Assembly (NCBI RefSeq): GCF_002177135.1
Contig: NZ_MWPH01000005.1
Location: forward strand, 62,001-126,000
DNA length: 64,000 bases
Source: Natronolimnobius baerhuensis
GTDB lineage: Archaea > Halobacteriota > Halobacteria > Halobacteriales > Natrialbaceae
Reading direction: 5' to 3'
Position 1 is the first letter of the stretch; each line of letters begins with the position of its first letter. The notes under the pieces were generated by a model, which did no database searches, had not been told where the DNA came from, and was given only the letters and a program-made list of their open reading frames with translations. The translations under genes and the position numbers were made by a program. Below are positions 1 to 64,000 of the stretch, piece by piece.

Positions 1-2
1 CA

Positions 3-464
3 GATTACCTTGACCTCTTCGATCACGAGGACGTCCGGACGGTCGTCGAGAACACCTACGGCGTCTGTGAGTACCTCGACCGGTTCGATCTCGACCGCGA
101 AATCGACTTCGCTGCACCCAACGACTATCTTGCCTACCACGGCCACTGCCACCAGAAAGCCCACGCAAAGGATCACCATGCAGTCGGGATCCTCCGGCGG
201 GCTGGCTACGCCGTCGATCCGCTGGACTCGACGTGCTGTGGCATGGCCGGCTCCTTCGGCTACGAGGTCGAACACTACTCAATGAGCAAGGCCATCGGCG
301 AAGTCCTCTACGGCCAGGTCGACGAGAGCGAGGGTGACCGCGTCGTCGCGCCGGGCGCGTCCTGCCGGACCCAACTCGAGGACCGTCCGGGTGCGACCGA
401 AGAGCCCCCGACACCGATTGAAGTCATCGCCGAGGCACTCGAAAACGGTAGCGATCGCCGGTAA
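3..464 (+). CDS. C-terminal part of an (Fe-S)-binding FAD-linked oxidoreductase (CCG domain)
   Basis: The frame is open from the window edge to a TAA at 462-464, so the 5' part lies outside. The visible ~153 residues contain GHCHQKAH and then CCGMAGSFGYE, the Cys/His pattern of CCG domains that bind Fe-S clusters in GlpC, HdrD and the C-terminal half of FAD-dependent D-lactate/glycolate dehydrogenases. In haloarchaea this domain is often fused to an FAD-binding domain, but the fusion cannot be seen here. GC-rich codon use suggests chromosomal backbone next to an integrated element. The exact substrate cannot be told. Confidence 0.8.
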   Translation, partial: DYLDLFDHEDVRTVVENTYGVCEYLDRFDLDREIDFAAPNDYLAYHGHCHQKAHAKDHHAVGILRRAGYAVDPLDSTCCGMAGSFGYEVEHYSMSKAIGEVLYGQVDESEGDRVVAPGASCRTQLEDRPGATEEPPTPIEVIAEALENGSDRR

Positions 465-703
465 GATTCGAAAACAGGGCCCACGACCGAGACGACGACC
501 CCGCTTTTCGTTCCGAATGACGGCACAGCGACACCGGAACTCACAGTTGGTCGATTCGACCCACACGGACTGGTCTCTGACGGTGACGACGTCGTGGGAC
601 TTCTCGGCTGCAACGGTCGAACTGACACTACTAACGTTGTTCACGATCCGGCCGACATTTTGCTGCCGATGAAGACCATTGAGGCGTGGGACCTCCCGAG
701 TGA
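465..703. other. Spacer with an open frame lacking a start
   Basis: Between the Fe-S protein and the integrase, the + frame continues open after TAA to a TGA at 768-770. The translation (for example LFVPNDGTATPEL at the start, ILLPMKTIEAWDLP near the end) has haloarchaeal composition but no usable start codon and overlaps the integrase tail. It could be a fragment of a gene cut by integration. Confidence 0.25.
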
Positions 704-1825
704 TCACTCACGCACTTCGTCTATCGACTCGGCGACGTCCTCCGCTTTGATATCCGAATACGCCTCATGAGTTGTTTCAATCGACGAGTGTCGCAGCGCT
801 GATTGGGCCAACTCCGAGTGACCTTTTTTGTACAACTCAGCCCCCAATGCTCGCCGTGCACCATGTGGCTGGAGGTAGTCAGCATCACCCTCGAGTTCAA
901 TCCCAGCCTCATGGGTCAACTGCTTCAGGATCTGTCGTCCGGCTTCTTTCGTGATCGACGGCGGAGCAACCTGTTTTTCACGGCAGACAGCATCGATATC
1001 GGTGCCGGTTGCAGGTCGATCGCCCGTGGCATCTTCGACGGCCTGGTACTTGCTTGCTGTATGGCCAGTCGGAAACAGTGGCCACTCGCTGATCGGTGGC
1101 TCTTGGATGCGCTCAAGGCGTGCAAGCGCGCCGTGGGCAGCTTCCGTCAGCCCGACAGTTTCGTACTTGCGAGACTTGCCGAAGACTTCGAGTCGGCCAT
1201 GCTCTAAGTCGACGTCGCCCCACGTCAGCCCGTCACGGTGGTTGTCATTCGGATCACGAAAGCACTCGGCTCCCCGAAGCCCAAGTTCGGCCAGCAAGAC
1301 AACAATGGTTCGGTCGCGGTAAGCACGCTCGAGCGAGACGCTGATCGTTTCCTCACGAGCCATGCTAATTCGTTCGTCCGCGTAGGCGATAAGTTGTTTT
1401 CGCTGTTCGGGTGTCCAGAACTGGGTGTCTCGAGTCGGTGTGTCTTCGGGCAGGAACTCTTCGGCCGCTTCGGTATCGGCTGGGTTGGTGTCAAGTTTGC
1501 CGTCGCGTACACAAAACGACAGGAACGCGCGAATGTATCGAAAATAAGTGTTCGCTGTCGAGCCGGCGATTTCATTGTCGATGTACTCGGTTCGCAACTC
1601 GAGGCCGTAATCACGCAGATCGTCGTCAGTCAGTTCGTCGACGGCGTCAATTCCCTGGGACACACAGTACTCCGCAAAGTCCTCGAGCGGTGGTCGCATC
1701 GCTGTGCGACTAGCGCCGGATTCGAGTTTCTTCGTGAGATAGCGTTCGACCGCGTCCTTGACGGTCGTATCCGTGGGGTTTCGGCCTCGAGATTCGGTCC
1801 TAACCCCAGAATTTCCTGAATCCAT
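704..1825 (-). CDS. Tyrosine recombinase / integrase
   Basis: A 373-residue phage-integrase-family protein that would cut and rejoin DNA at attachment sites. The N-terminal half (about 20-125) resembles a core-binding SAM-like domain. The catalytic half shows Arg184 (ELGLRGAE), a candidate Lys217 or Lys220 (GKSRKYET), His321-x-x-Arg324 (PHGARR), His346 (LRHSSIETT) and nucleophile Tyr356, so it appears complete. I chose the ATG at 1825; the frame stays open to 1891 but those residues look non-homologous. It lies at the boundary between the metabolic gene and the accessory region, as expected for the integrase of an integrated element. An inverted repeat lies 40 bases upstream. Confidence 0.9.
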   Translation of the reverse strand: MDSGNSGVRTESRGRNPTDTTVKDAVERYLTKKLESGASRTAMRPPLEDFAEYCVSQGIDAVDELTDDDLRDYGLELRTEYIDNEIAGSTANTYFRYIRAFLSFCVRDGKLDTNPADTEAAEEFLPEDTPTRDTQFWTPEQRKQLIAYADERISMAREETISVSLERAYRDRTIVVLLAELGLRGAECFRDPNDNHRDGLTWGDVDLEHGRLEVFGKSRKYETVGLTEAAHGALARLERIQEPPISEWPLFPTGHTASKYQAVEDATGDRPATGTDIDAVCREKQVAPPSITKEAGRQILKQLTHEAGIELEGDADYLQPHGARRALGAELYKKGHSELAQSALRHSSIETTHEAYSDIKAEDVAESIDEVRE

Positions 1826-1864
1826 GATTGTCACTGTGGGGTACAGCGTCGCCCCACGTAAATC

Positions 1865-1894
1865 TACTTGGTTAAACTGGCCTTTGACCAAGTA
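1865..1894. promoter_or_regulatory. Inverted repeat upstream of the integrase
   Basis: TACTTGGT (1865-1872) and ACCAAGTA (1887-1894) are perfect 8-base arms separated by 14 bases, 40 bases upstream of the integrase start. This could be an operator or an integrase arm site. Confidence 0.4.
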
Positions 1895-1949
1895 AGACCT
1901 ATATCGTTTCTACCGTCTGTTTGTGGTAGTTTCAAGCCCTCTACCCCAA

Positions 1950-1982
1950 ATATAGCATTTTATACACCATATAGTGCTATAT
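1950..1982. promoter_or_regulatory. AT-rich inverted repeat in the integrase upstream region
   Basis: ATATAGCA (1950-1957) and TGCTATAT (1975-1982) form an AT-rich inverted repeat with a 17-base spacer. Together with the repeat at 1865-1894 it is the main structure in the gene-free stretch 1826-2176. I see no gene there. Confidence 0.3.
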
Positions 1983-2131
1983 AAAATACCCCACTCGATC
2001 ACTAGAAATGAATCGGACAGAAACAAACGTCTGACGCGTTCTCGAGTGTGTGCTGCTGAGAAGTGTCCTACAACACAAGCCATTCGCTGGTGCCACCAGA
2101 ACATTTTACTGCATGGTAGTGCTATCTCGAG

Positions 2132-2392
2132 TTGGTAGAGCGCCGGTGCCCGAGTGCGTACTCGGAGACCGGTTCCTCAGAGAACGATACCGATTACGAG
2201 AGCGATTGCTGTACCAATTGCTGTCGCCACTCGAGGACCAGCGGCAATCTCAAGTTGAATTGAGAGTGTTGACTGATTCGCCCACCTTGGGTTCGAGTAG
2301 CCGCCTGATTCGTCGGCGCAATCGCTGTTGTGGTTGTCGTCACTCATGATCGAATGTCGGATGGAGGACGGGGGCTTGGTAGAGCGCCGGTG
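2132..2392 (+). repeat. Pair of 17-base direct repeats resembling a tRNA D-arm
   Basis: TTGGTAGAGCGCCGGTG occurs at 2132-2148 and again at 2376-2392. The GGTAGAGC core resembles the D-arm of tRNA genes, but no anticodon or T-arm could be folded around either copy. The copies bracket the small ORF at 2177-2347. They could be attachment-site relics of an integrative element. Confidence 0.35.
2177..2347 (-). CDS. Small putative membrane protein (56 aa)
   Basis: The ORF starts at ATG 2347 (MSDDNHNSDCADESGG). An acidic N-terminus is followed by a C-terminal hydrophobic stretch of about 20 residues (VATAIGTAIALVIGIVL) that would form one membrane helix ending at the C-terminus. The acidic composition is typical of haloarchaeal genes. 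No family was recognised. It lies between the two 17-base repeats. Because it is short it could be spurious. Confidence 0.45.
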   Translation of the reverse strand: MSDDNHNSDCADESGGYSNPRWANQSTLSIQLEIAAGPRVATAIGTAIALVIGIVL

Positions 2393-2514
2393 TCCGCCCG
2401 CCAACGACAATATCTGGGTACACGCGTCCCACACAAAAAGCCACCCTTTACGCGTATAAAGCGGACGTATTTTCCGGATTCCATTTTAGAGGTAAGGGAA
2501 GTGGAGTTTGAAAA

Positions 2515-2797
2515 TTAAGTCCGGTCTTTACTAACAGGATATTTCATGGCGGTCGCCACTGGCAGGGTGTAGATAGTAGACGTATTCGCGTGGTCAGCGG
2601 GTACTACGACCGTCATCCCTCGATCCGTTGCCGATGCAACAGCGCCTCTTTGATCGATAGTCCGTCTAACCGGCGATTTCATCTGCCAGTTGGTAGGCCC
2701 GGCCCTCCCGGTGTGGGTTTGCGTCGTACCAATTCGCGTTGTATTCGACGAGCGATTCAACGATCAACAAGTCTTCTTGAAAGGTTCGGTCGGACAT
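2515..2797 (-). pseudogene. Decayed small gene, frame broken
   Basis: From ATG at 2797 the minus strand encodes 43 convincing acidic residues (MSDRTFQEDLLIVESLVEYN and on to ADEIAG), then a TAG at 2666-2668. Coding-like sequence resumes in another frame to 2515 (ending AMKYPVSKDRT). Two frames joined at a stop suggest a small regulator-sized protein inactivated by a frameshift. No function is assigned. Confidence 0.35.
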
Positions 2798-2848
2798 CAC
2801 CGCGTTTGGCCGTGTTATCGGGTATAATGTCTTGATAAGGTTGATCGG

Positions 2849-3106
2849 TTACTCGAGGCCGTCGACAACGGTGTCTTTCATGGCGCGGAATCGCTTGCCC
2901 CGATTGTCGTAGAAGTTCACTCGCCGGAGTTGCGGGATAACGATTGCGTATCCCTTCGGTGGCGAACCCGACAACGAGTACACGACACTCCCGACAGTGC
3001 CGTGGTCGTCAGTCCGTTCGTTCTTAACGGGTTCGCGACTCGAATTGTCGCCGCCGTAGTGACTCGAGAGTTTTTCGCGTATGTCCGCCTCAGTGAATGT
3101 GTCCAT
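2849..3106 (-). CDS. Hypothetical protein (85 aa)
   Basis: I place the start at MDTFTEADIREKL (ATG at 3106), because a TATA-like TTTAAA lies at 3131-3136, about 27 bases upstream, which suits a leaderless haloarchaeal transcript. The longer frame to 3211 runs through that promoter. The N-terminus could form a short helix-turn-helix; the C-terminus is basic (GKRFRAMKDTVVDG). No family was recognised. It is divergent from the membrane protein at 3223. Confidence 0.55.
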   Translation of the reverse strand: MDTFTEADIREKLSSHYGGDNSSREPVKNERTDDHGTVGSVVYSLSGSPPKGYAIVIPQLRRVNFYDNRGKRFRAMKDTVVDGLE

Positions 3107-3130
3107 GGAATAGGCATGTTCCGTGATGAG

Positions 3131-3136
3131 TTTAAA
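3131..3136 (-). promoter_or_regulatory. TATA-like box for the gene at 2849-3106
   Basis: TTTAAA lies 25-30 bases upstream of the ATG at 3106, the usual spacing for a leaderless archaeal transcript. Confidence 0.45.
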
Positions 3137-3222
3137 TTTCTGCAATAGTGGTGAAAGTAAAACAAGTTCGAGAGCCACACCTTTGACCTCCGAATCCGTA
3201 GCCTCGAGCAATCAGAACCAGC

Positions 3223-3570
3223 ATGGCTGAACAGGTTGAATCCCACGACGAGAACGATACCGACGAACTAACGGGTAGTGTCGACGAGGTTCCCGACGAC
3301 AAAACAGTCGAATGGGGCGAGGTACAGTGGGTCGGACTCTTCGGACTCATTTCGAGTTATTTTGTCTTTTCTGGGTCAATTGCGCTGTTCCAATATCTCG
3401 ACTGGATTGGGATTGCACCGATGATTGCGTCAGCCGTCGAGCCACTCCCCGAAGCCGTTATCGGCATTCTCGGTGTCATCTCACTGTTTGTGAATTTTGT
3501 ATTGATGGGGCTACTGCTCTGGAATGCAGAGTTTGTAAAGAATTGGCTCGAAGAGAATACGACGTTATAG
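3223..3570 (+). CDS. Small integral membrane protein (115 aa)
   Basis: An acidic cytoplasmic-type N-terminus of about 45 residues (MAEQVESHDENDTDELTG) is followed by two hydrophobic segments, roughly residues 47-68 (WVGLFGLISSYFVFSG) and 82-104 (AVIGILGVISLFVNFVLMGLLL), and a short charged tail. This predicts a two-helix membrane protein. No enzymatic motif is visible and no family was recognised. The start is the first ATG, about 12 bases into the divergent intergenic space. Confidence 0.65.
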   Translation: MAEQVESHDENDTDELTGSVDEVPDDKTVEWGEVQWVGLFGLISSYFVFSGSIALFQYLDWIGIAPMIASAVEPLPEAVIGILGVISLFVNFVLMGLLLWNAEFVKNWLEENTTL

Positions 3571-3576
3571 ATCGAT

Positions 3577-3824
3577 TCAACGCCGCTGGGCGCTGACAGC
3601 CGATTCTTCCGTTTTCGTGCAAGCTCGAGACCTATCTCGAGGTCGTTGAGCGGGACGGCACGAAATACGTCCGTACCGAAGCGAACGACACTGAAGACGA
3701 CAACCGAGCTCCCGGTAGTACCCAGCGTGTCGATACCCGCAGCCCCTATCGCCATGAATGCCCAACGGTCGAGGTCGAACGTACGATCGGGCGCCATATG
3801 CCACACTTTCACATCCAATGTCAA
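3577..3824 (-). pseudogene. Fragment of a membrane protein gene without a proper start
   Basis: The minus frame encodes MAPDRTFDLDRWAFMAIGAA followed by GIDTLGTTGSSVVVFSVVRFG, a plausible membrane segment, then a charged end. Upstream the frame runs into a stop without a start codon, and downstream it runs antisense through the 3223-3570 gene. It looks like a decayed fragment within the otherwise gene-free stretch 3571-4035. Confidence 0.3.
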
Positions 3825-4035
3825 AGGCGCTATTTCGTCGGGGGTGAGCGTCAGTAGCGCCTGTATGTCGTGTGGCAGGCCGTAGGGGGACGTGGGGATG
3901 CAGAACTTCGGTCATTTCACCATGAAGAAAAGCACACCACTCAACAGAGTCCCAATCGGCCATCGCGCCCAACTTGAGGGCCGACACCGTTAGTCGCCAG
4001 CTGGAAATACGTTAGTTATTTTATATGGATTAATA

Positions 4036-4551
4036 TCAAGAATTGAAATAATCAGAGCCATACTCACCTTCATTGTCCAATATCAAGTTGAGAAATTGTT
4101 CCTCAGTGATTTCACCATCTTGATAGGACTCTGCCCATCCATGTTCGATTCCATAGAACCCTATTGGGTCTTCGTAAATGATTATTTTTACAACAAGAAT
4201 GTCTGGAGAATCGTACTCGTAATCATCTCCAGCATAAAAACCGCTATAAAAACCCGCCACATGTGATGCCTCTGATATTAAAAGATCATCAGTAGCATCT
4301 ACCGCTTCTGTTCCAACAGTTAACAGACCTATATTTTGGTCATCAACTTCATAGTCATAGATAGGGAACGGTGTTTCTTCGTCAAGGAATTCTGGAAACA
4401 TCTCATGGGCCGTTTCAGTTGCCCAATCCTTATCTACTTCAAGATTATCCGATTTATCCTGAACTTCAGAATTGTTTTCATCACCATCAGACATGCATCC
4501 ACCGAGGAGCGCTAACCCAGTGAGTCCACTGAGAACCTCACGTCGACGCAT
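4036..4551 (-). CDS. Tat-exported lipoprotein of unknown function
   Basis: The 171-residue product begins MRRREVLSGLTGLALLGGCM, a twin-arginine signal followed by a lipobox (LLGGC), so it is probably exported by Tat and lipid-anchored. The mature part is very acidic, with an IIIYEDPIGFYGIEHGW segment. An ATG three codons earlier (4560) is also possible. No family was recognised. It starts an AT-richer stretch that continues to about 11.8 kb. Confidence 0.75.
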   Translation of the reverse strand: MRRREVLSGLTGLALLGGCMSDGDENNSEVQDKSDNLEVDKDWATETAHEMFPEFLDEETPFPIYDYEVDDQNIGLLTVGTEAVDATDDLLISEASHVAGFYSGFYAGDDYEYDSPDILVVKIIIYEDPIGFYGIEHGWAESYQDGEITEEQFLNLILDNEGEYGSDYFNS

Positions 4552-4560
4552 CCAAATCAT

Positions 4561-5355
4561 TGGTTCTCCCCCTTTCTAATACAAAGAGTTCATTTTGTGC
4601 TCCCTTGGCACCACTATACTCATCAGTTGATCGCTGTACTTTACTGCTATAGGTCAGCATACAGGAATCTAACAGACCAAAGACAAAGTAACTAACACTA
4701 AGACAACTGGAATGACGTTCCAGACATGTGATCAGTGTTAGTATTATTCATACGGAAAACACCGACCACCTGTTAATTAAGGTAGTTGGAAGGTATTCTC
4801 AAGCGGACAGAATGGTTCCAGCACGCAGATCATGCTTCGTTGCAAGCAACACTCGAACTCAACCGTGACACTGGTTGATTGCTCCGCCGCAATTTTCGCG
4901 ACCACTGGAAGGAGACTAACGCACTCTTTCTGAGTCGTTTGAGCGATCGCTTGACCCCTCCTCCGCTCGTTCCAGTGCCTCAACGAGGCTACCGCTGTCC
5001 TGATCATGGACCTGTCTCGCCGACCGACCGCCAACACGGAGGGCGTGCGCGTGCGTTTGTGTGTACCAAAAACAGCTGTGGACATACCGTGACGAATACG
5101 ACTGTCGAGTTTCGACGCGAGGTATTCGGACTCGAGTACACGATTATCAGCGGTTTCAAGCGTGAGAACGATGAGTGACCCATTCGAGACTGCGTAGCTG
5201 GCGGCGATATCCGATAGTGTTTTGAAACTGGTTTGTGAACTAACTGATTGGCGTGCGAAAGGCTCACTTCGGCCCTCTGTGTTCGTATTTCACTCGCAAA
5301 AGCGGGGTACGGTTCGTGTGTTCTATGCTTGAGTCGGATGTTTCACTACGGTGAG
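4561..5355. other. Long stretch with only decayed coding traces
   Basis: No convincing intact gene. Short traces of coding character occur on both strands. On the plus strand a peptide with CPDHG and FVCTKNSCGH (about 4998-5090) recalls a zinc ribbon, but the frame is interrupted or lacks a family match. I treat this as degraded sequence. Confidence 0.4.
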
Positions 5356-5637
5356 TTAGATATCCTCACCCCACTCGCGAAGGATTTCCTCAGCGTCGTC
5401 GATATTTTCCATCCCGGCGCGGTAGATCGCTTCCCGAACGTCGAACTTGTAAATGTCGTCGCCGAACCGGTCCTCAACTTCGCGACGGGCGTCTTTCTCT
5501 GCTCCATTGGTGTCGCTATAGAGCAAGAGTTGGTGTGACCTACGCCGCCCATCTTTCAGCGAGTTGCGTCGGACAAGCCGGGGAGTATCCTCTGTGATTT
5601 TGTTTTCTACGTCCCCGTTCAGTAACGCCTCGCCGAA
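5356..5637 (-). pseudogene. 5'-truncated gene remnant
   Basis: The frame read from 5637 down to TAA at 5356-5358 gives about 93 acidic residues with good haloarchaeal character (FGEALLNGDVENKITEDTPR near the start, AEEILREWGEDI at the end). It is preceded directly by a stop and has no start codon before an internal Met, so it appears truncated. The family was not recognised. Confidence 0.4.
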
Positions 5638-5717
5638 TTACCTTGATGGAATTACAAGATGTTTCCACACGAATCCACAGTAATTAATCAAACAATCGAG
5701 ATTATGGAGAAGAAATT

Positions 5718-6170
5718 CTAACTCATCATCTCGACAACATCAGTTCGATAAGCCTCTATACAAACTGTGTCCCCAATATCAAACATGTGATTAGTAGTTT
5801 TTTGTTGTGTTTTTTCCATATCTACATATATTGTCCCGCTAGGGATTTTAGCGCAAATACCAATCGTATCATCCAAATCAGACCATGATGGTTGTTTGAT
5901 GAATTCAATTATATCTCCGACATATTGTTGTGTCGACTTGCTTCCTCCTTTTACCAATGGTTTTTGATCACTTTGCGAGATACTGTTAGCTCTGGCAACG
6001 ACCTTTAGCTGCACTTGATCACCAATCTGGTCAGATGATAAAACTGGAACAGTTCCATCAAACACATTTAATTCATCTCCATTATTCAGTTTTACAACGA
6101 CAGTCTGAGTATACACTGTCTCTCCGTATTGTGCTTCTGGCTCGATCTCGATAATTTTACATTCAATCAT
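5718..6170 (-). CDS. Putative immunity protein for the upstream toxin-like protein
   Basis: A 150-residue soluble acidic protein without signal peptide or membrane segment (MIECKIIEIEPEAQYGETVY). Its ATG at 6170 overlaps the stop of the giant secreted protein (ATGA overlap), so the two are translationally coupled. In polymorphic toxin loci the gene directly after the toxin domain normally encodes the cytoplasmic immunity protein; that role is inferred from position only, and no family was recognised. AT-rich codon use matches the upstream gene. Confidence 0.55.
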   Translation of the reverse strand: MIECKIIEIEPEAQYGETVYTQTVVVKLNNGDELNVFDGTVPVLSSDQIGDQVQLKVVARANSISQSDQKPLVKGGSKSTQQYVGDIIEFIKQPSWSDLDDTIGICAKIPSGTIYVDMEKTQQKTTNHMFDIGDTVCIEAYRTDVVEMMS

Positions 6171-9100
6171 GTGTCGAAACTTGGCTGACCAGGGTGTGAG
6201 GTAACAGTGAATCCGTTCTCGCCGGTTATCACAGTAACGTCTTGTCCGTTAATGGAGTGGACATATGCATAACCACCCCCATCAGAACTCGGTATTCTAT
6301 GTGCATCGCCATGTTTAACTGATTCATGAATTGCATTCTTTATTCCAGTCTTGTCTGAAATATCAAGTCGAGAGCTACTATAAAAGTCAGTAGAATGTCG
6401 ATTCATAATATGTTCAAGCCCTGCAGATTCAGATCCTGATTCAAGCCATTTGATTCCCTGCGGAGTGGTTACTACACTAGTTACTTGATTGATATCCCCG
6501 TTAGAATTGATGACTTCTACTAGATCATTTGCATCCAAATCCGGGTCCAAATGTCGATACTGTAAATCTCCACTCTGCCCCGTATCGAGATTTCGATTGT
6601 CATACAATTCACTCAATCGATTAGTGGTCGCTAGATCTTCGTTGAGAACTCGTTGTACATCACTTGGATCGGAAATGTCACTGATGAAACGAACAGTTGC
6701 ATCCCCGTCAGCACTATTTGCTAATCGGGCTGCAAGAGCAGTTTGATCGCTCGAGGATAACGCTTCGAGGTGACTGTTAGGGAGTTGGTCAAGCCGTGTA
6801 AGTGCTATGTCTTGTTTTCCAGGAGAGAATCCACGCTCTTGGAGACCACGCATGACAGTTGGTGCGTCGATTTGCGGATTCCCACCATCAGATACGATAC
6901 GTTGACTTATCTGTGCGGTTTTGGACCCTTGTCCTGCTCGAAGAGTTGGTGTGACATCACTCAAACCAGCCCTTGCCGTGTCAAGACGATTTGATAAATC
7001 AGTCGACTCGGAGGCTCCCTTCGTAATTGTTCCGCCGTATGCCATCGATGCGACGAAGTGGATAGCGTAGCCTTCGTACCAACCCGCTGCATATGCATCA
7101 TATTGATCAGGATTTTCATGCTGGTCATACGGATTATCACGGTCTTGCTGTTGTTCGACGCTTTCAGGTAAATTTTCAATTATTTCTTGGACTAACTCCG
7201 GATCAAGCTCGTCGGCGAACGCTGTTAGTGAACTGTAGACCTCAATAGGATCAGACAGCACTAACATAACGAATTCAGGGAGCTCTGAGGCACCGTGAGT
7301 GAAGCCTGAGAGCGTGCCAGCCGCGTTTGGGTCAAGTCCGTGTTGACTCAGTTCGCCGTAGAAAGACGATTGACTGTGAAGGAGTTGATCTTGGGCGTTC
7401 CCGTGGATATCATTCGCCTCAATCATCGTCTCCGAGCCACGAAGTGCCGTCATGGAACCTTCCCATAACGACTCATACTGAGTATTCCACGTGAGAGCCG
7501 TTGGTGGAGGTGAAAACGTTTCTTCGTCAATCGATGACCCCTCTCGAAGTACTTCGAACGACGAAATTCCCGCGTCGTCCTCCAGTTGATAAGTGTAGCT
7601 GAAGTGCCAGCGAGGACGGTCGAAGCTCGCCCACTGGGAGGACTGTTCGTAATTTACCAGTGTAGCCTCAGGAGGTGTTGTGGTGAACACCGTCGGGTCT
7701 TCGCTATCGAGCGAAAGTGCCTGTGTATCAGAGATACCGTCACCAGTCGTGTCGCTCTGTCGTGGGTTGGTTCCTAACTCGAATTCCTCAACATCGGTTA
7801 GTCCATTTCCGCTCGTATCACTTACTAATGGATCCGAATTAACAAGACGGGTCTCGAAGAACTGGGCTGGATCACGTTCATCATCCGGTTCCGTGACTGC
7901 TTCCATCAACTCAAGCGCATCCTCATGGTTGTCGACGATTTCTATTTCCCAACCATCGAGTTGTTGTTGATCTGGAAGGCCGTCACCGGTCGTATCTACA
8001 CGTCCAGGGTGGGATTCAACATGGTTGAGGTGTGCCTCGAGTTTCGTTTGATTATCTTCTTCGAAGACTTCCCAGTCAATGTCGACTGTCTCGTTGTCGA
8101 GTCGTCCGTCACCACTCGTATCCAGGGAAAGGGGATCTAATTCGAGTGGGTCACCGATGACACTGTCGTCACCATCCGCAATTCGAAGATCCATCTCGGT
8201 GACTGCGTCCGGAATACCGTCATTGTTCGAATCGAGGAGAGTCTTCGGTTCATCATCCGCCTCAACGTCTCCGATGTCGATCTGAACAGTATAGAATTCG
8301 CCAAGCGATGGGGTGAACTCTACGTGACTCTCATTATTCGGTGTACGGAGTTGTAGCCCCTCAGTCCGCTGAGTTCCGGGATTTGTCAGCCGAACCGCAA
8401 CACCATCGGATCTATCAGGCTCTGTTCCGACTTCGAATCCCGTTCGCATTGCATACGAGCCCGAATTGTCCGTCTCATGTCTAATGTCGCCCTTGATGGT
8501 TGTTCCCGATTCAAGTTCGATAAGTTCGTCATTTGAAGTGTAGTAGGTTCCTTGCGGCCCTGTTTCTAACTCCAGTGCATACTGGCCATTTGTCGTTACA
8601 TCAGAGACAATGCGAGACTCAGCGCCTCCATCACTCGTACGCGTATAATTGTCGAAGTCACCTGACTCAAAATTCTCTATCAGTTCACCGTCTCCATATC
8701 GAATATAATCTACAACGCCGTGATCGCCGTCGGACACAAAGTCTCCGATCGATCTAAAATTCAGGTGATTACCATACTCGTCTGGATCGTGATCGTCGAG
8801 AACAGAAGCAGATCCAACCTCAGTACCATCTGAATCAGTGACTGTGACTGTGTATTCGAGTGGGTCATCTACGGTATTATACTCGGTTGATGTAATCGAG
8901 TCTGTAGACGTTAATCGCTCCTCAGAGAAGGTATCCTCGGTGAGATTGTCTGATGCGTTCTCCGCTGTGTTATAGGCGATACGATTTTCACCAACATTTG
9001 GTTCTGTGGAACTCTCAGACAACGCCTGCGTCGCTCCCTTATCCAACGAATTATCCCCCGCATACGTACTGTTCTCAAAGTGCCTATCTTCGAGAACAAT

Positions 9101-10543
9101 CACATCTGTCGTGAAATCGTCCCACTGTTCAGTGTCAAACACCGAAAAGAACGAGAATCCATCTACCTCTGCAGTTGCTGTCTGCTCTTCAAGATCTATC
9201 TCTGACTCTATTGAACTCCACGAATCATCGCTAGTTGGGTCCCACGTGTACATCGCGAGTGAATCCGCTTCAGATTCAATATCATCATCAAGCGGGATCG
9301 TAACCGACGCGTGATCAATGGCCGTTTCGTTCTCTATTCGCACCATCGGTGCTGCACGATATTCAGCATCACCAGAATCTGATTGATTAGTGACTGTGAC
9401 CGCATCTGGACCGAGACCGTCACCAGTCGCATTGACTACAGTTCCACTTTCATCATCAGAGACATTGACATCATATGATTTGTCTGGATCACGCGGTGGC
9501 GTCGTTACGTTACGTTCGTCAGTTTGGACAGTGGTTTCCTGTGTCACTGTCCGGTCGCCATCCGTTGTGGTCACTTCGAGTGTAACATTTTCATTGGGTT
9601 CCAGTTCAAGTTGAGCCATCCCAGTCGCGAGGTGTCCGTCAACGCCTGGAGTGTGAAGAGATTCAGTATCGACGATATTTTCTTCGGAAGCCACATCGAA
9701 CGTGCCAAACCTTGTAGCATCAGCACCGAATACCGTCGCTTCAAGTCCCACCTTTACAGACCCATTATTTTCAAATGGTTGAGTTGTTGTGACGAAAAGT
9801 TCTGGTTCAGTATGTTCGCTTGCTGTATCAAGTGCTCGTTCAGTATGGTGGACTGCCTCTCGATAATGATCAATCGCGTCTGCATGAGTTCTGATCTCGC
9901 GTTCTAATTTATACTGATCGGCGCCCTCGACAGATGATTCCCCTCGATTTAGAGCGGCTTCAGCATCGTCAATTGCCTGCTCAACCTGCTGATATTGGGC
10001 TGGCTCGTCGATTTCATCGCCAAAATGTTCAAGTGAGTGCTTAGCATCGTTGATGGCAACTTGTGCGGACTGTTCACTCGCATTGAAGATTTCGTGTGTG
10101 CTCTCGTTGAGTACCTCATCGTGATCACTACCAGTTGCCCTCGATAGACTGTGAAGTGCTCTCGCTTGTGTGTCGAATGAAGTTCGATCAACTGGTCGAT
10201 AGACATCATCATACTGCTCGAGTGAAATTGCCAGTTCGTTTGTCGCTTCCGTCACATGATGTTTATTTTCTTCTGATGTCTCAAGTTGAGAAAGTGATTC
10301 ATTTGCAAGCCATATTTGCTCAACTGGTGAATACTGTGTTTCGAGAATATTTTGATCGGTATCAGGTGGGTTGTCAGTCGAATTATCGGTGAACGCAAGT
10401 TGTGATTGCTGTGCCAATTCAGGTTGTTTGATTGACTTATCTTGATATTCCGGTGATGATGCAACTGCGATAGGAGAAATGATTGATGTTATAAGTAGAA
10501 CTGATAGAATTATAGCTAGAAACTGGTTTACTTTTACAGACAT
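6167..10543 (-). CDS. Giant secreted polymorphic-toxin-like protein (1458 aa)
   Basis: The N-terminus (MSVKVNQFLAIILSVLLITS) is a signal peptide or anchor. Residues about 40-250 are helical and coiled-coil-like; about 265-700 are beta-rich, Asn/Asp-rich extracellular sequence. About 765-945 holds repeats of the type DTSGDGRLD, DTTGDGLPD, DTSGNGLTD and DTTGDGISD, as in thrombospondin type 3 calcium-binding repeats. The last ~100 residues contain GLEHIMNRHSTDFYSSS, then a conserved-looking His-rich end (KHGDAHRIPSSDGGGYAYVH), resembling BECR-fold (EndoU/colicin/RelE-like) nuclease toxin tips. I chose ATG 10543, since a TATA-like run (10578-10594) would start transcription near 10561; ATG 10570 is the alternative. 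A coupled immunity candidate follows. The toxin role is an inference from architecture. Confidence 0.7.
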   Translation of the reverse strand: MSVKVNQFLAIILSVLLITSIISPIAVASSPEYQDKSIKQPELAQQSQLAFTDNSTDNPPDTDQNILETQYSPVEQIWLANESLSQLETSEENKHHVTEATNELAISLEQYDDVYRPVDRTSFDTQARALHSLSRATGSDHDEVLNESTHEIFNASEQSAQVAINDAKHSLEHFGDEIDEPAQYQQVEQAIDDAEAALNRGESSVEGADQYKLEREIRTHADAIDHYREAVHHTERALDTASEHTEPELFVTTTQPFENNGSVKVGLEATVFGADATRFGTFDVASEENIVDTESLHTPGVDGHLATGMAQLELEPNENVTLEVTTTDGDRTVTQETTVQTDERNVTTPPRDPDKSYDVNVSDDESGTVVNATGDGLGPDAVTVTNQSDSGDAEYRAAPMVRIENETAIDHASVTIPLDDDIESEADSLAMYTWDPTSDDSWSSIESEIDLEEQTATAEVDGFSFFSVFDTEQWDDFTTDVIVLEDRHFENSTYAGDNSLDKGATQALSESSTEPNVGENRIAYNTAENASDNLTEDTFSEERLTSTDSITSTEYNTVDDPLEYTVTVTDSDGTEVGSASVLDDHDPDEYGNHLNFRSIGDFVSDGDHGVVDYIRYGDGELIENFESGDFDNYTRTSDGGAESRIVSDVTTNGQYALELETGPQGTYYTSNDELIELESGTTIKGDIRHETDNSGSYAMRTGFEVGTEPDRSDGVAVRLTNPGTQRTEGLQLRTPNNESHVEFTPSLGEFYTVQIDIGDVEADDEPKTLLDSNNDGIPDAVTEMDLRIADGDDSVIGDPLELDPLSLDTSGDGRLDNETVDIDWEVFEEDNQTKLEAHLNHVESHPGRVDTTGDGLPDQQQLDGWEIEIVDNHEDALELMEAVTEPDDERDPAQFFETRLVNSDPLVSDTSGNGLTDVEEFELGTNPRQSDTTGDGISDTQALSLDSEDPTVFTTTPPEATLVNYEQSSQWASFDRPRWHFSYTYQLEDDAGISSFEVLREGSSIDEETFSPPPTALTWNTQYESLWEGSMTALRGSETMIEANDIHGNAQDQLLHSQSSFYGELSQHGLDPNAAGTLSGFTHGASELPEFVMLVLSDPIEVYSSLTAFADELDPELVQEIIENLPESVEQQQDRDNPYDQHENPDQYDAYAAGWYEGYAIHFVASMAYGGTITKGASESTDLSNRLDTARAGLSDVTPTLRAGQGSKTAQISQRIVSDGGNPQIDAPTVMRGLQERGFSPGKQDIALTRLDQLPNSHLEALSSSDQTALAARLANSADGDATVRFISDISDPSDVQRVLNEDLATTNRLSELYDNRNLDTGQSGDLQYRHLDPDLDANDLVEVINSNGDINQVTSVVTTPQGIKWLESGSESAGLEHIMNRHSTDFYSSSRLDISDKTGIKNAIHESVKHGDAHRIPSSDGGGYAYVHSINGQDVTVITGENGFTVTSHPGQPSFDT

Positions 10544-10577
10544 ATTTGATACAACATATACACAATACATAAAAGTT

Positions 10578-10594
10578 ATTATTATATATTATAC
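10578..10594 (-). promoter_or_regulatory. TATA-like promoter of the giant secreted protein
   Basis: The minus strand reads TATAATATATAATA just upstream of the gene. With normal spacing transcription would begin near 10561, giving an 18-base leader before the ATG at 10543. Confidence 0.45.
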
Positions 10595-10621
10595 CTGGAG
10601 TGTGTATGAATTTGAGGATTA

Positions 10622-11763
10622 TTAATAAGATTCGACAAGCGAAACGATATCTGCCGCTTTGAAAATCCGATTCCGTTCTTTATCACTTAATTCTATGATG
10701 ATTTCTTCATCGGTGAGTTTCTCAATCACGTCGTAAACGGCCTGTCGAGAGCGTCCGGTTGCGTCAATCACACGCGGGGCCTGAAGATACGGCTCTTCGA
10801 ATAGATGATCGATGACATCCCGGACCGCTGGACTATTTGGGAAGCGATCATGGTAGTCGGTACGGAGTGAGACAATCTCAATACCACACTGATAGGCATC
10901 AGCAGCCTGCTCAGCGATTGCATTCAGGACGAATGTGATCCACGATTCTCACTCTCCGTGCTGGCTTACAGCGAGCAAACGGTCAAAGTACTCTGTCCGA
11001 TAGTGGTTGAAATATGCTGACAAGGACAAATACGGTTCAGAAAAGAGATCCGCCTGGTACAATTGCAACATGATTAGGAGTCGGCCAAGTCGTCCATTGC
11101 CATCTCGGAAGGGGTGAATCGTTTCAAACTGGTAGTGTGTAATAGCGATATCAATCAGTGGCGGGTAATTCCCATTTCTGATATACGACACCAGCTGATC
11201 AAGCAAGAGCGCGACACTGTTTGGGTTAGCCGGTACAAATCGAGCGTTTTCAATGTGATTGTCCGAACCAATCAGCACCGGAATCTTATCTCGAATGTGC
11301 CCTGGTCGCTTGTTCTCGCCATGGACATCGACCAATAATGATTGGTGGAGATTACAGAGTCGTTCTTGGTCAATCTGTCCTCCATCACCTAAGGCATCGA
11401 AGCCCGTTCGAATCGCGTCGACGTAATTATGGGCCTCTTGTACATCCCGTTGGTTTGCTGCTGATCTTTCTGGGTCGTCGTCGAGGTTGTGGAGAACAAT
11501 ATCAGATACAGTAACATTGGTTCCTTCGATTTGTGAACTCATTGCAGCCTCACGAACGACAAACGGAGCGAGGAAATGGGGTTCATTCTCGAGAGTATCG
11601 TAAAATGTCGAGAGTTGTCCAAGTGCATATTGGGCATCTCCGTACGCACGAAGGAGGTCATCAGTGAAAGAAAACTCCGGCGGAAGTCCGGCAGGCTGGT
11701 AACAGGGATTCCCTCATATGAGTCGATCCACCCCGGCCCGTCCTCAAAATCGGCAGGATTCAT
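10622..11763 (-). pseudogene. Broken Fic family AMP-transferase gene
   Basis: The pieces join into one Fic protein of about 380 residues. The N-terminus MNPADFEDGPGWIDSYEGIP is followed by a frameshift near 11705; the next frame reads LPPEFSFTDDLLRAYGDAQY and continues into AAMSSQIEGTNV, which carries the inhibitory-type helix motif (S)xxxE. The catalytic motif HPFRDGNGRLGRL is intact. At 10949 a TGA interrupts HGE-ESWITFVLNAI, where Fic relatives have Trp (TGG to TGA). The reading frame then runs on to a winged-helix end (ATGRSRQAVYDVIEKL) and TAA at 10622. One frameshift plus one nonsense codon make it inactive unless recoded. Confidence 0.85.
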
Positions 11764-11923
11764 TTACCAAAGTGACTGCAGCCACTATCTAAATCTGATA
11801 AATAGTATTTTAATAGATTAATGGATCGAAGTTATAGGAGCTAATCTGGGTAGATTTGAATTAGTTGATTTACCATCCAGTGTCGTGGCCAATGTTCAAT
11901 CCTGACTAAAGAGTAAACCCAAA
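11764..11923. other. Short AT-rich spacer
   Basis: No gene is seen between the Fic pseudogene and the partition operon; the sequence is AT-rich and falls at the end of the low-GC block. Confidence 0.4.
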
Positions 11924-12355
11924 TCAATCGGTCAAGCCATACCCTTCGTCACGCATCATCTCAGCCACTTCCTCCGGGTTTGCATAAGCGAACTTCAGTG
12001 CAAACTCTCGAGCATCTGTCTTCGAAACCTCGCCGGTATCAAGTTCGTCAGCAAGTGCGTTCCGGAACTCGGATTCTTGGTTGTTCACCTCAGGACGGAG
12101 GTGAATCTCAATTCGTTCTTCCCGCTCATCACCGACATTACTTCGGCGAACAAAATAGGGAAACTCCTGCGTAGCTGGACCAGAATCATCGGTGGGATTA
12201 GACTCAGTATCGACAGGATCACTCGGAGTTGTCGATTGCCCTTGACTGCTGTCCTGTTCAGTATCATTTGGGTCTGCCACTGGTGGTTCTGACTCATCAG
12301 CCTCTGACTGATCGTCGCTACCACCGAAATCGAGATTTCCAGAACCTTTTTTCAT
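11924..12355 (-). CDS. ParA-partner / putative plasmid partition adaptor
   Basis: A 143-residue protein with a long disordered, Asp/Ser/Pro-rich first half and a more ordered second half (FPYFVRRSNVGDEREERIEI and on to KTDAREFALKFAYANPEEVA). Its ATG overlaps the ParA stop by one base (TAATG). Small acidic proteins with this layout follow ParA in many haloarchaeal plasmids and probably bind the partition site or bridge to ParA, replacing ParB; that role is inferred from context. Confidence 0.6.
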   Translation of the reverse strand: MKKGSGNLDFGGSDDQSEADESEPPVADPNDTEQDSSQGQSTTPSDPVDTESNPTDDSGPATQEFPYFVRRSNVGDEREERIEIHLRPEVNNQESEFRNALADELDTGEVSKTDAREFALKFAYANPEEVAEMMRDEGYGLTD

Positions 12356-13347
12356 TAGGCCGTCACCTCAGTTTCGGCATCGTCAACCACATCAAACGTA
12401 TGCTCACCTTTGCCTTCGATATCGAGCGTCAATTCAGTATCTATCTCTGCATCGAACGTCTCGGTTGCGATAAATGCCGCCAGTTCGTAGATATCGCGAG
12501 CAGTCTCGAGTTCCCGATCTCGGACACGTCGACGGCCAGGTTCACTAATCATTTCATCGTCCTGCTCGAACGTCTTCCATCGCTCTTCGATTACTTTGAA
12601 AGCCGACCCTCGAGCCTCCCACATCGTATCCATCAAACTCTCACGAGCAGGAATTGCAACAGGAGTTTCGTATTCATCGGTGTTCTTGAACTGCTTTGAA
12701 TATTGCTGGTGAGCGTTCGTCTGTCCAACCCCGGACGGAACGACACACGACAGTCCCACCTCAATATCTAACTGGGTACTCATGTTCGTGACTAACTCCT
12801 CGAGGCCATCGAGACTGAGATTTCCTTTCCCTGCTGGCTTGACTGGTGCAACGAGCGTCCGCATAGCGTAAATTGCGTTGAATAGCAGATCCTCTGCGCG
12901 AGCATTCGGATCAATAAGGATCGCATCGTACTGTTCATTGAGTTGCTCCTGCTCCCAGAGCAACTTGTATAGTAGCTCGTAGCGTGGGAACTCATCTTTA
13001 CTCATATTCTTCATACCCGTCTCGTAGGCAATTTTCTGCTCGAGATTTGACGTGAAGTCACCGAGCATATCGTGACTCGGAACGATGTCGACGCCTTCTT
13101 CGGATGTTTCAATCAGGTCTTCAAAATCACCGTCAGGCATCTCGAGAATGTGTTTGACCAGATTGTCCGCTTCGGGATCGCTTCGGTGCTTACCAACGTC
13201 GAACAGACTTGTGAGATTGCCTTCCTGCGGGTCGAGGTCGATCACGCAGACATCCAGCCCCATCCGCTCGAGGCTAACCGCGAGATTCGCCGTTGTCGTC
13301 GTTTTGAACGTACCACCGGACTCTGAGTAAACGACTGTCGTTATCAT
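12355..13347 (-). CDS. parA: ParA-type partition ATPase
   Basis: The N-terminal deviant Walker A motif SGGTFKTTTT (residues about 9-18, GGxxKT type), the VIDLDPQEGN switch (about 37-46) and AILIDPNARAEDL (about 142-154) define a ParA/Soj-like ATPase of normal size (330 aa) that would segregate the replicon. I start at ATG 13347, which places the TATA-like ACTTAAAT (13371-13378) about 27 bases upstream for a leaderless mRNA; ATG 13365 and TTG 13368 are alternatives. A cluster of inverted TCTGTA repeats directly upstream could serve as centromere and operator. Confidence 0.9.
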   Translation of the reverse strand: MITTVVYSESGGTFKTTTTANLAVSLERMGLDVCVIDLDPQEGNLTSLFDVGKHRSDPEADNLVKHILEMPDGDFEDLIETSEEGVDIVPSHDMLGDFTSNLEQKIAYETGMKNMSKDEFPRYELLYKLLWEQEQLNEQYDAILIDPNARAEDLLFNAIYAMRTLVAPVKPAGKGNLSLDGLEELVTNMSTQLDIEVGLSCVVPSGVGQTNAHQQYSKQFKNTDEYETPVAIPARESLMDTMWEARGSAFKVIEERWKTFEQDDEMISEPGRRRVRDRELETARDIYELAAFIATETFDAEIDTELTLDIEGKGEHTFDVVDDAETEVTA

Positions 13348-13375
13348 AGTATCCGGTACAGTCATCAATTACTTA

Positions 13376-13573
13376 AATCTGTACTAGATAGACAGTGCAG
13401 ATATCCATTACAGAAATCTGTACCAGTCGTCTGTAACGACCATCTGTTATGGTTCACTCAAGTGGTTTTGCTATCTTCGAGATTAGAAGTGGCCAACCTT
13501 CGTCGTAGTAGTGGTATCTGTACCAGATGTCTGTAGCAGATATCACATACAGATATCTGTAGTAGATATCCAT
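13376..13573. repeat. TCTGTA..AGA repeat cluster: partition site or operator candidate
   Basis: In the divergent gap between parA and the winged-helix gene, short half-palindromes of the form TCTGTAnnAGA recur: near 13378-13390 (TCTGTACTAGA), 13417-13436 (TCTGTACCAG plus TCTGTA), 13516-13540 (TCTGTACCAGA and TCTGTAGCAGA) and 13555-13568 (TCTGTAGTAGA). Related AGATATC blocks lie between them. Repeated sites flanking parA are typical of parS/centromere sequences. Confidence 0.6.
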
Positions 13574-13657
13574 ATTTGATGTCCGTAATGAGTGAGCTAC
13601 CTAAATCAGTCCGCAGTTCTCCTTAGGAGAAAGCGCACTCTAGTAGGATATTTAGCT

Positions 13658-13677
13658 GTTACCGGATTATTGGTAAC
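13658..13677. promoter_or_regulatory. Inverted repeat between TATA box and start of the winged-helix gene
   Basis: GTTACC (13658-13663) and GGTAAC (13672-13677) flank an 8-base spacer. They lie between a TATA-like ATATTTA (13648-13654) and the ATG at 13684, a good position for repression of that gene. Confidence 0.4.
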
Positions 13678-13683
13678 TAACAG

Positions 13684-14358
13684 ATGTACGAGGTACTCGA
13701 CGACACAGCGGCACGAGTCATCCTCGCTCTAGAGAGTGGCGACTCGATACGCCGTGTCGCACAGCATCTCCACATGCCCTACGAGACGGTCAGACAGGCA
13801 GTCAACCGGCTCGAGGACGCCGGCTACGTCCGGTATGATGACGGCCTCTCCGTCGTCGTCGACCGCGTACGCGACGCGGCCCGTGAGCTGGTAGCCGCGA
13901 GCGCCAGCGTCAGTCCACCATCGATCGAAGAGGCATACATCATCCCACAATTTGGAGAGTGGCCGTTCGCGTTCACACGGATCGACGCTGTCTACGTGTG
14001 GACGCAGGGCGGGTACCAGGTCGGTCGTGATCCCGACGACTACCCGTTATTCCTCGCCGTTCGCGAGCAGGACGTCCACCACTGGGAAGCGTTCTTCGAG
14101 TCATTCGACCTGGCCACCGCATTTGAGCGTCAACCGAGAGAAGAGCTAGCGGGGCCGCTGCAGATCGTGCTCGATCCTCAGCCATCACTCGAGATTGACC
14201 ATGTTGAAGGCTATCCAGTCATTCCACGAGCGGAAACGATCGAGTATATGCGAGAACATTACGCGCAGTTTCAGTCTGCACTCGCAATGGTCGACCGAAT
14301 GTACGAGGATCTCGACCTCGGTGTTGCCTACCGGGAGAGTCAGAGGGCCCAGTCATGA
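13684..14358 (+). CDS. Winged-helix protein, paralogue of the 30.6-31.2 kb gene (orphan antitoxin-like)
   Basis: The 224-residue protein opens with a winged helix (about 1-65; SIRRVAQHLHMPYETVRQAV, NRLEDAGYVRYDD). The remainder includes FTRIDAVYVWTQGGYQVGRD. The protein at 30582-31247 has the same organisation and closely similar sequence (AFTTIDAVYVWTRGGYQVAR), and is followed by an intact nucleotidyltransferase. Here the coupled partner (ATGA overlap at 14355) is only a stub. By analogy with AbiEi/AbiEii type IV systems it may be the antitoxin or regulator of an NTase toxin; this is inference. Confidence 0.6.
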   Translation: MYEVLDDTAARVILALESGDSIRRVAQHLHMPYETVRQAVNRLEDAGYVRYDDGLSVVVDRVRDAARELVAASASVSPPSIEEAYIIPQFGEWPFAFTRIDAVYVWTQGGYQVGRDPDDYPLFLAVREQDVHHWEAFFESFDLATAFERQPREELAGPLQIVLDPQPSLEIDHVEGYPVIPRAETIEYMREHYAQFQSALAMVDRMYEDLDLGVAYRESQRAQS

Positions 14359-14495
14359 GCTTCCATAACCGGAGTGACGCGCTCATCGAACTCCTCACCA
14401 ACGAGTTGTCTACGATATTGTTCGGGACTGCGGGCCGCTCAAGCCGAGTGAAATCCACGAGCGCCACATCGACCAAGTCGATGATCCTCGAATGA
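14355..14495 (+). pseudogene. Truncated nucleotidyltransferase partner gene
   Basis: The ATG overlaps the stop of the preceding gene. The first 18 residues, MSFHNRSDALIELLTNEL, match the start of the intact nucleotidyltransferase at 29884-30579 (MSQEDRSEALIEVLEELE). The similarity then stops where a Cdc6-derived segment begins, and the frame ends at TGA 14493-14495. This is a rearranged stub without catalytic residues. Confidence 0.6.
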
Positions 14496-14578
14496 AACGA
14501 ACCGTCTTGACGTACCTCTCGAAGATGGCTTAGTACAATCTTCTCGAGGCCGAGGTAACGAAGGCTTTTGTCCTTTGA
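14408..14578 (+). pseudogene. C-terminal fragment of an Orc1/Cdc6 gene
   Basis: In frame from 14408 the sequence reads VYDIVRDCGPLKPSEIHERH, then RTVLTYLSKMA-stop-YNLLEAE. This matches the winged-helix end of the intact Orc1/Cdc6 at 16068-17096 (VYTIVRDHGPLAPSTIHEYY, YLSKMAQYNLLEAE). The Gln codon has become TAG. The fragment is fused to the truncated nucleotidyltransferase stub. Confidence 0.75.
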
Positions 14579-14593
14579 ACCGTTATAGCGTTC

Positions 14594-15286
14594 ATGAACC
14601 ATGATGCGGTTCAGAAAGAGGGGACAAAGGAGGGGTCGTACGTTCGGCTCCCCGTTCCACTCGGTGATCCAGATGCATTTCGATATGGGGCAACAGCTGA
14701 CGTCCTCCACCTCCTCGTCGATAATCCAGATCGAGCGTTTACGAACCGGGACCTCCGTCGGGTGACGGGAAGAGGATTAAGTGGTGTGAACGCTGCCGTC
14801 AATACTCTCGAGGCATTGGGCGTGATCACCGTCGATCGATCCGGCCGGGCAAACGCTGTTCGGATAGACCCTGAGATGCTCGTCAAATCAGACGATCCGG
14901 TAACGACAATCCCTCAATCGGAGTATCATGCACCAATCAGGACGATTCTCACTAGGCTTGAGGAACAGATCGCCGAAGACGTCGGCATCGTCCTCTTTGG
15001 CAGTGTCGCACGAGGCACTGCCGACCGAACCAGTGACATCGACCTGTTCGTCGTTGTCGAGGGGGATAGAATGCAGGCCCAGCGCGAAGCCCACGCTATC
15101 GAACAGGAAATTGCCGACGAGCAGTTCAACGGTGATCGATACGAAGCACACATTGTGGTCGAACCCAGAGAGTCGGCCCCAAATCACGACCGAATCAACG
15201 ATATCCTCACCGAAGGACTAACACTCCAAGATTCACCCGTACTCGACGCAGTAAAACAGGAGGTGTTTGCCAGTGGGACTAAATGA
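14594..15286 (+). CDS. MNT-type nucleotidyltransferase with N-terminal winged helix (antitoxin candidate)
   Basis: Residues about 30-95 form a winged helix (TNRDLRRVTGRGLSGVNAAV). Residues about 115-190 are a minimal nucleotidyltransferase with VLFGSVARGTADRTSDIDLF, the GSx10DxD signature. The stop overlaps the start of a HEPN-type gene. In MNT-HEPN (HepT-MntA) toxin-antitoxin pairs the MNT protein AMPylates and silences the HEPN RNase; in haloarchaea the MNT often carries an added HTH for autoregulation. The start is ATG 14594; the pair lies next to a replication initiator. Confidence 0.8.
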   Translation: MNHDAVQKEGTKEGSYVRLPVPLGDPDAFRYGATADVLHLLVDNPDRAFTNRDLRRVTGRGLSGVNAAVNTLEALGVITVDRSGRANAVRIDPEMLVKSDDPVTTIPQSEYHAPIRTILTRLEEQIAEDVGIVLFGSVARGTADRTSDIDLFVVVEGDRMQAQREAHAIEQEIADEQFNGDRYEAHIVVEPRESAPNHDRINDILTEGLTLQDSPVLDAVKQEVFASGTK

Positions 15287-15785
15287 GGTCGTTGACGCGC
15301 TCGAGCGCGTTGAACGGCTGTTAGAAGATGGTCAAACTGGCCCAGCACAGGACTCCCTCTCCTGGCAGCGAGCTAGCGACGACGCAGACATCCAACTCGG
15401 AAAGGCATGCGCTATGCTGGGAACGTGCCGCCAGCTTCGGCAAGGAACAAACAACTATGTGAGCATCGTTGAACTCTCGTTTAACGCAATCGAGCGGTCG
15501 TTCCAGTTCTATCTCGTCGAAATGACTTCAGCGGAGTCAGCAGATTACAGAAAGCACGAGGAAGTGTTCGCCGACATCGCGGCACGAAACGTCTTCTCTG
15601 ACGAAGAGGTCGCCAGTCGAATCGATGCCTTTCGCTCCGAACACCGTTCGCGATTCTACTACGATATCGATCGACCTGGACGGGACTTCGCGATGGGGAT
15701 GCACGACTTAGCCGAGGAAGTCCACCACTACCTGGTCGAGTTTGCCGACGCTCACTCGCGGTGCAGTTGCAACGAGTGCGAGTGA
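15273..15785 (+). CDS. HEPN-domain protein (toxin candidate, HepT-like)
   Basis: An all-helical protein of 170 residues. I use the GTG at 15273 because GGAGG lies about 9 bases upstream; a TTG at 15267 is too close. RDFAMGMH near residue 137 fits the HEPN Rx4-6H catalytic pattern, and HHYLVEF follows. It overlaps the MNT gene, as in MNT-HEPN modules where the HEPN partner is the RNase toxin. A CSCNEC tail is unusual. Catalytic residues are assigned from pattern only. Confidence 0.65.
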   Translation: MGLNEVVDALERVERLLEDGQTGPAQDSLSWQRASDDADIQLGKACAMLGTCRQLRQGTNNYVSIVELSFNAIERSFQFYLVEMTSAESADYRKHEEVFADIAARNVFSDEEVASRIDAFRSEHRSRFYYDIDRPGRDFAMGMHDLAEEVHHYLVEFADAHSRCSCNECE

Positions 15786-15834
15786 ATCTGTGTTCACCGT
15801 AGTCTCGCAGGGGTATCGCCGATTCTTCTCGGTC

Positions 15835-15875
15835 TTAACCAACATTCTACTCTATTGGTCCGATGTGTTGGTTAA
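15835..15875. promoter_or_regulatory. Long-spaced inverted repeat, site 1
   Basis: TTAACCAA (15835-15842) and TTGGTTAA (15868-15875) are separated by 25 bases; arms extend to TTAACCAACA/TGTTGGTTAA. The same module recurs at 23726-23766, 31380-31421, 32931-32971 and, degenerate, at 27343-27384. This copy lies 193 bases upstream of the Orc1/Cdc6 gene. Confidence 0.65.
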
Positions 15876-15951
15876 GGCCCCAGCATAGAACACGTTCGTT
15901 TCTGGAAACAGTCGAACCGCTGTAATTCGGTAGCAAAACCCGTTCTACAAG

Positions 15952-15989
15952 GGGTGGGTAGCCGGTGGAAGCCTCCAAGCCTCCCACCC
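15952..15989 (+). other. Strong hairpin in the spacer before Orc1/Cdc6
   Basis: GGGTGGG (15952-15958) pairs with CCCACCC (15983-15989), enclosing a loop containing GGAAGCC. It resembles terminal hairpins of haloarchaeal IS200/IS605-type elements; a terminator or RNA element is also possible. Confidence 0.4.
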
Positions 15990-16067
15990 AGGTTTGTCGA
16001 GACACTTTCCGGAAATGACCCAGTCACGTTTTTATGACTTGCCGAGAAACCTGCCTGTCACTAACGT

Positions 16068-17096
16068 ATGATCCGCGATGCTCGAGTCCTCCGCGCCGGA
16101 TTTGTCCCTCGAGAAGTCGAGCATCGCGACGCCGAAGTCAACCATCTATCTAGCGTTCTCAAACCGATTACGAACGGCGAACCTGCTGAGACTGCCATCG
16201 TGACCGGTCCAAGCGGAATCGGGAAAACGTGTATCTCGAGATTCGTCACCGAACGCCTTCGCGAAGAGGTCCTCGAGGTTGAAGCAACCTATGTCAACTG
16301 CTGGCGGAACTATACGCGGTTTCGAACGCTCTATCAGATCCTCGACGATCTTGGAACAACAATCGATATTCATCGACAGTCGACTCCCCACGATGAACTT
16401 ATCGAGCGGCTTCAACAGTATGACGGCCCTCGAACCGTGATTATCCTCGACGAAGTCGACCAACTCGAGGACCCCAGTATTCTCTACGATCTCCACAGCC
16501 TCCCACAGTTCGCGGTGATCTGTATCGCAAACAAAGAAGAGGACCTGTTCAATCGTGTTGACGACCGACTCGTGAGCCGTCTTCGATCGAGTGAGCACGT
16601 CCGGATGGACAAATACCACGACGAACAACTCTATGATATTCTGCGGACTCGAGCGAAGTGGGGGCTCGAAAAGGACGTCGTCACAGAGGATCAACTCTAT
16701 CGGATCGCGGATGCAGCAGCTGGTGATGCTCGGCTCGCTATCGGTGTTCTTCGCTCCGCTGCGAGCAAAGCTGATCGGGAAAATCACGAACGAGTCACAG
16801 ACGATGTGCTTCTAGACGCAGCGACGGATGCCCGTGCACAGATCAGACAACGAAGCCTCGATTCACTCACACCTCATCAACAGAAAGTCTACACTATTGT
16901 CCGCGATCACGGCCCTCTTGCACCGAGTACGATTCACGAGTACTACGTTGACGAAGTCGAGGATCCCCGGACAAAACGAACAGTGCGATCATACCTCTCA
17001 AAGATGGCACAGTACAACCTCCTCGAGGCAGAAGGGACGAGTCGTGATCGACAGTACTCGGTTGTCGACTCAACGGCAGCTACATCTATTCAGTGA
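16068..17096 (+). CDS. Orc1/Cdc6 family replication initiator (first copy)
   Basis: 342 residues with AAA+ motifs: Walker A TGPSGIGKT (about 45-53), Walker B VIILDEVDQL (about 125-134), sensor-type CIANKEEDLF, arginine region DRLVSRLRSSEH, and a C-terminal winged helix (VYTIVRDHGPLAPSTIHEYY). It would bind origin repeats and load MCM. It is shorter than the second copy at 28125 and of a different subfamily. A matching C-terminal fragment lies at 14408-14578. Upstream are a 25-base-spaced inverted repeat and a hairpin rather than obvious origin boxes. Confidence 0.9.
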   Translation: MIRDARVLRAGFVPREVEHRDAEVNHLSSVLKPITNGEPAETAIVTGPSGIGKTCISRFVTERLREEVLEVEATYVNCWRNYTRFRTLYQILDDLGTTIDIHRQSTPHDELIERLQQYDGPRTVIILDEVDQLEDPSILYDLHSLPQFAVICIANKEEDLFNRVDDRLVSRLRSSEHVRMDKYHDEQLYDILRTRAKWGLEKDVVTEDQLYRIADAAAGDARLAIGVLRSAASKADRENHERVTDDVLLDAATDARAQIRQRSLDSLTPHQQKVYTIVRDHGPLAPSTIHEYYVDEVEDPRTKRTVRSYLSKMAQYNLLEAEGTSRDRQYSVVDSTAATSIQ

Positions 17097-17342
17097 TTTA
17101 CAACACCATCGTACTACGGTTAGGGTCTAGTTAGCACAACTTGAAATCGAATCAAAACAGCTGTATCAAACGAATATAGTCTGACAGTGGTTTCACAAGT
17201 ACGTATTGACCGCAGCGACAGCACCTGATGAGAAGGTGAGCAAGCATCCGAGAGTAGCTTGGAGAATGTATACTATTATAACAGACAACAACTATATTGG
17301 ATACTCAGCACACAAATGCTAGTGGAAGTCAAAGCTAGGCAA
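17097..17342. other. Convergent spacer
   Basis: No gene is seen between Orc1/Cdc6 and the convergent membrane-anchored protein; the sequence is AT-rich. Confidence 0.4.
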
Positions 17343-18434
17343 TTATTTTATCATATGCTTTCTCTGTATACCAGCTATGTGGGGTTGATCTTCTGGTTGA
17401 CGATCGCCGGCCCCAATCAAGTCAATTTGCCAATCTTCCTCATTCTTGGAGGCGAAGATATGAACTAGTTCGCCATGATCAAGTCTATCGTAGTCATTTC
17501 CGCTGAATTCGACTGTTCTATCGCTTTCTTCTTTAATTGTAGCAACAGACTCGAGAGAGCCAGTCGTTCCCTGGTCGCGTTTGATTTTACCTTCCACTTC
17601 TTTTGGAGTCTTAATATCTAAGCTAAGGGCTTGTTCTATAATCATATCTCTAGTCTGAAAATCAATATGAAACCCTTCACTGTCTCCAGGATCATGTTGC
17701 GTTCCAATGTGTCTCGAATCAATTAATGTTGATGCAGTAAAAGGTAGGTTCTCTGCAATTGGATCCATTGCCTGAGAAAATGCACTTTCTATAGACAATG
17801 GTCTGGTAATCCACACGGGGGCTGGCTCTATCGGTTCTCTTCTTGTATCACCTAGTATGTTTTCATACCGGACAAAAAGATGAACTATTGCACTCTGAGT
17901 TCCCGTGTAGTTGAGTTTTGCTGTCGCAGTTGTGAATCGAGAGAGTGTATCTGTGAAGTAGTCGCTCTCCAATCCAATAACAACAGACGAGTCAAATTCT
18001 CCACTGTCATTAGCGGCGAGGTTTGAACCTAGAGATAATAAAGAATTACTACTTTCAGTTAGAGGAGTTACAGTCGGCTGAATATCATAATATTCGTTCT
18101 TGGTTTCAATCTGGCTCACTAATGCGAGGTTCCTCGCGATACCATTTCCCTCGTTTTCTATTTCAAGTGTAATTCTATCGCCTAATTTGAAGGAGATTGA
18201 TGAGACTGATATCAGAGGTTCGTGGTTTGCGCGGCTAATTTCAGTCTGTGTCTCAATGAGTTCAGTTTGGTTTCCTTGTATCTCTGCTTGTGTCTTCTGA
18301 ACATTCCTCATTTGGCGATAAAAATAGACCAAGAGTGCGCTGAGCAGAACAGAACCAAGAGCTCCGATTACCTCGCTCCAGCGAAGAAGCCAATCGAATA
18401 TCGGCTCGATCAATTGATAGCCAACATCCCACAT
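17343..18434 (-). CDS. Membrane-anchored protein of unknown function (363 aa)
   Basis: One N-terminal transmembrane helix (about 23-42, IGALGSVLLSALLVYFY) is followed by a short coiled coil (about 44-70, NVQKTQAEIQGNQTELIETQ) and a beta-rich soluble region (about 75-240, ITLEIENEGNGIARNLALV) recalling Ig-like or CARDB-type folds. The C-terminal third is mixed and acidic. No catalytic motif or family was recognised. A TATA-like run at 18455-18468 fits a leaderless start at 18434. Lower GC than the replication genes suggests separate acquisition. Confidence 0.65.
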   Translation of the reverse strand: MWDVGYQLIEPIFDWLLRWSEVIGALGSVLLSALLVYFYRQMRNVQKTQAEIQGNQTELIETQTEISRANHEPLISVSSISFKLGDRITLEIENEGNGIARNLALVSQIETKNEYYDIQPTVTPLTESSNSLLSLGSNLAANDSGEFDSSVVIGLESDYFTDTLSRFTTATAKLNYTGTQSAIVHLFVRYENILGDTRREPIEPAPVWITRPLSIESAFSQAMDPIAENLPFTASTLIDSRHIGTQHDPGDSEGFHIDFQTRDMIIEQALSLDIKTPKEVEGKIKRDQGTTGSLESVATIKEESDRTVEFSGNDYDRLDHGELVHIFASKNEEDWQIDLIGAGDRQPEDQPHIAGIQRKHMIK

Positions 18435-19267
18435 CAGTTCTACTAATGAGCCAATTGTAAATATTATTTATCAATCAGGGGAACTACCCTGTGGTCAGAA
18501 CTCCAAGATAGATCTTCTCATTAGTGTCCGTGAATCCAGTGAGAGTCGGACAGGATCGCCCCAGTATTTCCCTCAAGGACCACCGTAAGAACGAGATTGG
18601 TGGTAGTTCTTGTCCGGAATACAGGCTATCCGGACGATATGAATTTGATGGACAGAAGTACCGTAGCGATATGATGATCCAACTCAACCGGAAGGAAGCA
18701 GGATGATTGTTTGCTGACATCAGAAAACAATAGATATGCTTTCTTCTCAGCGCATGCTGCAGTTGATGATAGAATCGCATCTAAATGCTACTGCAAATGG
18801 CACCATCCAACGATACTTCTATATGGTGTCAGCACCTAACTATACCTGCAAAGGCTTGTGCCCCGGTGCGCTGCCATATAATGCACCGTGTCACCGAACC
18901 CATCATAAAACTACCCTGAGCAGGTAATTGGGTTCGGATTGATTTTTCCTACGTGCTAGTAATACTTAACGCTTGCGCAGATAAGGGTGGGTCGTAAAGA
19001 TATTAGGACCGCTCGTAAATTCTCCAGATACCTGCCAACCTGATGATAGTGGTGGCAAATAAGCAGTCGACCTTATTTTGAAGCAAAAAAGTAGGGGTCA
19101 ATCTCCAATAGAATAAGCAACCTCCCTTATTCGACCATAGGCCAAAACATAGTGGATCTCCTTCTGATGATTTGAGTCTGAATGAACTATCTTCAGCATT
19201 CCAAATATCTAAAAGAGGGGGGGTTAATCCGTGATGTTTTATATACTCAGAGCATACATGTTACAGC
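18435..19267. other. 833-base gene-free region with hairpins
   Basis: Apart from promoter sequences at both ends (TAAATAATATTTA at 18455-18468 on the minus strand) I see no convincing gene. CGGTGC/GCACCG (about 18864-18888) and CCGAACCCA (18894-18902) with TGGGTTCGG (18929-18937) are inverted repeats that could belong to a terminator, a small RNA or an insertion-sequence end. Confidence 0.35.
19238..19245 (+). promoter_or_regulatory. TATA box of the GHKL ATPase gene
   Basis: TTTATATA ends 23 bases before the ATG at 19268, ideal for a leaderless archaeal transcript. Confidence 0.6.
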
Positions 19268-21055
19268 ATGGTTCGCCAGAAACACGTTGATCTCTCTCCA
19301 AGCAAGGAAACATACCAGGCGGTCAAAGCAGATGTCAATCCACGCTCAGCAATCAAGGAGCTCGTCGACAATGCAATCGATAATCGTACTCGAAATGAAG
19401 CACAAGAGGACTCCCTTCGCGTCAAAATCACACACTTGACGCCAGAAGAAAGCCCGAATGACACTGAGGAGTTGGTGATTTGGGATAATTCAGGTGGACT
19501 GAAAGAAAAAAACCTGAAACTTTTTTTCGCCCTTGGTGAATCTGCGAAAGAGACTATTGAGGGCTCTATCGGCGCGTATGGCATCGGTGCAAAGAAGGCC
19601 TGCGCCTACCTCGGAGATACCGCCGAATTTCGGACACGTTACGAAGACGTTGAGCGAGGATACGGTTTCACAGTTGATGAAGAATGGCTCAACAGCGATA
19701 CATGGACTGTGGGTCAGGAATACTACGAGAACATTGAACCTGGTACGACAGAAATCAGGATTCGAGAACTCAATTTCACTTGGGAGGATATCCAAGAGCC
19801 ACTTCAGAGGGATCTAAGTGAGACATATGAAATGTTCCTTGGAGGAGGTGTTGTTCAGGAAGAACATGACTTCGAATTGTTGGTAAATGGGGAACCAATT
19901 GAACCGCCGCTTCCTGTCGAGTGGTCGTTCTGTCCACTTGACGGCTATTTTCCGCGTCGCTACGAGGGATTCCAACTCTTCCCAAATGACGAGGCTGAGT
20001 CAGAGGCCCCAATTATCATGCACGTCACAGTTGGACTCATGCGACAGGCCAGTCAAAAAGAATCTGGCACGGATGTCTTTTGCCAACGGCGGAAAGTGCT
20101 AGTCCGAGATACAGGAGAAGAGGGTGGCTTTGGATCGGGGAAACACAAATTAGGGACCTTTGGCACTGGTCAGAAACGGCTCCGAATTATTGTTGAACTC
20201 GAGACGGACGGTGATGCCGAGCGCCTCCCATGGGACGCCCAGAAGTCTCATCTCAATCAATATGACCCAGTTGCCCAGGAGATGTATATTTATCTTAATC
20301 GGGTGGCGAAACACTACTATTCAGCAACGTATAGTAAGATCCCACAGTCGATACTCCGTCCTTACGACGAGACACATCGCTATGCAGAAAACGATGGAGG
20401 CGTCTATATTCACGATTACAACGATCGAGTGCGAGTTACGGATCGACCAGATGCTGATGCACCGACTATCAAACAAGTACGCCAGATCGCGGAAACTCAT
20501 GCGCAACTGGGCATCCGATACGAAGACGACCGACTCAAACCTGAGGCTTATCCTGCTTATCATTCGCTTCTGGAGGAAACTTTCGAGAGGGAGGTAGAGG
20601 AACTCGATGAGCTAGTCGATATTCAGGGACCCACAACTGGTATCAATTACGAGTCTATTAAGCCCCAAATCAAACAAATAGAGGCATACGCACGCCAGCA
20701 CGCATCTGAGGACATCTATGTACCTGGTATCGCAGAGTGGGCAAAACCCAGATATCACGCTGAGCTACAAACCCTGGCCAAACTCGATGAATTGGAACCC
20801 GTTGATCGTGAGTTAGATCTCACAGTATCGAAGGAGGATAAAAAAGAAGAAGCTCTACAGGACGATGGACAATTAGACGACGGGAAATCGGAGGAATCGG
20901 CTAGAACCGAAACTGTACAGCGTGGACAAACGCTACAATTCGTCTTTGAAGATGACACCCAACGCGAACAGATTCTGGAAGCGCTCGACTTGTCTTCTAA
21001 TGCAACTGCAACTGAAGCCGCCAAGAAACTGCTTGAGCGACTTCAGCAAGACTAG
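19268..21055 (+). CDS. GHKL (Hsp90/MutL/MORC-type) ATPase
   Basis: 595 residues. The Bergerat fold is clear: N-box IKELVDNAIDN (29-39), G1 VIWDNSGG (70-77) and G2 IGAYGIGAKKA (101-111). Sequence to about 350 continues with a transducer-like region including a possible lysine loop (WDAQKSHLNQYD). The C-terminal ~200 residues are helical, with an acidic linker (KEDKKEEALQDDGQLDDGKS) and a basic helical end. MORC- and Hsp90-like ATPases dimerise on ATP and act as clamps or sensors; several occur in prokaryotic defence loci. It is convergent with a cyclase-like gene 9 bases away. The function is not known. Confidence 0.8.
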   Translation: MVRQKHVDLSPSKETYQAVKADVNPRSAIKELVDNAIDNRTRNEAQEDSLRVKITHLTPEESPNDTEELVIWDNSGGLKEKNLKLFFALGESAKETIEGSIGAYGIGAKKACAYLGDTAEFRTRYEDVERGYGFTVDEEWLNSDTWTVGQEYYENIEPGTTEIRIRELNFTWEDIQEPLQRDLSETYEMFLGGGVVQEEHDFELLVNGEPIEPPLPVEWSFCPLDGYFPRRYEGFQLFPNDEAESEAPIIMHVTVGLMRQASQKESGTDVFCQRRKVLVRDTGEEGGFGSGKHKLGTFGTGQKRLRIIVELETDGDAERLPWDAQKSHLNQYDPVAQEMYIYLNRVAKHYYSATYSKIPQSILRPYDETHRYAENDGGVYIHDYNDRVRVTDRPDADAPTIKQVRQIAETHAQLGIRYEDDRLKPEAYPAYHSLLEETFEREVEELDELVDIQGPTTGINYESIKPQIKQIEAYARQHASEDIYVPGIAEWAKPRYHAELQTLAKLDELEPVDRELDLTVSKEDKKEEALQDDGQLDDGKSEESARTETVQRGQTLQFVFEDDTQREQILEALDLSSNATATEAAKKLLERLQQD

Positions 21056-21064
21056 CTAATATTG

Positions 21065-21934
21065 TCAACTCCACTTCCTTCCAGATTTGGAGATCCCCTC
21101 ATAATCTATCTCTTCAAAATACTGTGCTGATTGTTGTGCATGACGGAGAATATCCTCTGGAGAGTAGGCTGGAATCCGATGATGGTTCTTTAGCGCGTAT
21201 CGGAAGTACTCTTCCAGAATTTGGGTGAGTTGTAGTAGTAGATCTGACTCCGACGGAATATCACGATGCCAATCATGCCATACATATCGGAGGCGCTCAA
21301 CATGGTGAGAATCATCGACTGCTAAATCACTTGGAACCCCCTCTCCGTCGCGCAATGCTACCTGTTTTAGTGGTGAAAAGGCACGCGCAGATTCATCTAC
21401 ATACGTTCCAAATGGTGGTGCATGTCGCTCTGACTGATTTGCTTGTACCATGGGCATACCCATCGGAATTTGTTCCATATGTTCTCGGTGGTCATCTAAT
21501 CCCTCTAATACTTCTTCTGAAAAGTCCTTCCCATGAACCATTGGTCCAAACGCTAACCCAGCACGTGGCAAGATTGCATGGTGAATACCTTGTATCGTTA
21601 TGCCCTCAGAGTCGGCCTCTGTTTCGTCATCGCTCACTAGTTCCCCGGTAACGAGTTCTGCGAGTTTACGGAATACTTTGTCGAGGAAACTTTCCATCGT
21701 GTCTCGTCGATCAGACATTACGTAGGCACCATCCATGATGGCGTAGCGGTCTAAGTCACCATCGACATCCACCTCACAAAGCGTCTGATGGAATTTGTAT
21801 AGTGCATTCGCACACTGAGGCATCGACTGCAAGAGTTTTGATTGTATCCCCATTAGATCGATCCAACAGACGTACTGGTTCTGCGGTTCAGGCAGACTAT
21901 CGGCGTCGAAGTAGACGCTGTGTGCATTACTCAT
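21065..21934 (-). CDS. Nucleotide-cyclase-like (Palm/GGDEF-fold) protein
   Basis: I start at ATG 21934 (MSNAHSVYFDADSL). YVCWIDLMGIQ places Asp26 where class III cyclases and related Palm domains have their first metal ligand (FIDILGF type). YAIMDGAYVMS gives Asp68, matching the second (SDS-type) position, and ILPRAGLAFGPMVHG resembles the RGAI-x-G-x-xxH strand of such proteins. Length 289 aa, with a helical C-terminus. It is convergent with the GHKL ATPase. By family logic it might make a cyclic nucleotide or be an inactive homologue; this is pattern recognition without search. Confidence 0.5.
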   Translation of the reverse strand: MSNAHSVYFDADSLPEPQNQYVCWIDLMGIQSKLLQSMPQCANALYKFHQTLCEVDVDGDLDRYAIMDGAYVMSDRRDTMESFLDKVFRKLAELVTGELVSDDETEADSEGITIQGIHHAILPRAGLAFGPMVHGKDFSEEVLEGLDDHREHMEQIPMGMPMVQANQSERHAPPFGTYVDESARAFSPLKQVALRDGEGVPSDLAVDDSHHVERLRYVWHDWHRDIPSESDLLLQLTQILEEYFRYALKNHHRIPAYSPEDILRHAQQSAQYFEEIDYEGISKSGRKWS

Positions 21935-22449
21935 GATGAGTGGATAGTAAACTGCTTGGGTAAAATAGTATTGAGTATTCCTAACCAAGATTAGAACGTC
22001 ATATGGATGTTGTCTCAATAACGTGTTTAAATATATTGATTCAATCACAGACCTGATTAATGATAAGACACCTTATTTTATATACTGCCAACCTTGTATT
22101 TATATCTTATCAAAATAGTATTGAAATGGGAATGGTCCTTCCATGTCCTAGCTAGATGGTTAATTAATACACGAGATAACTTCAAACACCCATAATTTAG
22201 TACAGATCCACGTACTGGATCCACTCTTGTACAGTTACTCAACTTCACCACCCAGAATCAAACAGGAAATTGGAAAATCCACGGAGTCAAAATCCTCTGC
22301 TAGATTCACTGTTAGGCGTGTCCCTAACGCGGACTTCATCAAAACACATTCCTACCTCTCCGAGTCCTACCCCTATGGGGTGGAACACTGAGCCACGCAC
22401 AAAGAAGCAGAGTTTGCTGGAAAATAGCGTTGCCACTACCGAGTCGGCT
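21935..22449. other. AT-rich spacer without recognised gene
   Basis: Very AT-rich sequence (for example around 22065-22110) upstream of the cyclase-like gene holds its promoter. A GTTAGG/CCTAAC hairpin lies at about 22311-22328. No gene is supported. Confidence 0.35.
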
Positions 22450-23772
22450 TCAGCCGAGATGATGCCACGCTACTGAGGCGAAGGATTTCGTCTCCGTCTT
22501 GTCGATTGATCGGAGACCGGAGTCGACCTCCTTCTTGTATTGGACCTTGGCCATCCGGTATCGATCTTCGGGCATATCCGCTGCTGTCCACAGTTCGTAG
22601 CCTTCCCGAAGCTTTCGCTTGATGTCGTCCACGACACCGAACTCTAATCGAAGTGCGTCCCCGTCACGATCTCAAACGTCGATATCATGTTTTGTGGCCC
22701 AGGCGATGAACGCGCTCGTGGATTGGTCGAGTCCTCGTTCCGCCGCTTCGATTGCTTTGGCACCGGCTTCGGCGGCTCGTCTGGTTGCTTCCCTGGCTTC
22801 CTTTACCGCGTCGTGAACAAGATCCGCGATGTACTTGGACCGCAGCGATACCTTCCCGTACTCTCGCTCGACCAGTTCCGGGATTCGACCGAGAGCGCGA
22901 CGGACACTTCCTGGATGCCGTCCCGTTTCGTTAGCGATGTCTTGCGGGCTCACCTCACCACCGTCGGTTATGAGAACCTCGAGGGACTCCCACGTCGTTG
23001 GGGCAATTCCATCCGCGAGATATTTGATGATGACTGACTCTTGACGGTACTTGATCTGCGTGAAGTCCAACTCGATGACATCGCGATTGCGGTCGGAGTC
23101 CCCGACTGACAAGTATGCATCGTCGACTAGGTTCCCGTGCGTGACCGAAGTGAAAGGCCAACTTCCGCGAGGACGCTGAGAAGCGTTTCCTCGAGTTCTC
23201 GATTGAGCCGTTCGATATCGGCGGGCGATGCATCGAGTTGGTCGTTCCAGAACGAACACTGGTAGGAAGTACCGACATTCGGGCGCGCTATCGAGCGGTT
23301 GTTGTCGAGACTCACCGCGTGCTGTGCGTAGTAGTGTTCCACCTCTTTCAGGAGTTCGTGCGACGAGAACGCCTCGCGGACTCGTCGCGGGTCGGGAGTT
23401 GCCGTATGATAGTAGGGACAGATCGCGACCGTCTTCATCGCTGTCTTACTGAACGAACTTGCGCCGACCTGTGCAGTCGTTCTCGAGCAAGTAGCCCAGT
23501 TGCGCGAGAAGTCCATCGCGAACGTGTACCGGACCGCTCTCGTTCTTGTCGATCCGTACGCATCGTTCGGCATTGAGGATCGTCGAAAACTTGTATAGTT
23601 CGACGAAGTACCGACTGTTGATTCTGACTGCGCGTGCCGCGTACTGGATCAGCAGCTGATAGCGATTGAATTCGATATTCGATCCTTGGAGTGGAGGTTC
23701 AATACTTCTCACTGTCGACAGTATCTTAACCAACATCCCTACAGAACACGACCATATGTTGGTTAAGGCCAA
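22450..23772 (-). pseudogene. Broken DUF7845-type haloarchaeal HTH protein
   Basis: Three frames together give one protein. The first reads GSNIEFNRYQLLIQYAARAV and on to GYLLENDCTG; after a frameshift near 23460 comes TVAICPYYHTATPDPRRVRE and on to LSVLAEVG; after another near 23175, VIELDFTQIKYRQESVIIKY and a winged helix (VSPQDIANETGRHPGSVRRA). A TGA at 22672-22674 interrupts the frame, which continues into DRDGDALRLEFGVVDDIKRK. From memory this order matches the middle and C-terminal parts of DUF7845 proteins of haloarchaeal plasmids and proviruses. The N-terminal third is missing, so the copy is truncated and dead. Confidence 0.7.
23726..23766. promoter_or_regulatory. Long-spaced inverted repeat, site 2
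   Basis: TTAACCAACA (23726-23735) and TGTTGGTTAA (23757-23766), with 25 bases between the 8-base cores. The right arm is followed by GGCC exactly as in site 1. It lies 157 bases upstream of the RecA-like/PolB operon and over the 5' end of the DUF7845 pseudogene. Confidence 0.65.
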
Positions 23773-23922
23773 GAACAGTCCTAATTCAGGAAGCTATCTT
23801 GGAAACAGAGATCAAAATACGGAACACAGACATAGAGCGTCGAACTACCACTCTGTCGCTATTCCTTGAAACATGGAAGCCACACGCTTCGGCTTATTGA
23901 AAGAGTGGATGTCTAGTCGAGT

Positions 23923-24870
23923 ATGCCGAGAAACGACACGTCGATGTCGAACCGGTTTGTGACCGATCGACAGACTCGAGGTGCCGATCACAATCAGGAT
24001 CTTGTCAAGCGAGCGGACCCGGCAACCGATGATCTCCTACTGCCTTCCCTCGAGGGTGGTATGACGCTCCTTGACGTCGACGGCGACCGAGGGGTTCCGA
24101 TCTTACAGTCGCTTGTCCTCGATCATCTCCTCCTCCACGATGGGCCTGCCTTTTGGGTTGATGGAAATGGCCACGCTACGACGACTGCACTTGCTCAGAT
24201 TGCACCCAGCCAGCGATTACTCGACCGAATTAATGTCGCCCGTGGTTTCACTGCGTATCAACACTACGGGGCGGTTTGCGATCTCCCGAAGGCGGTGAAT
24301 CAGTCAATCCAACAGTCAACAACCGAGTCCTGTTCATCACGTCAGCGGAACTCAAATCCTGACGGATCATCCTCCCATACTCCCTCTCTTCTCGTGGTTC
24401 CATCGATCGACGTGCAGTATCGGAGCGATGAGACACTCCGGGGGACACATGCAGAGACCCTCCAAGCCCGAACACTCGCACGATTGGCGACCTATGCCGA
24501 AGGATACGATATCCCTGTCCTCGTTACCCGCAGTCGAAAAGATGAATTTACGGCACCGGTCGAGACGGCTGCTAATCATCCCCTGAAGTGTGAGCAAACT
24601 CGGATGGGACCACGGTTCGTGGGCGACGAATTCGAGACGCTCGTATACCCAGTTGGCGACGGCGCGTACTATCAGACCACGTTCGCGTATTGGCAGCAAT
24701 TGCTCAGTGCTCGAGCAACGCAACTCGGTCTAGAGCCCGTACCTCCTTCGACATCAACGGGGAGTGGTGCAGGCGTTGGGTCTGGCATAACTGCCGGTGG
24801 TGACACGACAACGTTGAGTGCGAATCCACTACTCGATGCATGGACTGCAGCTGGCACAGGAGGGCAATAG
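23923..24870 (+). CDS. RecA/RadA-like protein lacking Walker A
   Basis: The fold pattern follows RecA-superfamily proteins: SLEGGMTLLDVDGDRGVPIL stands where LLxGxxGxGKS would be, followed by HLLLHDGPAFWVDGNGHAT, then SLLVVPSIDVQYRSDET and a final beta region. The glycine-lysine P-loop is absent, so ATP hydrolysis is unlikely. Related genes sit before PolB on haloarchaeal plasmids, suggesting a replication or repair accessory that binds DNA or polymerase. The C-terminus has a Ser/Gly/Thr-rich linker. It is followed after 2 bases by a small coiled-coil gene and then polB, probably one operon. An internal ATG at 23944 is an alternative start. Confidence 0.65.
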   Translation: MPRNDTSMSNRFVTDRQTRGADHNQDLVKRADPATDDLLLPSLEGGMTLLDVDGDRGVPILQSLVLDHLLLHDGPAFWVDGNGHATTTALAQIAPSQRLLDRINVARGFTAYQHYGAVCDLPKAVNQSIQQSTTESCSSRQRNSNPDGSSSHTPSLLVVPSIDVQYRSDETLRGTHAETLQARTLARLATYAEGYDIPVLVTRSRKDEFTAPVETAANHPLKCEQTRMGPRFVGDEFETLVYPVGDGAYYQTTFAYWQQLLSARATQLGLEPVPPSTSTGSGAGVGSGITAGGDTTTLSANPLLDAWTAAGTGGQ

Positions 24871-24872
24871 CG

Positions 24873-25178
24873 ATGGGGCGAACCAATCCAACCTACCGGG
24901 ACGCGCTCCGAGCTATCGAGGAGCGGTGGACCGACTTCCGACGAGCGCTTCGGCGTCGCGATCAACCTCGCTTCGACCAGTTGTTCCAGTACGCTCGCGA
25001 GCATGCTGACGCCAGTGGACTCCTGAACCACCAAAATCCACTCCTACCGGCGCTCCTCAGTATTGATCTCGAGCAAGAGGCTCGTCTAGATGCACACGAA
25101 GAACGCCTTGAGGACCTCGAGGCTGCGCTCGAGGAAAGAGACAACCGCGAGGCAGACTGTCGTGAGAAAGACGACTAG
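24873..25178 (+). CDS. Small coiled-coil protein in the polB operon
   Basis: 101 residues starting MGRTNPTYRDALRAIEERWT; the upstream AGGAGGG is a good ribosome site. It is helical and strongly charged, with a likely coiled coil at about 65-98 (EARLDAHEERLEDLEAALEE). It lies 2 bases after the RecA-like gene and 2 bases before polB, so it is translated with them; probably a scaffold or polymerase accessory. No enzymatic motif was seen. Confidence 0.7.
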   Translation: MGRTNPTYRDALRAIEERWTDFRRALRRRDQPRFDQLFQYAREHADASGLLNHQNPLLPALLSIDLEQEARLDAHEERLEDLEAALEERDNREADCREKDD

Positions 25179-25180
25179 CC

Positions 25181-27346
25181 ATGCCGTTTACAATTGATTT
25201 CCTCGATGATGGCCGCACCCTCGAATGGGATGAAACACCAGATGGGCCTGTCGTGACCGAACGTGACGACTACACACCGCGTTTCTACATCGCGCCTCGC
25301 TCTCCTGGAAGTGATCTCGATCTTACGAAACTCCAGGCAATCTATGACCGCCATCCAGATGTTGTCTCTACCGAGATTCGTTCCCGACGACCTAGCTTTC
25401 GCCGTGATGAGGAACCAGTCCTCGCTGTTGACGGTGTCCACATTGACCGAGTTAGCTCGCTTGCCAACCAAGCTCGGCAGCGAACCGAGTATCCAATTGG
25501 TGATCTCGCCTGCTTCAACGTTGACTTCTCTCGAGAATTCCGGTACTGCTTGGAGACGGGAATCGATCCGACACCGGCGGCAGATCTATCGATGCTCCGA
25601 CTCAGTGTTCCGATGACCGAAGCGGGTAACGAGACATACACTGAGCTGTCCGTCGCTGGAGAGACCATCAGTGGTTCACCGATGGATATCCTGACCGCGG
25701 TTCAAGCCGCTCTCGAGACACATGATCCGGATATTCTGGTTTGCTCGACCAGCGAGATTATTCCGGCGCTATACAAGATGGCTACGGCTGCCGGCGTCGA
25801 CGGCTTTACCTTGAGTCGGTGGCCCGATATCGACTACCAGCAACTTGCAAGCCAGTCAACGTACTCGAGTTACGGCCGTGTTGGGCACTCTCCTGCTCGG
25901 TACAACGTCCCGGGAAGAGCGATTATCGACGAGTCAAACACGTTCTTTTACGGCGAGACGAATCTTGATGGGGTCCTTGATCTCGTCTCACGCTCGAAGA
26001 AACCCGTTCAAGAACTTGCCTGGGCATCAATTGGAAATGTTCTCACTGCGATTCAAATTTGCGAGGCTCACGAACGCGGCGTCCTCGTCCCATGGAACTC
26101 CTGGCGGCATGAATTCTACAAGCCGATGGGGACGCTTCACGATGCCGACCGCGGAGGATTCATCTTCGCACCGGAGGTTGGATTCCACGAGGATGTCCAT
26201 GAACTCGATTTCTCGAGTCTCTACCCGAATATCATCTGTACACGGAACGTCTCCCCGGACGTCATCCGATGTGAGTGTCATCGTGACCGCGATGACGTCC
26301 CCGGGCTTGGGTACTCGATTTGTGACGAGCGTGGCTATCTCGTCGACGTCCTCGAGCCGATCATCGATGCACGCGACAAGATCAAAGCCGCCATCCGTCA
26401 CGAACAGCAGTGCAAGGATCCCGATGAAGATCGACTTACAGAACTCGAGGGGCGGTCGGAAGCACTAAAGTGGATTCTCGTCGCTTGCTTTGGGTACCAG
26501 GGGTTTAGCAACGCGAAGTTTGGCCGGATTGAATGCCACGAAGCAATCAACGCATTCGCTCGAGAGATTCTGCTGACGGCTAAGCAGCGGTTGGAAGTCG
26601 GCGGATGGCGAGTCGTCCATGGTATCGTTGACTCGATCTGGGTTACTCCAGACCCAAGCGTTGATGAAGCCAATCGAACCGATCTCGAGACGCTCTCGAG
26701 TGAGATCTCGACAACCGTTGATATCCGACTTGAACACGAAGCCCACTACGACTGGGTTGCGTTCGTCCCGCAACGAGAGAGTGCCGCCGGTGCGTTGACA
26801 AAGTATTTCGGGAAGGTTGACGGGAAGGATGAATTCAAGATCAGAGGTATCGAAGCCCGGCAGCGATCGACGCCGCCGTTCGTCAAAGATGTGCAACAAG
26901 AGTGCCTCGAACGCCTCGACGCAACCCGATCACCGGCGGCTGTTCTCAGCTCTCTCGAGGCTGCAATCGAGAAACTGCATGCGGGAGATGTAGCAGTGGA
27001 ACAACTCGTCGAGCGAAATCGCGTCTCCAAACCGCTTGAGGGATACACGCAAAATACCCAGAACGTGGCGGCGTTGAAACGTGCTCATGATCAGGACGTT
27101 GCTATCCATCCGGGTCAGGATATCGAATATGTGGTCGTCGACGATAAAAAGACCTCGCGAGAACGAGTCGCGTTGGCTCACGAAGAGATCAAGTCGTATG
27201 ATCCATCGTATTATGAGACGGAACTCGTCAGAGCTGTAGAAAGTCTGCTGTCACCGATAGGCTGGGACCGGTCGAAAGTTCGTCGAGAACTCGCGGAGAC
27301 ACGGGTGACGGAGTTGACGACGTTCGCGAACACCGAGCAAGATTAA
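25181..27346 (+). CDS. Family B DNA polymerase, divergent plasmid type
   Basis: 721 residues. Polymerase motif A is ELDFSSLYPNII (about 341-352, catalytic Asp343), motif B is KWILVACFGYQGFSNAKFG (about 430-448), and motif C is VHGIVDSIWV (about 479-488). Usual PolB motif C is YGDTDS; here the second Asp survives but the first is Ile. The exonuclease region lacks a recognisable DxE (SMLRLSVPMTEAG) and Exo II asparagine/phenylalanine-Asp motif, so proofreading is probably lost. It is somewhat shorter than cellular PolB. It is last in an operon with a RecA-like protein and lies next to an Orc1/origin region, suggesting replicon or repair synthesis. Confidence 0.85.
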   Translation: MPFTIDFLDDGRTLEWDETPDGPVVTERDDYTPRFYIAPRSPGSDLDLTKLQAIYDRHPDVVSTEIRSRRPSFRRDEEPVLAVDGVHIDRVSSLANQARQRTEYPIGDLACFNVDFSREFRYCLETGIDPTPAADLSMLRLSVPMTEAGNETYTELSVAGETISGSPMDILTAVQAALETHDPDILVCSTSEIIPALYKMATAAGVDGFTLSRWPDIDYQQLASQSTYSSYGRVGHSPARYNVPGRAIIDESNTFFYGETNLDGVLDLVSRSKKPVQELAWASIGNVLTAIQICEAHERGVLVPWNSWRHEFYKPMGTLHDADRGGFIFAPEVGFHEDVHELDFSSLYPNIICTRNVSPDVIRCECHRDRDDVPGLGYSICDERGYLVDVLEPIIDARDKIKAAIRHEQQCKDPDEDRLTELEGRSEALKWILVACFGYQGFSNAKFGRIECHEAINAFAREILLTAKQRLEVGGWRVVHGIVDSIWVTPDPSVDEANRTDLETLSSEISTTVDIRLEHEAHYDWVAFVPQRESAAGALTKYFGKVDGKDEFKIRGIEARQRSTPPFVKDVQQECLERLDATRSPAAVLSSLEAAIEKLHAGDVAVEQLVERNRVSKPLEGYTQNTQNVAALKRAHDQDVAIHPGQDIEYVVVDDKKTSRERVALAHEEIKSYDPSYYETELVRAVESLLSPIGWDRSKVRRELAETRVTELTTFANTEQD

Positions 27347-27384
27347 TCAACACGCGAGTCGGTTGGCGAAGATATATTGGTTAA
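27343..27384. promoter_or_regulatory. Long-spaced inverted repeat, site 5 (degenerate)
   Basis: TTAATCAA (27343-27350; one mismatch) and TTGGTTAA (27377-27384) with a 26-base spacer overlap the polB stop codon. This matches the layout of the other four copies. Confidence 0.45.
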
Positions 27385-27406
27385 TCATGGTTCCCATAAT
27401 GGAGAA

Positions 27407-28090
27407 CCCCCACACCCCGTGTGCGATATGAAATAGAGAAGACGACGGGAGGGGGGTTCCCAAAGAGAAACTACGTAACACCAAGAATCCACGATTTCAT
27501 GGAGGAGAGGTCTCAAAGACAGTAATATCGAAATGGAATATATTTCAGGGAAATTTTTATATAGTTACCCTGTCAACCAAAACCGTACTGGAACTAGAGT
27601 CAATCGAAGCGAAACAGTTTGTTTCGTGATATAACGATTCTCGTCTATGGATTTCCTGTCTTTTGGGTTGTCGTCTTCGCCGGTTCTACGCCTTTTCGTG
27701 GCCTCTATCCCCAATCCCCGAGATCTTCGGATGATTCGTCCCCGCCTACCCTCTCGTCAAATTCATATCGCACACGGGGTGTGGGGGTGGCTCCCCGGCA
27801 AGATCCAATCCCACTTAGGATAGTCAGGGTAGTATTCTTAGTACTACCCGGGCTGAGAGCAGTCTCATGTTTCATCTTGCACACGGGGGGTCTCACCACT
27901 AACCTCTTCTAACCAACTCGATATCGGCGACTGCTCAATAAGCTGTCCGTTATTTCATATCGCACACGGGGGGAGGGGGGTCGTTACGGACAATTGATTT
28001 CGCCCACGGTTACTATGTCACACCGTTCACCATCTACAAAGACGCTTCTATTGGCTGATTTCGACCGATTTGACCTCGCACACGGCACCC
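27407..28090. other. Replication origin candidate with inverted origin boxes and AT-rich unwinding region
   Basis: An origin-box-like repeat, ATTTCATATCGCACACGGGG in consensus, occurs inverted at 27407-27434 and in plus orientation at about 27761-27786, 27869-27892, 27952-27980 and 28071-28090. The first two share about 27 identical bases in opposite orientation and enclose an AT-rich tract (27525-27565, containing AAATTTTTATATAG), as in archaeal origins where ORBs flank a duplex-unwinding element. The adjacent gene is an Orc1/Cdc6. The 778-base stretch holds no convincing gene. Confidence 0.75.
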
Positions 28091-28101
28091 ATATTTATTT
28101 A
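28091..28101 (+). promoter_or_regulatory. TATA box of the second orc1/cdc6 gene
   Basis: ATATTTATTTA lies about 29 bases before the ATG at 28125 and directly after the last upstream origin box (28071-28090), so initiator binding could repress its own gene. Confidence 0.55.
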
Positions 28102-28124
28102 TGGTCTCGACTTAATCCCCAAAC

Positions 28125-29471
28125 ATGACTGACGGCGACGATCAACAATCCCTCTCACAATCTATCAAAGGCCGTCTTCAAGAGGGCGTTCAGAACTCTG
28201 TATTTCGAGATAAAGGACTTCTCGACCCGGATGCCGTCATCGACGAGGATCGGATCGTGGGTCGTGATGATCAGTTGGACGATATCATCACCTATCTTCG
28301 ACCAGCATTGCAGGGAAACCGTCCTCCCAACATGCTCCTCTACGGGCCGTCGGGAACCGGGAAATCGCTCATCATCAACGCGGTCTGTCAACAAGTTCTC
28401 GAACTTGCGAATTCCCAGGAAGATCGGTTCGGTGTTATCAAAATCAACTGCCAAACGATCAAGTCGCACGACCGTGCTGTCTATCGCTTGGCAAAGAATG
28501 CAGCTGACGAAGCTGGTGTCGATGTCGGTATTCCCCAAAGCGGTATTTCGACGGACCAGAAGCTCAATCGGTTCTACGAAGTCTTGAGCAATAACTTCGA
28601 CTCGGTCATCATTATCCTCGATGAGGTCGATCTCCTGGTGGGCCGGCAACGGGATCCGAACGACGAACCGGCGTATTCGAAACTGCTCTACCAACTGTCG
28701 CGAGCATCACAGCTCGGTCGCATTGAGGGGCACGTTTCCGTCGCCGCGCTCACGAACGATCCCCGGTTTATGGAACATCTCGATGGCCGGGCTGAGAGTT
28801 CGTTCAATCCACAGGATGTCGTTTTCCCAGATTACGACGCGAACCAACTGCAGTCGATCCTCGAACGACGTCGTGACGCATACCAAGACGATGTTCTAGA
28901 ACACGGTATTATTCCGCTCAGTTCCGCATTTGCCGCCCAGGACCATGGCGATGCTCGAAAGGCAATTGATCTGTTCAGGAAAGCCGGTGAAATCGCTGAC
29001 CGGGCCGGTGAAGATACGATTCGTGAAGAGCACGTTCGTGGCGCCCAGAAAGAAGCTGAACGAGACCGGACGTTAACCCAGATGCAGGGACTATCGACAC
29101 AAAAGAAGCTCTCGCTTTATGCCACCGCGATTGTCCCCGTCCACTCAAAGCGAAACCTCAACGCTGTTCCCAGCACGGTTGCTTACCGCGTATATCAGTA
29201 CCTCACAGACCTGCTAGATGCTGACGAGAAATCTCGTGACTCGTATTTGCGGTACATGAGTGAGGCTGAGACCTACAATTTTGTCACGTCTGCGAAACGA
29301 GGACGTGGCTACGGGAGTGGCGTCCACAAGGAGTATACCTTCGTTGACGATCCAGAGGTGGTCGCCGAAACTCTTCAGGCTGATATCCGACTCGAACAAG
29401 CTGAGCATGAGGTGGATCTTGTCAAATCTGTTGTCAACGCGCAGATAGACGATTTCTTTGAGGGGAACTAA
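28125..29471 (+). CDS. Orc1/Cdc6 family replication initiator (second copy, origin-linked)
   Basis: 448 residues with Walker A YGPSGTGKSL (about 74-83), Walker B VIIILDEVDLL (about 162-172), sensor I ALTNDPRF and a C-terminal winged helix (about 350-440; SAKRGRGYGSGVHKEYTF, plausible wing). It recognises ORB repeats and recruits MCM. Five repeats lie upstream and five downstream, so it is almost certainly the cognate initiator of this origin. It is about 100 residues longer than the copy at 16068 and only distantly similar. The start ATG has TATA at the right distance. Confidence 0.93.
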   Translation: MTDGDDQQSLSQSIKGRLQEGVQNSVFRDKGLLDPDAVIDEDRIVGRDDQLDDIITYLRPALQGNRPPNMLLYGPSGTGKSLIINAVCQQVLELANSQEDRFGVIKINCQTIKSHDRAVYRLAKNAADEAGVDVGIPQSGISTDQKLNRFYEVLSNNFDSVIIILDEVDLLVGRQRDPNDEPAYSKLLYQLSRASQLGRIEGHVSVAALTNDPRFMEHLDGRAESSFNPQDVVFPDYDANQLQSILERRRDAYQDDVLEHGIIPLSSAFAAQDHGDARKAIDLFRKAGEIADRAGEDTIREEHVRGAQKEAERDRTLTQMQGLSTQKKLSLYATAIVPVHSKRNLNAVPSTVAYRVYQYLTDLLDADEKSRDSYLRYMSEAETYNFVTSAKRGRGYGSGVHKEYTFVDDPEVVAETLQADIRLEQAEHEVDLVKSVVNAQIDDFFEGN

Positions 29472-29500
29472 CGCAAAGAGACGCCGATTCCGGGTCCGAG

Positions 29501-29730
29501 TTCATTTCGCACATGGAGTGTGCTTCCGCCGGAAATATTATTAGAATTGTTATGTATGTCTGACAACGGTATGAATAATTTCACTTCGCACACGGGGTGT
29601 CCTACCCTCCATCTATCAATCAATTCATCTCTCACACGGGGTCCACAGTAAAGTGAGAGCAAATTCATTTCGCACACGGAGGGTGCTGACTCGATGCAGT
29701 CGCCGAATTCACTTCGCACATGGGGTGTTG
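29501..29730 (+). repeat. Origin-box repeats downstream of orc1/cdc6 (five copies)
   Basis: Direct copies of TTCATTTCGCACACGGGGTG-type repeats at 29501-29523, 29579-29603, 29623-29643, 29663-29685 and 29706-29730, all in the same orientation as the upstream plus-strand copies. Spacing is irregular (78, 44, 40 and 43 bases). The 412-base gap 29472-29883 holds these repeats and no gene. Confidence 0.75.
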
Positions 29731-29883
29731 ATGCTTATGGCCGGTATGCTTGAGTCATTCACTGGTGTTCGTCTCCGCGTACTTAAGACGACGACAAACA
29801 GCATCTGCTCACTCCCTGTTCGGATCAACTTCGGGACGGCCACTTACAGATACCGTCGCTGTTGCTGTCGCGGTGAGTACAGT

Positions 29884-30579
29884 TTACTTCTGTTGCTGGC
29901 TGAGGAACTCGAGGAGCGTCTCGATATCCTCAGCGTTGGCCGAGGATTGACCGAACATACTCTTGAAACGGTGATCTAACCCACCGTCTTCGATGAACGT
30001 TTGTGCGTTGCTGAGCTGGTCACGAAGGGCATCAACATCTCCGCGATACAGATGCGTCTCGACTAGATCTAAGTCGATTGAGGGAATTGCGGAAAGGACA
30101 TCAGCGAGATCCGTTTTCCGGCCACTATGGAGCTTGGCGGCAACAAGCACTTCTCCGTCAGCAGCTCGTGCCGTCGTCGACTGAGTTCCGCCTGAAATCG
30201 TTGTCGGGGAACTGTGCTTGCGCAGATAGTCGAACAACCACTCTGCTTCGGTCTGTCGGCAGCCGAGGCCGTTCACAAGGATGTCTACGCCGACCGGGTG
30301 AGGCAATCCCTCGGTGCGCTCGAAGAGTTCAATTTCACGATTATAGATGGTTTCTTCCGGTGGGACTTCGAGATCGGCCTGTCGTTCGAAACTGCGCGCT
30401 TCGAGAAAGGCAACGACTTCGTCGTAGTCGTCTGGGGCGATGACGAGGTCGAGATCGGTCGAAAATCGCGTTTCGAACCGACTGATCGCGTAGCCACCAA
30501 CGAGGACGAACCCGATATCAGACTGCTCCAGTTCTTCGAGCACTTCGATGAGTGCTTCACTGCGGTCTTCTTGACTCAT
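29884..30579 (-). CDS. Nucleotidyltransferase (DUF6036/AbiEii-like), toxin candidate
   Basis: 231 residues. VLVGGYAISRFETRFSTDLDLVI (around 24-46) is the GG-x-STDLDL nucleotidyltransferase motif with two Asp residues; VDILVNG supplies a third acidic site and AKLHSGRKTDLADV resembles the late K...DxxD segment of AbiEii-type enzymes. It follows the HTH gene on the same strand by two bases. NTase/HTH pairs of this kind act as type IV toxin-antitoxin systems in bacteria; the role here is inferred. A paralogous locus at 13.7-14.5 kb has lost this gene. Confidence 0.7.
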   Translation of the reverse strand: MSQEDRSEALIEVLEELEQSDIGFVLVGGYAISRFETRFSTDLDLVIAPDDYDEVVAFLEARSFERQADLEVPPEETIYNREIELFERTEGLPHPVGVDILVNGLGCRQTEAEWLFDYLRKHSSPTTISGGTQSTTARAADGEVLVAAKLHSGRKTDLADVLSAIPSIDLDLVETHLYRGDVDALRDQLSNAQTFIEDGGLDHRFKSMFGQSSANAEDIETLLEFLSQQQK

Positions 30580-30581
30580 GT

Positions 30582-31247
30582 TCAGGCTGGCTCCATCCGG
30601 TAGGCGGCGTCAGTGTCGACGTCGTCGTACATCCGACCGAGCATGTCGAGTGCCGACTCGAAGGTCGCGTAGTACTCGTTTGCGAACGCCACGGTTTCCT
30701 GAAGCGGGATTACGGGCCGTCCGTCGACCATCTCGGCCTCGATCTGTGACCGCGGCTCCAGAACGACTTGGATAGTGCCATCGAGGTCTTCAGCGGGCTG
30801 TCGCTCCTCCGTAGTCTGGATTCCAAACCGATCAAAGAACTCCGTCCAGTCGTCAAGTTCGGACTCCTGAACGGCGATGAACAGCGGATAGTCTTCTGGG
30901 TCGCGAGCGACCTGGTAACCACCGCGGGTCCAGACGTAGACCGCATCGATAGTGGTGAATGCATACTCCATCCCCGCGAACTGCGGAAGGACATACCCTT
31001 CTGAAATTGACGGTGGCGAGATGTCTGCTGACGCCGTTAGGAACTCGAGACCGATGTCTCGAATCGTCTGATCGACGAGCTGGAGGCCATCATCGTACGC
31101 GACATATCCTGCCTCCTCGAGACGGTTCACGACGCGCCGAATCGTCTCCCGGTTCTCGTCGATCTTCCGCGCGACGCCCGAGATGGAATCGTCCGGGTCG
31201 AGCGCGAGGATAACCTTGAGTTCCTTCTCACCGCATATTTCGTACAT
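30582..31247 (-). CDS. Winged-helix partner of the nucleotidyltransferase
   Basis: I start at ATG 31247 (MYEICGEKELKVILALDPDD), matching MYEVLDD of the paralogue at 13684. An N-terminal winged helix (ISGVARKIDENRETIRRVVN) is followed by the conserved segment FTTIDAVYVWTRGGYQV and a C-terminal helical end. Likely transcriptional autoregulator and antitoxin of the coupled NTase. Length 221 aa. A long-spaced inverted repeat (31380-31421) lies 133 bases upstream. Confidence 0.65.
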   Translation of the reverse strand: MYEICGEKELKVILALDPDDSISGVARKIDENRETIRRVVNRLEEAGYVAYDDGLQLVDQTIRDIGLEFLTASADISPPSISEGYVLPQFAGMEYAFTTIDAVYVWTRGGYQVARDPEDYPLFIAVQESELDDWTEFFDRFGIQTTEERQPAEDLDGTIQVVLEPRSQIEAEMVDGRPVIPLQETVAFANEYYATFESALDMLGRMYDDVDTDAAYRMEPA

Positions 31248-31379
31248 CCTATGATTACACAATTCTGTGCAACACCCAAAAGGATTACTCTTCATGTGGG
31301 TTCTGTCGGTGTACGGATCTGGTATGCCATGGTCGTCTCGTGCCCTGCGCTCTCTCCTGGGCGCAAAAGCAACACCATG

Positions 31380-31421
31380 TTAACCAACGTCTGGCTGTTA
31401 AAGGCGGCGACTATTGGTTAA
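31380..31421. promoter_or_regulatory. Long-spaced inverted repeat, site 3
   Basis: TTAACCAA (31380-31387) and TTGGTTAA (31414-31421) with 26 bases between, in the 349-base gap between the HTH gene and the DUF6166-type gene. Nothing else is recognised in that gap. Confidence 0.6.
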
Positions 31422-31596
31422 ACAAGGCTACGGACCGAGTCTGGGGCCAAATTCGTCCCTATTCGTCGGTCGACTGCCATCGTTTGTGCTCCTGCCAAAC
31501 GTTGTACTGCTTCAGTTTGCGACCGATGGTCTCGAGCGCATTAACACCGCGCTCGACGAGCTAGTGGCTGAGTCTGCGCCAGCCGAAGCATCTCCA

Positions 31597-32283
31597 TCAG
31601 TGAGTTTCCTCCGGCGGCTCGATGAGGTCGTTGCTCTCTGCGACGAGGTCGCGAAAAGCCTGCTCGACGTCGCCGTCGACGGGAACTGTGTGACTCGCTA
31701 GCGGCGCGGGATAGGCTCGATCTCCCTGACTGCACAGGACGACGAGCCACTCGTCGTCGCCGACTCCGAATACAATGTAATGGTCGACATCAGTCCGCTG
31801 GAAAATACGCCGGTTCGGTCGTGTGATTGTCCGCCAGTTCGCGGGCAATGACGGCGCCGGTTGCCCCCCGTCAGCAACGGCGACGACATCGTCGGTTATG
31901 GTCTCGAGTGTGGCATCGATTTCCGCGCCGGTGAGGTGCCAACAGTCTGCTGGTCCGTTGCACTCCAACTGACTGACCACCTGATTCCGGAAGGTGATAT
32001 AGTGCTCTCGAGCGAACTGCTTGTCGTCGTAGTAGTCGAGGAGGAGTCCACAGGCGAGCTGTGCGGGCCCGCTTCCGTTGTAACCCCACTCGAATCCGCT
32101 GGGGCTGTGATTGACGAGATCGAGACTCTGCTCAGGGGAGAGTCGCTGGTGTTCGGTGAGATTCAGAATAACGGGACTTCCGTCCACACGGAAGCCGACG
32201 TATTCGGCCGATTTTCGGTGCGCTTCAGCGGGCGATGCTACTGGAACTGATTCTGTACTGGTTGTTGGTGCGTTCTCGTTCAT
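31597..32283 (-). CDS. DUF6166-type haloarchaeal plasmid protein
   Basis: The start is ATG 32283 (MNENAPTTSTESVPVASPAE). YVGFRVDGSPVILNLTEHQR and HSPSGFEWGYNGSGPAQLAC form the pattern I associate with DUF6166 proteins, frequent on haloarchaeal plasmids; the function is unknown. The C-terminal half (about 135-228) looks like an extra domain (RIFQRTDVDHYIVFGVGDDE). No catalytic motif is evident. Confidence 0.65.
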   Translation of the reverse strand: MNENAPTTSTESVPVASPAEAHRKSAEYVGFRVDGSPVILNLTEHQRLSPEQSLDLVNHSPSGFEWGYNGSGPAQLACGLLLDYYDDKQFAREHYITFRNQVVSQLECNGPADCWHLTGAEIDATLETITDDVVAVADGGQPAPSLPANWRTITRPNRRIFQRTDVDHYIVFGVGDDEWLVVLCSQGDRAYPAPLASHTVPVDGDVEQAFRDLVAESNDLIEPPEETH

Positions 32284-32595
32284 TCGTTGTTCGCGGGAGG
32301 TTGGTGATCCCCGCACCCCTCTTGGGGTTGAAAAAACAGGGTAGAGATTCGCTTGAGAACGTGTTTGACTGTTATAGCGTATTCTTCCGGTATCCCAGGG
32401 ATGGCTATACTAGATAACCACTCTGGGCTCGGGTTTGAGGACGAGGAGAGGATATCTTTTGAAACTTCGGCTACGAGAATTTTTGTCCGCTGACTGGATA
32501 TCCGACGAGAGTCAACCATCTCAAGGGTTGATTCAACTGGCGACAAAGCCACTGGATACGATGGGGTGGCAAACGATGTTCGTTTCCCCGCCCAC
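32284..32595 (-). pseudogene. Possible gene remnant upstream of the DUF6166-type gene
   Basis: The minus frame ending NNE-stop (ATGA overlap with the next gene) reads EEYAITVKHVLKRI and then FQPQEGCGDHQPPANNE. The sequence downstream of the SWIM gene at 38.3 kb has a similar tail (CDPQEGRRGIKSLP), so both may be worn ends of a common gene. No start or domain can be assigned; the stretch otherwise shows no gene. Confidence 0.25.
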
Positions 32596-32919
32596 CTACT
32601 CGTCAGGATTGACTGGTCCTTTGTATTTGGACTTGATTTGGTCTCCATCTCGCCACTGCCAGTAGTAGTAGCGATTGTCGTTGATTTCCTTGATGGTCGT
32701 TGTCGCTTTTGACGGGACGTCGTCTGGGAGGTCGGCAGAGCGCTCTTCGATGTCACTGCTGTCCGATTTCTCAGCAAGACGTGCCTCACGCTCCTGGTAC
32801 TCAGCGAGTGCTTCGGCATAGTGGGCAATACGGCGAAGTTGATCAGATGAGTAGTCAGTGATCGCATCACCAAGATCGTCTGGGAGTTCCGCTGGCGGTT
32901 TCGGTGGTTCGTCGGACAT
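32596..32919 (-). CDS. Small haloarchaeal protein, DUF6788-like end
   Basis: 107 acidic residues: a helical first half (AITDYSSDQLRRIAHYAEAL) and a conserved-looking end, NRYYYWQWRDGDQIKSKYKG, that recalls DUF6788 (YYYW..R.G..v.S.Y.G), a small family of plasmid and provirus proteins without known function. The start ATG lies 12 bases downstream of inverted-repeat site 4, which therefore overlaps its promoter. Confidence 0.65.
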   Translation of the reverse strand: MSDEPPKPPAELPDDLGDAITDYSSDQLRRIAHYAEALAEYQEREARLAEKSDSSDIEERSADLPDDVPSKATTTIKEINDNRYYYWQWRDGDQIKSKYKGPVNPDE

Positions 32920-32930
32920 GATCTCCCCTG

Positions 32931-32971
32931 TTAACCAACACTCTCCTCGAGTGCATAATTTTGTTGGTTAA
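32931..32971. promoter_or_regulatory. Long-spaced inverted repeat, site 4
   Basis: TTAACCAA (32931-32938) and TTGGTTAA (32964-32971), spacer 25, with extended arms TTAACCAACA and TTGTTGGTTAA. It lies immediately upstream of the 32596-32919 gene, in operator position. Confidence 0.65.
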
Positions 32972-33595
32972 ACAGATAGAGTTGGTGTACCAGACTTGTT
33001 TGGCCGATCTGTGATCACAGACTAGTTCCTACTGTGGTTTTCTCGAGGTCTATTTCATCTGGAGTTCCAGTAGAACGCGTTTAGATCGACTTGAGAGGTG
33101 ATTGTTGGATATGCACACGAAAGACACGAGTTCGTGTGCATATTGGGGAATTGTGTTTTGTCGACGCGCGGTCCCAAGGGATGATACCGGTAAAATCTTG
33201 TTTCCGTATTAGTCAAATAGAATAGTAACTGTTATAAGCTCCATAATATCCATATTCGAGAACATATCATGAACGAGAACAATGGAACATATCTTCCAAA
33301 ATCCAGTTTTAGACATCGCAATAGCCGATTAGGATGGCCTAGATAGACAGCAATATCGTATTAATGTCGACTATAGAGACCCTAGAGGTTTTTATACCTG
33401 GGCGATATACCATAGGGTAATAAGATAGGTCGACATCCCACTGCGAAAAGCCGCATTGGTTCGAACCTGTTGGCGCAGGTTCGGACGTTCCTTTGGGGCA
33501 GTAGTCGGTGAGTGGCTCCATGCGACAATACTCACCGGCGTACGTAAACTTTACTGCCGCAAAGCGAAGCGACTAGTCGCTACTACGAAAAGACA
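32972..33595. other. Gene-free stretch with a 13-base palindrome
   Basis: No gene is supported. The notable structure is ATATGCACACGAA (33109-33121) and its exact reverse complement TTCGTGTGCATAT (33131-33143) with a 9-base loop, able to form a stable cruciform or hairpin. The rest is AT-rich and lies upstream of the 33596 gene. Confidence 0.5.
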
Positions 33596-34255
33596 TTGAG
33601 TCTACGTAAGTTAGCCAACGACGTTCGGAATCATCACGAAAATCACGGAAGCCTTGAGGATCAGATCACGGTTCTCGCCCTACACCACTGGGTTCAAACC
33701 CGGCCAAGACCGGAAGGCCCGTTCCTAACAAAAAGGGAGATGAGTGAGCTCCTTGAGGATTTAGGGTTAGAACTGGACTGTAACTTAGATGTTGCAGTTG
33801 GTAACCTTGAGGAGTTCGGAGCCATGGACGGGTTCCGACCAGAAGACAACCCCGATTGGTACACGATTCGCCAACGCGATGGCGAATTCGTGATGGGGGA
33901 AGAAGACTTCCCCGAAGCAGTTGATGAAGAGATAAGGAGAGCACTCAGTCACATCGACTCACTGAGTGCTCGTGTAGCGATCGCTGATGGAGGAGAAGGG
34001 CCAAAACTTAACGACGATGGTCAAACTCTACGAGAAGAGGTTGCAGAGGAGATCGGCGTCGATGCAGATGAGTTGGAGTCCTACCTCCACGATGGTGGTG
34101 CTAACGAACGACGAGGCAAACTCGATGAAGTCGTGGAGGCTGTAGAAGGCAGTGAGACCTTCGAAAAGCCAGACAGTTACGACAAAATCGAGTGGATCCC
34201 CAGTGCAGTTCGGCATCATCTTACTGAAGGAGTGATCGAAAGCTACGATCTCTGA
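33596..34255 (+). CDS. Hypothetical acidic protein (219 aa), TTG start
   Basis: The most upstream in-frame start is TTG at 33596 (MSLRKLANDVRNHHENHGSL). The protein is helical and acidic, with a likely winged-helix-type first half (LTKREMSELLEDLGLELDCN, NLEEFGAMDGF) and a second half of charged helices (EEIGVDADELESYLHDGGAN). Cysteine and catalytic motifs are absent. I do not recognise the family. It converges with a membrane metalloprotease; a hairpin lies between them. Confidence 0.6.
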   Translation: MSLRKLANDVRNHHENHGSLEDQITVLALHHWVQTRPRPEGPFLTKREMSELLEDLGLELDCNLDVAVGNLEEFGAMDGFRPEDNPDWYTIRQRDGEFVMGEEDFPEAVDEEIRRALSHIDSLSARVAIADGGEGPKLNDDGQTLREEVAEEIGVDADELESYLHDGGANERRGKLDEVVEAVEGSETFEKPDSYDKIEWIPSAVRHHLTEGVIESYDL

Positions 34256-34262
34256 ATTAGAC

Positions 34263-34282
34263 TATTTCCCGAAAGGGAAATA
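34263..34282. terminator. Hairpin between convergent genes
   Basis: TATTTCCC-GAAA-GGGAAATA is a perfect 8-base stem with a GAAA tetraloop, 7 bases after the stop of the 33596 gene. No clear T-run follows, so it may be a bidirectional terminator or an RNA stabiliser. Confidence 0.4.
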
Positions 34283-34337
34283 TTGCGGAATCGTAATTGA
34301 AGGGGCGATGGTTAGTTTGCCCTTTGGCCTTAGCCAC

Positions 34338-34748
34338 TTACTCAAAATCTTCTTTGGTGATGGGTTCGCCCTTTGCAAAACGCTTCCATGCACCAGGGTT
34401 TTGAATAGCCATTATATCGGATGAACTGATGCCCATTGCTCCAGCAAAGAAGGTTAGGAACGGAAGAAGGGGGAGAAGAGAACTAGGATCAGAAGCAGCC
34501 AATATTGTAAAAAGCATGAATGGGAATATAAGCACACTACCACCAGTCATTTTCACTTGCATGTCTGACATTCGGTCTGGACAATCGAATGCTACCCGAG
34601 TAGGTGCCTTAAACCACCATCCTTGAAGTCGTGGTCTTGCCCCCGAGATATAACCAATAAGATAGTGGCACAACTCGTGTGCCCAGAGTCCGAGCCAACC
34701 TAAGAATAGTCCAGTGAAGACTAACAAAGGCAATTCTATCAATGTCAT
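34338..34748 (-). CDS. Membrane metalloprotease-like protein (HExxH)
   Basis: 136 residues. A transmembrane segment (about 5-22) runs into GLWAHELCHYLIGYISGARP, whose HELCH is an HExxH zinc motif as in M50/site-2-type and M48-like membrane peptidases. A second hydrophobic block lies at about 68-105 (SVLIFPFMLFTILAAS, LLPFLTFFAGAMGISS). It is short for site-2 proteases and a third zinc ligand is not obvious (Asp111 is possible). It might act in intramembrane proteolysis or be a simple DUF3267-like protein. Convergent with the 33596 gene. Confidence 0.55.
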   Translation of the reverse strand: MTLIELPLLVFTGLFLGWLGLWAHELCHYLIGYISGARPRLQGWWFKAPTRVAFDCPDRMSDMQVKMTGGSVLIFPFMLFTILAASDPSSLLPLLPFLTFFAGAMGISSSDIMAIQNPGAWKRFAKGEPITKEDFE

Positions 34749-34805
34749 GACTTACACTACTGAAAACATAACTAAATCCCTACCGACTACCCCTGTTTCA
34801 TGTGC

Positions 34806-35160
34806 TTCAACTGGATATCCGCTGTGCGGAGGCGGGGCGGGGGCGGTGTATTTTTTCGGCTTTGTCCCCTTGGGGACAGTGCGAAGGCAGAACGGTTGAT
34901 TTGGACTTTTGAATACCCAGTCACCCTTCAGCAACGACAATCTCATGAGCGTCTTCGGCTTCCTCGTTATCCTCGAGAGCCAGGATTGCTTCTCTGACCT
35001 CTTCGGGAGTGGCTTCTTTCATTCCCGTTTCACTATCTAACATGGTGTTGACGCACCATCAATAATATCTCCACCAGATTCTGGGTCAGAAAATCCGATT
35101 CCACTATTATAGGCTAGACCGTTGTTGGCGGCCTCATTTCTCGTAGTTCAACTGGATATC
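34806..35160 (+). repeat. Pair of 14-base direct repeats
   Basis: TTCAACTGGATATC occurs at 34806-34819 and 35147-35160, each followed one base later by GC. The copies bracket the small ORF at 34921-35043 and could mark the ends of a small mobile unit. Confidence 0.35.
34921..35043 (-). CDS. Very small acidic protein (40 aa)
   Basis: ATG at 35043 to TGA at 34921: MLDSETGMKEATPEEVREAI followed by LALEDNEEAEDAHEIVVAEG. The composition (acidic, alanine-rich) is typical haloarchaeal coding sequence, and the predicted structure is a helix. No family was recognised. A short regulator or antitoxin-like peptide is possible. Confidence 0.45.
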   Translation of the reverse strand: MLDSETGMKEATPEEVREAILALEDNEEAEDAHEIVVAEG

Positions 35161-35319
35161 AGCGGAGTAGGGGCACTGTTGACTTTGTGTTGCCAGATAC
35201 ACTTTGCCAGTTCAGTCTCGAGGCCGCGGTCAGCTTTCGCACCATCATGATTGCTGTGTTTGGGGAGTAGAATTAAGCAATAGCACACCGAACCGACTAG
35301 TATTAGGTGATCAGACAGA

Positions 35320-35601
35320 ATGTCCCTGGCTACTGATCCTCGCCCGCCGTTGCCTGAGTGGGTCTTGGAGGCATACGATGTCCTCACCGACGCGATCACC
35401 CGGCAAGGGCATGATAAATCCAATTGTCAGGTTCCGTCACTCCATCGCGAGGACGCCATATCGGTGTTACTGTCCACCAACGAGTTAAATCTCGAGCAGA
35501 GCGATGTTGAGTACGCAGTGAGACGCCTGATTGAGCGTGGGTATCTCTACGAAGTGGACATGGAACTTCGGATCACCACCATTTCTGAAGACGAAATCTG
35601 A
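35320..35601 (+). CDS. Winged-helix hypothetical protein (93 aa)
   Basis: Starting MSLATDPRPPLPEWVLEAYD, the protein has a helix-turn-helix-like run (HREDAISVLLSTNELNLEQS, DVEYAVRRLIERGYLYEV) ending in a beta-hairpin wing (LRITTISEDEI). Small wHTH proteins of this kind are abundant on haloarchaeal plasmids and act as local regulators. The target is unknown. Confidence 0.6.
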   Translation: MSLATDPRPPLPEWVLEAYDVLTDAITRQGHDKSNCQVPSLHREDAISVLLSTNELNLEQSDVEYAVRRLIERGYLYEVDMELRITTISEDEI

Positions 35602-35699
35602 GTTTTGGATAGTATTCTCATTGAAGAGCCTGAACCACTGACTACTGGCCTGTATCACTTTTCATTAATTACTTAGTCTCCGATAGATAAGTCATCAGT

Positions 35700-35990
35700 A
35701 TGTACGACCTCACAGGCTTCCAGCGCGACCTCTTGTACACTGTTGCCGGCCAGGACAACCCGCACGGGCTCGCGATCAAAGACGAACTTGAGGACTACTA
35801 TGAAAAGGAGATTCACCACGGACGGTTGTACCCGAACCTCGATACAATCGTCGACAAAGGCCTCGTCGAGAAGGGACAGGAAGACCGTCGGACGAACTTC
35901 TACACGCTGACTAAGCGTGGGCAGCGCGAGATCGAAGCCCGCCGTGAGTGGGAAGACCAATACGTCGACGAACTCCTCGAGAGCGAATAA
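35700..35990 (+). CDS. PadR-family transcriptional regulator
   Basis: 96 residues. MYDLTGFQRDLLYTVAGQDN is followed by GLAIKDELEDYYEKEIHHGR and LYPNLDTIVDKGLVEKGQED, the typical haloarchaeal PadR winged helix with recognition helix and wing (NFYTLTKRGQREIEARREW). It would act as a dimeric repressor. It immediately precedes the GLUG lipoprotein gene, possibly its target. Confidence 0.85.
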   Translation: MYDLTGFQRDLLYTVAGQDNPHGLAIKDELEDYYEKEIHHGRLYPNLDTIVDKGLVEKGQEDRRTNFYTLTKRGQREIEARREWEDQYVDELLESE

Positions 35991-36063
35991 CGCGCTTTTC
36001 GGATTTACTCTCCCAGAATATTTAGCTCGTCTTTCTTATACCAAGTGTGTTAAAAATAATAGT

Positions 36064-37113
36064 GTGAACGATAGATCCTCTCCGGAACACGGTCGACACG
36101 GTCTGGATCGTCGAGCATTCCTTGCTGCCAGTGCTGTGAGTACAGTCGCAGTCACGGGGTGTTTGGGTTCTGACGATGGTGTCGAGGAAATTGAAGACTG
36201 GCACGACCTCAATGCCGTCCGCGACGAGGACCCTGACATCGATAAATACGTTCTGATCACCAACCTTGATGAGGCAACCGCGGGCTACGACGAACACGTC
36301 GGCAATTCTGATGGGGGCTGGCTCTCGATCGGGAACCGGCCGTCCGGCAATGCTACGTCGGCATTTAACCGCACGTTTGACGGAAACGGCCACGAAATTG
36401 CTGACCTGAAGATTGACCGCCGGTGGACATCGCATGTAGGGATGGGGCTCTTCAGTTGGAATATGGGGACAATCAAGAATATCACAGTCACCAACGCCGA
36501 TATTACAGGCCAGCGTAATGTCGGCGGCCTCGTCGGGAGGAACGAGGAGGGAGAAGTGTTGGAGTCATCTGTGTGTGAAGCCGATATCACGGGTGAGCGT
36601 AATGTTGGCGGCCTAGTTGGGGAGAACAGAGACGGAGAAGTGTTGGAGTCGTTTACGTGTGCGGCCGATATCACTGGTGAGACCTCGGTCGGCGGTTTCG
36701 TCGGGCGGAACACCGGTGAGGTGTTGGAATCGTGGGCTGGTGGTGAGGTGACTGGTGAAGACCAGGTCGGCGGTTTCGTTGGAGCGAACGCCGGAGGCGA
36801 GGTGGTGAGATCGTGGGCTGCCGTCGATGTGATTGGCGACGATACTATTGGCGGATTCGTCGGGGAGCAAGACGCTGTGGTATCTGCGGGCTACTGGGAC
36901 ACCGAGGCGACGGGTCAGACGGACGGAGTCGGAGACGGCGAGAGCGACCGAAATGTGGTTGGGCTGTCAACCGACGAGATGCAAGGTGAGAGGGCTGCGG
37001 AGAACATGAACGCGCTAGATTTTGAGGAAACGTGGGTCACCCAAGCTGATCCCGATGGCTTCCCAGTGTTGCAGTGGCTCAACGACGATAACGGGAAGAC
37101 GGACGCTACGTGA
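36064..37113 (+). CDS. Secreted lipoprotein with GLUG repeats
   Basis: A GTG at 36064 begins VNDRSSPEHGRHGLDRRAFL; CTTATACC (36034-36042) about 26 bases upstream supports this leaderless start. A Tat signal with lipobox follows (RRAFLAASAVSTVAVTGC). About 160-290 contains five GLUG-type repeats (NVGGLVGRNEEGEVLES, NVGGLVGENRDGEVLES, SVGGFVGRNTGEVLES, QVGGFVGANAGG, TIGGFVGEQD), which build a beta-solenoid common in surface adhesins. The end (NMNALDFEETWVTQADPDGF, PVLQW) is typical of GLUG proteins. Probably cell-surface; the ligand is unknown. Confidence 0.85.
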   Translation: MNDRSSPEHGRHGLDRRAFLAASAVSTVAVTGCLGSDDGVEEIEDWHDLNAVRDEDPDIDKYVLITNLDEATAGYDEHVGNSDGGWLSIGNRPSGNATSAFNRTFDGNGHEIADLKIDRRWTSHVGMGLFSWNMGTIKNITVTNADITGQRNVGGLVGRNEEGEVLESSVCEADITGERNVGGLVGENRDGEVLESFTCAADITGETSVGGFVGRNTGEVLESWAGGEVTGEDQVGGFVGANAGGEVVRSWAAVDVIGDDTIGGFVGEQDAVVSAGYWDTEATGQTDGVGDGESDRNVVGLSTDEMQGERAAENMNALDFEETWVTQADPDGFPVLQWLNDDNGKTDAT

Positions 37114-37153
37114 GTCACGCTGACTGCCCCAGTGAACTACCCCTTCCTACTCA

Positions 37154-37243
37154 CCAGCAAAAGCTGGCTCCTTGAGGCAGGGGCTTCCTGCTTCAACGAC
37201 GTTGTCAGACTACGTCTGACAGCCTGTCGAGGTTCCCTCGACA
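37154..37243 (+). mobile_element. Four-hairpin cluster, probable IS200/IS605-type end remnant
   Basis: Tandem hairpins: CCAGC-aaaa-GCTGG (37154-37167), GCAGG/CCTGC (37177-37191), TGTCAGAC-tac-GTCTGACA (37203-37221) and TGTCGAGG-ttc-CCTCGACA (37225-37243). The run around GCTCCTTGAGGCAGGGGCTT resembles ends of haloarchaeal IS200/IS605-family elements as I remember them. No tnpA or tnpB is present, so this would be a solitary end. Confidence 0.5.
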
Positions 37244-37313
37244 AACGCGATTTGCAGACACCGACTCTCGAGCAGTGGATTTGAGCCGAACTCAACCGTC
37301 ATCACACCGCTTT

Positions 37314-38249
37314 CTATCTCTCGAGGATCTCAAGAAGCGCATCTCTGTGCGCTCGGATCGTTTTCGGAGACGTGCTCGAGACTGCGGCGAGTTCCTGTTG
37401 TGTGACCAGCCAGCCACGTTCTTGGCCCGCTCTGTACAGACAGGCCGCAGCGAATCCCTGTGGGTGACGGCCAGTCGTGATTCGGGCCTCCGTTCCAAGT
37501 GCCGCCAACTCGAGTGCTCGATGCTGGACGTCGTTTGGAACGCCCAGTTCGCTTGCGAGTCGTGGGAGAACAGCCCGAGGTTGGGGAACGACAGTCGGCA
37601 GTTCCAATTCGGTGTTCATCGCCGTATACGCACACTCGAGGCGAGACTGTGAACACGCCGCCACGTGACTGATCTCCTCGAGGGTTCGTCCGAATCCGTT
37701 ACACCGACAGACTGCGTAGACGCTTGCTGCTGCGATACCCTCGAGTGATCGTCCATGACAGAGGTCTCGGTTCTGGGCTTGTCGAAAAAGTGCACACGCC
37801 TGCTCACGAAGAGTGTCTGCTAACCCGAGCGCACCGATGATGCGACGAACTTCTCCAAGCCCAGTTGCAAGATTCCGCTCGCGTTTCGAGCGCCACTGAC
37901 TCCGCCGGTGTTCCCGCCGCATGCGGGCGAGTTGGCGTCGTTTCTCGCCCGAAATCTCGTTCCCGTATCCATCCCTGTTCCAGCCAATCTCGGTTGATAG
38001 CCCTCGGTCGTGTCTCCGCTCTGTAAGCGCAGCACCAGTTCGGCGCCGACTCGAGTTCGCATCTGAGGCGAACCACTCCGGACCACGGTCAAGTTTGTCT
38101 TCGTCGACGATCAAGCCACATGTTCGACAGCGCGTTTCGCGATCCGCTGTGACAAGTTGTCCACGACACTCTGGACATGACAATTCTGGTTGCGACTCTT
38201 GCGTTGTCTCTCGGGCGATGCGACTGCTGGATGTCTTGTTTGTAGCCAT
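37314..38249 (-). CDS. tfb: Transcription initiation factor TFB (TFIIB family)
   Basis: The start ATG at 38249 gives 311 residues. An N-terminal zinc ribbon (CPECRGQLVTADRETRCRTC, about 26-45) and B-finger/linker (EWFASDANSSRRRTGAALTE) are followed by two cyclin folds (about 115-205 and 220-305; RNLATGLGEVRRIIGALGLA, LGTEARITTGRHPQGFAAAC). It would bind TBP-TATA complexes and recruit RNA polymerase. Haloarchaea carry many TFBs; a replicon-borne copy may bias transcription to its own genes. It follows a SWIM zinc-finger gene on the same strand. Confidence 0.92.
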   Translation of the reverse strand: MATNKTSSSRIARETTQESQPELSCPECRGQLVTADRETRCRTCGLIVDEDKLDRGPEWFASDANSSRRRTGAALTERRHDRGLSTEIGWNRDGYGNEISGEKRRQLARMRREHRRSQWRSKRERNLATGLGEVRRIIGALGLADTLREQACALFRQAQNRDLCHGRSLEGIAAASVYAVCRCNGFGRTLEEISHVAACSQSRLECAYTAMNTELELPTVVPQPRAVLPRLASELGVPNDVQHRALELAALGTEARITTGRHPQGFAAACLYRAGQERGWLVTQQELAAVSSTSPKTIRAHRDALLEILER

Positions 38250-38335
38250 CTTAATTCTGACGAGGCAATGATTTGATTCCCCGTCGCCCCTCCTGGGGGT
38301 CACAAAACTCTCGAAGTTGGTTCGAGAATCTGCTC

Positions 38336-38899
38336 TCAGCGATGGAATGTTCCATCTGGACCTGGAACAAGTCCAGTCCGAATCTCGAGGTCAACACGGC
38401 GCAGATGCTTACAGCCGCCGTCTGGCTGGCGCTGTTCGAAATCAGGGCAGGTACACGTCCCGTTCTCGACGTCGACGATGTAGGTACTCTCGCTCTCACT
38501 GACGACCTCGTACACGGGTCCTGGTTTGACGAATTGGACGTCGATCTGTTCGGTGAGCGCACGACGAGTTCGTGGCTCGTCGATTGAGTAGCCACCAGCC
38601 TCGAGGGGAGTTGCTGGCTGCGGTTCTTCACAAGGGGTTGTAAATTCCTCGCGACGGTTGCGCTCGTGGCCACAGTTCTTGCAGCGCCAGTAGCGGGTCC
38701 GATACTCGTAGCTGTCTGTGAGGTCGATGTTGTAAGGTGACGGGGCCTTTCCAGGGAGCCACTCATCGATTGCGACGAGTTCGTGTCCGTGTAGACGTGC
38801 AATATCGCCTGGATAGCTTTGGGAACGGCCGGTCGAAAATTCGTCATCAGTCGACCGTTCTCGATGCGTCTCGCTGTGGATTGGTTGGTCAGTACTCAT
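38336..38899 (-). CDS. SWIM zinc-finger protein
   Basis: 187 residues. The C-terminal SWIM motif is TCTCPDFEQRQPDGGCKHLR: Cys149-x-Cys151...Cys163-x-His165. A second metal site may be formed by CKNC (73-76). SWIM domains bind DNA or protein and are common in haloarchaeal plasmids and IS-rich regions next to TFB genes. It ends 86 bases before the TFB start; co-transcription is likely. Confidence 0.8.
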   Translation of the reverse strand: MSTDQPIHSETHRERSTDDEFSTGRSQSYPGDIARLHGHELVAIDEWLPGKAPSPYNIDLTDSYEYRTRYWRCKNCGHERNRREEFTTPCEEPQPATPLEAGGYSIDEPRTRRALTEQIDVQFVKPGPVYEVVSESESTYIVDVENGTCTCPDFEQRQPDGGCKHLRRVDLEIRTGLVPGPDGTFHR

Positions 38900-39207
38900 C
38901 AGTAATCTCGAGGTGCACTACATTGCGCCTCACGCCTGTTGGCGCACAAAAATGGCTTATAGCGCCTGCCGTCGAGATCCAGTTATGAAATGAGTAGACC
39001 TTTTCTGAGTGGATAAAATCACTTGATGAAATTTATGATGCAAAACACACAGGATACTGACACTGAAAACCACTGTGAACTAACTTGAGAAACGCTTGAA
39101 TAGGTGCGCCGGTCGACCTTTTGATCAACCAAGTAAACTCTCCTCCTCAAGCTCTGACAAATATATTACGGGACCAACTCACTACCCATATGTACCTGCA
39201 TTACTAT
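38900..39207. other. Spacer between the SWIM gene and the IS element
   Basis: About 300 bases with no supported gene; AT-rich around 39000-39060. Confidence 0.35.
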
Positions 39208-40606
39208 TCGTCTTTAGCTAAGACTCACACCTCGGTTGCGTAGCGGTAGCGAGCGTCTCTTGTAACACTGGCCGTTGCTGGTGGATCTTCTGTGCGTCGT
39301 CAATCAGTCGGTCGAGCAGCGGTGGCGGCGAGTAGCCGAGGTATTCACTGAGTTCATGGAGGATGAGCTGGGCGTGCGACCGAAAGGTCGCCGCCCAGCG
39401 TTCCGGTGGAAACACGATCTCATCGTCCGCCTGTTCGCTGACCAGATCGAGCAACTCACGACTCACGAGCAGTGACAGCAACGCCGCGTACAGCAGAATT
39501 TCGACAACATGCTCCTTCGTCGTGTCAAACTCGTCCAGTTCGTACTGCGTCTTCAACTCCCGAAACAGCAACTCTACTTCCCATCGACAGCGATAGATCG
39601 TCCCTAGATCCGACGGCAGGAACTCTTCTCTCGGCAGATTCGTGATATACAGGTGGTAGTCGTCGGCGTCCTCCTTGCGGACGCCGATGACGCGAAACCG
39701 CTTCGTATCGCGTGATTACGTTCCTCCGTACGGTCTTCGGTCGAACTTGGCTTCGACTTCCACGTCGATGTACTCGCGGTGCAGATCATCCACAACATCG
39801 TGAATCTGCTCCCTTTCCAAGGGAATGGCGCGCTCGCGCCATTCCCGTAATTCCTCCGTTACAACCGGGTTTGCGCTCTTTTTCAGCCGACTCACGAAGT
39901 AGCCGTCGTTCTCATCGATCAACGCGAAACGGCGGTACTTGAAGTAGGCTCGGTCGAACAGAACGAGCCGATCTTCGAGCCACGATCCTGTGTTAAACAA
40001 CGTGCTGTCGTGCGTTTTCTCGTCAGTCGCGTCGAGTCGTTCTATCGTCTGCTCGGTGGCATTGAGGAGCAGGCTGGAGCGAAGCTCCACCTGCTCCTCC
40101 TTGCGAGATTTGTGCTCATCGGCGAGGAACTCGTGTAACCGCAATACCGTTCCATCAGTGATCATCACTCCCTGAATCGGTTGATATCGGCGTCAACAGT
40201 GTCAGGGACAGCGACCTCGTCGAGCACGGTCTCGACGAGGTCGCGGAAGTACTCTGCAAGAGACGGCGTCAATCGGTGATAGAAGCCGCCGGTAGAGATC
40301 GTCTCGTCGGCTGTCGAGTTGTAACTGCGTCTGAAACCAGCGAGTGTTCGGCTTTCGCCTGCGGCGAAGCCGAACACGAATGCCCAGACGAAGGCAGGCA
40401 TCTGGAGCCTGCGGTCGCGTTCGACCACGCCGAGGAACTCGGCGTGGTCTTCGAGGAACTCAGAGGGAAACAATGTAGTGAGCCGACGCATAATCCGAGA
40501 TGAGGAGGCTTCGTTGTGCACACTCGTCGCCTCCTCATTCCTCTCGAAAAGATGCCTCGATAAGTCGCCGCTGTCACGTGGTTTCTCGCTTAGCTAAAGA
40601 CAGATA
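39208..40606 (-). mobile_element. IS4-family (ISH8-like) insertion sequence, inactive
   Basis: Terminal inverted repeats GTCTTTAGCTAAG (39210-39222) and CTTAGCTAAAGAC (40589-40601) bound a 1.4 kb element. The flanks share a 14-base direct repeat ACCTGCATTACTAT (39194-39207 and 40607-40620), a target duplication. The element sits inside an older transposase remnant whose end lies at 40610-40675. Confidence 0.85.
39218..40521 (-). pseudogene. ISH8-like IS4 transposase, frameshifted and nonsense-mutated
   Basis: The N-terminal part (MRRLTTLFPSEFLEDHAEFL, DTVDADINRFRE) shifts frame at about 40168, continuing MITDGTVLRLHEFLADEHKS, the first DDE region, then FDRAYFKYRRFALIDENDGY. After FDRRPYGGT a TAA (39716-39718) interrupts the frame, which continues in phase to RFRVIGVRKEDADDYHLYIT and YRCRWEVELLFRELKTQYEL (the IS4 Y-(2)-R-(3)-E-(6)-K signature) and ends at 39218. 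One frameshift and one nonsense codon inactivate it. Confidence 0.85.
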
Positions 40607-40609
40607 ACC

Positions 40610-40675
40610 TGCATTACTATAACCGTCAGAGGTTGCATCAATCGCTCAATGGACGAACGCCAGTTGAGGATGTAC
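40610..40675 (+). pseudogene. C-terminal scrap of an rve-type transposase
   Basis: The plus strand encodes LHYYNRQRLHQSLNGRTPVE followed by DVLD, nearly the same as the remnant ending at 47173 (VHYYNRQRPHQSLGGRTPTE). The IS4 element inserted just at its beginning. Confidence 0.75.
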
Positions 40676-40697
40676 TAGACAGTTCGTCTAATCTTTG

Positions 40698-40940
40698 TCA
40701 TACTTTTTGAGATCCGTCTATCGGTGGTCGTAGATCCCGCCAGCGAAAATCGGCTTCTTCACCTGAATCAAGAGCCACGCGATACAGATATGAATCACGC
40801 GTATCGTTGGTGATTGAATCAGCTTCATCAATTAGTACTTCGATGATCTGTCCGTGTTTTCCATGATACTGTTTGTGATCTGGATCGATTTCCTCAGGGA
40901 TATCAATTCGAACGCGATCACCTGTCGAGAATCGTTGCAT
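40698..40940 (-). CDS. Small haloarchaeal SH3/KOW-like protein (80 aa)
   Basis: The start is ATG 40940 (MQRFSTGDRVRIDIPEEIDP). FSTGDRVRIDIP, HGKHGQIIEVL and DFRWRDLRPP form a beta-barrel pattern like KOW/L21e domains; small proteins of this pattern recur in haloarchaeal genomes without known function. The longer frame to 41033 adds basic, unlikely residues. It may bind nucleic acid. Confidence 0.65.
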   Translation of the reverse strand: MQRFSTGDRVRIDIPEEIDPDHKQYHGKHGQIIEVLIDEADSITNDTRDSYLYRVALDSGEEADFRWRDLRPPIDGSQKV

Positions 40941-41190
40941 GATCAAGCAAACGATACCGGATGCAATCATAATTTTGGATGCGTACTGTCGCATATACAT
41001 TGTTTCAGCGGTTCGAGAACCCCTATACCACACAAGTGTTATACTATTCTACGTAAATAACATCGTAAATTCTATTTGGTAATATACTTGCCGAATATAA
41101 TTTAATATTATATATAATTGGACTAATATACAATCAAGGCGTTAATCGATGGACAATGGTTTTATGTAATCTGAATATATAGAAAATGCT

Positions 41191-41859
41191 ATGTGCCCAC
41201 GTTATGACCCGAAGGCTTCTGATTCACCCCACATTGGTGGAGTGCAACCTACCTGGGGAGACCTTGCTTACGCTTGCGAACTCATCAAACCTTACCATCA
41301 AATGCCTGATCGACCTGCTGCAGATATCAAGAGCGAACTTGCGGATCGGGGAAAAGAAACAAAAGTTGATCAGCAGCATCGGTTTCTCGAATTGCTTGGC
41401 ATTTTGGATGCTGAAGAGGGGCTATTACCATCTGGAATTTGGTTGGCTGAACACTTCGAGACTCCTAATCAGACAACTCTCTCTTCGGGTATCCAGTTAG
41501 ATGTTAAATTGAGTCTTTCTCCTGAGGAGCAAGGTATCTGGAAGACAGTACTGTTCGAACAAAACTGGCTACCCATGATAGCTATAATTAACCAACTTGC
41601 GACAACAAGGACAGAAGCAACTGAAACTGAGAGTCGTGCCGAAGCGTTCAGAGACCGCGTTGAGCACCTCGATTCTTACCAGCCAGTCAATTCGATCAAC
41701 TCATGGCGAAAAAAGGTTCAGGCACATCTAGACTGGGTTGATTACTTAGGGTATGCCGAAGAAAATGCTCAGGGTTCTATTGTTCTCAAAGATTCTGGTC
41801 GTAAACTCCATCAGCGACTACGAGTTCAGTACCACCCTGAGTGGCCACCAAACAGATAA
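41191..41859 (+). CDS. Unknown protein next to a methyltransferase (222 aa)
   Basis: MCPRYDPKASDSPHIGGVQP begins a mixed helical protein with HTH-like segments (ADIKSELADRGKETKVDQQH, SWRKKVQAHLDWVDYLGYAE). A TATA-like TTTTATGT (41159-41166) lies about 27 bases upstream, favouring a leaderless start. No catalytic motif and no recognised family. It is followed on the same strand after 200 bases by an unusual DNA-methyltransferase-like gene, so it may be a regulator or specificity partner. Confidence 0.55.
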   Translation: MCPRYDPKASDSPHIGGVQPTWGDLAYACELIKPYHQMPDRPAADIKSELADRGKETKVDQQHRFLELLGILDAEEGLLPSGIWLAEHFETPNQTTLSSGIQLDVKLSLSPEEQGIWKTVLFEQNWLPMIAIINQLATTRTEATETESRAEAFRDRVEHLDSYQPVNSINSWRKKVQAHLDWVDYLGYAEENAQGSIVLKDSGRKLHQRLRVQYHPEWPPNR

Positions 41860-42059
41860 TTGCCAACATTTTCTGTTTGAGCTACCGGAAAACTCTCTTA
41901 ACAGATTTCGAGATTGGCTAAGCTGCGTTTGGACAGGTCGCTTGACATACGCTTATTGACTATTTATTGTGAATGTTTTTACTAGTCTAAGTATGAGCGA
42001 CCACTGAATAACAAGATACAGATAGCATTGGCGAGGACCGGATAATAGACCTAAACTAC

Positions 42060-42857
42060 ATGAGTGTGGATATCACTACCTACGATAGAAATACGGAAAA
42101 ATATGTGATTGGAGATGCACTTGAATATCTTCAAAAGAGTGGTGAAAAGGCGGATCTTATCTATCTTGATGATGCTTGGGCACGACCGCAGAGAGCAGGA
42201 CAGTTTGGTGTTGAATACCCTACACACGGATTTGATGAGAGCGGTCGTGAACGAGCACCGGACGACTCGTTGACAACGAGTGAATTACTTAAAGCCTGTA
42301 AAGAGGCCTTGACTGCCGGTGGTTGGTTGATTGCTGACGCAGATGATTGGCTTCTTCCAAAACTCATTCAAGAATTACAAGAAGAATGGGGGAATGTTGC
42401 TAAGACATATTCTGGTGGAGGATACCGAAGAATTGGCGGGGTGACATATATTCAAAAATCTGCATTTAAAGTAGATCGTAGTAGTGCAGGTAAGTATCTT
42501 AGTAACGGTGGCTACCCGGTTGTGTTCGCACATAAGGGGGAAACAGAACGAGAATCAACTGCTTCTGCTCGACAGCTTGCGCACAAACCAACCAAAAACT
42601 TTGGTTGGGGGAGTGTCAAACCTATCGAACCGTATAAACGATGGATTGATGCACTGTTAGAAAATGGTGATAAAATATTGGTCCCTTGTGCTGGCACTGC
42701 TCCTGCAGCAATTGCTGTTGAACAATTGGAAGACAAGCAGATTGACTACACGTGTATTGACATTGATCCGCGGGCTCGCGAAGCGTTTGAACAACGACGA
42801 GAAACGGTACAGAACGATGGCGATCCTGACCAGCGAAAACTCCCATCTGAATATTGA
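42060..42857 (+). CDS. Amino-methyltransferase-like protein with altered DPPY motif
   Basis: 265 residues arranged like beta-class N6A/N4C DNA methyltransferases. The N-terminal motif IV position reads ADLIYLDDAWARP where DPPY/SPPY is expected. Motif VI-VII-like strands follow (LTAGGWLIADADDW). Near the C-terminus, NGDKILVPCAGTAPAAIAVE replaces the SAM-binding DPFxGxGT motif, followed by DYTCIDIDPRA (motif X/II type). The DDAW replacement may mean a different target atom, or loss of activity. No restriction endonuclease gene is adjacent. Confidence 0.65.
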   Translation: MSVDITTYDRNTEKYVIGDALEYLQKSGEKADLIYLDDAWARPQRAGQFGVEYPTHGFDESGRERAPDDSLTTSELLKACKEALTAGGWLIADADDWLLPKLIQELQEEWGNVAKTYSGGGYRRIGGVTYIQKSAFKVDRSSAGKYLSNGGYPVVFAHKGETERESTASARQLAHKPTKNFGWGSVKPIEPYKRWIDALLENGDKILVPCAGTAPAAIAVEQLEDKQIDYTCIDIDPRAREAFEQRRETVQNDGDPDQRKLPSEY

Positions 42858-42921
42858 GTTCTGTCGATCCTAGATCACATATGGATGGTCTTCTGTTCGA
42901 GCGAGAAATAACATGAATACA

Positions 42922-44646
42922 TCAATCCATAAGCTCAAAATTCCATATGTCGACAGCAGTTTCTCCAAGTTCTTTGGACCGACGTTCGATGGTGTCCGTA
43001 TTCCAGTCAGAATAATTCGAACGGACGTATTCAGTCATTTGAAAGTCAGAAAGCCGATATTGATCTTTTTTCTGTTGGAATGGGTTCGCACTCGCTTCTT
43101 CGTTTAGGCTTTCTTCGAGAAGAGTAAGGTTTCCAATTCGATTTCGGTATTGGTTCTTGTACTCGGCTTCACCGATATCGAGCAGTTCCTTCCACGAACT
43201 GTACTTATCGGCAGACATTGCTGCTTGAGGTGCAATGTGTTCGATATCAACAGAAGCTCGGTCGTATGTTTTTCCACCTCCAGTAGAATAATATTCGCGT
43301 TCGAGTGTATCTAAGACGTATCGAGTCATCGAGTTCTGTTTAAATTCTGAACTCGCAAATTTCGCCTTAAATTCGTCATCACCAGGGGCCTCTTCTTTGA
43401 GTCGCTGGCGGATAGCGCTGATCGGATCTGACTTCTTAAAAGCGTTTGAACAGAGTTCAGAAAAGATGCGGTCAAGAGAGGCTCCTGTTGTGAGATCAGC
43501 AACCCTCCAGCGAGTCATGAATGATTCTAGTAACCGTAGAACCTCGATTGTTTTCGTCGATTCATCGAACTCTTCAATGGAGCGAAGAATCAACGTCCTG
43601 GAATGGGAGGCGCCAATATCATTTAAATTCCTGAGTCGAGAGTTCACCTTTTTGGATTGCTTTCCACCATAGGTGTCGATGGACGCGTCAATTATTCCCA
43701 TGTATGTATCGGAAATATCTACCATCTCATCGACGTACTCATCTATCGAAATACCCACATCACTCAGATCAACATCAATGATCTCATTAAATATATCATA
43801 AAGCTTCCTTGGAGAAACATTCCCTTCATAGTCCGGTTCTTCCCTAGACATAATGAAATGCCTGAAGAATCTATTTGGGTGATCTATTTGATGAACAACA
43901 TTTTGTAAAAGGAATTCCCATTGGTTTCGGACATGCTCATATTCCTCACTATCACTTCCGTATTTATAGGTAGCTGTCTGCAGCAAAGAATTTTTCATCA
44001 AATCAATTGAGGATAACTCCATCCCTCGGTTGTTCAACGTCTCAAACAACCGGAAAGCAGAACCTGGAGTATCACATTCCACGACGACTATCGTCATTTG
44101 TTTTGTGAGGTGTGCCCGTAGTTCATCTAGTTCATCCGCCGTATGATTTGAGAGTTTTTCTTCGAAGTACCTTAATGCTCTTAACAGTCTTGAACCATCA
44201 TCAACTGCGTTTTCACGCCCTTCAAGAATATGTTCATAGTCGTCGCCATCGTATCGGCTCAGGGAGAGTTTTGGCTGTTTAGTATTGCTGTCGTCCCGTT
44301 CGTGAAGATATTCGTCATTGATCAATTCCGAAATGCCGTCAGGGTCGCCCAACTCTTCGTATTGAGACTGCATTGCACAGAATAATAGTGAGATTGTGGT
44401 GAGTCGTTGCTGGCCATCTACAACCTCCAACTCTGCAAGTTGATTGAACCCACCATCATGCTTAATCAAAACTATAGATCCAAGGAAATGTGTATCGTTC
44501 TGAATAGTATTGAGATCGGTCCAAAAATCGGCCCATTGATCATTTTCCCACGAATATGGCCGCTGATAGTCTGGAACACTGTATGTACTTTTGTCGGCAA
44601 AGACGCCTTGAACAGTACTTTCAGTGGCGTCAATATTCATACTCAT
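42922..44646 (-). CDS. DUF262/DUF1524 protein (GmrSD-like type IV restriction)
   Basis: 574 residues. The N-terminal DUF262 (ParB/Srx-like NTPase) shows VPDYQRPYSWENDQW and ELEVVDGQQRLTTISLLF; the middle is helical. The C-terminal DUF1524 HNH-type nuclease is seen as VDIEHIAPQAAM and YRNRIGNLTLLEESLNEEA. GmrSD proteins cut glucosylated or otherwise modified phage DNA and many single-chain homologues act as antiviral nucleases. The His-x-x-Pro pattern and Asn ligand are present, so activity is plausible. It faces the methyltransferase-like gene convergently. Confidence 0.85.
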   Translation of the reverse strand: MSMNIDATESTVQGVFADKSTYSVPDYQRPYSWENDQWADFWTDLNTIQNDTHFLGSIVLIKHDGGFNQLAELEVVDGQQRLTTISLLFCAMQSQYEELGDPDGISELINDEYLHERDDSNTKQPKLSLSRYDGDDYEHILEGRENAVDDGSRLLRALRYFEEKLSNHTADELDELRAHLTKQMTIVVVECDTPGSAFRLFETLNNRGMELSSIDLMKNSLLQTATYKYGSDSEEYEHVRNQWEFLLQNVVHQIDHPNRFFRHFIMSREEPDYEGNVSPRKLYDIFNEIIDVDLSDVGISIDEYVDEMVDISDTYMGIIDASIDTYGGKQSKKVNSRLRNLNDIGASHSRTLILRSIEEFDESTKTIEVLRLLESFMTRWRVADLTTGASLDRIFSELCSNAFKKSDPISAIRQRLKEEAPGDDEFKAKFASSEFKQNSMTRYVLDTLEREYYSTGGGKTYDRASVDIEHIAPQAAMSADKYSSWKELLDIGEAEYKNQYRNRIGNLTLLEESLNEEASANPFQQKKDQYRLSDFQMTEYVRSNYSDWNTDTIERRSKELGETAVDIWNFELMD

Positions 44647-44866
44647 ATCCTATCAGTCATAACTACAAGGATATATAATTGTCCTACTAGCCTTGACTTT
44701 TCAAATACATTAGGTGTATGTCCAAACACAATTAATAATATATCAAAAGCTTAAATTTAATCTATCCTCAAAACAAAATTAAACTCATTATTCACATTGA
44801 CATTCAGTGGAAAGTAGAACGGAAGAACCAGTTATCTGAATACTAGTCTTCTGACCAAACTAGTAC

Positions 44867-45061
44867 CTAACTGACAGTTAAGTCCGATCCCGTAACCAGT
44901 ACACGGAACTCACTAACAGTGAATCGAATTTCGATTTCAGTATCTTGACTCGCTGAATCTACGAGTTGCTCGAGTGCCTCAACATCGATCCATTCCCCTA
45001 ATTGATACTCATCACGCTCGAGGCCCTCTTCCGCAAGCGCTTCGAGAATCTCAAACAACAA
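44867..45061 (-). CDS. HalOD1-like output domain protein (64 aa)
   Basis: The reading frame starts at TTG 45061: MLFEILEALAEEGLERDEYQ, LGEWIDVEALEQLVDSASQD, then IEIRFTVSEFRVLVTGSDLT. The pattern matches HalOD1 domains of haloarchaea (I-EAVAE...L-PPL-x-x-IDxxAL...), whose role is unknown. It directly follows a scrap of an ArdC-like gene, the same order as at 59.5-60.6 kb. Confidence 0.6.
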   Translation of the reverse strand: MLFEILEALAEEGLERDEYQLGEWIDVEALEQLVDSASQDTEIEIRFTVSEFRVLVTGSDLTVS

Positions 45062-45068
45062 CCGTTGA

Positions 45069-45167
45069 TCACGTGTCGCTCATCTCCTCCTCAACAGCGT
45101 CGATGATCTCCTGTGCAGTTGAGCTAATTCGCTCGAGTCGATTAAGAATTGTCTCCGGTTCATCGGT
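45069..45167 (-). pseudogene. C-terminal scrap of an ArdC-like gene
   Basis: The minus strand encodes EPETILNRLERISSTAQEII followed by DAVEEEMSDT and a stop, almost identical to the end of the intact ArdC-like protein at 59701-60636 (EPETILDRLERISSTAQEII, DAVEEVMSNE). The gene is cut at 45168 by the end of an IS element. Confidence 0.85.
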
Positions 45168-45168
45168 C

Positions 45169-45857
45169 GTGTTTAGTTAAGGCTGAAGGATGAGGTGGCG
45201 TGATTTTTATCTGGTCTATGGCAGAAATCACCCGCCTCAGTGGTCGTAGCGACTGGGTTGACTTGGATTTTGTGGACCGAGAGCGGACACCGCGCCGACT
45301 GATGAAGTTCGGTATTTGACTGCACCTTGCCGGACTATCGCTTTCGAATACCGTTCGAGAATTAGAGAAGTTCGGTGTCGAACGATCGCGAAAACCCGTT
45401 CACGACTGGGTGCACAAGGCCGATCTACAACCCGCCAGCGATGCGAGTCCAGATCACGTCGCGCTCGACGAGACCGTGATCCGAATCAATGGACAGCAGT
45501 TCTGGCTGTACGCGGCTGTCGATCCCAAGACAAATGAATTCTTGCACGTCCGGCTCTTTACGACGACTACAACGGCATTAACACAACGGTTCTTGCGGGA
45601 ACTTCGTGAGAAACACGACGTCGAAGACGCTGTGTTTCTCGTTGATCACGCACATCACCTAGCGGCTGCATTACAACGACCAGGGCTCCGATTTCGACCG
45701 GAACGCCATGGAAATCGGAACGCCATTGAACGTATCTTTCGAGAGATAAAACGACGCACCTCACCGTTCAGCAATAGTTTCAGCAACGTCGATCCAGCGA
45801 CTGCCGAAACATGGTTACAAGCCTTCGCCGTCTGGTGGAACTCGCTAAACTAAACAC
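45169..45857 (+). mobile_element. IS6-family insertion sequence
   Basis: Imperfect terminal inverted repeats GTGTTTAGTTAA (45169-45180) and the complementary TTAGCGAG-flanked end CTAAACTAAACAC (45845-45857) bound a 0.69 kb element carrying one transposase. It interrupts the ArdC-like remnant on its left side. Confidence 0.75.
45218..45853 (+). pseudogene. IS6-family transposase with nonsense codon
   Basis: MAEITRLSGRSDWVDLDFVD continues to RRLMKFGI, then TGA, then in the same frame LHLAGLSLSNTVRELEKFGV. The DDE domain follows (HVALDETVIRINGQQFWLYA, AVFLVDHAHHLAAAL, ERHGNRNAIERIFREIKRRT) and ends WWNSLN. One in-frame TGA near codon 34 (probably CGA or CAA originally) disrupts an otherwise complete gene; the catalytic D, D and E look present. 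Initiation downstream of the stop would remove the HTH. Confidence 0.85.
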
Positions 45858-45977
45858 GATGCATTGAACCATCTAAATCTATAGAGTGACTACGTCATTG
45901 GGTCCTGCTAAGAGCGGGGTGTGAATTTTTCCGCCATCAATAACTACACTAGTCCCGTCGCATGTAGTGTTCTTACA

Positions 45978-46844
45978 ATGACTATTGTCTCATTTGAGGG
46001 AATCCCTACTGAGAACCGTGTCATTCACATCACCGATCCCTTGACTGCAGGTAACGAAGAGGGCTACGGGATGGGGTATCTTCGAAGTCTACCGCTACTC
46101 CTGCACTATGGTGTGACGCAGTTCACCTTCCCGAGAGGGTGGCTTAGTGCGTCAAGTACGGACACGTTCGACGCGGTCGTTGAGGAACGCGAAGACAGGC
46201 AATTTCGCTACACTGCTATACCGGATCTCGAATTCGACTATGTTCTTATCGACACTGATCGACGCGCAGACACCCTTGGTTTCGACCAACTCTGCCAAGT
46301 CACAAATCAGGATCTCGAGGACGCGCAAACGTCAAGCACGACGCACAAACTTATGGACGCATATAAAACAGATCGAATTAAAGAGTTATTTCTTCTCACT
46401 GACACGGGCGATTTCAAGATGCAAGGGACGGTGACACAGAAGTCGATGGCTGAGGACGTCGACCGTATATCTCAGTTAGACTACACAGACCTTGCCCAGA
46501 AGTACATTGCTCAAAATTTCGAGAAACCACGTCTCAGTCTCGGTGAAACCCGCAATATATGGCTACACCACGCGGCAGCAGAATACAAGGATGTTATGGG
46601 ATATGAACCGACACAGATTCGCGACCTCTTCGAATTTGACATACTTAAACCCGGCATTCGAACCTGGGACATTCTCGAGTTTCTCGCCTCCGATACAGCC
46701 AAAGAAGATCCGGCTCATATCGAGGCAGTGACACGCCCCTGGGTAGAGTCAGACAATTCCGTAATCGAGACCTACATCCGGAACGCACTCCAAGAGTTTG
46801 ACTATGACCGCGAGAAAGTTCGGGCGTACCGTACAGAGGATTGA
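45978..46844 (+). CDS. Unknown protein at the head of the helicase/ATPase/PLD locus (288 aa)
   Basis: The start is ATG 45978 (MTIVSFEGIPTENRVIHITD). An alpha/beta N-terminal half (LRSLPLLLHYGVTQFTFPRG, DFEFD-like segment LEFDYVLIDTDRRAD) precedes a helical C-terminal half (QIRDLFEFDILKPGIRTWDI). No motif was recognised. It lies on the same strand as the large defence-like operon and is separated from it only by insertion-sequence debris, so it may be an original member. Confidence 0.55.
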   Translation: MTIVSFEGIPTENRVIHITDPLTAGNEEGYGMGYLRSLPLLLHYGVTQFTFPRGWLSASSTDTFDAVVEEREDRQFRYTAIPDLEFDYVLIDTDRRADTLGFDQLCQVTNQDLEDAQTSSTTHKLMDAYKTDRIKELFLLTDTGDFKMQGTVTQKSMAEDVDRISQLDYTDLAQKYIAQNFEKPRLSLGETRNIWLHHAAAEYKDVMGYEPTQIRDLFEFDILKPGIRTWDILEFLASDTAKEDPAHIEAVTRPWVESDNSVIETYIRNALQEFDYDREKVRAYRTED

Positions 46845-46849
46845 GTGAT

Positions 46850-47173
46850 AGCCAGGTTTTAGCCAGAACTCGAAATCAAAATCTCAGGGCGTGCTATGAT
46901 CTGTCATTGTCCCTATTTCTCGTCGATCAATTTGGCTATCGGACTGCCTTTGCTCGATTAGGGTTAAACGGTCGGGATGACTACACCGACCGAAACATCA
47001 TCGAAAAGTGGTTTCACACCCTCAAAATGCGAGTCGACCGTTTCCATAATTCATGGGTGGGCAGTCGGCGGAGTACTCGGAAATGAATTGAACAGTTTGT
47101 ACATTACTACAATCGCCAGAGACCGCATCAATCGCTCGGTGGACGAACGCCAACTGAAGAGGTCCTAAACTAG
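46850..47173 (+). pseudogene. Remnant of an rve-type transposase
   Basis: FLVDQFGYRTAFARLGLNGR and DRNIIEKWFHTLKMRVDRFH lead to NSWVGSRRST; then a frameshift, and QFVHYYNRQRPHQSLGGRTP ends at TAG 47171-47173. The N-terminal half is missing. The rest of the 46845-47351 gap is promoter-like sequence for the next operon. Confidence 0.8.
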
Positions 47174-47351
47174 ATAGTGCCCAATCATTGATCTGTTCAA
47201 CCAATGGATGAAAGTGTTCTTGTGAGGTGGTTTGTGGACATTTCCATGGACCAATACCTTTATTTATATTCGTTGGTATTCTCCGCCTAGAATCGATAGT
47301 GTACGGACAGGCAGACCTCTCTCAAATCAGGGACACTAACACTAATTTATA

Positions 47352-48116
47352 ATGTCAGTACTCAGACGAAATATCACCGGACATGATATTCTCGCACTAC
47401 GTGAATTCATCAGTACCGACGGACCAGTCACCGAAGACGAAATCAAGCACTGTTTCTTCCCCGGCGACGCGACCGAGTCGTCGATCTCGGACAAACTAAA
47501 GTTAATTACTGATGCTATCGGATTCTTAGAAGAGACCGAGCAGATAGTCGAGGAAACCGATGGTTATCGGCTACATGAGGGTGCTGCAAGTGCTACTAGT
47601 CCCCAAATATCGATACTTTCGGGTCTCTACTCACAGTTCGGCGAAAACGGTGCCTATCGAGATGTCCTCGGATATCTCGCCTCTGAGGACCAAACGCTTG
47701 CGAATCGCAAAGGTGAACTTCAAGATGCAATGAACGGGTACAGTCCTGATACCGGCTGGAACACGACAAATCTTGGTTACTGGGAGCGAACAATGGATTG
47801 TCTGGGTCTCATCACGAAGGTTCATGGTGACGACGCCACAATGGTGTTCGTACTCGAATATGACCTCTGGAGGGAACTGCTTAATAATGTCTGTGAAACC
47901 CGGACTACTCGACTGGAGGATGTTCTCTCGAATCTTCACGATGTGTACGTACCTGTCTGGACTTCTGGGGGGACTATCGCCAAGCACGTCCAGTACGGAT
48001 TAGCTGGTCTCGAAGAACACTCTGAGATCGATCTCCGGAAAGAAAGCGACGCTGGGGCGACCTACGAGGTTGATTCAAAGGGCGTGAATACAATCGAACT
48101 TACGACACAGTTCTAG
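47352..48116 (+). CDS. First gene of the helicase operon, winged-helix-like (254 aa)
   Basis: MSVLRRNITGHDILALREFI begins a protein with repeated HTH-like segments (VTEDEIKHCFFPGDATESSI, KLKLITDAIGFLEETEQIVE) and later FVLEYDLWRELLNNVCETRT. It could bind DNA or act as an adaptor. Its TAG ends one base before the next ATG, so it is cotranscribed with the ATPase gene. No family was recognised. Confidence 0.6.
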   Translation: MSVLRRNITGHDILALREFISTDGPVTEDEIKHCFFPGDATESSISDKLKLITDAIGFLEETEQIVEETDGYRLHEGAASATSPQISILSGLYSQFGENGAYRDVLGYLASEDQTLANRKGELQDAMNGYSPDTGWNTTNLGYWERTMDCLGLITKVHGDDATMVFVLEYDLWRELLNNVCETRTTRLEDVLSNLHDVYVPVWTSGGTIAKHVQYGLAGLEEHSEIDLRKESDAGATYEVDSKGVNTIELTTQF

Positions 48117-48117
48117 C

Positions 48118-51100
48118 ATGACACAATATCCTAAGAATTGGACCGACCGTTCCGTTGAGAAGTACGTCACTCAGGAATCCCAACAGAAATCCCGTGCTGA
48201 ATTCGAAGCTACCCACGTTCCGATCAACCACATTAAGGTCGAGCGTACACAGATCGATGCGTGGACTGACAAGGGTGAGTACATCACGGAGTCGGACTTT
48301 TACGATGCGGTCATCGATTCACATATTGAATCGGACAACCGAATGTTTTTTGTCGTTGGTGAGACTGGTTCCGGGAAATCAGAACTTTGCCAATGGCTCG
48401 ATTATAATATTCAAGACAAATACGGGAACGCAAGTGATGACGAGTTCCGTCATGAACCCATCCTGATTCCACGGGAAGTCCGAGAACCGCGAGAAGTTCT
48501 TCAGCGGCTAACACAGTACCTTGACCACACTGAACTGGACGAGGCTAAGCGACTGGCCGAACTTCCACCCGAGGGTGTTCTAGACAGGACGACTGGTGAT
48601 ATTACTCTCGCGTTCGACAAGTCGAAAACTGCGACAATCGAGTTAGTCCAGAGCAGCAAATTCAAACAAGAAGTTAGACAGAACCTCGACAAGTTCGTTA
48701 ACGCGTTTGATGATCCCGGTCAGGAGATTGAGTTTGAACCAATCTCTGAAGACAAACTTGAGTCGCTCGTTGATACGTATCCCGGCGTCGAATCGGAAGT
48801 CTCAACAGATACTAGCAATGCGATCGACGTCCTCTACAATAAGGTTACTGAACAGGCGAAGGACTCGATCAAGGACATGTTATTCGTTGGTGATCTAAAA
48901 GAAACACTCCGACAACTCAACGAGCGATTCAAAGAAGCAAATCGCCGGCCTGTGCTTATTATCGAGGATCTCAACGGATTTACAATCTTTCAGCACGAGA
49001 TCCTCTCTTTCTTTTCAGACCTCAAAGCCTCTAACTGGGACGTTGTCATTGGTGTTCCGACCGGTACAAATCAGACTCTTGTACAGGGACGGCGCGCAGA
49101 TCTTAGCACTGAGGAGACGATCAACGATCGCATTAAAGCACGCGTTGCACTCACGGAACAGACAGATGAGGGGTCGAAGACCCTCTTCCTACAGCAAGAG
49201 GAGATCCATATCGATCTCGCGCGAAAGTATCTCACCGCAATCAAGCACGACGCTGATATTGACTATTCTCCATTGGCCCAAATCTCAGAAAGCGAACTCG
49301 ACGACGCGTTCGGAGAAGGCCTGTATCCATTTAATAAGCCGTTCCTTACACGCATTTATGAAAATTTGCGTGAAGATAACCAAAAGAAACAGACACCACG
49401 AAACTACCTGACGTTTGTTATCGAAGGTTTGCTAACCAACAAGAATCCTCCCTTTGAGCACGCGGACCTGCTTAAGAAACTTGGGTCTATCGACAATACG
49501 CTTGATCCAGAATATAAAGAGTCAGATCGTGACCTGCTGAAGTGGTATGGCAAGCGGATTGACAACAACAAGTACGTTGTCGATGAACGAATACCGGAGA
49601 TGTTCGACGTCCCAAGCGATGGTTGGGCGCCGAGCGTCGATGACACGCTTCTCTGCGAGAAATGCGGTACAGAGATGGAAGAAACGAGTGAAAGCACCCC
49701 GTTCTGCCCGAGTTGTGAGACCGTGTGTTCGGAGTGCCAGGTCCCGATGGAGCGGGAGGGTGAGTATTGGGTCTGTTCAAGCAACACCGATCACAAGAAC
49801 CCTGTTGGCGGCCGCGCAGCGCTGTTCAAATCACGGAGACAGGAATTGCTCGACTGGAAGGCGGAGGGTCTTGATTTCAAGAAGACTTCCCATTTGGAGG
49901 ACGGGGCAGAGCGAGTTGTCCGCTACTTTCATGATAACCCGACCAGCCTCCGGACGCCGCCACGAAACGCTCAGAAGGCCAGTGCGGTTTGGTGGGATAA
50001 GGGCAGTCGTGCCGTTCCGATCCATATCAGCAACGGCGACGAACCAAGCTATCGAAAAGTCATCGTCTCTCGCGACCTCCCAGGGACGCTGCTTCTCGAT
50101 CTGCTCCGCATCGGGGTGTACGATGAGCAATCAATTGACGAGCATATCCAGACGGGACGCGTCGACCCTCAATTGCTCAGCTGGTGGGCTGACGAGGCTG
50201 TCACAGATCTCCGCTCGACCGTCGAGAGCGACATCGAGGAAGAGTTCGGTGTAACGCTCGACGACGTCGCTCTGTTTGGGAAGTACTTCCTCAACGTACT
50301 CGGTGGAAAGGGGACCGAATTTTCCGTGGAAGCCCTGACGGAACCGCTTGAAGCAGGAGAGCCGAGTACAAGCCAAATCGCGATCCCAAGCGAACTTGAC
50401 ATCAACAAATACACTATCGAGAACCATCGAGAGACGTTGAAAGGTCTCTTTCGGGCGCGGTTCCACTTACGGTCGAATATCGTCAACTATCCCAAACTCC
50501 AACGCTGCGTTTCACAGACCTCTCCTGAAGAGTTGGTCGATCGAATCGGCGAGATCACGAGCGGGAAAGACGGCGTGAAACTGGGTGCGACAAAATCTGA
50601 CGCCAGCGACCTCTCAGATTTCCTCCGCCTTCCGAGCAGCTTCAACGCCCGGAAAATCGCACGAAGGCTCAGCGACTTCCGTGAAGAGAGTCGATCCAAA
50701 GATCTGGAGACAGTTCGCTCGCGTCTCCTCAACGAGCACGGTACGGTCGCAGAAGCGTTCGAAGGCGTTACGAGCCCCGACGACATCGACTTCAGCGCTA
50801 TCGATGCCGCATATAAGCACTCGGATCGATCTCGACCAACAATTATTAACGAGGTCCGCAAAATCGAGGCAGAAGACTTCGAGTCGACGGTCACTGCGCT
50901 CCAGACGGAGATGAACGCGATCAAGGGTGTCACGAACGCGTGGGAATTCCTCGATGCCTATAGGACTTTCCTCAGGATCACGAATTTGGGCAAGAGCAAG
51001 CAAATTTACAATACCCTCTCAGATTTCACATCGGAATTATATGAACTCGAGCAGGCGTTGGCACAGAGAGAGGAACAGCTAGAGGACGAGGAGTTCGAGG

Positions 51101-51183
51101 TAGAGCTACCGGATACGACTCCGTTTGATGGGGCACAAGACGCCGCCGCATCCCTGGCGGATACGATCGAGGGTGGACTATGA
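48118..51183 (+). CDS. Large P-loop ATPase with zinc ribbon (1021 aa)
   Basis: An N-terminal AAA/STAND-type NTPase: Walker A FFVVGETGSGKSELCQWLDY (about 76-92), Walker B-like PVLIIEDLNGF (about 278-288), sensor-like NWDVVIGVPTGTNQTL. A double zinc ribbon at about 510-560 (LLCEKCGTEMEETSE, FCPSCETVCSECQVPM, YWVCSSN) is followed by a helical C-terminal half. The design recalls DptF-type ATPases of DNA-modification-dependent defence, but this is only resemblance. It overlaps the following gene by ATGA and is probably a complex partner of the helicase. Confidence 0.7.
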   Translation: MTQYPKNWTDRSVEKYVTQESQQKSRAEFEATHVPINHIKVERTQIDAWTDKGEYITESDFYDAVIDSHIESDNRMFFVVGETGSGKSELCQWLDYNIQDKYGNASDDEFRHEPILIPREVREPREVLQRLTQYLDHTELDEAKRLAELPPEGVLDRTTGDITLAFDKSKTATIELVQSSKFKQEVRQNLDKFVNAFDDPGQEIEFEPISEDKLESLVDTYPGVESEVSTDTSNAIDVLYNKVTEQAKDSIKDMLFVGDLKETLRQLNERFKEANRRPVLIIEDLNGFTIFQHEILSFFSDLKASNWDVVIGVPTGTNQTLVQGRRADLSTEETINDRIKARVALTEQTDEGSKTLFLQQEEIHIDLARKYLTAIKHDADIDYSPLAQISESELDDAFGEGLYPFNKPFLTRIYENLREDNQKKQTPRNYLTFVIEGLLTNKNPPFEHADLLKKLGSIDNTLDPEYKESDRDLLKWYGKRIDNNKYVVDERIPEMFDVPSDGWAPSVDDTLLCEKCGTEMEETSESTPFCPSCETVCSECQVPMEREGEYWVCSSNTDHKNPVGGRAALFKSRRQELLDWKAEGLDFKKTSHLEDGAERVVRYFHDNPTSLRTPPRNAQKASAVWWDKGSRAVPIHISNGDEPSYRKVIVSRDLPGTLLLDLLRIGVYDEQSIDEHIQTGRVDPQLLSWWADEAVTDLRSTVESDIEEEFGVTLDDVALFGKYFLNVLGGKGTEFSVEALTEPLEAGEPSTSQIAIPSELDINKYTIENHRETLKGLFRARFHLRSNIVNYPKLQRCVSQTSPEELVDRIGEITSGKDGVKLGATKSDASDLSDFLRLPSSFNARKIARRLSDFREESRSKDLETVRSRLLNEHGTVAEAFEGVTSPDDIDFSAIDAAYKHSDRSRPTIINEVRKIEAEDFESTVTALQTEMNAIKGVTNAWEFLDAYRTFLRITNLGKSKQIYNTLSDFTSELYELEQALAQREEQLEDEEFEVELPDTTPFDGAQDAAASLADTIEGGL

Positions 51184-51959
51184 GTCAGGCCATACACACT
51201 GAGAAGAGTGGAATCAAAACACGGGTCAACCGATTGAACGATCTTGCTGACTCGGTCAAAACACTTGAAGATGAGAAGGAGAACATCGAGACGAAGCGGA
51301 ATAATAGAAAACAGAGAAATCAGGCGTTTGAGGAGGTCTGGGAAGCGATCAACGACGCAAAAAGTTCCTTCAACGTTCTTTGTACTGCGGTTGGACTCGC
51401 TGCAGTCCTCGACGCGCCCGCTCCTCGACACAACATTGAACGAACACTCGACGAATATCGTCCACAACTTCGCGAGTTCGAGTCGAAGAGTTACGACGAC
51501 TTCACCGACGTAAATGAGATTAGTTCGACGCGAAAAGAGTTCAAAGCGTTTCAGGAAACTCTCAACGAGCACAAGGAGACTGTCAAGACTAACCTCGAGG
51601 CTGCCGCGGACGAAGAGTTAAGCGATGTAGAAACCAGAGAGACGATTCTTCGAATTCCCGACATCGGTACTACAACCGATACCGAAGCCGTGACCACATA
51701 CCGAAAAAAGATCGCGTCGATCAAACGCGGCCAGTTCATCGATGCGGAGGAATTAAAAGAGGCGAAGCAACGGTATTCCGAGGTCGATATCGACATCGGG
51801 ACGATTCGCTCGAACTACGGCTTGAGCGAGGACGCGGGCAACCTCTTGCTGCGCTTCTTGCGGAACGAGACCGTCACTCTCGCAGACGTCGACGACGGGG
51901 TACTGGATGAACTCAAGACGCTCGAAGAGTTCAGCAAACGACTAACCATCCAATTCTAA
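51180..51959 (+). CDS. Coiled-coil protein of the helicase operon (259 aa)
   Basis: The ATG overlaps the stop of the ATPase gene. The N-terminal 50 residues (SVKTLEDEKENIETKRNNRK) and 95-145 (STRKEFKAFQETLNEHKETV) are coiled coils; the C-terminus is a helical bundle (LSEDAGNLLLRFLRNETVTL). There are no catalytic motifs. Its position between ATPase and helicase suggests a structural link in one complex. It ends 2 bases before the helicase start. Confidence 0.65.
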   Translation: MSQAIHTEKSGIKTRVNRLNDLADSVKTLEDEKENIETKRNNRKQRNQAFEEVWEAINDAKSSFNVLCTAVGLAAVLDAPAPRHNIERTLDEYRPQLREFESKSYDDFTDVNEISSTRKEFKAFQETLNEHKETVKTNLEAAADEELSDVETRETILRIPDIGTTTDTEAVTTYRKKIASIKRGQFIDAEELKEAKQRYSEVDIDIGTIRSNYGLSEDAGNLLLRFLRNETVTLADVDDGVLDELKTLEEFSKRLTIQF

Positions 51960-51961
51960 CA

Positions 51962-54900
51962 ATGTCAGCATACGACCCAATCGAACTCGGAGAACACGCA
52001 CAAGAGAGCTACGCCCAATACCTCATCGGGAGTAATCAGCGCGGGTACCAGGGCCTCCTTAATGACTTTAGCCACGACGAAAAAACGACTGCCAAGCAGG
52101 CCTTCATCCGCTCAAAAGGTCCGTATCTCCAGGGCGTACCCTCTGCACAGTGGAGCGAGACCTCATGGCGGTCATTCGCGGAGGACGTCGAGGGCAAGTT
52201 CGCACCAGTCGGACTTGAAGAGCCTCTTATCAATGCCTTCGAAGAGCAGGGGTTCACGAACCTGCAGGAGCATCAAGAAGACGCGATTCGCTGGCTTGTC
52301 GATGATAATCATGCGCTAATCTCCGCGAGCACGGGTCGTGGGAAAACTGAGGCCTGGTTCATACCTCTCCTTCAGTACGCATTGCGGGCCAAGCAGGGAA
52401 ACGTCCCGAACCGCGCTCCGAACAGCATTAAGGCGGTTATCACCTATCCGACGAAGGCACTCGCACAAGACCAACTCAAGCGATTCATTGAGTATCTCTG
52501 GATCGCGAACCGGAAGTCCGGTCTCGCGGAAGACGAGCACATTACGATCGGCGTCTACGATGGTGACACACCCCGCCGCGGCCAGTACAACAACGGGAAA
52601 AAGACGCATAAATATCTTGAGGACTCTTACGAATATTTTGAGCTTCCTGATTCAATCGCGGACGAACTCGCGAGTAGTGATCGAGTGCGCGAAACCGAAG
52701 TGCCTCGTCTACATGTTAAAAAAGAGGGAAGTGAGTACTTTCTCCAGACTCGACAGTCATACGGCGGTGAGTTCCTCAAGTTCGTTCACCTCACCCGTGA
52801 CCGGATGGAAGCAAACCCGCCAGACATTCTCCTCACAAATCCGGACACGATCAACTACCGGTTGTTCAACATCAACGATGAAAAGGCACACCGGCTCTTC
52901 GTGGACCAGCCGAAATTCCTCGTCTTCGACGAGGTACACACCTACGAAGGACTATTCGGGGCACACGTCTCCTCCCTCGTTAAGCGCCTCCGTCGGCTTC
53001 GGAAGGCGCGTGACGTTGACGATCCGCTTCGGCTCGTCGCTTCTAGTGCAACCGTCGGGCACAAAGAGGAACTCTTCCAACGTCTCTTCGGTGTCCCACA
53101 CGGTGACCCATACGAGATCATTGAGGAAGACACAATCGTCGAGGCGCCGTCACCTGTCGGCTCGCTCCCTAAGTATGTCACCAGTGAAATAGTTGACGCG
53201 GCCAGCCTTCGAGCCGATCTTGAACGCTGGTACGCTGGCGAACCGGTCCAGACCTACTCGTGGCTTGACGATCTCGGTATCAAACCCAACGACTGCAGGG
53301 GTACCGATGCGGTCCTCCGTACCGCAGCTGACGCAGGATCAATCCCATGGCTGACGCATCTCCATGAGGTCCTCCGCGATCCGACCGAAATCGACGATAT
53401 AGCAAATGCACCCCGACCTGCTGACTTCGTCGACTACATCGCGACTACGTACGGGGTCGATGCTGAAACTGCCGAAACTGCCGCACAGAACGTACTTTCC
53501 CTGTTTGAAGCCGGCGACTTCGAGATTCGTGTCCACGTTTTCAATTGGCCGGTCGACGGCTACTACAAGTGTCTACACTGCCACAGTATCTATCCAAGCC
53601 CACAGTCCTGCGATTGCGACGAATCTGCGGGCCATTCCTCGTTTGTAACGAAGATTCGACTGTGCAACAAGTGCGGGGAGCAATTGTATGAAGCCTGGTA
53701 CTGTCCGGACTGTGCGGACGTCCGTCCACTCCGACAGGAGACCGAGGGCGAATACCTGTACGCAAACGAACCGGAATGTAGTCATGAGAATCACGGAGAC
53801 CTCACGCGCGTATACTTCACACCGGAGTACGAGTGTGAATCCTGTGAACGCACGGCAACACCGAGTGAGAGCCTCGGATCCTGTGATGCCTGTGGTGGAC
53901 TACTCACACGCACCGAAGACGGAATCGCCTGCAAGAACCCGGAGTGCTCGAATGAAGGGCGTACCGTCGACACGGCCTGCAATAATTGTGGGGGACGGCT
54001 TAGCGCCGAGGACGACCTTTCCTTCGAGTGTGACGACCCCGAGTGTGATAAGCACGGACAGGAACAGTCGGGGACAGAGTGTAGCGCATGTGACGCGCCG
54101 CTCATCCCGCGTCTTGTGCTCCCATGGGTGTGTACCGACGAAGACCACGGTGGACATCACGCACCGGAGGGGCTCACGGGTGGTTGTTCGTGCGGCCGGA
54201 ACACGTTCGTCCTATCCGCGTACATCGACACGCAGGAGGCAGACTACTGTGAGGAGTGTAACGCGGACCGAAACGACGTGTACTATCTCCCCGGATCCGG
54301 ATGTGCGATACACGGTGACGATGATGTCAAGCGCGTCCACAAGTCGTTCAATCTACGCGCGGCGTACCGTGATCAGGATGGTAACATTCGGCTCCAAACG
54401 CCGTCAGTAGCCAAGCACGCGCTTCCGTGCTATCATCAGTATCGTGACTACGACCACCTGATGCGATCGCCAACAAATACCGGGGTCACGATGAGCCAGT
54501 TCATGCTGCGGAAGCTCTCAGACGACCACGGTGACCAGAGCGCGGGGAAGCTCATGTCGTTCGCCGATTCGTACCACGACATGGAACGGCTGGCCAACGA
54601 CTTCGACGAGCCGGAGAAGTTGCTGTTCATCCAGCAACAGATGCTCCGCTACGTCGACGAGACCGGGGAGACCACGCTTGCGGAACTCATTGAACAAACT
54701 CGAAGTCGGGCCCGCGAGTACTGGAACGAACTCGGTGCCTCTTCGGACATTATCGACGATGAGATTGGATTCTTTGAATGGACGGGAACGATCATCGGGG
54801 AACTCCTACCCGGGTCGTACCGACTGTTCAACGGCGACTATGGCCGGACTTACGGACGGATGGTGTCGAATGGACTATTGAACATCGACTTCGCGGAGAC

Positions 54901-57526
54901 GCCACCGCTCAACGAGCACCGGAAAGTCTGCGCGGAACTGCTCGACAACAACCGCGTCACCCGTGAGTCTCTCATGGAGTCGCTCCGTGAAGACCGCGCC
55001 GTCGACAGTCCTACGGAAGTCATTGCGGATCTCCGTTCGAACGGTCTTATTCTGGTCGACGAGGACACGGACCGTGTCCAACTCAACCCAGACAAGATTC
55101 TGGTTCGGGCTGTAAATTCTGAACGTCCGATTCGGTATCTCTATCAGACAGATAAATTCGTCAGCGATGCGACTGCACGTGTTGCGGACACCAACTACCG
55201 AAATGCAGTTGAATTCACAATTCCGTACACTGATCGAACGACGCTACAGTCGCCACACTTCAACCGTGACGCGTACTGGGCGACAACCACGGAGACGCGC
55301 CTCCTACTGAGTCAAGTGTACAAGGGCGATCTCAAAGCTGACGAGCGGCGCCGCATCGAACACGAGTTCAAGCGGAACGCGGTGCCGAACTTCCTCTCGA
55401 CAGGGCCGGCGATGGAGATCGGTATCGACATCGGAGATCTCAATACTCTGCTCTTACTAGGCTCGCCACCAAACACGAACGCCTACCTCCAACGGATCGG
55501 GCGTGCAGGCCGATCTGCAGGGAAGTCACTGGTGACTACGATCAGCAAGCGGAACCCTATTGACTTCTATTATCACAAGAGGCCTGAGGATCTGATCAGT
55601 TCCGAAGAGAAGCCAATCCCACTCGACCAGCATAATGAGCATGTCCTCCGTTCCGCTCTCACATGGGCGACCATGGATTATATCGCCGCCAACTATCATA
55701 TACCCTGGAAGAGCGAGAAGGTCATCGAGGGCTCCCGAATCACGTGCCCTGAACCCTCCGAGTGGAACCGGTTCAAGAAGGACTCTACGCGCAGCGCACC
55801 CGACAGCGAGTACCTCACTTTCAACCGTGTCTACTACGGAAACGTGACGGAGACGGCCAAGGGTCAAACCCTTGCCGTGTTGGAGGCGATCGTACAGTCT
55901 GATGACGGGGTGCGTGCGTGGCTTGAAGATATCCTAGACTATGCGTATTGTCGGAATTGCGGTCACATCTACGACTCTGCGGTCACTGGCGACTGTAACA
56001 ATTGTAACGAAGATACGCCGCTCAAAGTAGCCAAGGTTGAATATAGTGACATCATCGACAAAAGCATCGCGGAGTTCGGCGAGCGACTGGTGCGGTTTGC
56101 TTATGAGTACCACGAGGATTTGACCGCAGAGCAGAGCGCGCTCGAAGAGCGACGGAGCGAGCAGAGCGAAATAATCGCTGATGCCAAACAAAGTACCGGC
56201 TTCGGCGACTTCTCGTCAACCGATGATGAAGAGGTCCAAGATGCCAAGCGCAAACTCGAGACGATCCGATCCGAGATCAAGACAGTCGACGAACTCCTCG
56301 ACGAGTATGACGATATGAGCCTCGCAAATGTCCACGACCGGTCCATCCGCTCGGAGTTCACACCGCAGTTGCGCGTGTTCGGCGACAACGTGGCTGTAAC
56401 CCGCTATCGCCGTAACCCGAAGACCGGAAAAATAAACGAGGAACAAGAGTCGACTTGGGACCGCAACGCAGCGATGGCGCTTCGGGAACTGCACCCATAC
56501 GCGTACAATCTCAAAAACAAACGTGGCTACGTTGTCACGCGAGTCCACGAGGACACGGAGGGAACCAAGGAACTCCGTGCGGAGCTCGGCACACAGCTTC
56601 GCTGTGGCAATTGTGGCGCGGAGGAAGAATGGAGGGGGCAGAACGTATGTCCCGACTGTGGAGCGACTGGTCCCGACGTTGACCGCGTTGAGCCGATCGC
56701 TCTGAAGCGCGTCGAACTCTCCGATAAAGAACGGCAATTTGGTGATCGGCGTTCAGAGGACATCTACCCTCTCTCCAACTATCACACCTCGCCCCGCAAC
56801 ACCTTCGCGCACGTCACTACTCGCGTCTCTGAATTTGAGCCTGACGAACGGACTGTCCTTACCGATGCGAAAGAAAACCCTATCGTGGAACTCACGCACG
56901 GGGACATCGAGATTACCGAGGCAGTCGATTCATATACCACCTCCTACAGTGACGGCCAAAGTGACCCGAAGGAACAGACGCTTACCCTCTGCGGCGAACG
57001 CCACTGTAATAGCATCGTTTCGAAAAACACTGACGACGAACCAGTATGTCTACGCGACCCCGAACACGACACTTCGAAGCAGCGCGAAGTGATGGTTGGT
57101 CGAATGTTCCAGACAAAAGGTATCCGATTAATGCCTGCAAAGGGTAGTTCACTCACGGAGCGCGAACTACACACGCTTACTCACGGGTTCCGACTCGCCC
57201 TCCAGCGTATCGGGGGCGTCGAGATTCGGTCCCTGCAGGAATCGTTCGACTATGAAGAAGGTGAAATGGAAGCGTTCATTTTCGAGAGTACTGTCGGTGG
57301 GAACGGAGTAACAGAATTACTTTACAACGTTGAGGACGGCCAGCAGGTCGAACTCGAGGACGCCCTCTCAGTGATGGCAGAGAACTTCGGTACATGCGAC
57401 TGCACCTCTGGCTGTCCCGAGTGCATCTTCCAGTACGGCTGTGACGAGAACAACAAGGACTATACTTTCGACAAGAGCGGGTTGGTCGCCCGTCTTGATG
57501 GGCTATCCACCGTCGAAGACGACTAA
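51962..57526 (+). CDS. Giant DEAD/DEAH-type helicase with zinc ribbons and DUF1998 (1854 aa)
   Basis: Superfamily 2 motifs: I ALISASTGRGKTEAW (about 117-131), Ia VITYPTKALAQDQL, II FLVFDEVHTYEG (about 319-330), III RLVASSATVGH (about 357-367), V-VI STGPAMEIGIDIGDL and AYLQRIGRAGRSAGK (about 1140-1185). The insert between the RecA lobes (about 530-785) contains some seven CxxC pairs, an unusual zinc-ribbon array, and another pair lies near 1320 and 1545. The C-terminus is DUF1998 (TVGGNGVTELLYN, then CDCTSGCPECIFQYGCDENN, about 1810). The order resembles MrfA/YprA helicases and a DrmA-DrmB fusion of DISARM. Probably a DNA translocase or nuclease-linked defence helicase. Confidence 0.85.
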   Translation: MSAYDPIELGEHAQESYAQYLIGSNQRGYQGLLNDFSHDEKTTAKQAFIRSKGPYLQGVPSAQWSETSWRSFAEDVEGKFAPVGLEEPLINAFEEQGFTNLQEHQEDAIRWLVDDNHALISASTGRGKTEAWFIPLLQYALRAKQGNVPNRAPNSIKAVITYPTKALAQDQLKRFIEYLWIANRKSGLAEDEHITIGVYDGDTPRRGQYNNGKKTHKYLEDSYEYFELPDSIADELASSDRVRETEVPRLHVKKEGSEYFLQTRQSYGGEFLKFVHLTRDRMEANPPDILLTNPDTINYRLFNINDEKAHRLFVDQPKFLVFDEVHTYEGLFGAHVSSLVKRLRRLRKARDVDDPLRLVASSATVGHKEELFQRLFGVPHGDPYEIIEEDTIVEAPSPVGSLPKYVTSEIVDAASLRADLERWYAGEPVQTYSWLDDLGIKPNDCRGTDAVLRTAADAGSIPWLTHLHEVLRDPTEIDDIANAPRPADFVDYIATTYGVDAETAETAAQNVLSLFEAGDFEIRVHVFNWPVDGYYKCLHCHSIYPSPQSCDCDESAGHSSFVTKIRLCNKCGEQLYEAWYCPDCADVRPLRQETEGEYLYANEPECSHENHGDLTRVYFTPEYECESCERTATPSESLGSCDACGGLLTRTEDGIACKNPECSNEGRTVDTACNNCGGRLSAEDDLSFECDDPECDKHGQEQSGTECSACDAPLIPRLVLPWVCTDEDHGGHHAPEGLTGGCSCGRNTFVLSAYIDTQEADYCEECNADRNDVYYLPGSGCAIHGDDDVKRVHKSFNLRAAYRDQDGNIRLQTPSVAKHALPCYHQYRDYDHLMRSPTNTGVTMSQFMLRKLSDDHGDQSAGKLMSFADSYHDMERLANDFDEPEKLLFIQQQMLRYVDETGETTLAELIEQTRSRAREYWNELGASSDIIDDEIGFFEWTGTIIGELLPGSYRLFNGDYGRTYGRMVSNGLLNIDFAETPPLNEHRKVCAELLDNNRVTRESLMESLREDRAVDSPTEVIADLRSNGLILVDEDTDRVQLNPDKILVRAVNSERPIRYLYQTDKFVSDATARVADTNYRNAVEFTIPYTDRTTLQSPHFNRDAYWATTTETRLLLSQVYKGDLKADERRRIEHEFKRNAVPNFLSTGPAMEIGIDIGDLNTLLLLGSPPNTNAYLQRIGRAGRSAGKSLVTTISKRNPIDFYYHKRPEDLISSEEKPIPLDQHNEHVLRSALTWATMDYIAANYHIPWKSEKVIEGSRITCPEPSEWNRFKKDSTRSAPDSEYLTFNRVYYGNVTETAKGQTLAVLEAIVQSDDGVRAWLEDILDYAYCRNCGHIYDSAVTGDCNNCNEDTPLKVAKVEYSDIIDKSIAEFGERLVRFAYEYHEDLTAEQSALEERRSEQSEIIADAKQSTGFGDFSSTDDEEVQDAKRKLETIRSEIKTVDELLDEYDDMSLANVHDRSIRSEFTPQLRVFGDNVAVTRYRRNPKTGKINEEQESTWDRNAAMALRELHPYAYNLKNKRGYVVTRVHEDTEGTKELRAELGTQLRCGNCGAEEEWRGQNVCPDCGATGPDVDRVEPIALKRVELSDKERQFGDRRSEDIYPLSNYHTSPRNTFAHVTTRVSEFEPDERTVLTDAKENPIVELTHGDIEITEAVDSYTTSYSDGQSDPKEQTLTLCGERHCNSIVSKNTDDEPVCLRDPEHDTSKQREVMVGRMFQTKGIRLMPAKGSSLTERELHTLTHGFRLALQRIGGVEIRSLQESFDYEEGEMEAFIFESTVGGNGVTELLYNVEDGQQVELEDALSVMAENFGTCDCTSGCPECIFQYGCDENNKDYTFDKSGLVARLDGLSTVEDD

Positions 57527-57604
57527 CTCCATCCAAGGACCTATGTCTCGTATCGGCCAATCACCACTGTTTCAAGTAGTCCCACTGTGAGGGACCAGAT
57601 ATCA

Positions 57605-59545
57605 ATGGAACTCGAGATCCCGGATTCCTTCGACGAGTTCGATGCGCACGTACTCTGGGGCGTCTCTCCACATAGCCTCCTCTTGGCGAATATGTGTCTC
57701 CAAACGGACTCCTCACAGGCAGAAGTCGCTCTCCGACGCGCCTATGACATCGAGATCGTCCGCACGAACTACGAGGTCGATTGGGAGACTTACTACGAGT
57801 TTCTCACGTCGATCTGTACGGAGTGGTTCGTCAATTCGATCGGTTCGGCTGCGATCTTCGCCGATAGCACCACAGCAAAACAGTTCGTCGTCGGCGCAGC
57901 CTACGATACGTCGGTCGGTGTAATGCGCTGTCTCCGACAGGGTGTAGATCGATTTCTTCAGACAGACGAAACGGATTCCATTGTTATTCCTTCCCGAGAC
58001 CTCAAAGCGGTCAGTAGTCGGGACGATATCCGTCTCCTCCGATCATTAGGCGTTCTCCGTCGGACAAATCAGGGCTACGAATTCGACACGGAGGTTCTGC
58101 GATCGCTCCGACTCGGCCAGACATATTCACGGTCACAAGCAGCCTGGGCCCTCTCAGACCGGCTCTGTGCTCGACTCGGAATCGATCAACCAGCAGTCAA
58201 CGAAGCCCTTCTCCACTCAGCCGACATTGACCCGCCAGACGACCGCCCAGAACGATCAGCAGCAAGTCTCCCTCTCTATCTGACCCGGTCTGACCTCGAT
58301 ACGTTCGTGAATACCATCTTCAGCGATGAGTTAGAGTCGACGATTCGAGAGATCCGAGAGAATATTATTGTCGAACGGGCGCACATTCTGGATGCCCTTC
58401 AATTCGGCATGAGTAGTGAATCCGCTACCGCGGTCGAATGGCCGATTTCGGATGAAGCCGCAGTCGTGTGTGCAGTGGCGAGCCAACAGAATCGTCCCGT
58501 CGTCGCAGACTACCTCGTCGAACTGCTTGGAAAAGACGAATTCACGGTTCATGCGACACTCCGCGATGCCGGTCTTACCGTAACTCTTGAAAACGGATTG
58601 TTACACTTCGGTAACGCATACGCAACTCCGATTGCTGACGAGGGCCCGATCAATACCTATCAGCAATGGTTAACGACACGGTTATCCGGACTCGAGGCAA
58701 GTGAGCACGGCCTCAACGAATTAGTCAACCGACTTTCTGAGGGATGGGACCGACAACGACAATCGCTTTTAGAGGCGATCATTCAACAGCTAGACGACTT
58801 TCGAGTGAGTCCAACAACATTCGTCTTCTCAATGCTCGACCCAAACTATCTCGACGACGCCCAAATGGACCAGTACGTCGACGATAGCGCGCACCTCCGA
58901 GACGAGGTGAACCAGATCAAAGCGTGGCGCGACGACCAACCGGGTGATGCGGAGACTTTCAGTAGCGCCGTCTCAGAGGTTTGCCATTATCCAGTTCACG
59001 AAGCAGGCACCGAACCAATCCTCCGGATTATGTCTCCCTGGACGAACTTCGCCATCCAGGACTACACAGCGACATTCCGCTATCTCCTCGAAAACGACAT
59101 TACGATTCAGCTTCTCTTTCGCCTTCCAAGTCGCCGGGGCTGGGACAACCTCAAAGAGCACTTGTTGACTCGCCTTGGTGAAACCAAGGGTAATCTCGAG
59201 TTGCGAACATATACACGATTCAAAGAGTTCCGTAACCACGATGAGCTCAGGGGGATTGAAGAGAGTGATGAGAACTACGTTGGAGAGACCGGAATCCACG
59301 CGAAACTGTTTATTGCCGGGAACCCATCTGACGGGACGGTGGTCGCCGGTAGTGCAAACCTCATGGAAAACAGTTTCTTTTATAATCCGGAGGCGGGTCT
59401 CAAGACGCACGACCCAAATGTCCTCGAGACGGCGATCGACTATTTTGATTTAATATGGAACATTGCAGAACCCGATCGGATTGACGAGTCTGCCTTCACT
59501 GGGAAAACAAATTTCACATTCTATCCAAAAGTGTATCGTGACTGA
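57605..59545 (+). CDS. PLD-family (DrmC-like) protein (646 aa)
   Basis: The start is ATG 57605 (MELEIPDSFDEFDAHVLWGV); an in-frame GTG at 57587 is possible. The first 450 residues are helical with HTH-like elements. The C-terminal phospholipase D-type domain shows GIHAKLFIAGNPSDGTVVAG and SANLMENSF, the HxK...GSxN signature, once only, so it would dimerise. DISARM DrmC has the same single-HxK layout. It follows the helicase by 78 bases on the same strand and probably supplies nuclease activity. Confidence 0.75.
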   Translation: MELEIPDSFDEFDAHVLWGVSPHSLLLANMCLQTDSSQAEVALRRAYDIEIVRTNYEVDWETYYEFLTSICTEWFVNSIGSAAIFADSTTAKQFVVGAAYDTSVGVMRCLRQGVDRFLQTDETDSIVIPSRDLKAVSSRDDIRLLRSLGVLRRTNQGYEFDTEVLRSLRLGQTYSRSQAAWALSDRLCARLGIDQPAVNEALLHSADIDPPDDRPERSAASLPLYLTRSDLDTFVNTIFSDELESTIREIRENIIVERAHILDALQFGMSSESATAVEWPISDEAAVVCAVASQQNRPVVADYLVELLGKDEFTVHATLRDAGLTVTLENGLLHFGNAYATPIADEGPINTYQQWLTTRLSGLEASEHGLNELVNRLSEGWDRQRQSLLEAIIQQLDDFRVSPTTFVFSMLDPNYLDDAQMDQYVDDSAHLRDEVNQIKAWRDDQPGDAETFSSAVSEVCHYPVHEAGTEPILRIMSPWTNFAIQDYTATFRYLLENDITIQLLFRLPSRRGWDNLKEHLLTRLGETKGNLELRTYTRFKEFRNHDELRGIEESDENYVGETGIHAKLFIAGNPSDGTVVAGSANLMENSFFYNPEAGLKTHDPNVLETAIDYFDLIWNIAEPDRIDESAFTGKTNFTFYPKVYRD

Positions 59546-59692
59546 TGTCGTCTTTGTCGAAAAGGACGCCCAGATTTGGTTCGATATTTTTCGAACACTC
59601 TACTACGATTACGACGTCGATCACTCGTTGATGTTGGTATTCATTCCGATCAAGACCGTGTTCTTCGAGCGCCTCGAAAATCTCAAACAACA
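59514..59692 (-). pseudogene. Truncated HalOD1-like domain after the ArdC-like gene
   Basis: MLFEIFEALEEHGLDRNEYQ and HQRVIDV match the start of the intact copy at 44867-45061, then the sequence diverges (VECSKNIEPNLGVL) to TGA at 59514-59516 inside the end of the PLD gene. It appears to be a truncated second copy. Confidence 0.6.
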
Positions 59693-59700
59693 ACCGTCAG

Positions 59701-60636
59701 TCATTCATTGCTCATCACTTCCTCAACAGCGTCGATGATCTCCTGTGCAGTTGAACTAATGCGCTCGAGTCGATCAAGAATAGTCTCCGGTTCATCTCCT
59801 TCCCAGGCAGCGAGGTAGAACGCTGACCCACTCGTGTCTAGTCCAAAGTACCGCCCAACGATGTAGCCGACAGCTTCGGCCTCGAGTTCACGCTTCGATC
59901 GCTCGTCTTCAGTACCGGTCCCGCTGTGTAACAGCGCGTGAGCGTACTCGTGAACGAGCGTCACAGCAAGATCTGCCTTGTTTTTCTGATCGAGAACTTT
60001 CACGAGTGGTGCTCTCCCAAGACGGTACTGACAGATGCCCTTGGCGTTCCCGTGAGACCAGTTTCGAGGAGACACGACCGTCACCTCTACCTCGAGCAAT
60101 TCAGCCGCTTCAAGGAGCGCTGGAGCTAGCTCTTTGCCTGATCCGTATGCCTCGGTCTCGAGATCCGGCAGTGGTTCGCCATCGGTCTGGGAAATATCGA
60201 ACACAGGTGCAGGCCGGAACCCAACGAGACCTTTGTCCCACTCTCCTGGTTCTGTCTTGTCGTATTCACAGCCGATTCGTTCGTGGTAGGATGGGGCGTT
60301 CTCGCATTCAGGGCACTGTCTCGCGATGATCGGTGCCCAGATCCAGAGTGCGTTTTCGCCTTCTTTCACGTGCCGATCGAACTCATCTTGCCACGTTCGG
60401 TAGCCGGCGACTCGGCTTGCTTCGGGACACTGGAGTTTGATCAGGAGTGTATTCCGGTAGGAGTAGTCATGGAACCGACTCTGGACGTCGAGCCAGTCTT
60501 TGAATTGTTCACTCGAGACAGCGTCGTCGACCTCCTCCACAAGATCATGGACCCACGTCTCAATTGTACTGTGCATCTCATCACGGCGAGTCTTCGAATC
60601 GTCGAACGACTCTTGGGACGGTGTGCTTGCAGCCAT
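59701..60636 (-). CDS. ArdC-like antirestriction protein
   Basis: I start at ATG 60636 (MAASTPSQESFDDSKTRRDE). The N-terminal domain (about 20-140; WLDVQSRFHDYSYRNTLLIK, VAGYRTWQDEFDRHVKEGEN) is the ArdC-type ssDNA-binding fold with a CPEC pair nearby. The C-terminal zincin domain shows VTLVHEYAHALLH (HExxH, about 228-240) and ELEAEAVGYIVGRYF (third ligand Glu). ArdC proteins help incoming plasmids avoid restriction during conjugation. Length 311, as usual. The last residues also occur as a scrap at 45069-45167. Confidence 0.85.
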   Translation of the reverse strand: MAASTPSQESFDDSKTRRDEMHSTIETWVHDLVEEVDDAVSSEQFKDWLDVQSRFHDYSYRNTLLIKLQCPEASRVAGYRTWQDEFDRHVKEGENALWIWAPIIARQCPECENAPSYHERIGCEYDKTEPGEWDKGLVGFRPAPVFDISQTDGEPLPDLETEAYGSGKELAPALLEAAELLEVEVTVVSPRNWSHGNAKGICQYRLGRAPLVKVLDQKNKADLAVTLVHEYAHALLHSGTGTEDERSKRELEAEAVGYIVGRYFGLDTSGSAFYLAAWEGDEPETILDRLERISSTAQEIIDAVEEVMSNE

Positions 60637-60705
60637 ATGTGAATACGTGCCTCTCGAGACTAACTCGAGATGGCCGTCACCCGTGTCGGCCACAAAAACC
60701 TCCAC

Positions 60706-60874
60706 AAGCTGAGTGGTGCTTCAGAACTCGTCTTCTGAGTTTAGCGTTCCATCAACAGGCGGACAGCACCGGATCCTGACAGAATTGTCGGGCAAGATGT
60801 AGAGGATCTAGTCACCACGACGACTCAGCTTGTTTTACTCTGAAAACGATGAATTATCTGCTCACTACAGATGC
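60706..60874. other. Spacer upstream of the ArdC-like gene
   Basis: No gene is recognised in this short AT-rich gap. Confidence 0.3.
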
Positions 60875-61363
60875 TTATTTATCGACCTGATGTACATATG
60901 CTGGTTGACGACTGTAAGACGCTGGAAGAGTTTCTCCGTTAACGAGTTTCTTAAGTCTTGTAAACGGGAAACGGTTCTCTGGCTCCAGTTCCCGACAGTC
61001 ACTGAGAAGGTACAGAGTATCTGCATCGTCGAAATATTCACTCCACGTATCTCGATCTGCTATGTGTTCACGCATTCGGTCAGCTTTATCGGGGTTGTCC
61101 GCTGGATTAACAATAACATCTTCAATAGTACCAATGTGAGTAATGACATTCTCTTCTTCCCCACGTGATTTGATATAAGCTGGAAGTTCGCCGTGACGTT
61201 CAATACCGATTTGTGCAGACCGCCATGGTTTGTTTGCACGGTGCGTTACTTTTGAAAGTTGTACAGCATCCTCTAATCGTGACGGAAAATTGCGTGTGAA
61301 CACCGCTGGATTACTGACGTTTCTCATCGCTACTTGTGCTGAACTGTATTCCTGACTCGACAT
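60875..61363 (-). CDS. Hypothetical protein, possibly PUA/EVE-like (162 aa)
   Basis: MSSQEYSSAQVAMRNVSNPA is followed by an alpha/beta body (AYIKSRGEEENVITHIGTIE, DTLYLLSDCRELEPENRFPF, TRLKKLVNGETLPASYSRQP). The strand order, with IGTIEDVI, YLL and a final RLKKL-G-P segment, recalls PUA-like or EVE folds that read modified bases; this is a weak impression. It sits among defence and antirestriction genes. ATG 61363 or 61369 may start it. Confidence 0.55.
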   Translation of the reverse strand: MSSQEYSSAQVAMRNVSNPAVFTRNFPSRLEDAVQLSKVTHRANKPWRSAQIGIERHGELPAYIKSRGEEENVITHIGTIEDVIVNPADNPDKADRMREHIADRDTWSEYFDDADTLYLLSDCRELEPENRFPFTRLKKLVNGETLPASYSRQPAYVHQVDK

Positions 61364-61605
61364 ACTCAATTATAATATATTCTGATATGATATGTCTGTT
61401 TTGCATCCGGTAATTCCTCTACCTATATTGGTCGATCACTACCCTTTGTAGATCGAGTTTTGAACGTAGGGATGTACTACGGCGTTCAAAGTTGAAGTAC
61501 GCTGAAGGCGGACGAATCGTTTCAGGATCAAAGACGTGATATCGCCCAGTCTCGAGTTAACTACACACACTTCATCAGTAGATATATGTTACAATAGCAC
61601 AACAA

Positions 61606-61719
61606 GTAGAATGGAAGCCGGTCTCCCAGGGGGTACGAAATGCCCCGGGTGTTGAAGCCACCCGAGACGGGCTTCCAAAACCCACCAGGGTTTTGCAAGC
61701 ATGATTCCGTTCATTCTAC
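61606..61719 (+). ncRNA. Highly structured RNA-like element (IS605-type end or orphan omega-RNA candidate)
   Basis: A closing helix GTAGAATG (61606-61613)/CATTCTAC (about 61712-61719) surrounds GGAAGCCGGTCTC (61613-61625) pairing with GAGACGGGCTTCC (about 61664-61676). Inside are GGGG/CCCC and GGGTG/CACCC hairpins; outside is AAAACCC-acca-GGGTTTT (61677-61694). A further hairpin GGGAT/ATCCC follows at 61721-61736. From memory this pattern occurs downstream of tnpB genes in haloarchaeal IS1341-type elements. No tnpB is present here. The stretch 61370-61605 has no gene. Confidence 0.6.
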
Positions 61720-61827
61720 CGGGATATAAACATCCCGCACGACGGTTGTATCGGCTAGCACCAGCAATGCCATCGCTTTCTACACCGACTGTCCCAACAG
61801 AAGACGCGGTTGTGTTCGGTGATCGCG

Positions 61828-62088
61828 ATGGATGTGAGTGACGAACTCGCGGCTAACGAGACAGATCTCTGCGCAGACAGCGACGGGACTGACGGTCCTG
61901 ATTCAGAGGTGACTGACTGCTCGAGCGACAGCAGTGAGACTCAGACGGACGACTCGAGTAGTTCCTCACAAACCAACTGCCCACGTTGTGGTTCGCCAGT
62001 GACCATGGAGGTTGTGACTGGGCCGACTGAAGCACGAGTCAGTCCGTGTGGCTGTCGCGTCGCACCTGGATTCCTCGAACGCCACTGA
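61828..62088 (+). CDS. Small zinc-finger protein (86 aa)
   Basis: The start is ATG 61828 (MDVSDELAANETDLCADSDG), with TTG 61810 as alternative. A Ser/Asp-rich disordered first half is followed by a zinc ribbon: TNCPRCGSPVTMEVVTGPTE and SPCGCRVAPGF. Haloarchaea have many such small zinc-finger proteins, often transcribed independently; they probably mediate protein or nucleic-acid contacts. The position next to the structured RNA-like element may be accidental. Confidence 0.65.
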   Translation: MDVSDELAANETDLCADSDGTDGPDSEVTDCSSDSSETQTDDSSSSSQTNCPRCGSPVTMEVVTGPTEARVSPCGCRVAPGFLERH

Positions 62089-62127
62089 TCGATAACTACG
62101 CTCGGGGGAACCATGTTGATAGACCAG

Positions 62128-63195
62128 TTACTGTGAGCGTATCATCGCTTTTCCTTTATCGATCATAACGTACGAGATGAGTTGAAAGCCTTCAGGAGTT
62201 ATGTAGAATTGTCGGTCGACACGCGACAGGAGTCCAAGTTCATCGAGGTATGTGCTGAGCCATCGAACGACGTCGGTTCGAGTCCGCTCACCCCAGCTAT
62301 CCCGTTTTCCAACTTTGCTTGCATACCAGTCTTCGACTTGATCTCGTGGGACTGGGTGGGAGTTTTTGGATAGTTCGAACACACTCTCTAAAAGTGCAAC
62401 GAGACTATAGGTGAGGTCGGAATGAAACGGCTTCTCGTATAGCAGGTCAATAAGCGTGTCTGCTTGGTCAGCGGTGACATTCCATGGTTGATTTTCGTAA
62501 TCCCCACCTGCGACATATTCTTCCCCTCGCTCAGTAAGTATCATTCCTTCTTGGGTAGTTTGGACGAGTTCCAGACCTTTCCCTGCTTTACGGAAATTAC
62601 GGACTCGTGATTCTGGATTATTTGATGATCCCTTACCGATGTAATCGTATTCTACGGCCGCCTCGCTTACCGTGACTGGTCCTTGACGCGAAGCTAAGAA
62701 TTCCAGATACCGGTTAATCAGACTAAGTCCAGCAACGGACGTGACGACACCCTTGACCTGAAAATGGGCAAGGTCAGCAAATAGCGTTTCTTGATATTCC
62801 TCAAGAACGTGACTCAACTCGTATGTAATCGGCTCGAGGTCACTATCTGTACAACTTGAACGAACATCCGACGGAATTTGAGGAGCTAGCAGAATCGGTC
62901 GTAGGTTTCTATCTTTGGCAAACGCGGGTTCCGTTCCTTTGTTTTGACAATCATGGACGTATGCCGAGAGTTGGTTAACATGATCTTCCGTGGCTTTGAC
63001 TACTTTGAGTTCAATCAAAATGATATCATTACCGGCGAGATAGACGAGGTCAGTGCGCCCAGATGGCAGTGATTGTTGCCGTGCTACAGGAATTAACTCA
63101 TTGGCTTCTACATCAATGATAGAGGCTAAAATGGAGGGTGACTGCGCAAGGATATCTTCAATTGAACGTTCAGAGGCAGTCGAATTTTCCGACAT
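62128..63195 (-). CDS. PD-(D/E)XK nuclease-like protein with winged-helix tail
   Basis: 355 residues. The N-terminal domain carries SGRTDLVYLAGNDIILIELK: Asp49...Glu62-x-Lys64, the restriction-like D..ExK active site, followed by HVNQLSAYVHDC, similar to NucS/DUF91 and Cas4-like enzymes. Residues about 170-355 hold helical and winged-helix segments (VSEAAVEYDYIGKGSSNNPE, TRTDVVRWLSTYLDELGLLS). It could cut unusual DNA ends or foreign DNA. It is upstream-adjacent, on the same strand, to a truncated ATPase gene. Confidence 0.75.
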   Translation of the reverse strand: MSENSTASERSIEDILAQSPSILASIIDVEANELIPVARQQSLPSGRTDLVYLAGNDIILIELKVVKATEDHVNQLSAYVHDCQNKGTEPAFAKDRNLRPILLAPQIPSDVRSSCTDSDLEPITYELSHVLEEYQETLFADLAHFQVKGVVTSVAGLSLINRYLEFLASRQGPVTVSEAAVEYDYIGKGSSNNPESRVRNFRKAGKGLELVQTTQEGMILTERGEEYVAGGDYENQPWNVTADQADTLIDLLYEKPFHSDLTYSLVALLESVFELSKNSHPVPRDQVEDWYASKVGKRDSWGERTRTDVVRWLSTYLDELGLLSRVDRQFYITPEGFQLISYVMIDKGKAMIRSQ

Positions 63196-63290
63196 ACGAT
63201 TGTCACTCTAATGCATTCATATAGTTGTTCTCAAGAATCTCATTTCCATTATGACTTGAATGTCGGATAACGTCCAAACGCCCGACTCTC

Positions 63291-64000
63291 TCAGATAGAT
63301 TCTTGAACAAATTCGCCGGAGATGCGTTCTTTCTGCTCTACTGCAGCAGTATCAAGAAGACGACTGCAAACGGATAGCACCTGTCGAATGTTTCCTTGAG
63401 AACGTTGTAGAATTAGGTCGAGAGCCTCCTCTGTGAACGGATGAATTTCAGATTGCTTTCCAGCTCCTGTTCGTTCCCGATCTAGATATTGTTCGATGAG
63501 TGCGTACAAATGGTCATCCGTTAATGGTCGTAACGCTACCTCTTGTCCGATTCGTTCACTAAATGCGTGATATTCACTCATCACGTCTTGCCAGACTTCT
63601 GGCGCACAACCAAACAACATACAGAGGCCCATACTATTCTGGTCCATTAAATGGCGAATACTGTTCAGGGTTGCTTGCTCATCTTTTGATGAAAGACGCG
63701 AGATGCTTTCAAACTCATCAACAAAGACGAAGACTGCCGTGTAGCCCAATTCTAGCAACAAATTCTTCATCGCTGTAAATGCTCGGACCCCCATCGTATC
63801 GTCGTCGAGAGCGGTGTGAATCTCCATCTCTTTCCGCTGTTCGTACCGTATCCCTTCACCGGTCAACCATTGCCATGCATACAAATTCGTATCCTCATAC
63901 ACCATGTGAACGATCGCTCTTGCGAAATCAGCGAACTGAGTTACATCGCTTAGTCGCTTGACCGCTGTTGGGATGAGTTCTGAGAGCAGAACATCACCAT
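63291..64000 (-). CDS. AAA ATPase, C-terminal part (BrxD/DUF2791-like), cut by window end
   Basis: The frame is open to the window edge. Visible: AVKRLSDVTQFADFARAIVH, Walker B VFVFVDEFESISR, sensor-like LCMLFGCAPEVWQDV, arginine region and helical lid (ALRPLTDDHLYALIEQYLDR), with a final RQVLSVCSRLLDTA. The Walker A lies outside. Architecture and wording resemble BREX BrxD/DUF2791 and related Orc-like ATPases. With the nuclease gene downstream it may form another defence pair. Confidence 0.65.
   Translation of the reverse strand, partial: GDVLLSELIPTAVKRLSDVTQFADFARAIVHMVYEDTNLYAWQWLTGEGIRYEQRKEMEIHTALDDDTMGVRAFTAMKNLLLELGYTAVFVFVDEFESISRLSSKDEQATLNSIRHLMDQNSMGLCMLFGCAPEVWQDVMSEYHAFSERIGQEVALRPLTDDHLYALIEQYLDRERTGAGKQSEIHPFTEEALDLILQRSQGNIRQVLSVCSRLLDTAAVEQKERISGEFVQESI

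Follow-up and report, generated by a model that had tools for sequence, protein, structure and literature searches.

A candidate single-helicase member of the BRIGADE class in the haloarchaeon Natronolimnobius baerhuensis

Results

Layout of the locus

The window is the whole 64,000-nucleotide stretch of Natronolimnobius baerhuensis DNA that we analyzed; it belongs to a 151-kb contig (C5) of a 3.9-Mb genome. The features of the locus are collected in Table 1. All of the open reading frames given in an earlier note on this DNA were found where that note had placed them. The four genes from the wHTH gene through the helicase gene are packed as tightly as described there, with junctions of 1-4 bases, and the PLD gene follows them. 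The note also had IS debris separating the leading gene, Z0, from the rest, and we find transposase remnants on both sides of Z0. Because of the remnants between Z0 and the wHTH gene, expression of the operon as a unit, with Z0 co-transcribed with the remaining genes, is doubtful in this strain. The supposition that these genes belong together is borne out by the neighborhoods of their relatives: 20 other haloarchaeal genomes have the same set of genes in unchanged order, a recurrence that puts the operon far beyond chance. The contig also carries an integrase (704-1891, minus strand) and two Orc1/Cdc6 proteins and a family-B DNA polymerase (16068-17096, 25181-27346, and 28125-29471), and on account of these genes it looks like a plasmid or an integrated mobile element.

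Table 1. Features at the locus, in window coordinates
Feature	Position	Strand	Length (aa)	Remarks
Possible accessory protein, methyltransferase-like motifs by eye	42060-42857	+	265	No family match
GmrSD-type (DUF262/DUF1524) restriction protein	42922-44646	-		Inserted between the methyltransferase-like gene and Z0
IS-transposase remnant	45410-45853			
Z0	45978-46844	+	288	ATG at 45978; operon-leading gene
IS-transposase remnant	46841-47086			
DpdG-like wHTH protein	47352-48116	+	254	Profile match to DpdG
DpdH-like P-loop ATPase with zinc ribbon	48118-51183	+	1021	NCBIfam and PADLOC DpdH matches
Coiled-coil protein (I), DpdI position	51180-51959	+	259	Positional basis; kept in 20 genomes
YprA-family SF2 helicase, DUF1998-type C terminus	51962-57526	+	1854	DruE, DpdJ, and MrfA matches
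PLD-superfamily nuclease (predicted)	57587-59545	+	652	PLDc_2 and DrmC/ZacB matches; N-terminal ~450 aa outside the assigned fold
ArdC-like anti-restriction protein	59701-60705	-		Between effector and modification genes
BrxC/D-like AAA ATPase	63291-64448	-		3′ part (63291-64000) inside the window
U9, no assigned family	64445-65344	-		Beyond the window
TGT paralogue	65341-66375	-		Beyond the window
DpdA	67238-69442	+		NF041059; beyond the window
DpdC-like DUF6884 protein	69445-70146	+		Beyond the window

Homology of the effector proteins

The helicase matches DruE at 5e-48 (162 bits), DpdJ at 2.8e-36, and DrmA at 72 bits, and its best match among solved structures is YprA/MrfA (6znp, 4.9e-27). 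The SF2 motifs and the C-terminal Cys cluster of DUF1998 type (CDCxxGCPxC...YGC) that had been recognized earlier are invariant across 12 relatives, and helicase and DUF1998 are indeed fused in one ORF. A scan of genome contigs with the single helicase sequence gave no relatives, but an alignment-based scan found them. The closest relatives are all haloarchaeal, and the helicase-alignment scan of viral contigs returned no relative.

The 1021-residue ATPase had seemed an added oddity in the operon, and this view has to be given up since the protein is DpdH-like, with matches to NCBIfam NF041065 (1.6e-19) and PADLOC DpdH (4.6e-14). We also ran profiles built from haloarchaeal relatives against two annotated bacterial Dpd islands (a 31-protein set). 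The profile of ATPase relatives matches Dpd proteins at 1e-31 to 4e-8, and the wHTH profile (22 homologues) matches annotated or positional DpdG at E values of 5.9e-11 and 4.9e-4; the wHTH gene precedes DpdH in the same place as in the dpd cluster of Agrobacterium vitis. Coiled-coil protein I has no significant match to DpdI (best profile E 0.13), and the best profile E of the PLD protein (K) against DpdK is 0.55, the common ground being that both are PLD proteins. The order wHTH-ATPase-coiled coil-helicase-PLD is nevertheless that of dpdG-H-I-J-K in A. vitis.

The PLD protein matches PLDc_2 at 2.5e-5 and DrmC/ZacB at 1e-5 to 1e-6. It has a single HxK followed by GSxN, in agreement with the earlier reading, and the residues of this half-site (H571, K573, S589, N591, and E602) are invariant in 14 sequences. 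By analogy with the PLD family, the presence of one HxK half-site suggests that the protein is a dimeric nuclease. Its predicted structure is poor (pLDDT 63), and Foldseek gave nothing below E 0.05.

A modification cluster across the 3′ edge of the window

When the ORFs within 20-60 kb of homologous loci were all clustered, a second conserved gene set emerged, which begins inside the window with the BrxC/D-like ATPase and runs past its edge, so the earlier picture of an operon with no modification half was incomplete. The DpdA of this set is an NCBIfam equivalog, scoring 276 bits versus a cut-off of 200, and the genes for DpdA, the DpdC-like protein, and the TGT paralogue lie 4-11 kb downstream of the PLD gene. 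Housekeeping TgtA, ArcS, and QueC are encoded on other contigs of the genome, so preQ0 should be available and the TGT of the cluster would be an extra copy. Among the cluster proteins scanned, there were no matches to DpdB, DpdD, DpdE, or DpdF.

Co-occurrence of DpdA with the effector genes

Across 392 genomes of the order, DpdA is present in 35 of the 36 that have a DpdH-like gene (counted at E below 1e-40) and in 17 of the 356 others, and the two genes lie within 30 kb of each other in 29 of those 35. The Fisher p value of 6e-36 overstates the independent evidence because the genomes are related; the pairs nevertheless span many genera. A further 14 weaker DpdH-like matches (E 1e-10 to 1e-21) were set aside as probably another ATPase family, with DpdA in only one of those genomes. 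Gene order has been rearranged repeatedly among the loci without separating the DpdA cluster from the effector.

These counts bear on whether the effector might instead interfere directly with incoming DNA independently of any modification, like Druantia or ARMADA, with the DpdA cluster as an independent neighbor in a defense island. The higher score of the helicase with DruE than with DpdJ is in keeping with such an arrangement, as are the one genome that has the ATPase without DpdA and the 17 that have DpdA without the ATPase. However, a near-complete association over many genera, which has survived repeated rearrangement, argues against it, and we find it improbable.

The same association can be set against a Type IV-like system, in which the effector would attack 7-deazaguanine-modified viral DNA while the derivative made by the host's own DpdA cluster would be a different one that is tolerated. 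Haloviruses with 7-deazaguanine pathways do exist (PMC6884629, PMC8651126), HVTV-1 carries dPreQ1, and several zinc-binding modules of the helicase could read the base. But DpdA is nearly always in the same genome and usually in the same locus as the effector, as would be expected of a self-mark rather than of a target, and we regard a Type IV-like activity as unlikely.

Assignment to BRIGADE and comparison with named systems

BRIGADE, described by Bell et al. in a 2025 preprint (PMC12458937), combines a 7-deazaguanine cluster, Dpd-like proteins, an ARMADA/Druantia-like YprA helicase, and a PLD or PD-(D/E)xK nuclease, and it occurs in halophilic archaea only. It usually has two YprA-like helicases, and in Type II a beta-hairpin zinc module is inserted in RecA1 (PMC12458937). 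The locus studied here has the ARMADA/Druantia-like YprA helicase, a DpdA/DpdC-like/TGT cluster (65341-70146), the PLD nuclease, and haloarchaeal relatives, and it has neither a second YprA-like helicase nearby nor the RecA1 zinc module; it does not fit either published BRIGADE type. We consider it likely, from homology and gene content, that the locus is a BRIGADE-class (Dpd-related) restriction-modification-like system of a single-helicase variety, which would pair a 7-deazaguanine self-mark with a helicase/ATPase/PLD effector. The earlier proposal of a possible undescribed defense operon thus holds as far as a defense-type operon goes, but the operon is not undescribed since BRIGADE has the same composition. 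What is new is the single-helicase lineage, as the class itself had already been described.

For comparison with Type II, we took loci on plasmids of Natronorubrum aibiense (NZ_CP045489) and Natronococcus sp. CG52 (NZ_CP099393) as examples, with the type assigned by gene content in this analysis. Type II loci share Z0, the DpdG-like and DpdH-like proteins, I, an ARMADA/Druantia-like YprA helicase, a 650-aa PLD protein, and a nearby DpdA/DpdC/TGT/U9/BrxD cluster. They differ in having two tandem helicases and the RecA1 zinc hairpin, where the window has one helicase and no hairpin, and most have a Csa3 gene beside Z0, whereas none was seen at the window locus. A Type I locus (L037, in genome G279) shares Z0-G-H-I-J and the DpdA cluster but has a second, Dpd-like YprA helicase of ~900 aa with its own partner genes, and no second helicase lies near the window locus. 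Most of the related loci conform to one or other of the published types, having either two tandem helicases with a PLD gene or a single helicase of this kind paired with a Dpd-like one. The tandem helicases are 37-38% identical in six loci (L075, L076, L094, L097, L102, and L106), although in the preprint the two helicases of Type II are described as nearly identical.

Compared with the bacterial Dpd system (dpdA-K; A. vitis plasmid CP146243), the locus shares DpdA, DpdG, DpdH, a helicase, and a PLD protein as well as the G-H-I-J-K order. However, the window helicase is nearer to those of Druantia/ARMADA and retains the DUF1998 cysteines, which are lost in canonical DpdJ (PMC12458937), and the PLD protein is 652 aa compared with ~175 aa in Dpd. 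Profiles for Z0, U9, and the BrxD-like ATPase found no counterpart in the Dpd protein set. One bacterial Dpd island, on a plasmid of Paenibacillus sp. 37 (L073), contains two sets of DpdH/DpdJ-like genes; a doubled helicase module thus occurs outside the archaea as well.

The resemblance to DISARM that had been pointed out earlier is real for two of the parts, namely the YprA-family (DISARM/Druantia/Dpd-like) helicase, which carries a C terminus of DUF1998 type, and the DrmC-type PLD protein, but it does not extend to the system. In DISARM, the DrmA helicase and DrmB (DUF1998) are encoded by separate genes accompanied by a methyltransferase, whereas here a single ORF contains both and the operon has no methyltransferase family match, as the earlier note had it, and the helicase score with DrmA is less than half of that with DruE. 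The name DISARM was rejected on the fusion and the missing methyltransferase match. Druantia was also rejected as a system name. A kinship to the haloarchaeal PbeABCD module had been raised as well, and both have helicase and PLD domains; Pbe, however, is built of a PLD-helicase fusion, an SMC-like PbeC, and two small proteins. No dnd genes had been visible in the earlier reading, and DndC (TIGR03183) has no match in the genome; PbeABCD with dndCDEA was rejected for this reason.

The single-helicase lineage

In helicase trees comparing the haloarchaeal loci, with DpdJ or another outgroup, the window helicase clusters with those of G120, G361, G464, and Salinibaculum sp. KK48 (99-100% SH-aLRT), apart from the J1 and J2 clades of the paired helicases. 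Four of the five clade genomes have Z0-G-H-I-J-PLD with one helicase. In the fifth, G464, the clade helicase is accompanied by a Dpd helicase cluster resembling that of Type I, and there is no PLD gene of the window type nearby; lineage and gene composition are therefore not in perfect agreement. All five have DpdA on the same contig as the operon. The clade is also marked by the RecA1 zinc hairpin region, where residues 222-272 contain no Cys in any of the five members versus 3-5 Cys in all other full-length helicases compared. With DpdJ as outgroup, the single-helicase clade branches first (support 94, long branches); with another outgroup, the order of J1, J2, and the single helicases is open. 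A search of the genome for a second YprA-like protein found only an 887-aa frame on contig C1, the main chromosome, which looks like a repair or housekeeping helicase.

We weighed whether the locus is instead decaying and has lost its function. Signs that could be read in this way are the insertion sequences near Z0, the lack of a second helicase, and the genes inserted between PLD and DpdA. The IS fragments that flank Z0 and the frameshifted Z0 or PLD genes in the relatives G120 and G361 would agree with decay. But every ORF in the window is full length with its motifs intact, and the single-helicase layout occurs in three other genomes and its clade is old, which argues that it is not a fresh loss. 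We consider decay very improbable.

We lean, by a modest degree, toward reading these loci as a third type of BRIGADE. It would be an old lineage in which a single YprA helicase lacking the RecA1 zinc module is joined by a dedicated PLD nuclease and, at three of the five loci, by an accessory protein resembling a methyltransferase. Its single-helicase state would be an alternative to, or a forerunner of, the J1/J2 pair, and the whole would be a minimal archaeal system for excluding DNA without a 7-deazaguanine mark.

Z0 and accessory candidates upstream

A Z0 family gene heads the operon in all 21 related loci compared, and the window Z0 is 49% identical to its Salinibaculum KK48 counterpart. 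Z0 has no match in Pfam, PHROG, or PDB profile searches. Its predicted structure is poor (pLDDT 60, 7 sequences), and Foldseek gave nothing below E 0.05; the weak matches were mostly AAA+ and we do not rely on them.

The 265-aa protein was found only in three single-helicase loci (three of the five clade loci), and the copies other than that in the window are at L180:12404-13171, L104:1-606, and L031:14254-14956. It directly precedes Z0 in two other single-helicase loci, and the window copy is displaced by GmrSD and IS debris. Family searches gave no match, and its motifs (LDDAW ... PCAGTAPAAIAAEQ...CID, with the DPPY-like motif altered) resemble a permuted DNA methyltransferase. Salinibaculum KK48 has a 73-78% identical copy of the GmrSD protein, split in two, at a distance of 2 kb downstream from its locus. 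In 13 related genomes (L035, L038, L042-L050, and others), a divergent gene for the CARF-wHTH regulator Csa3 sits beside Z0, which suggests control by a CRISPR-type second messenger in those genomes.

Discussion

According to a review (PMC12707154), Dpd islands label DNA with 7-deazaguanines, and transformation dropped when the eight genes associated with them were moved; the function of DpdA has been reported (PMC6884629). BRIGADE is known solely from the computational description in one preprint (PMC12458937), and none of its members is known to modify DNA or to stop a virus. By homology to Dpd, we expect DpdA with its partners to mark resident DNA and Z0-G-H-I-J-K to act on DNA that lacks the mark. 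In the mechanism that we propose, preQ0 from the host archaeosine pathway would be inserted into host and plasmid DNA by DpdA, assisted by the TGT paralogue, the BrxC/D-like ATPase, and U9, and the DpdC-like protein would possibly convert the inserted base. The resulting 7-deazaguanine would label DNA as self. An assembly of Z0, DpdG, DpdH, I, YprA, and PLD would survey DNA and, upon meeting unmarked viral or plasmid DNA, the ATPase and helicase would load onto it and move along it, and the PLD protein, which probably acts as a dimer, would cut or nick it, with a presumed antiviral effect.

Among the loci compared, the single-helicase version is the simplest BRIGADE layout. Such a system would allow a direct test of whether archaeal defense uses a transglycosylase-exchanged DNA base as a self-mark and a test of what the second helicase contributes in Types I and II. 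Its genes also illustrate the recombination of Dpd, Druantia/ARMADA, and DISARM parts. Haloarcula vallismortis ATCC 29715 has a two-helicase BRIGADE-like locus (L102) with DpdA. Hutinet et al. (2019) proposed that a host DpdA modifies halovirus HVTV-1, and the DpdA of L102 may be that protein.
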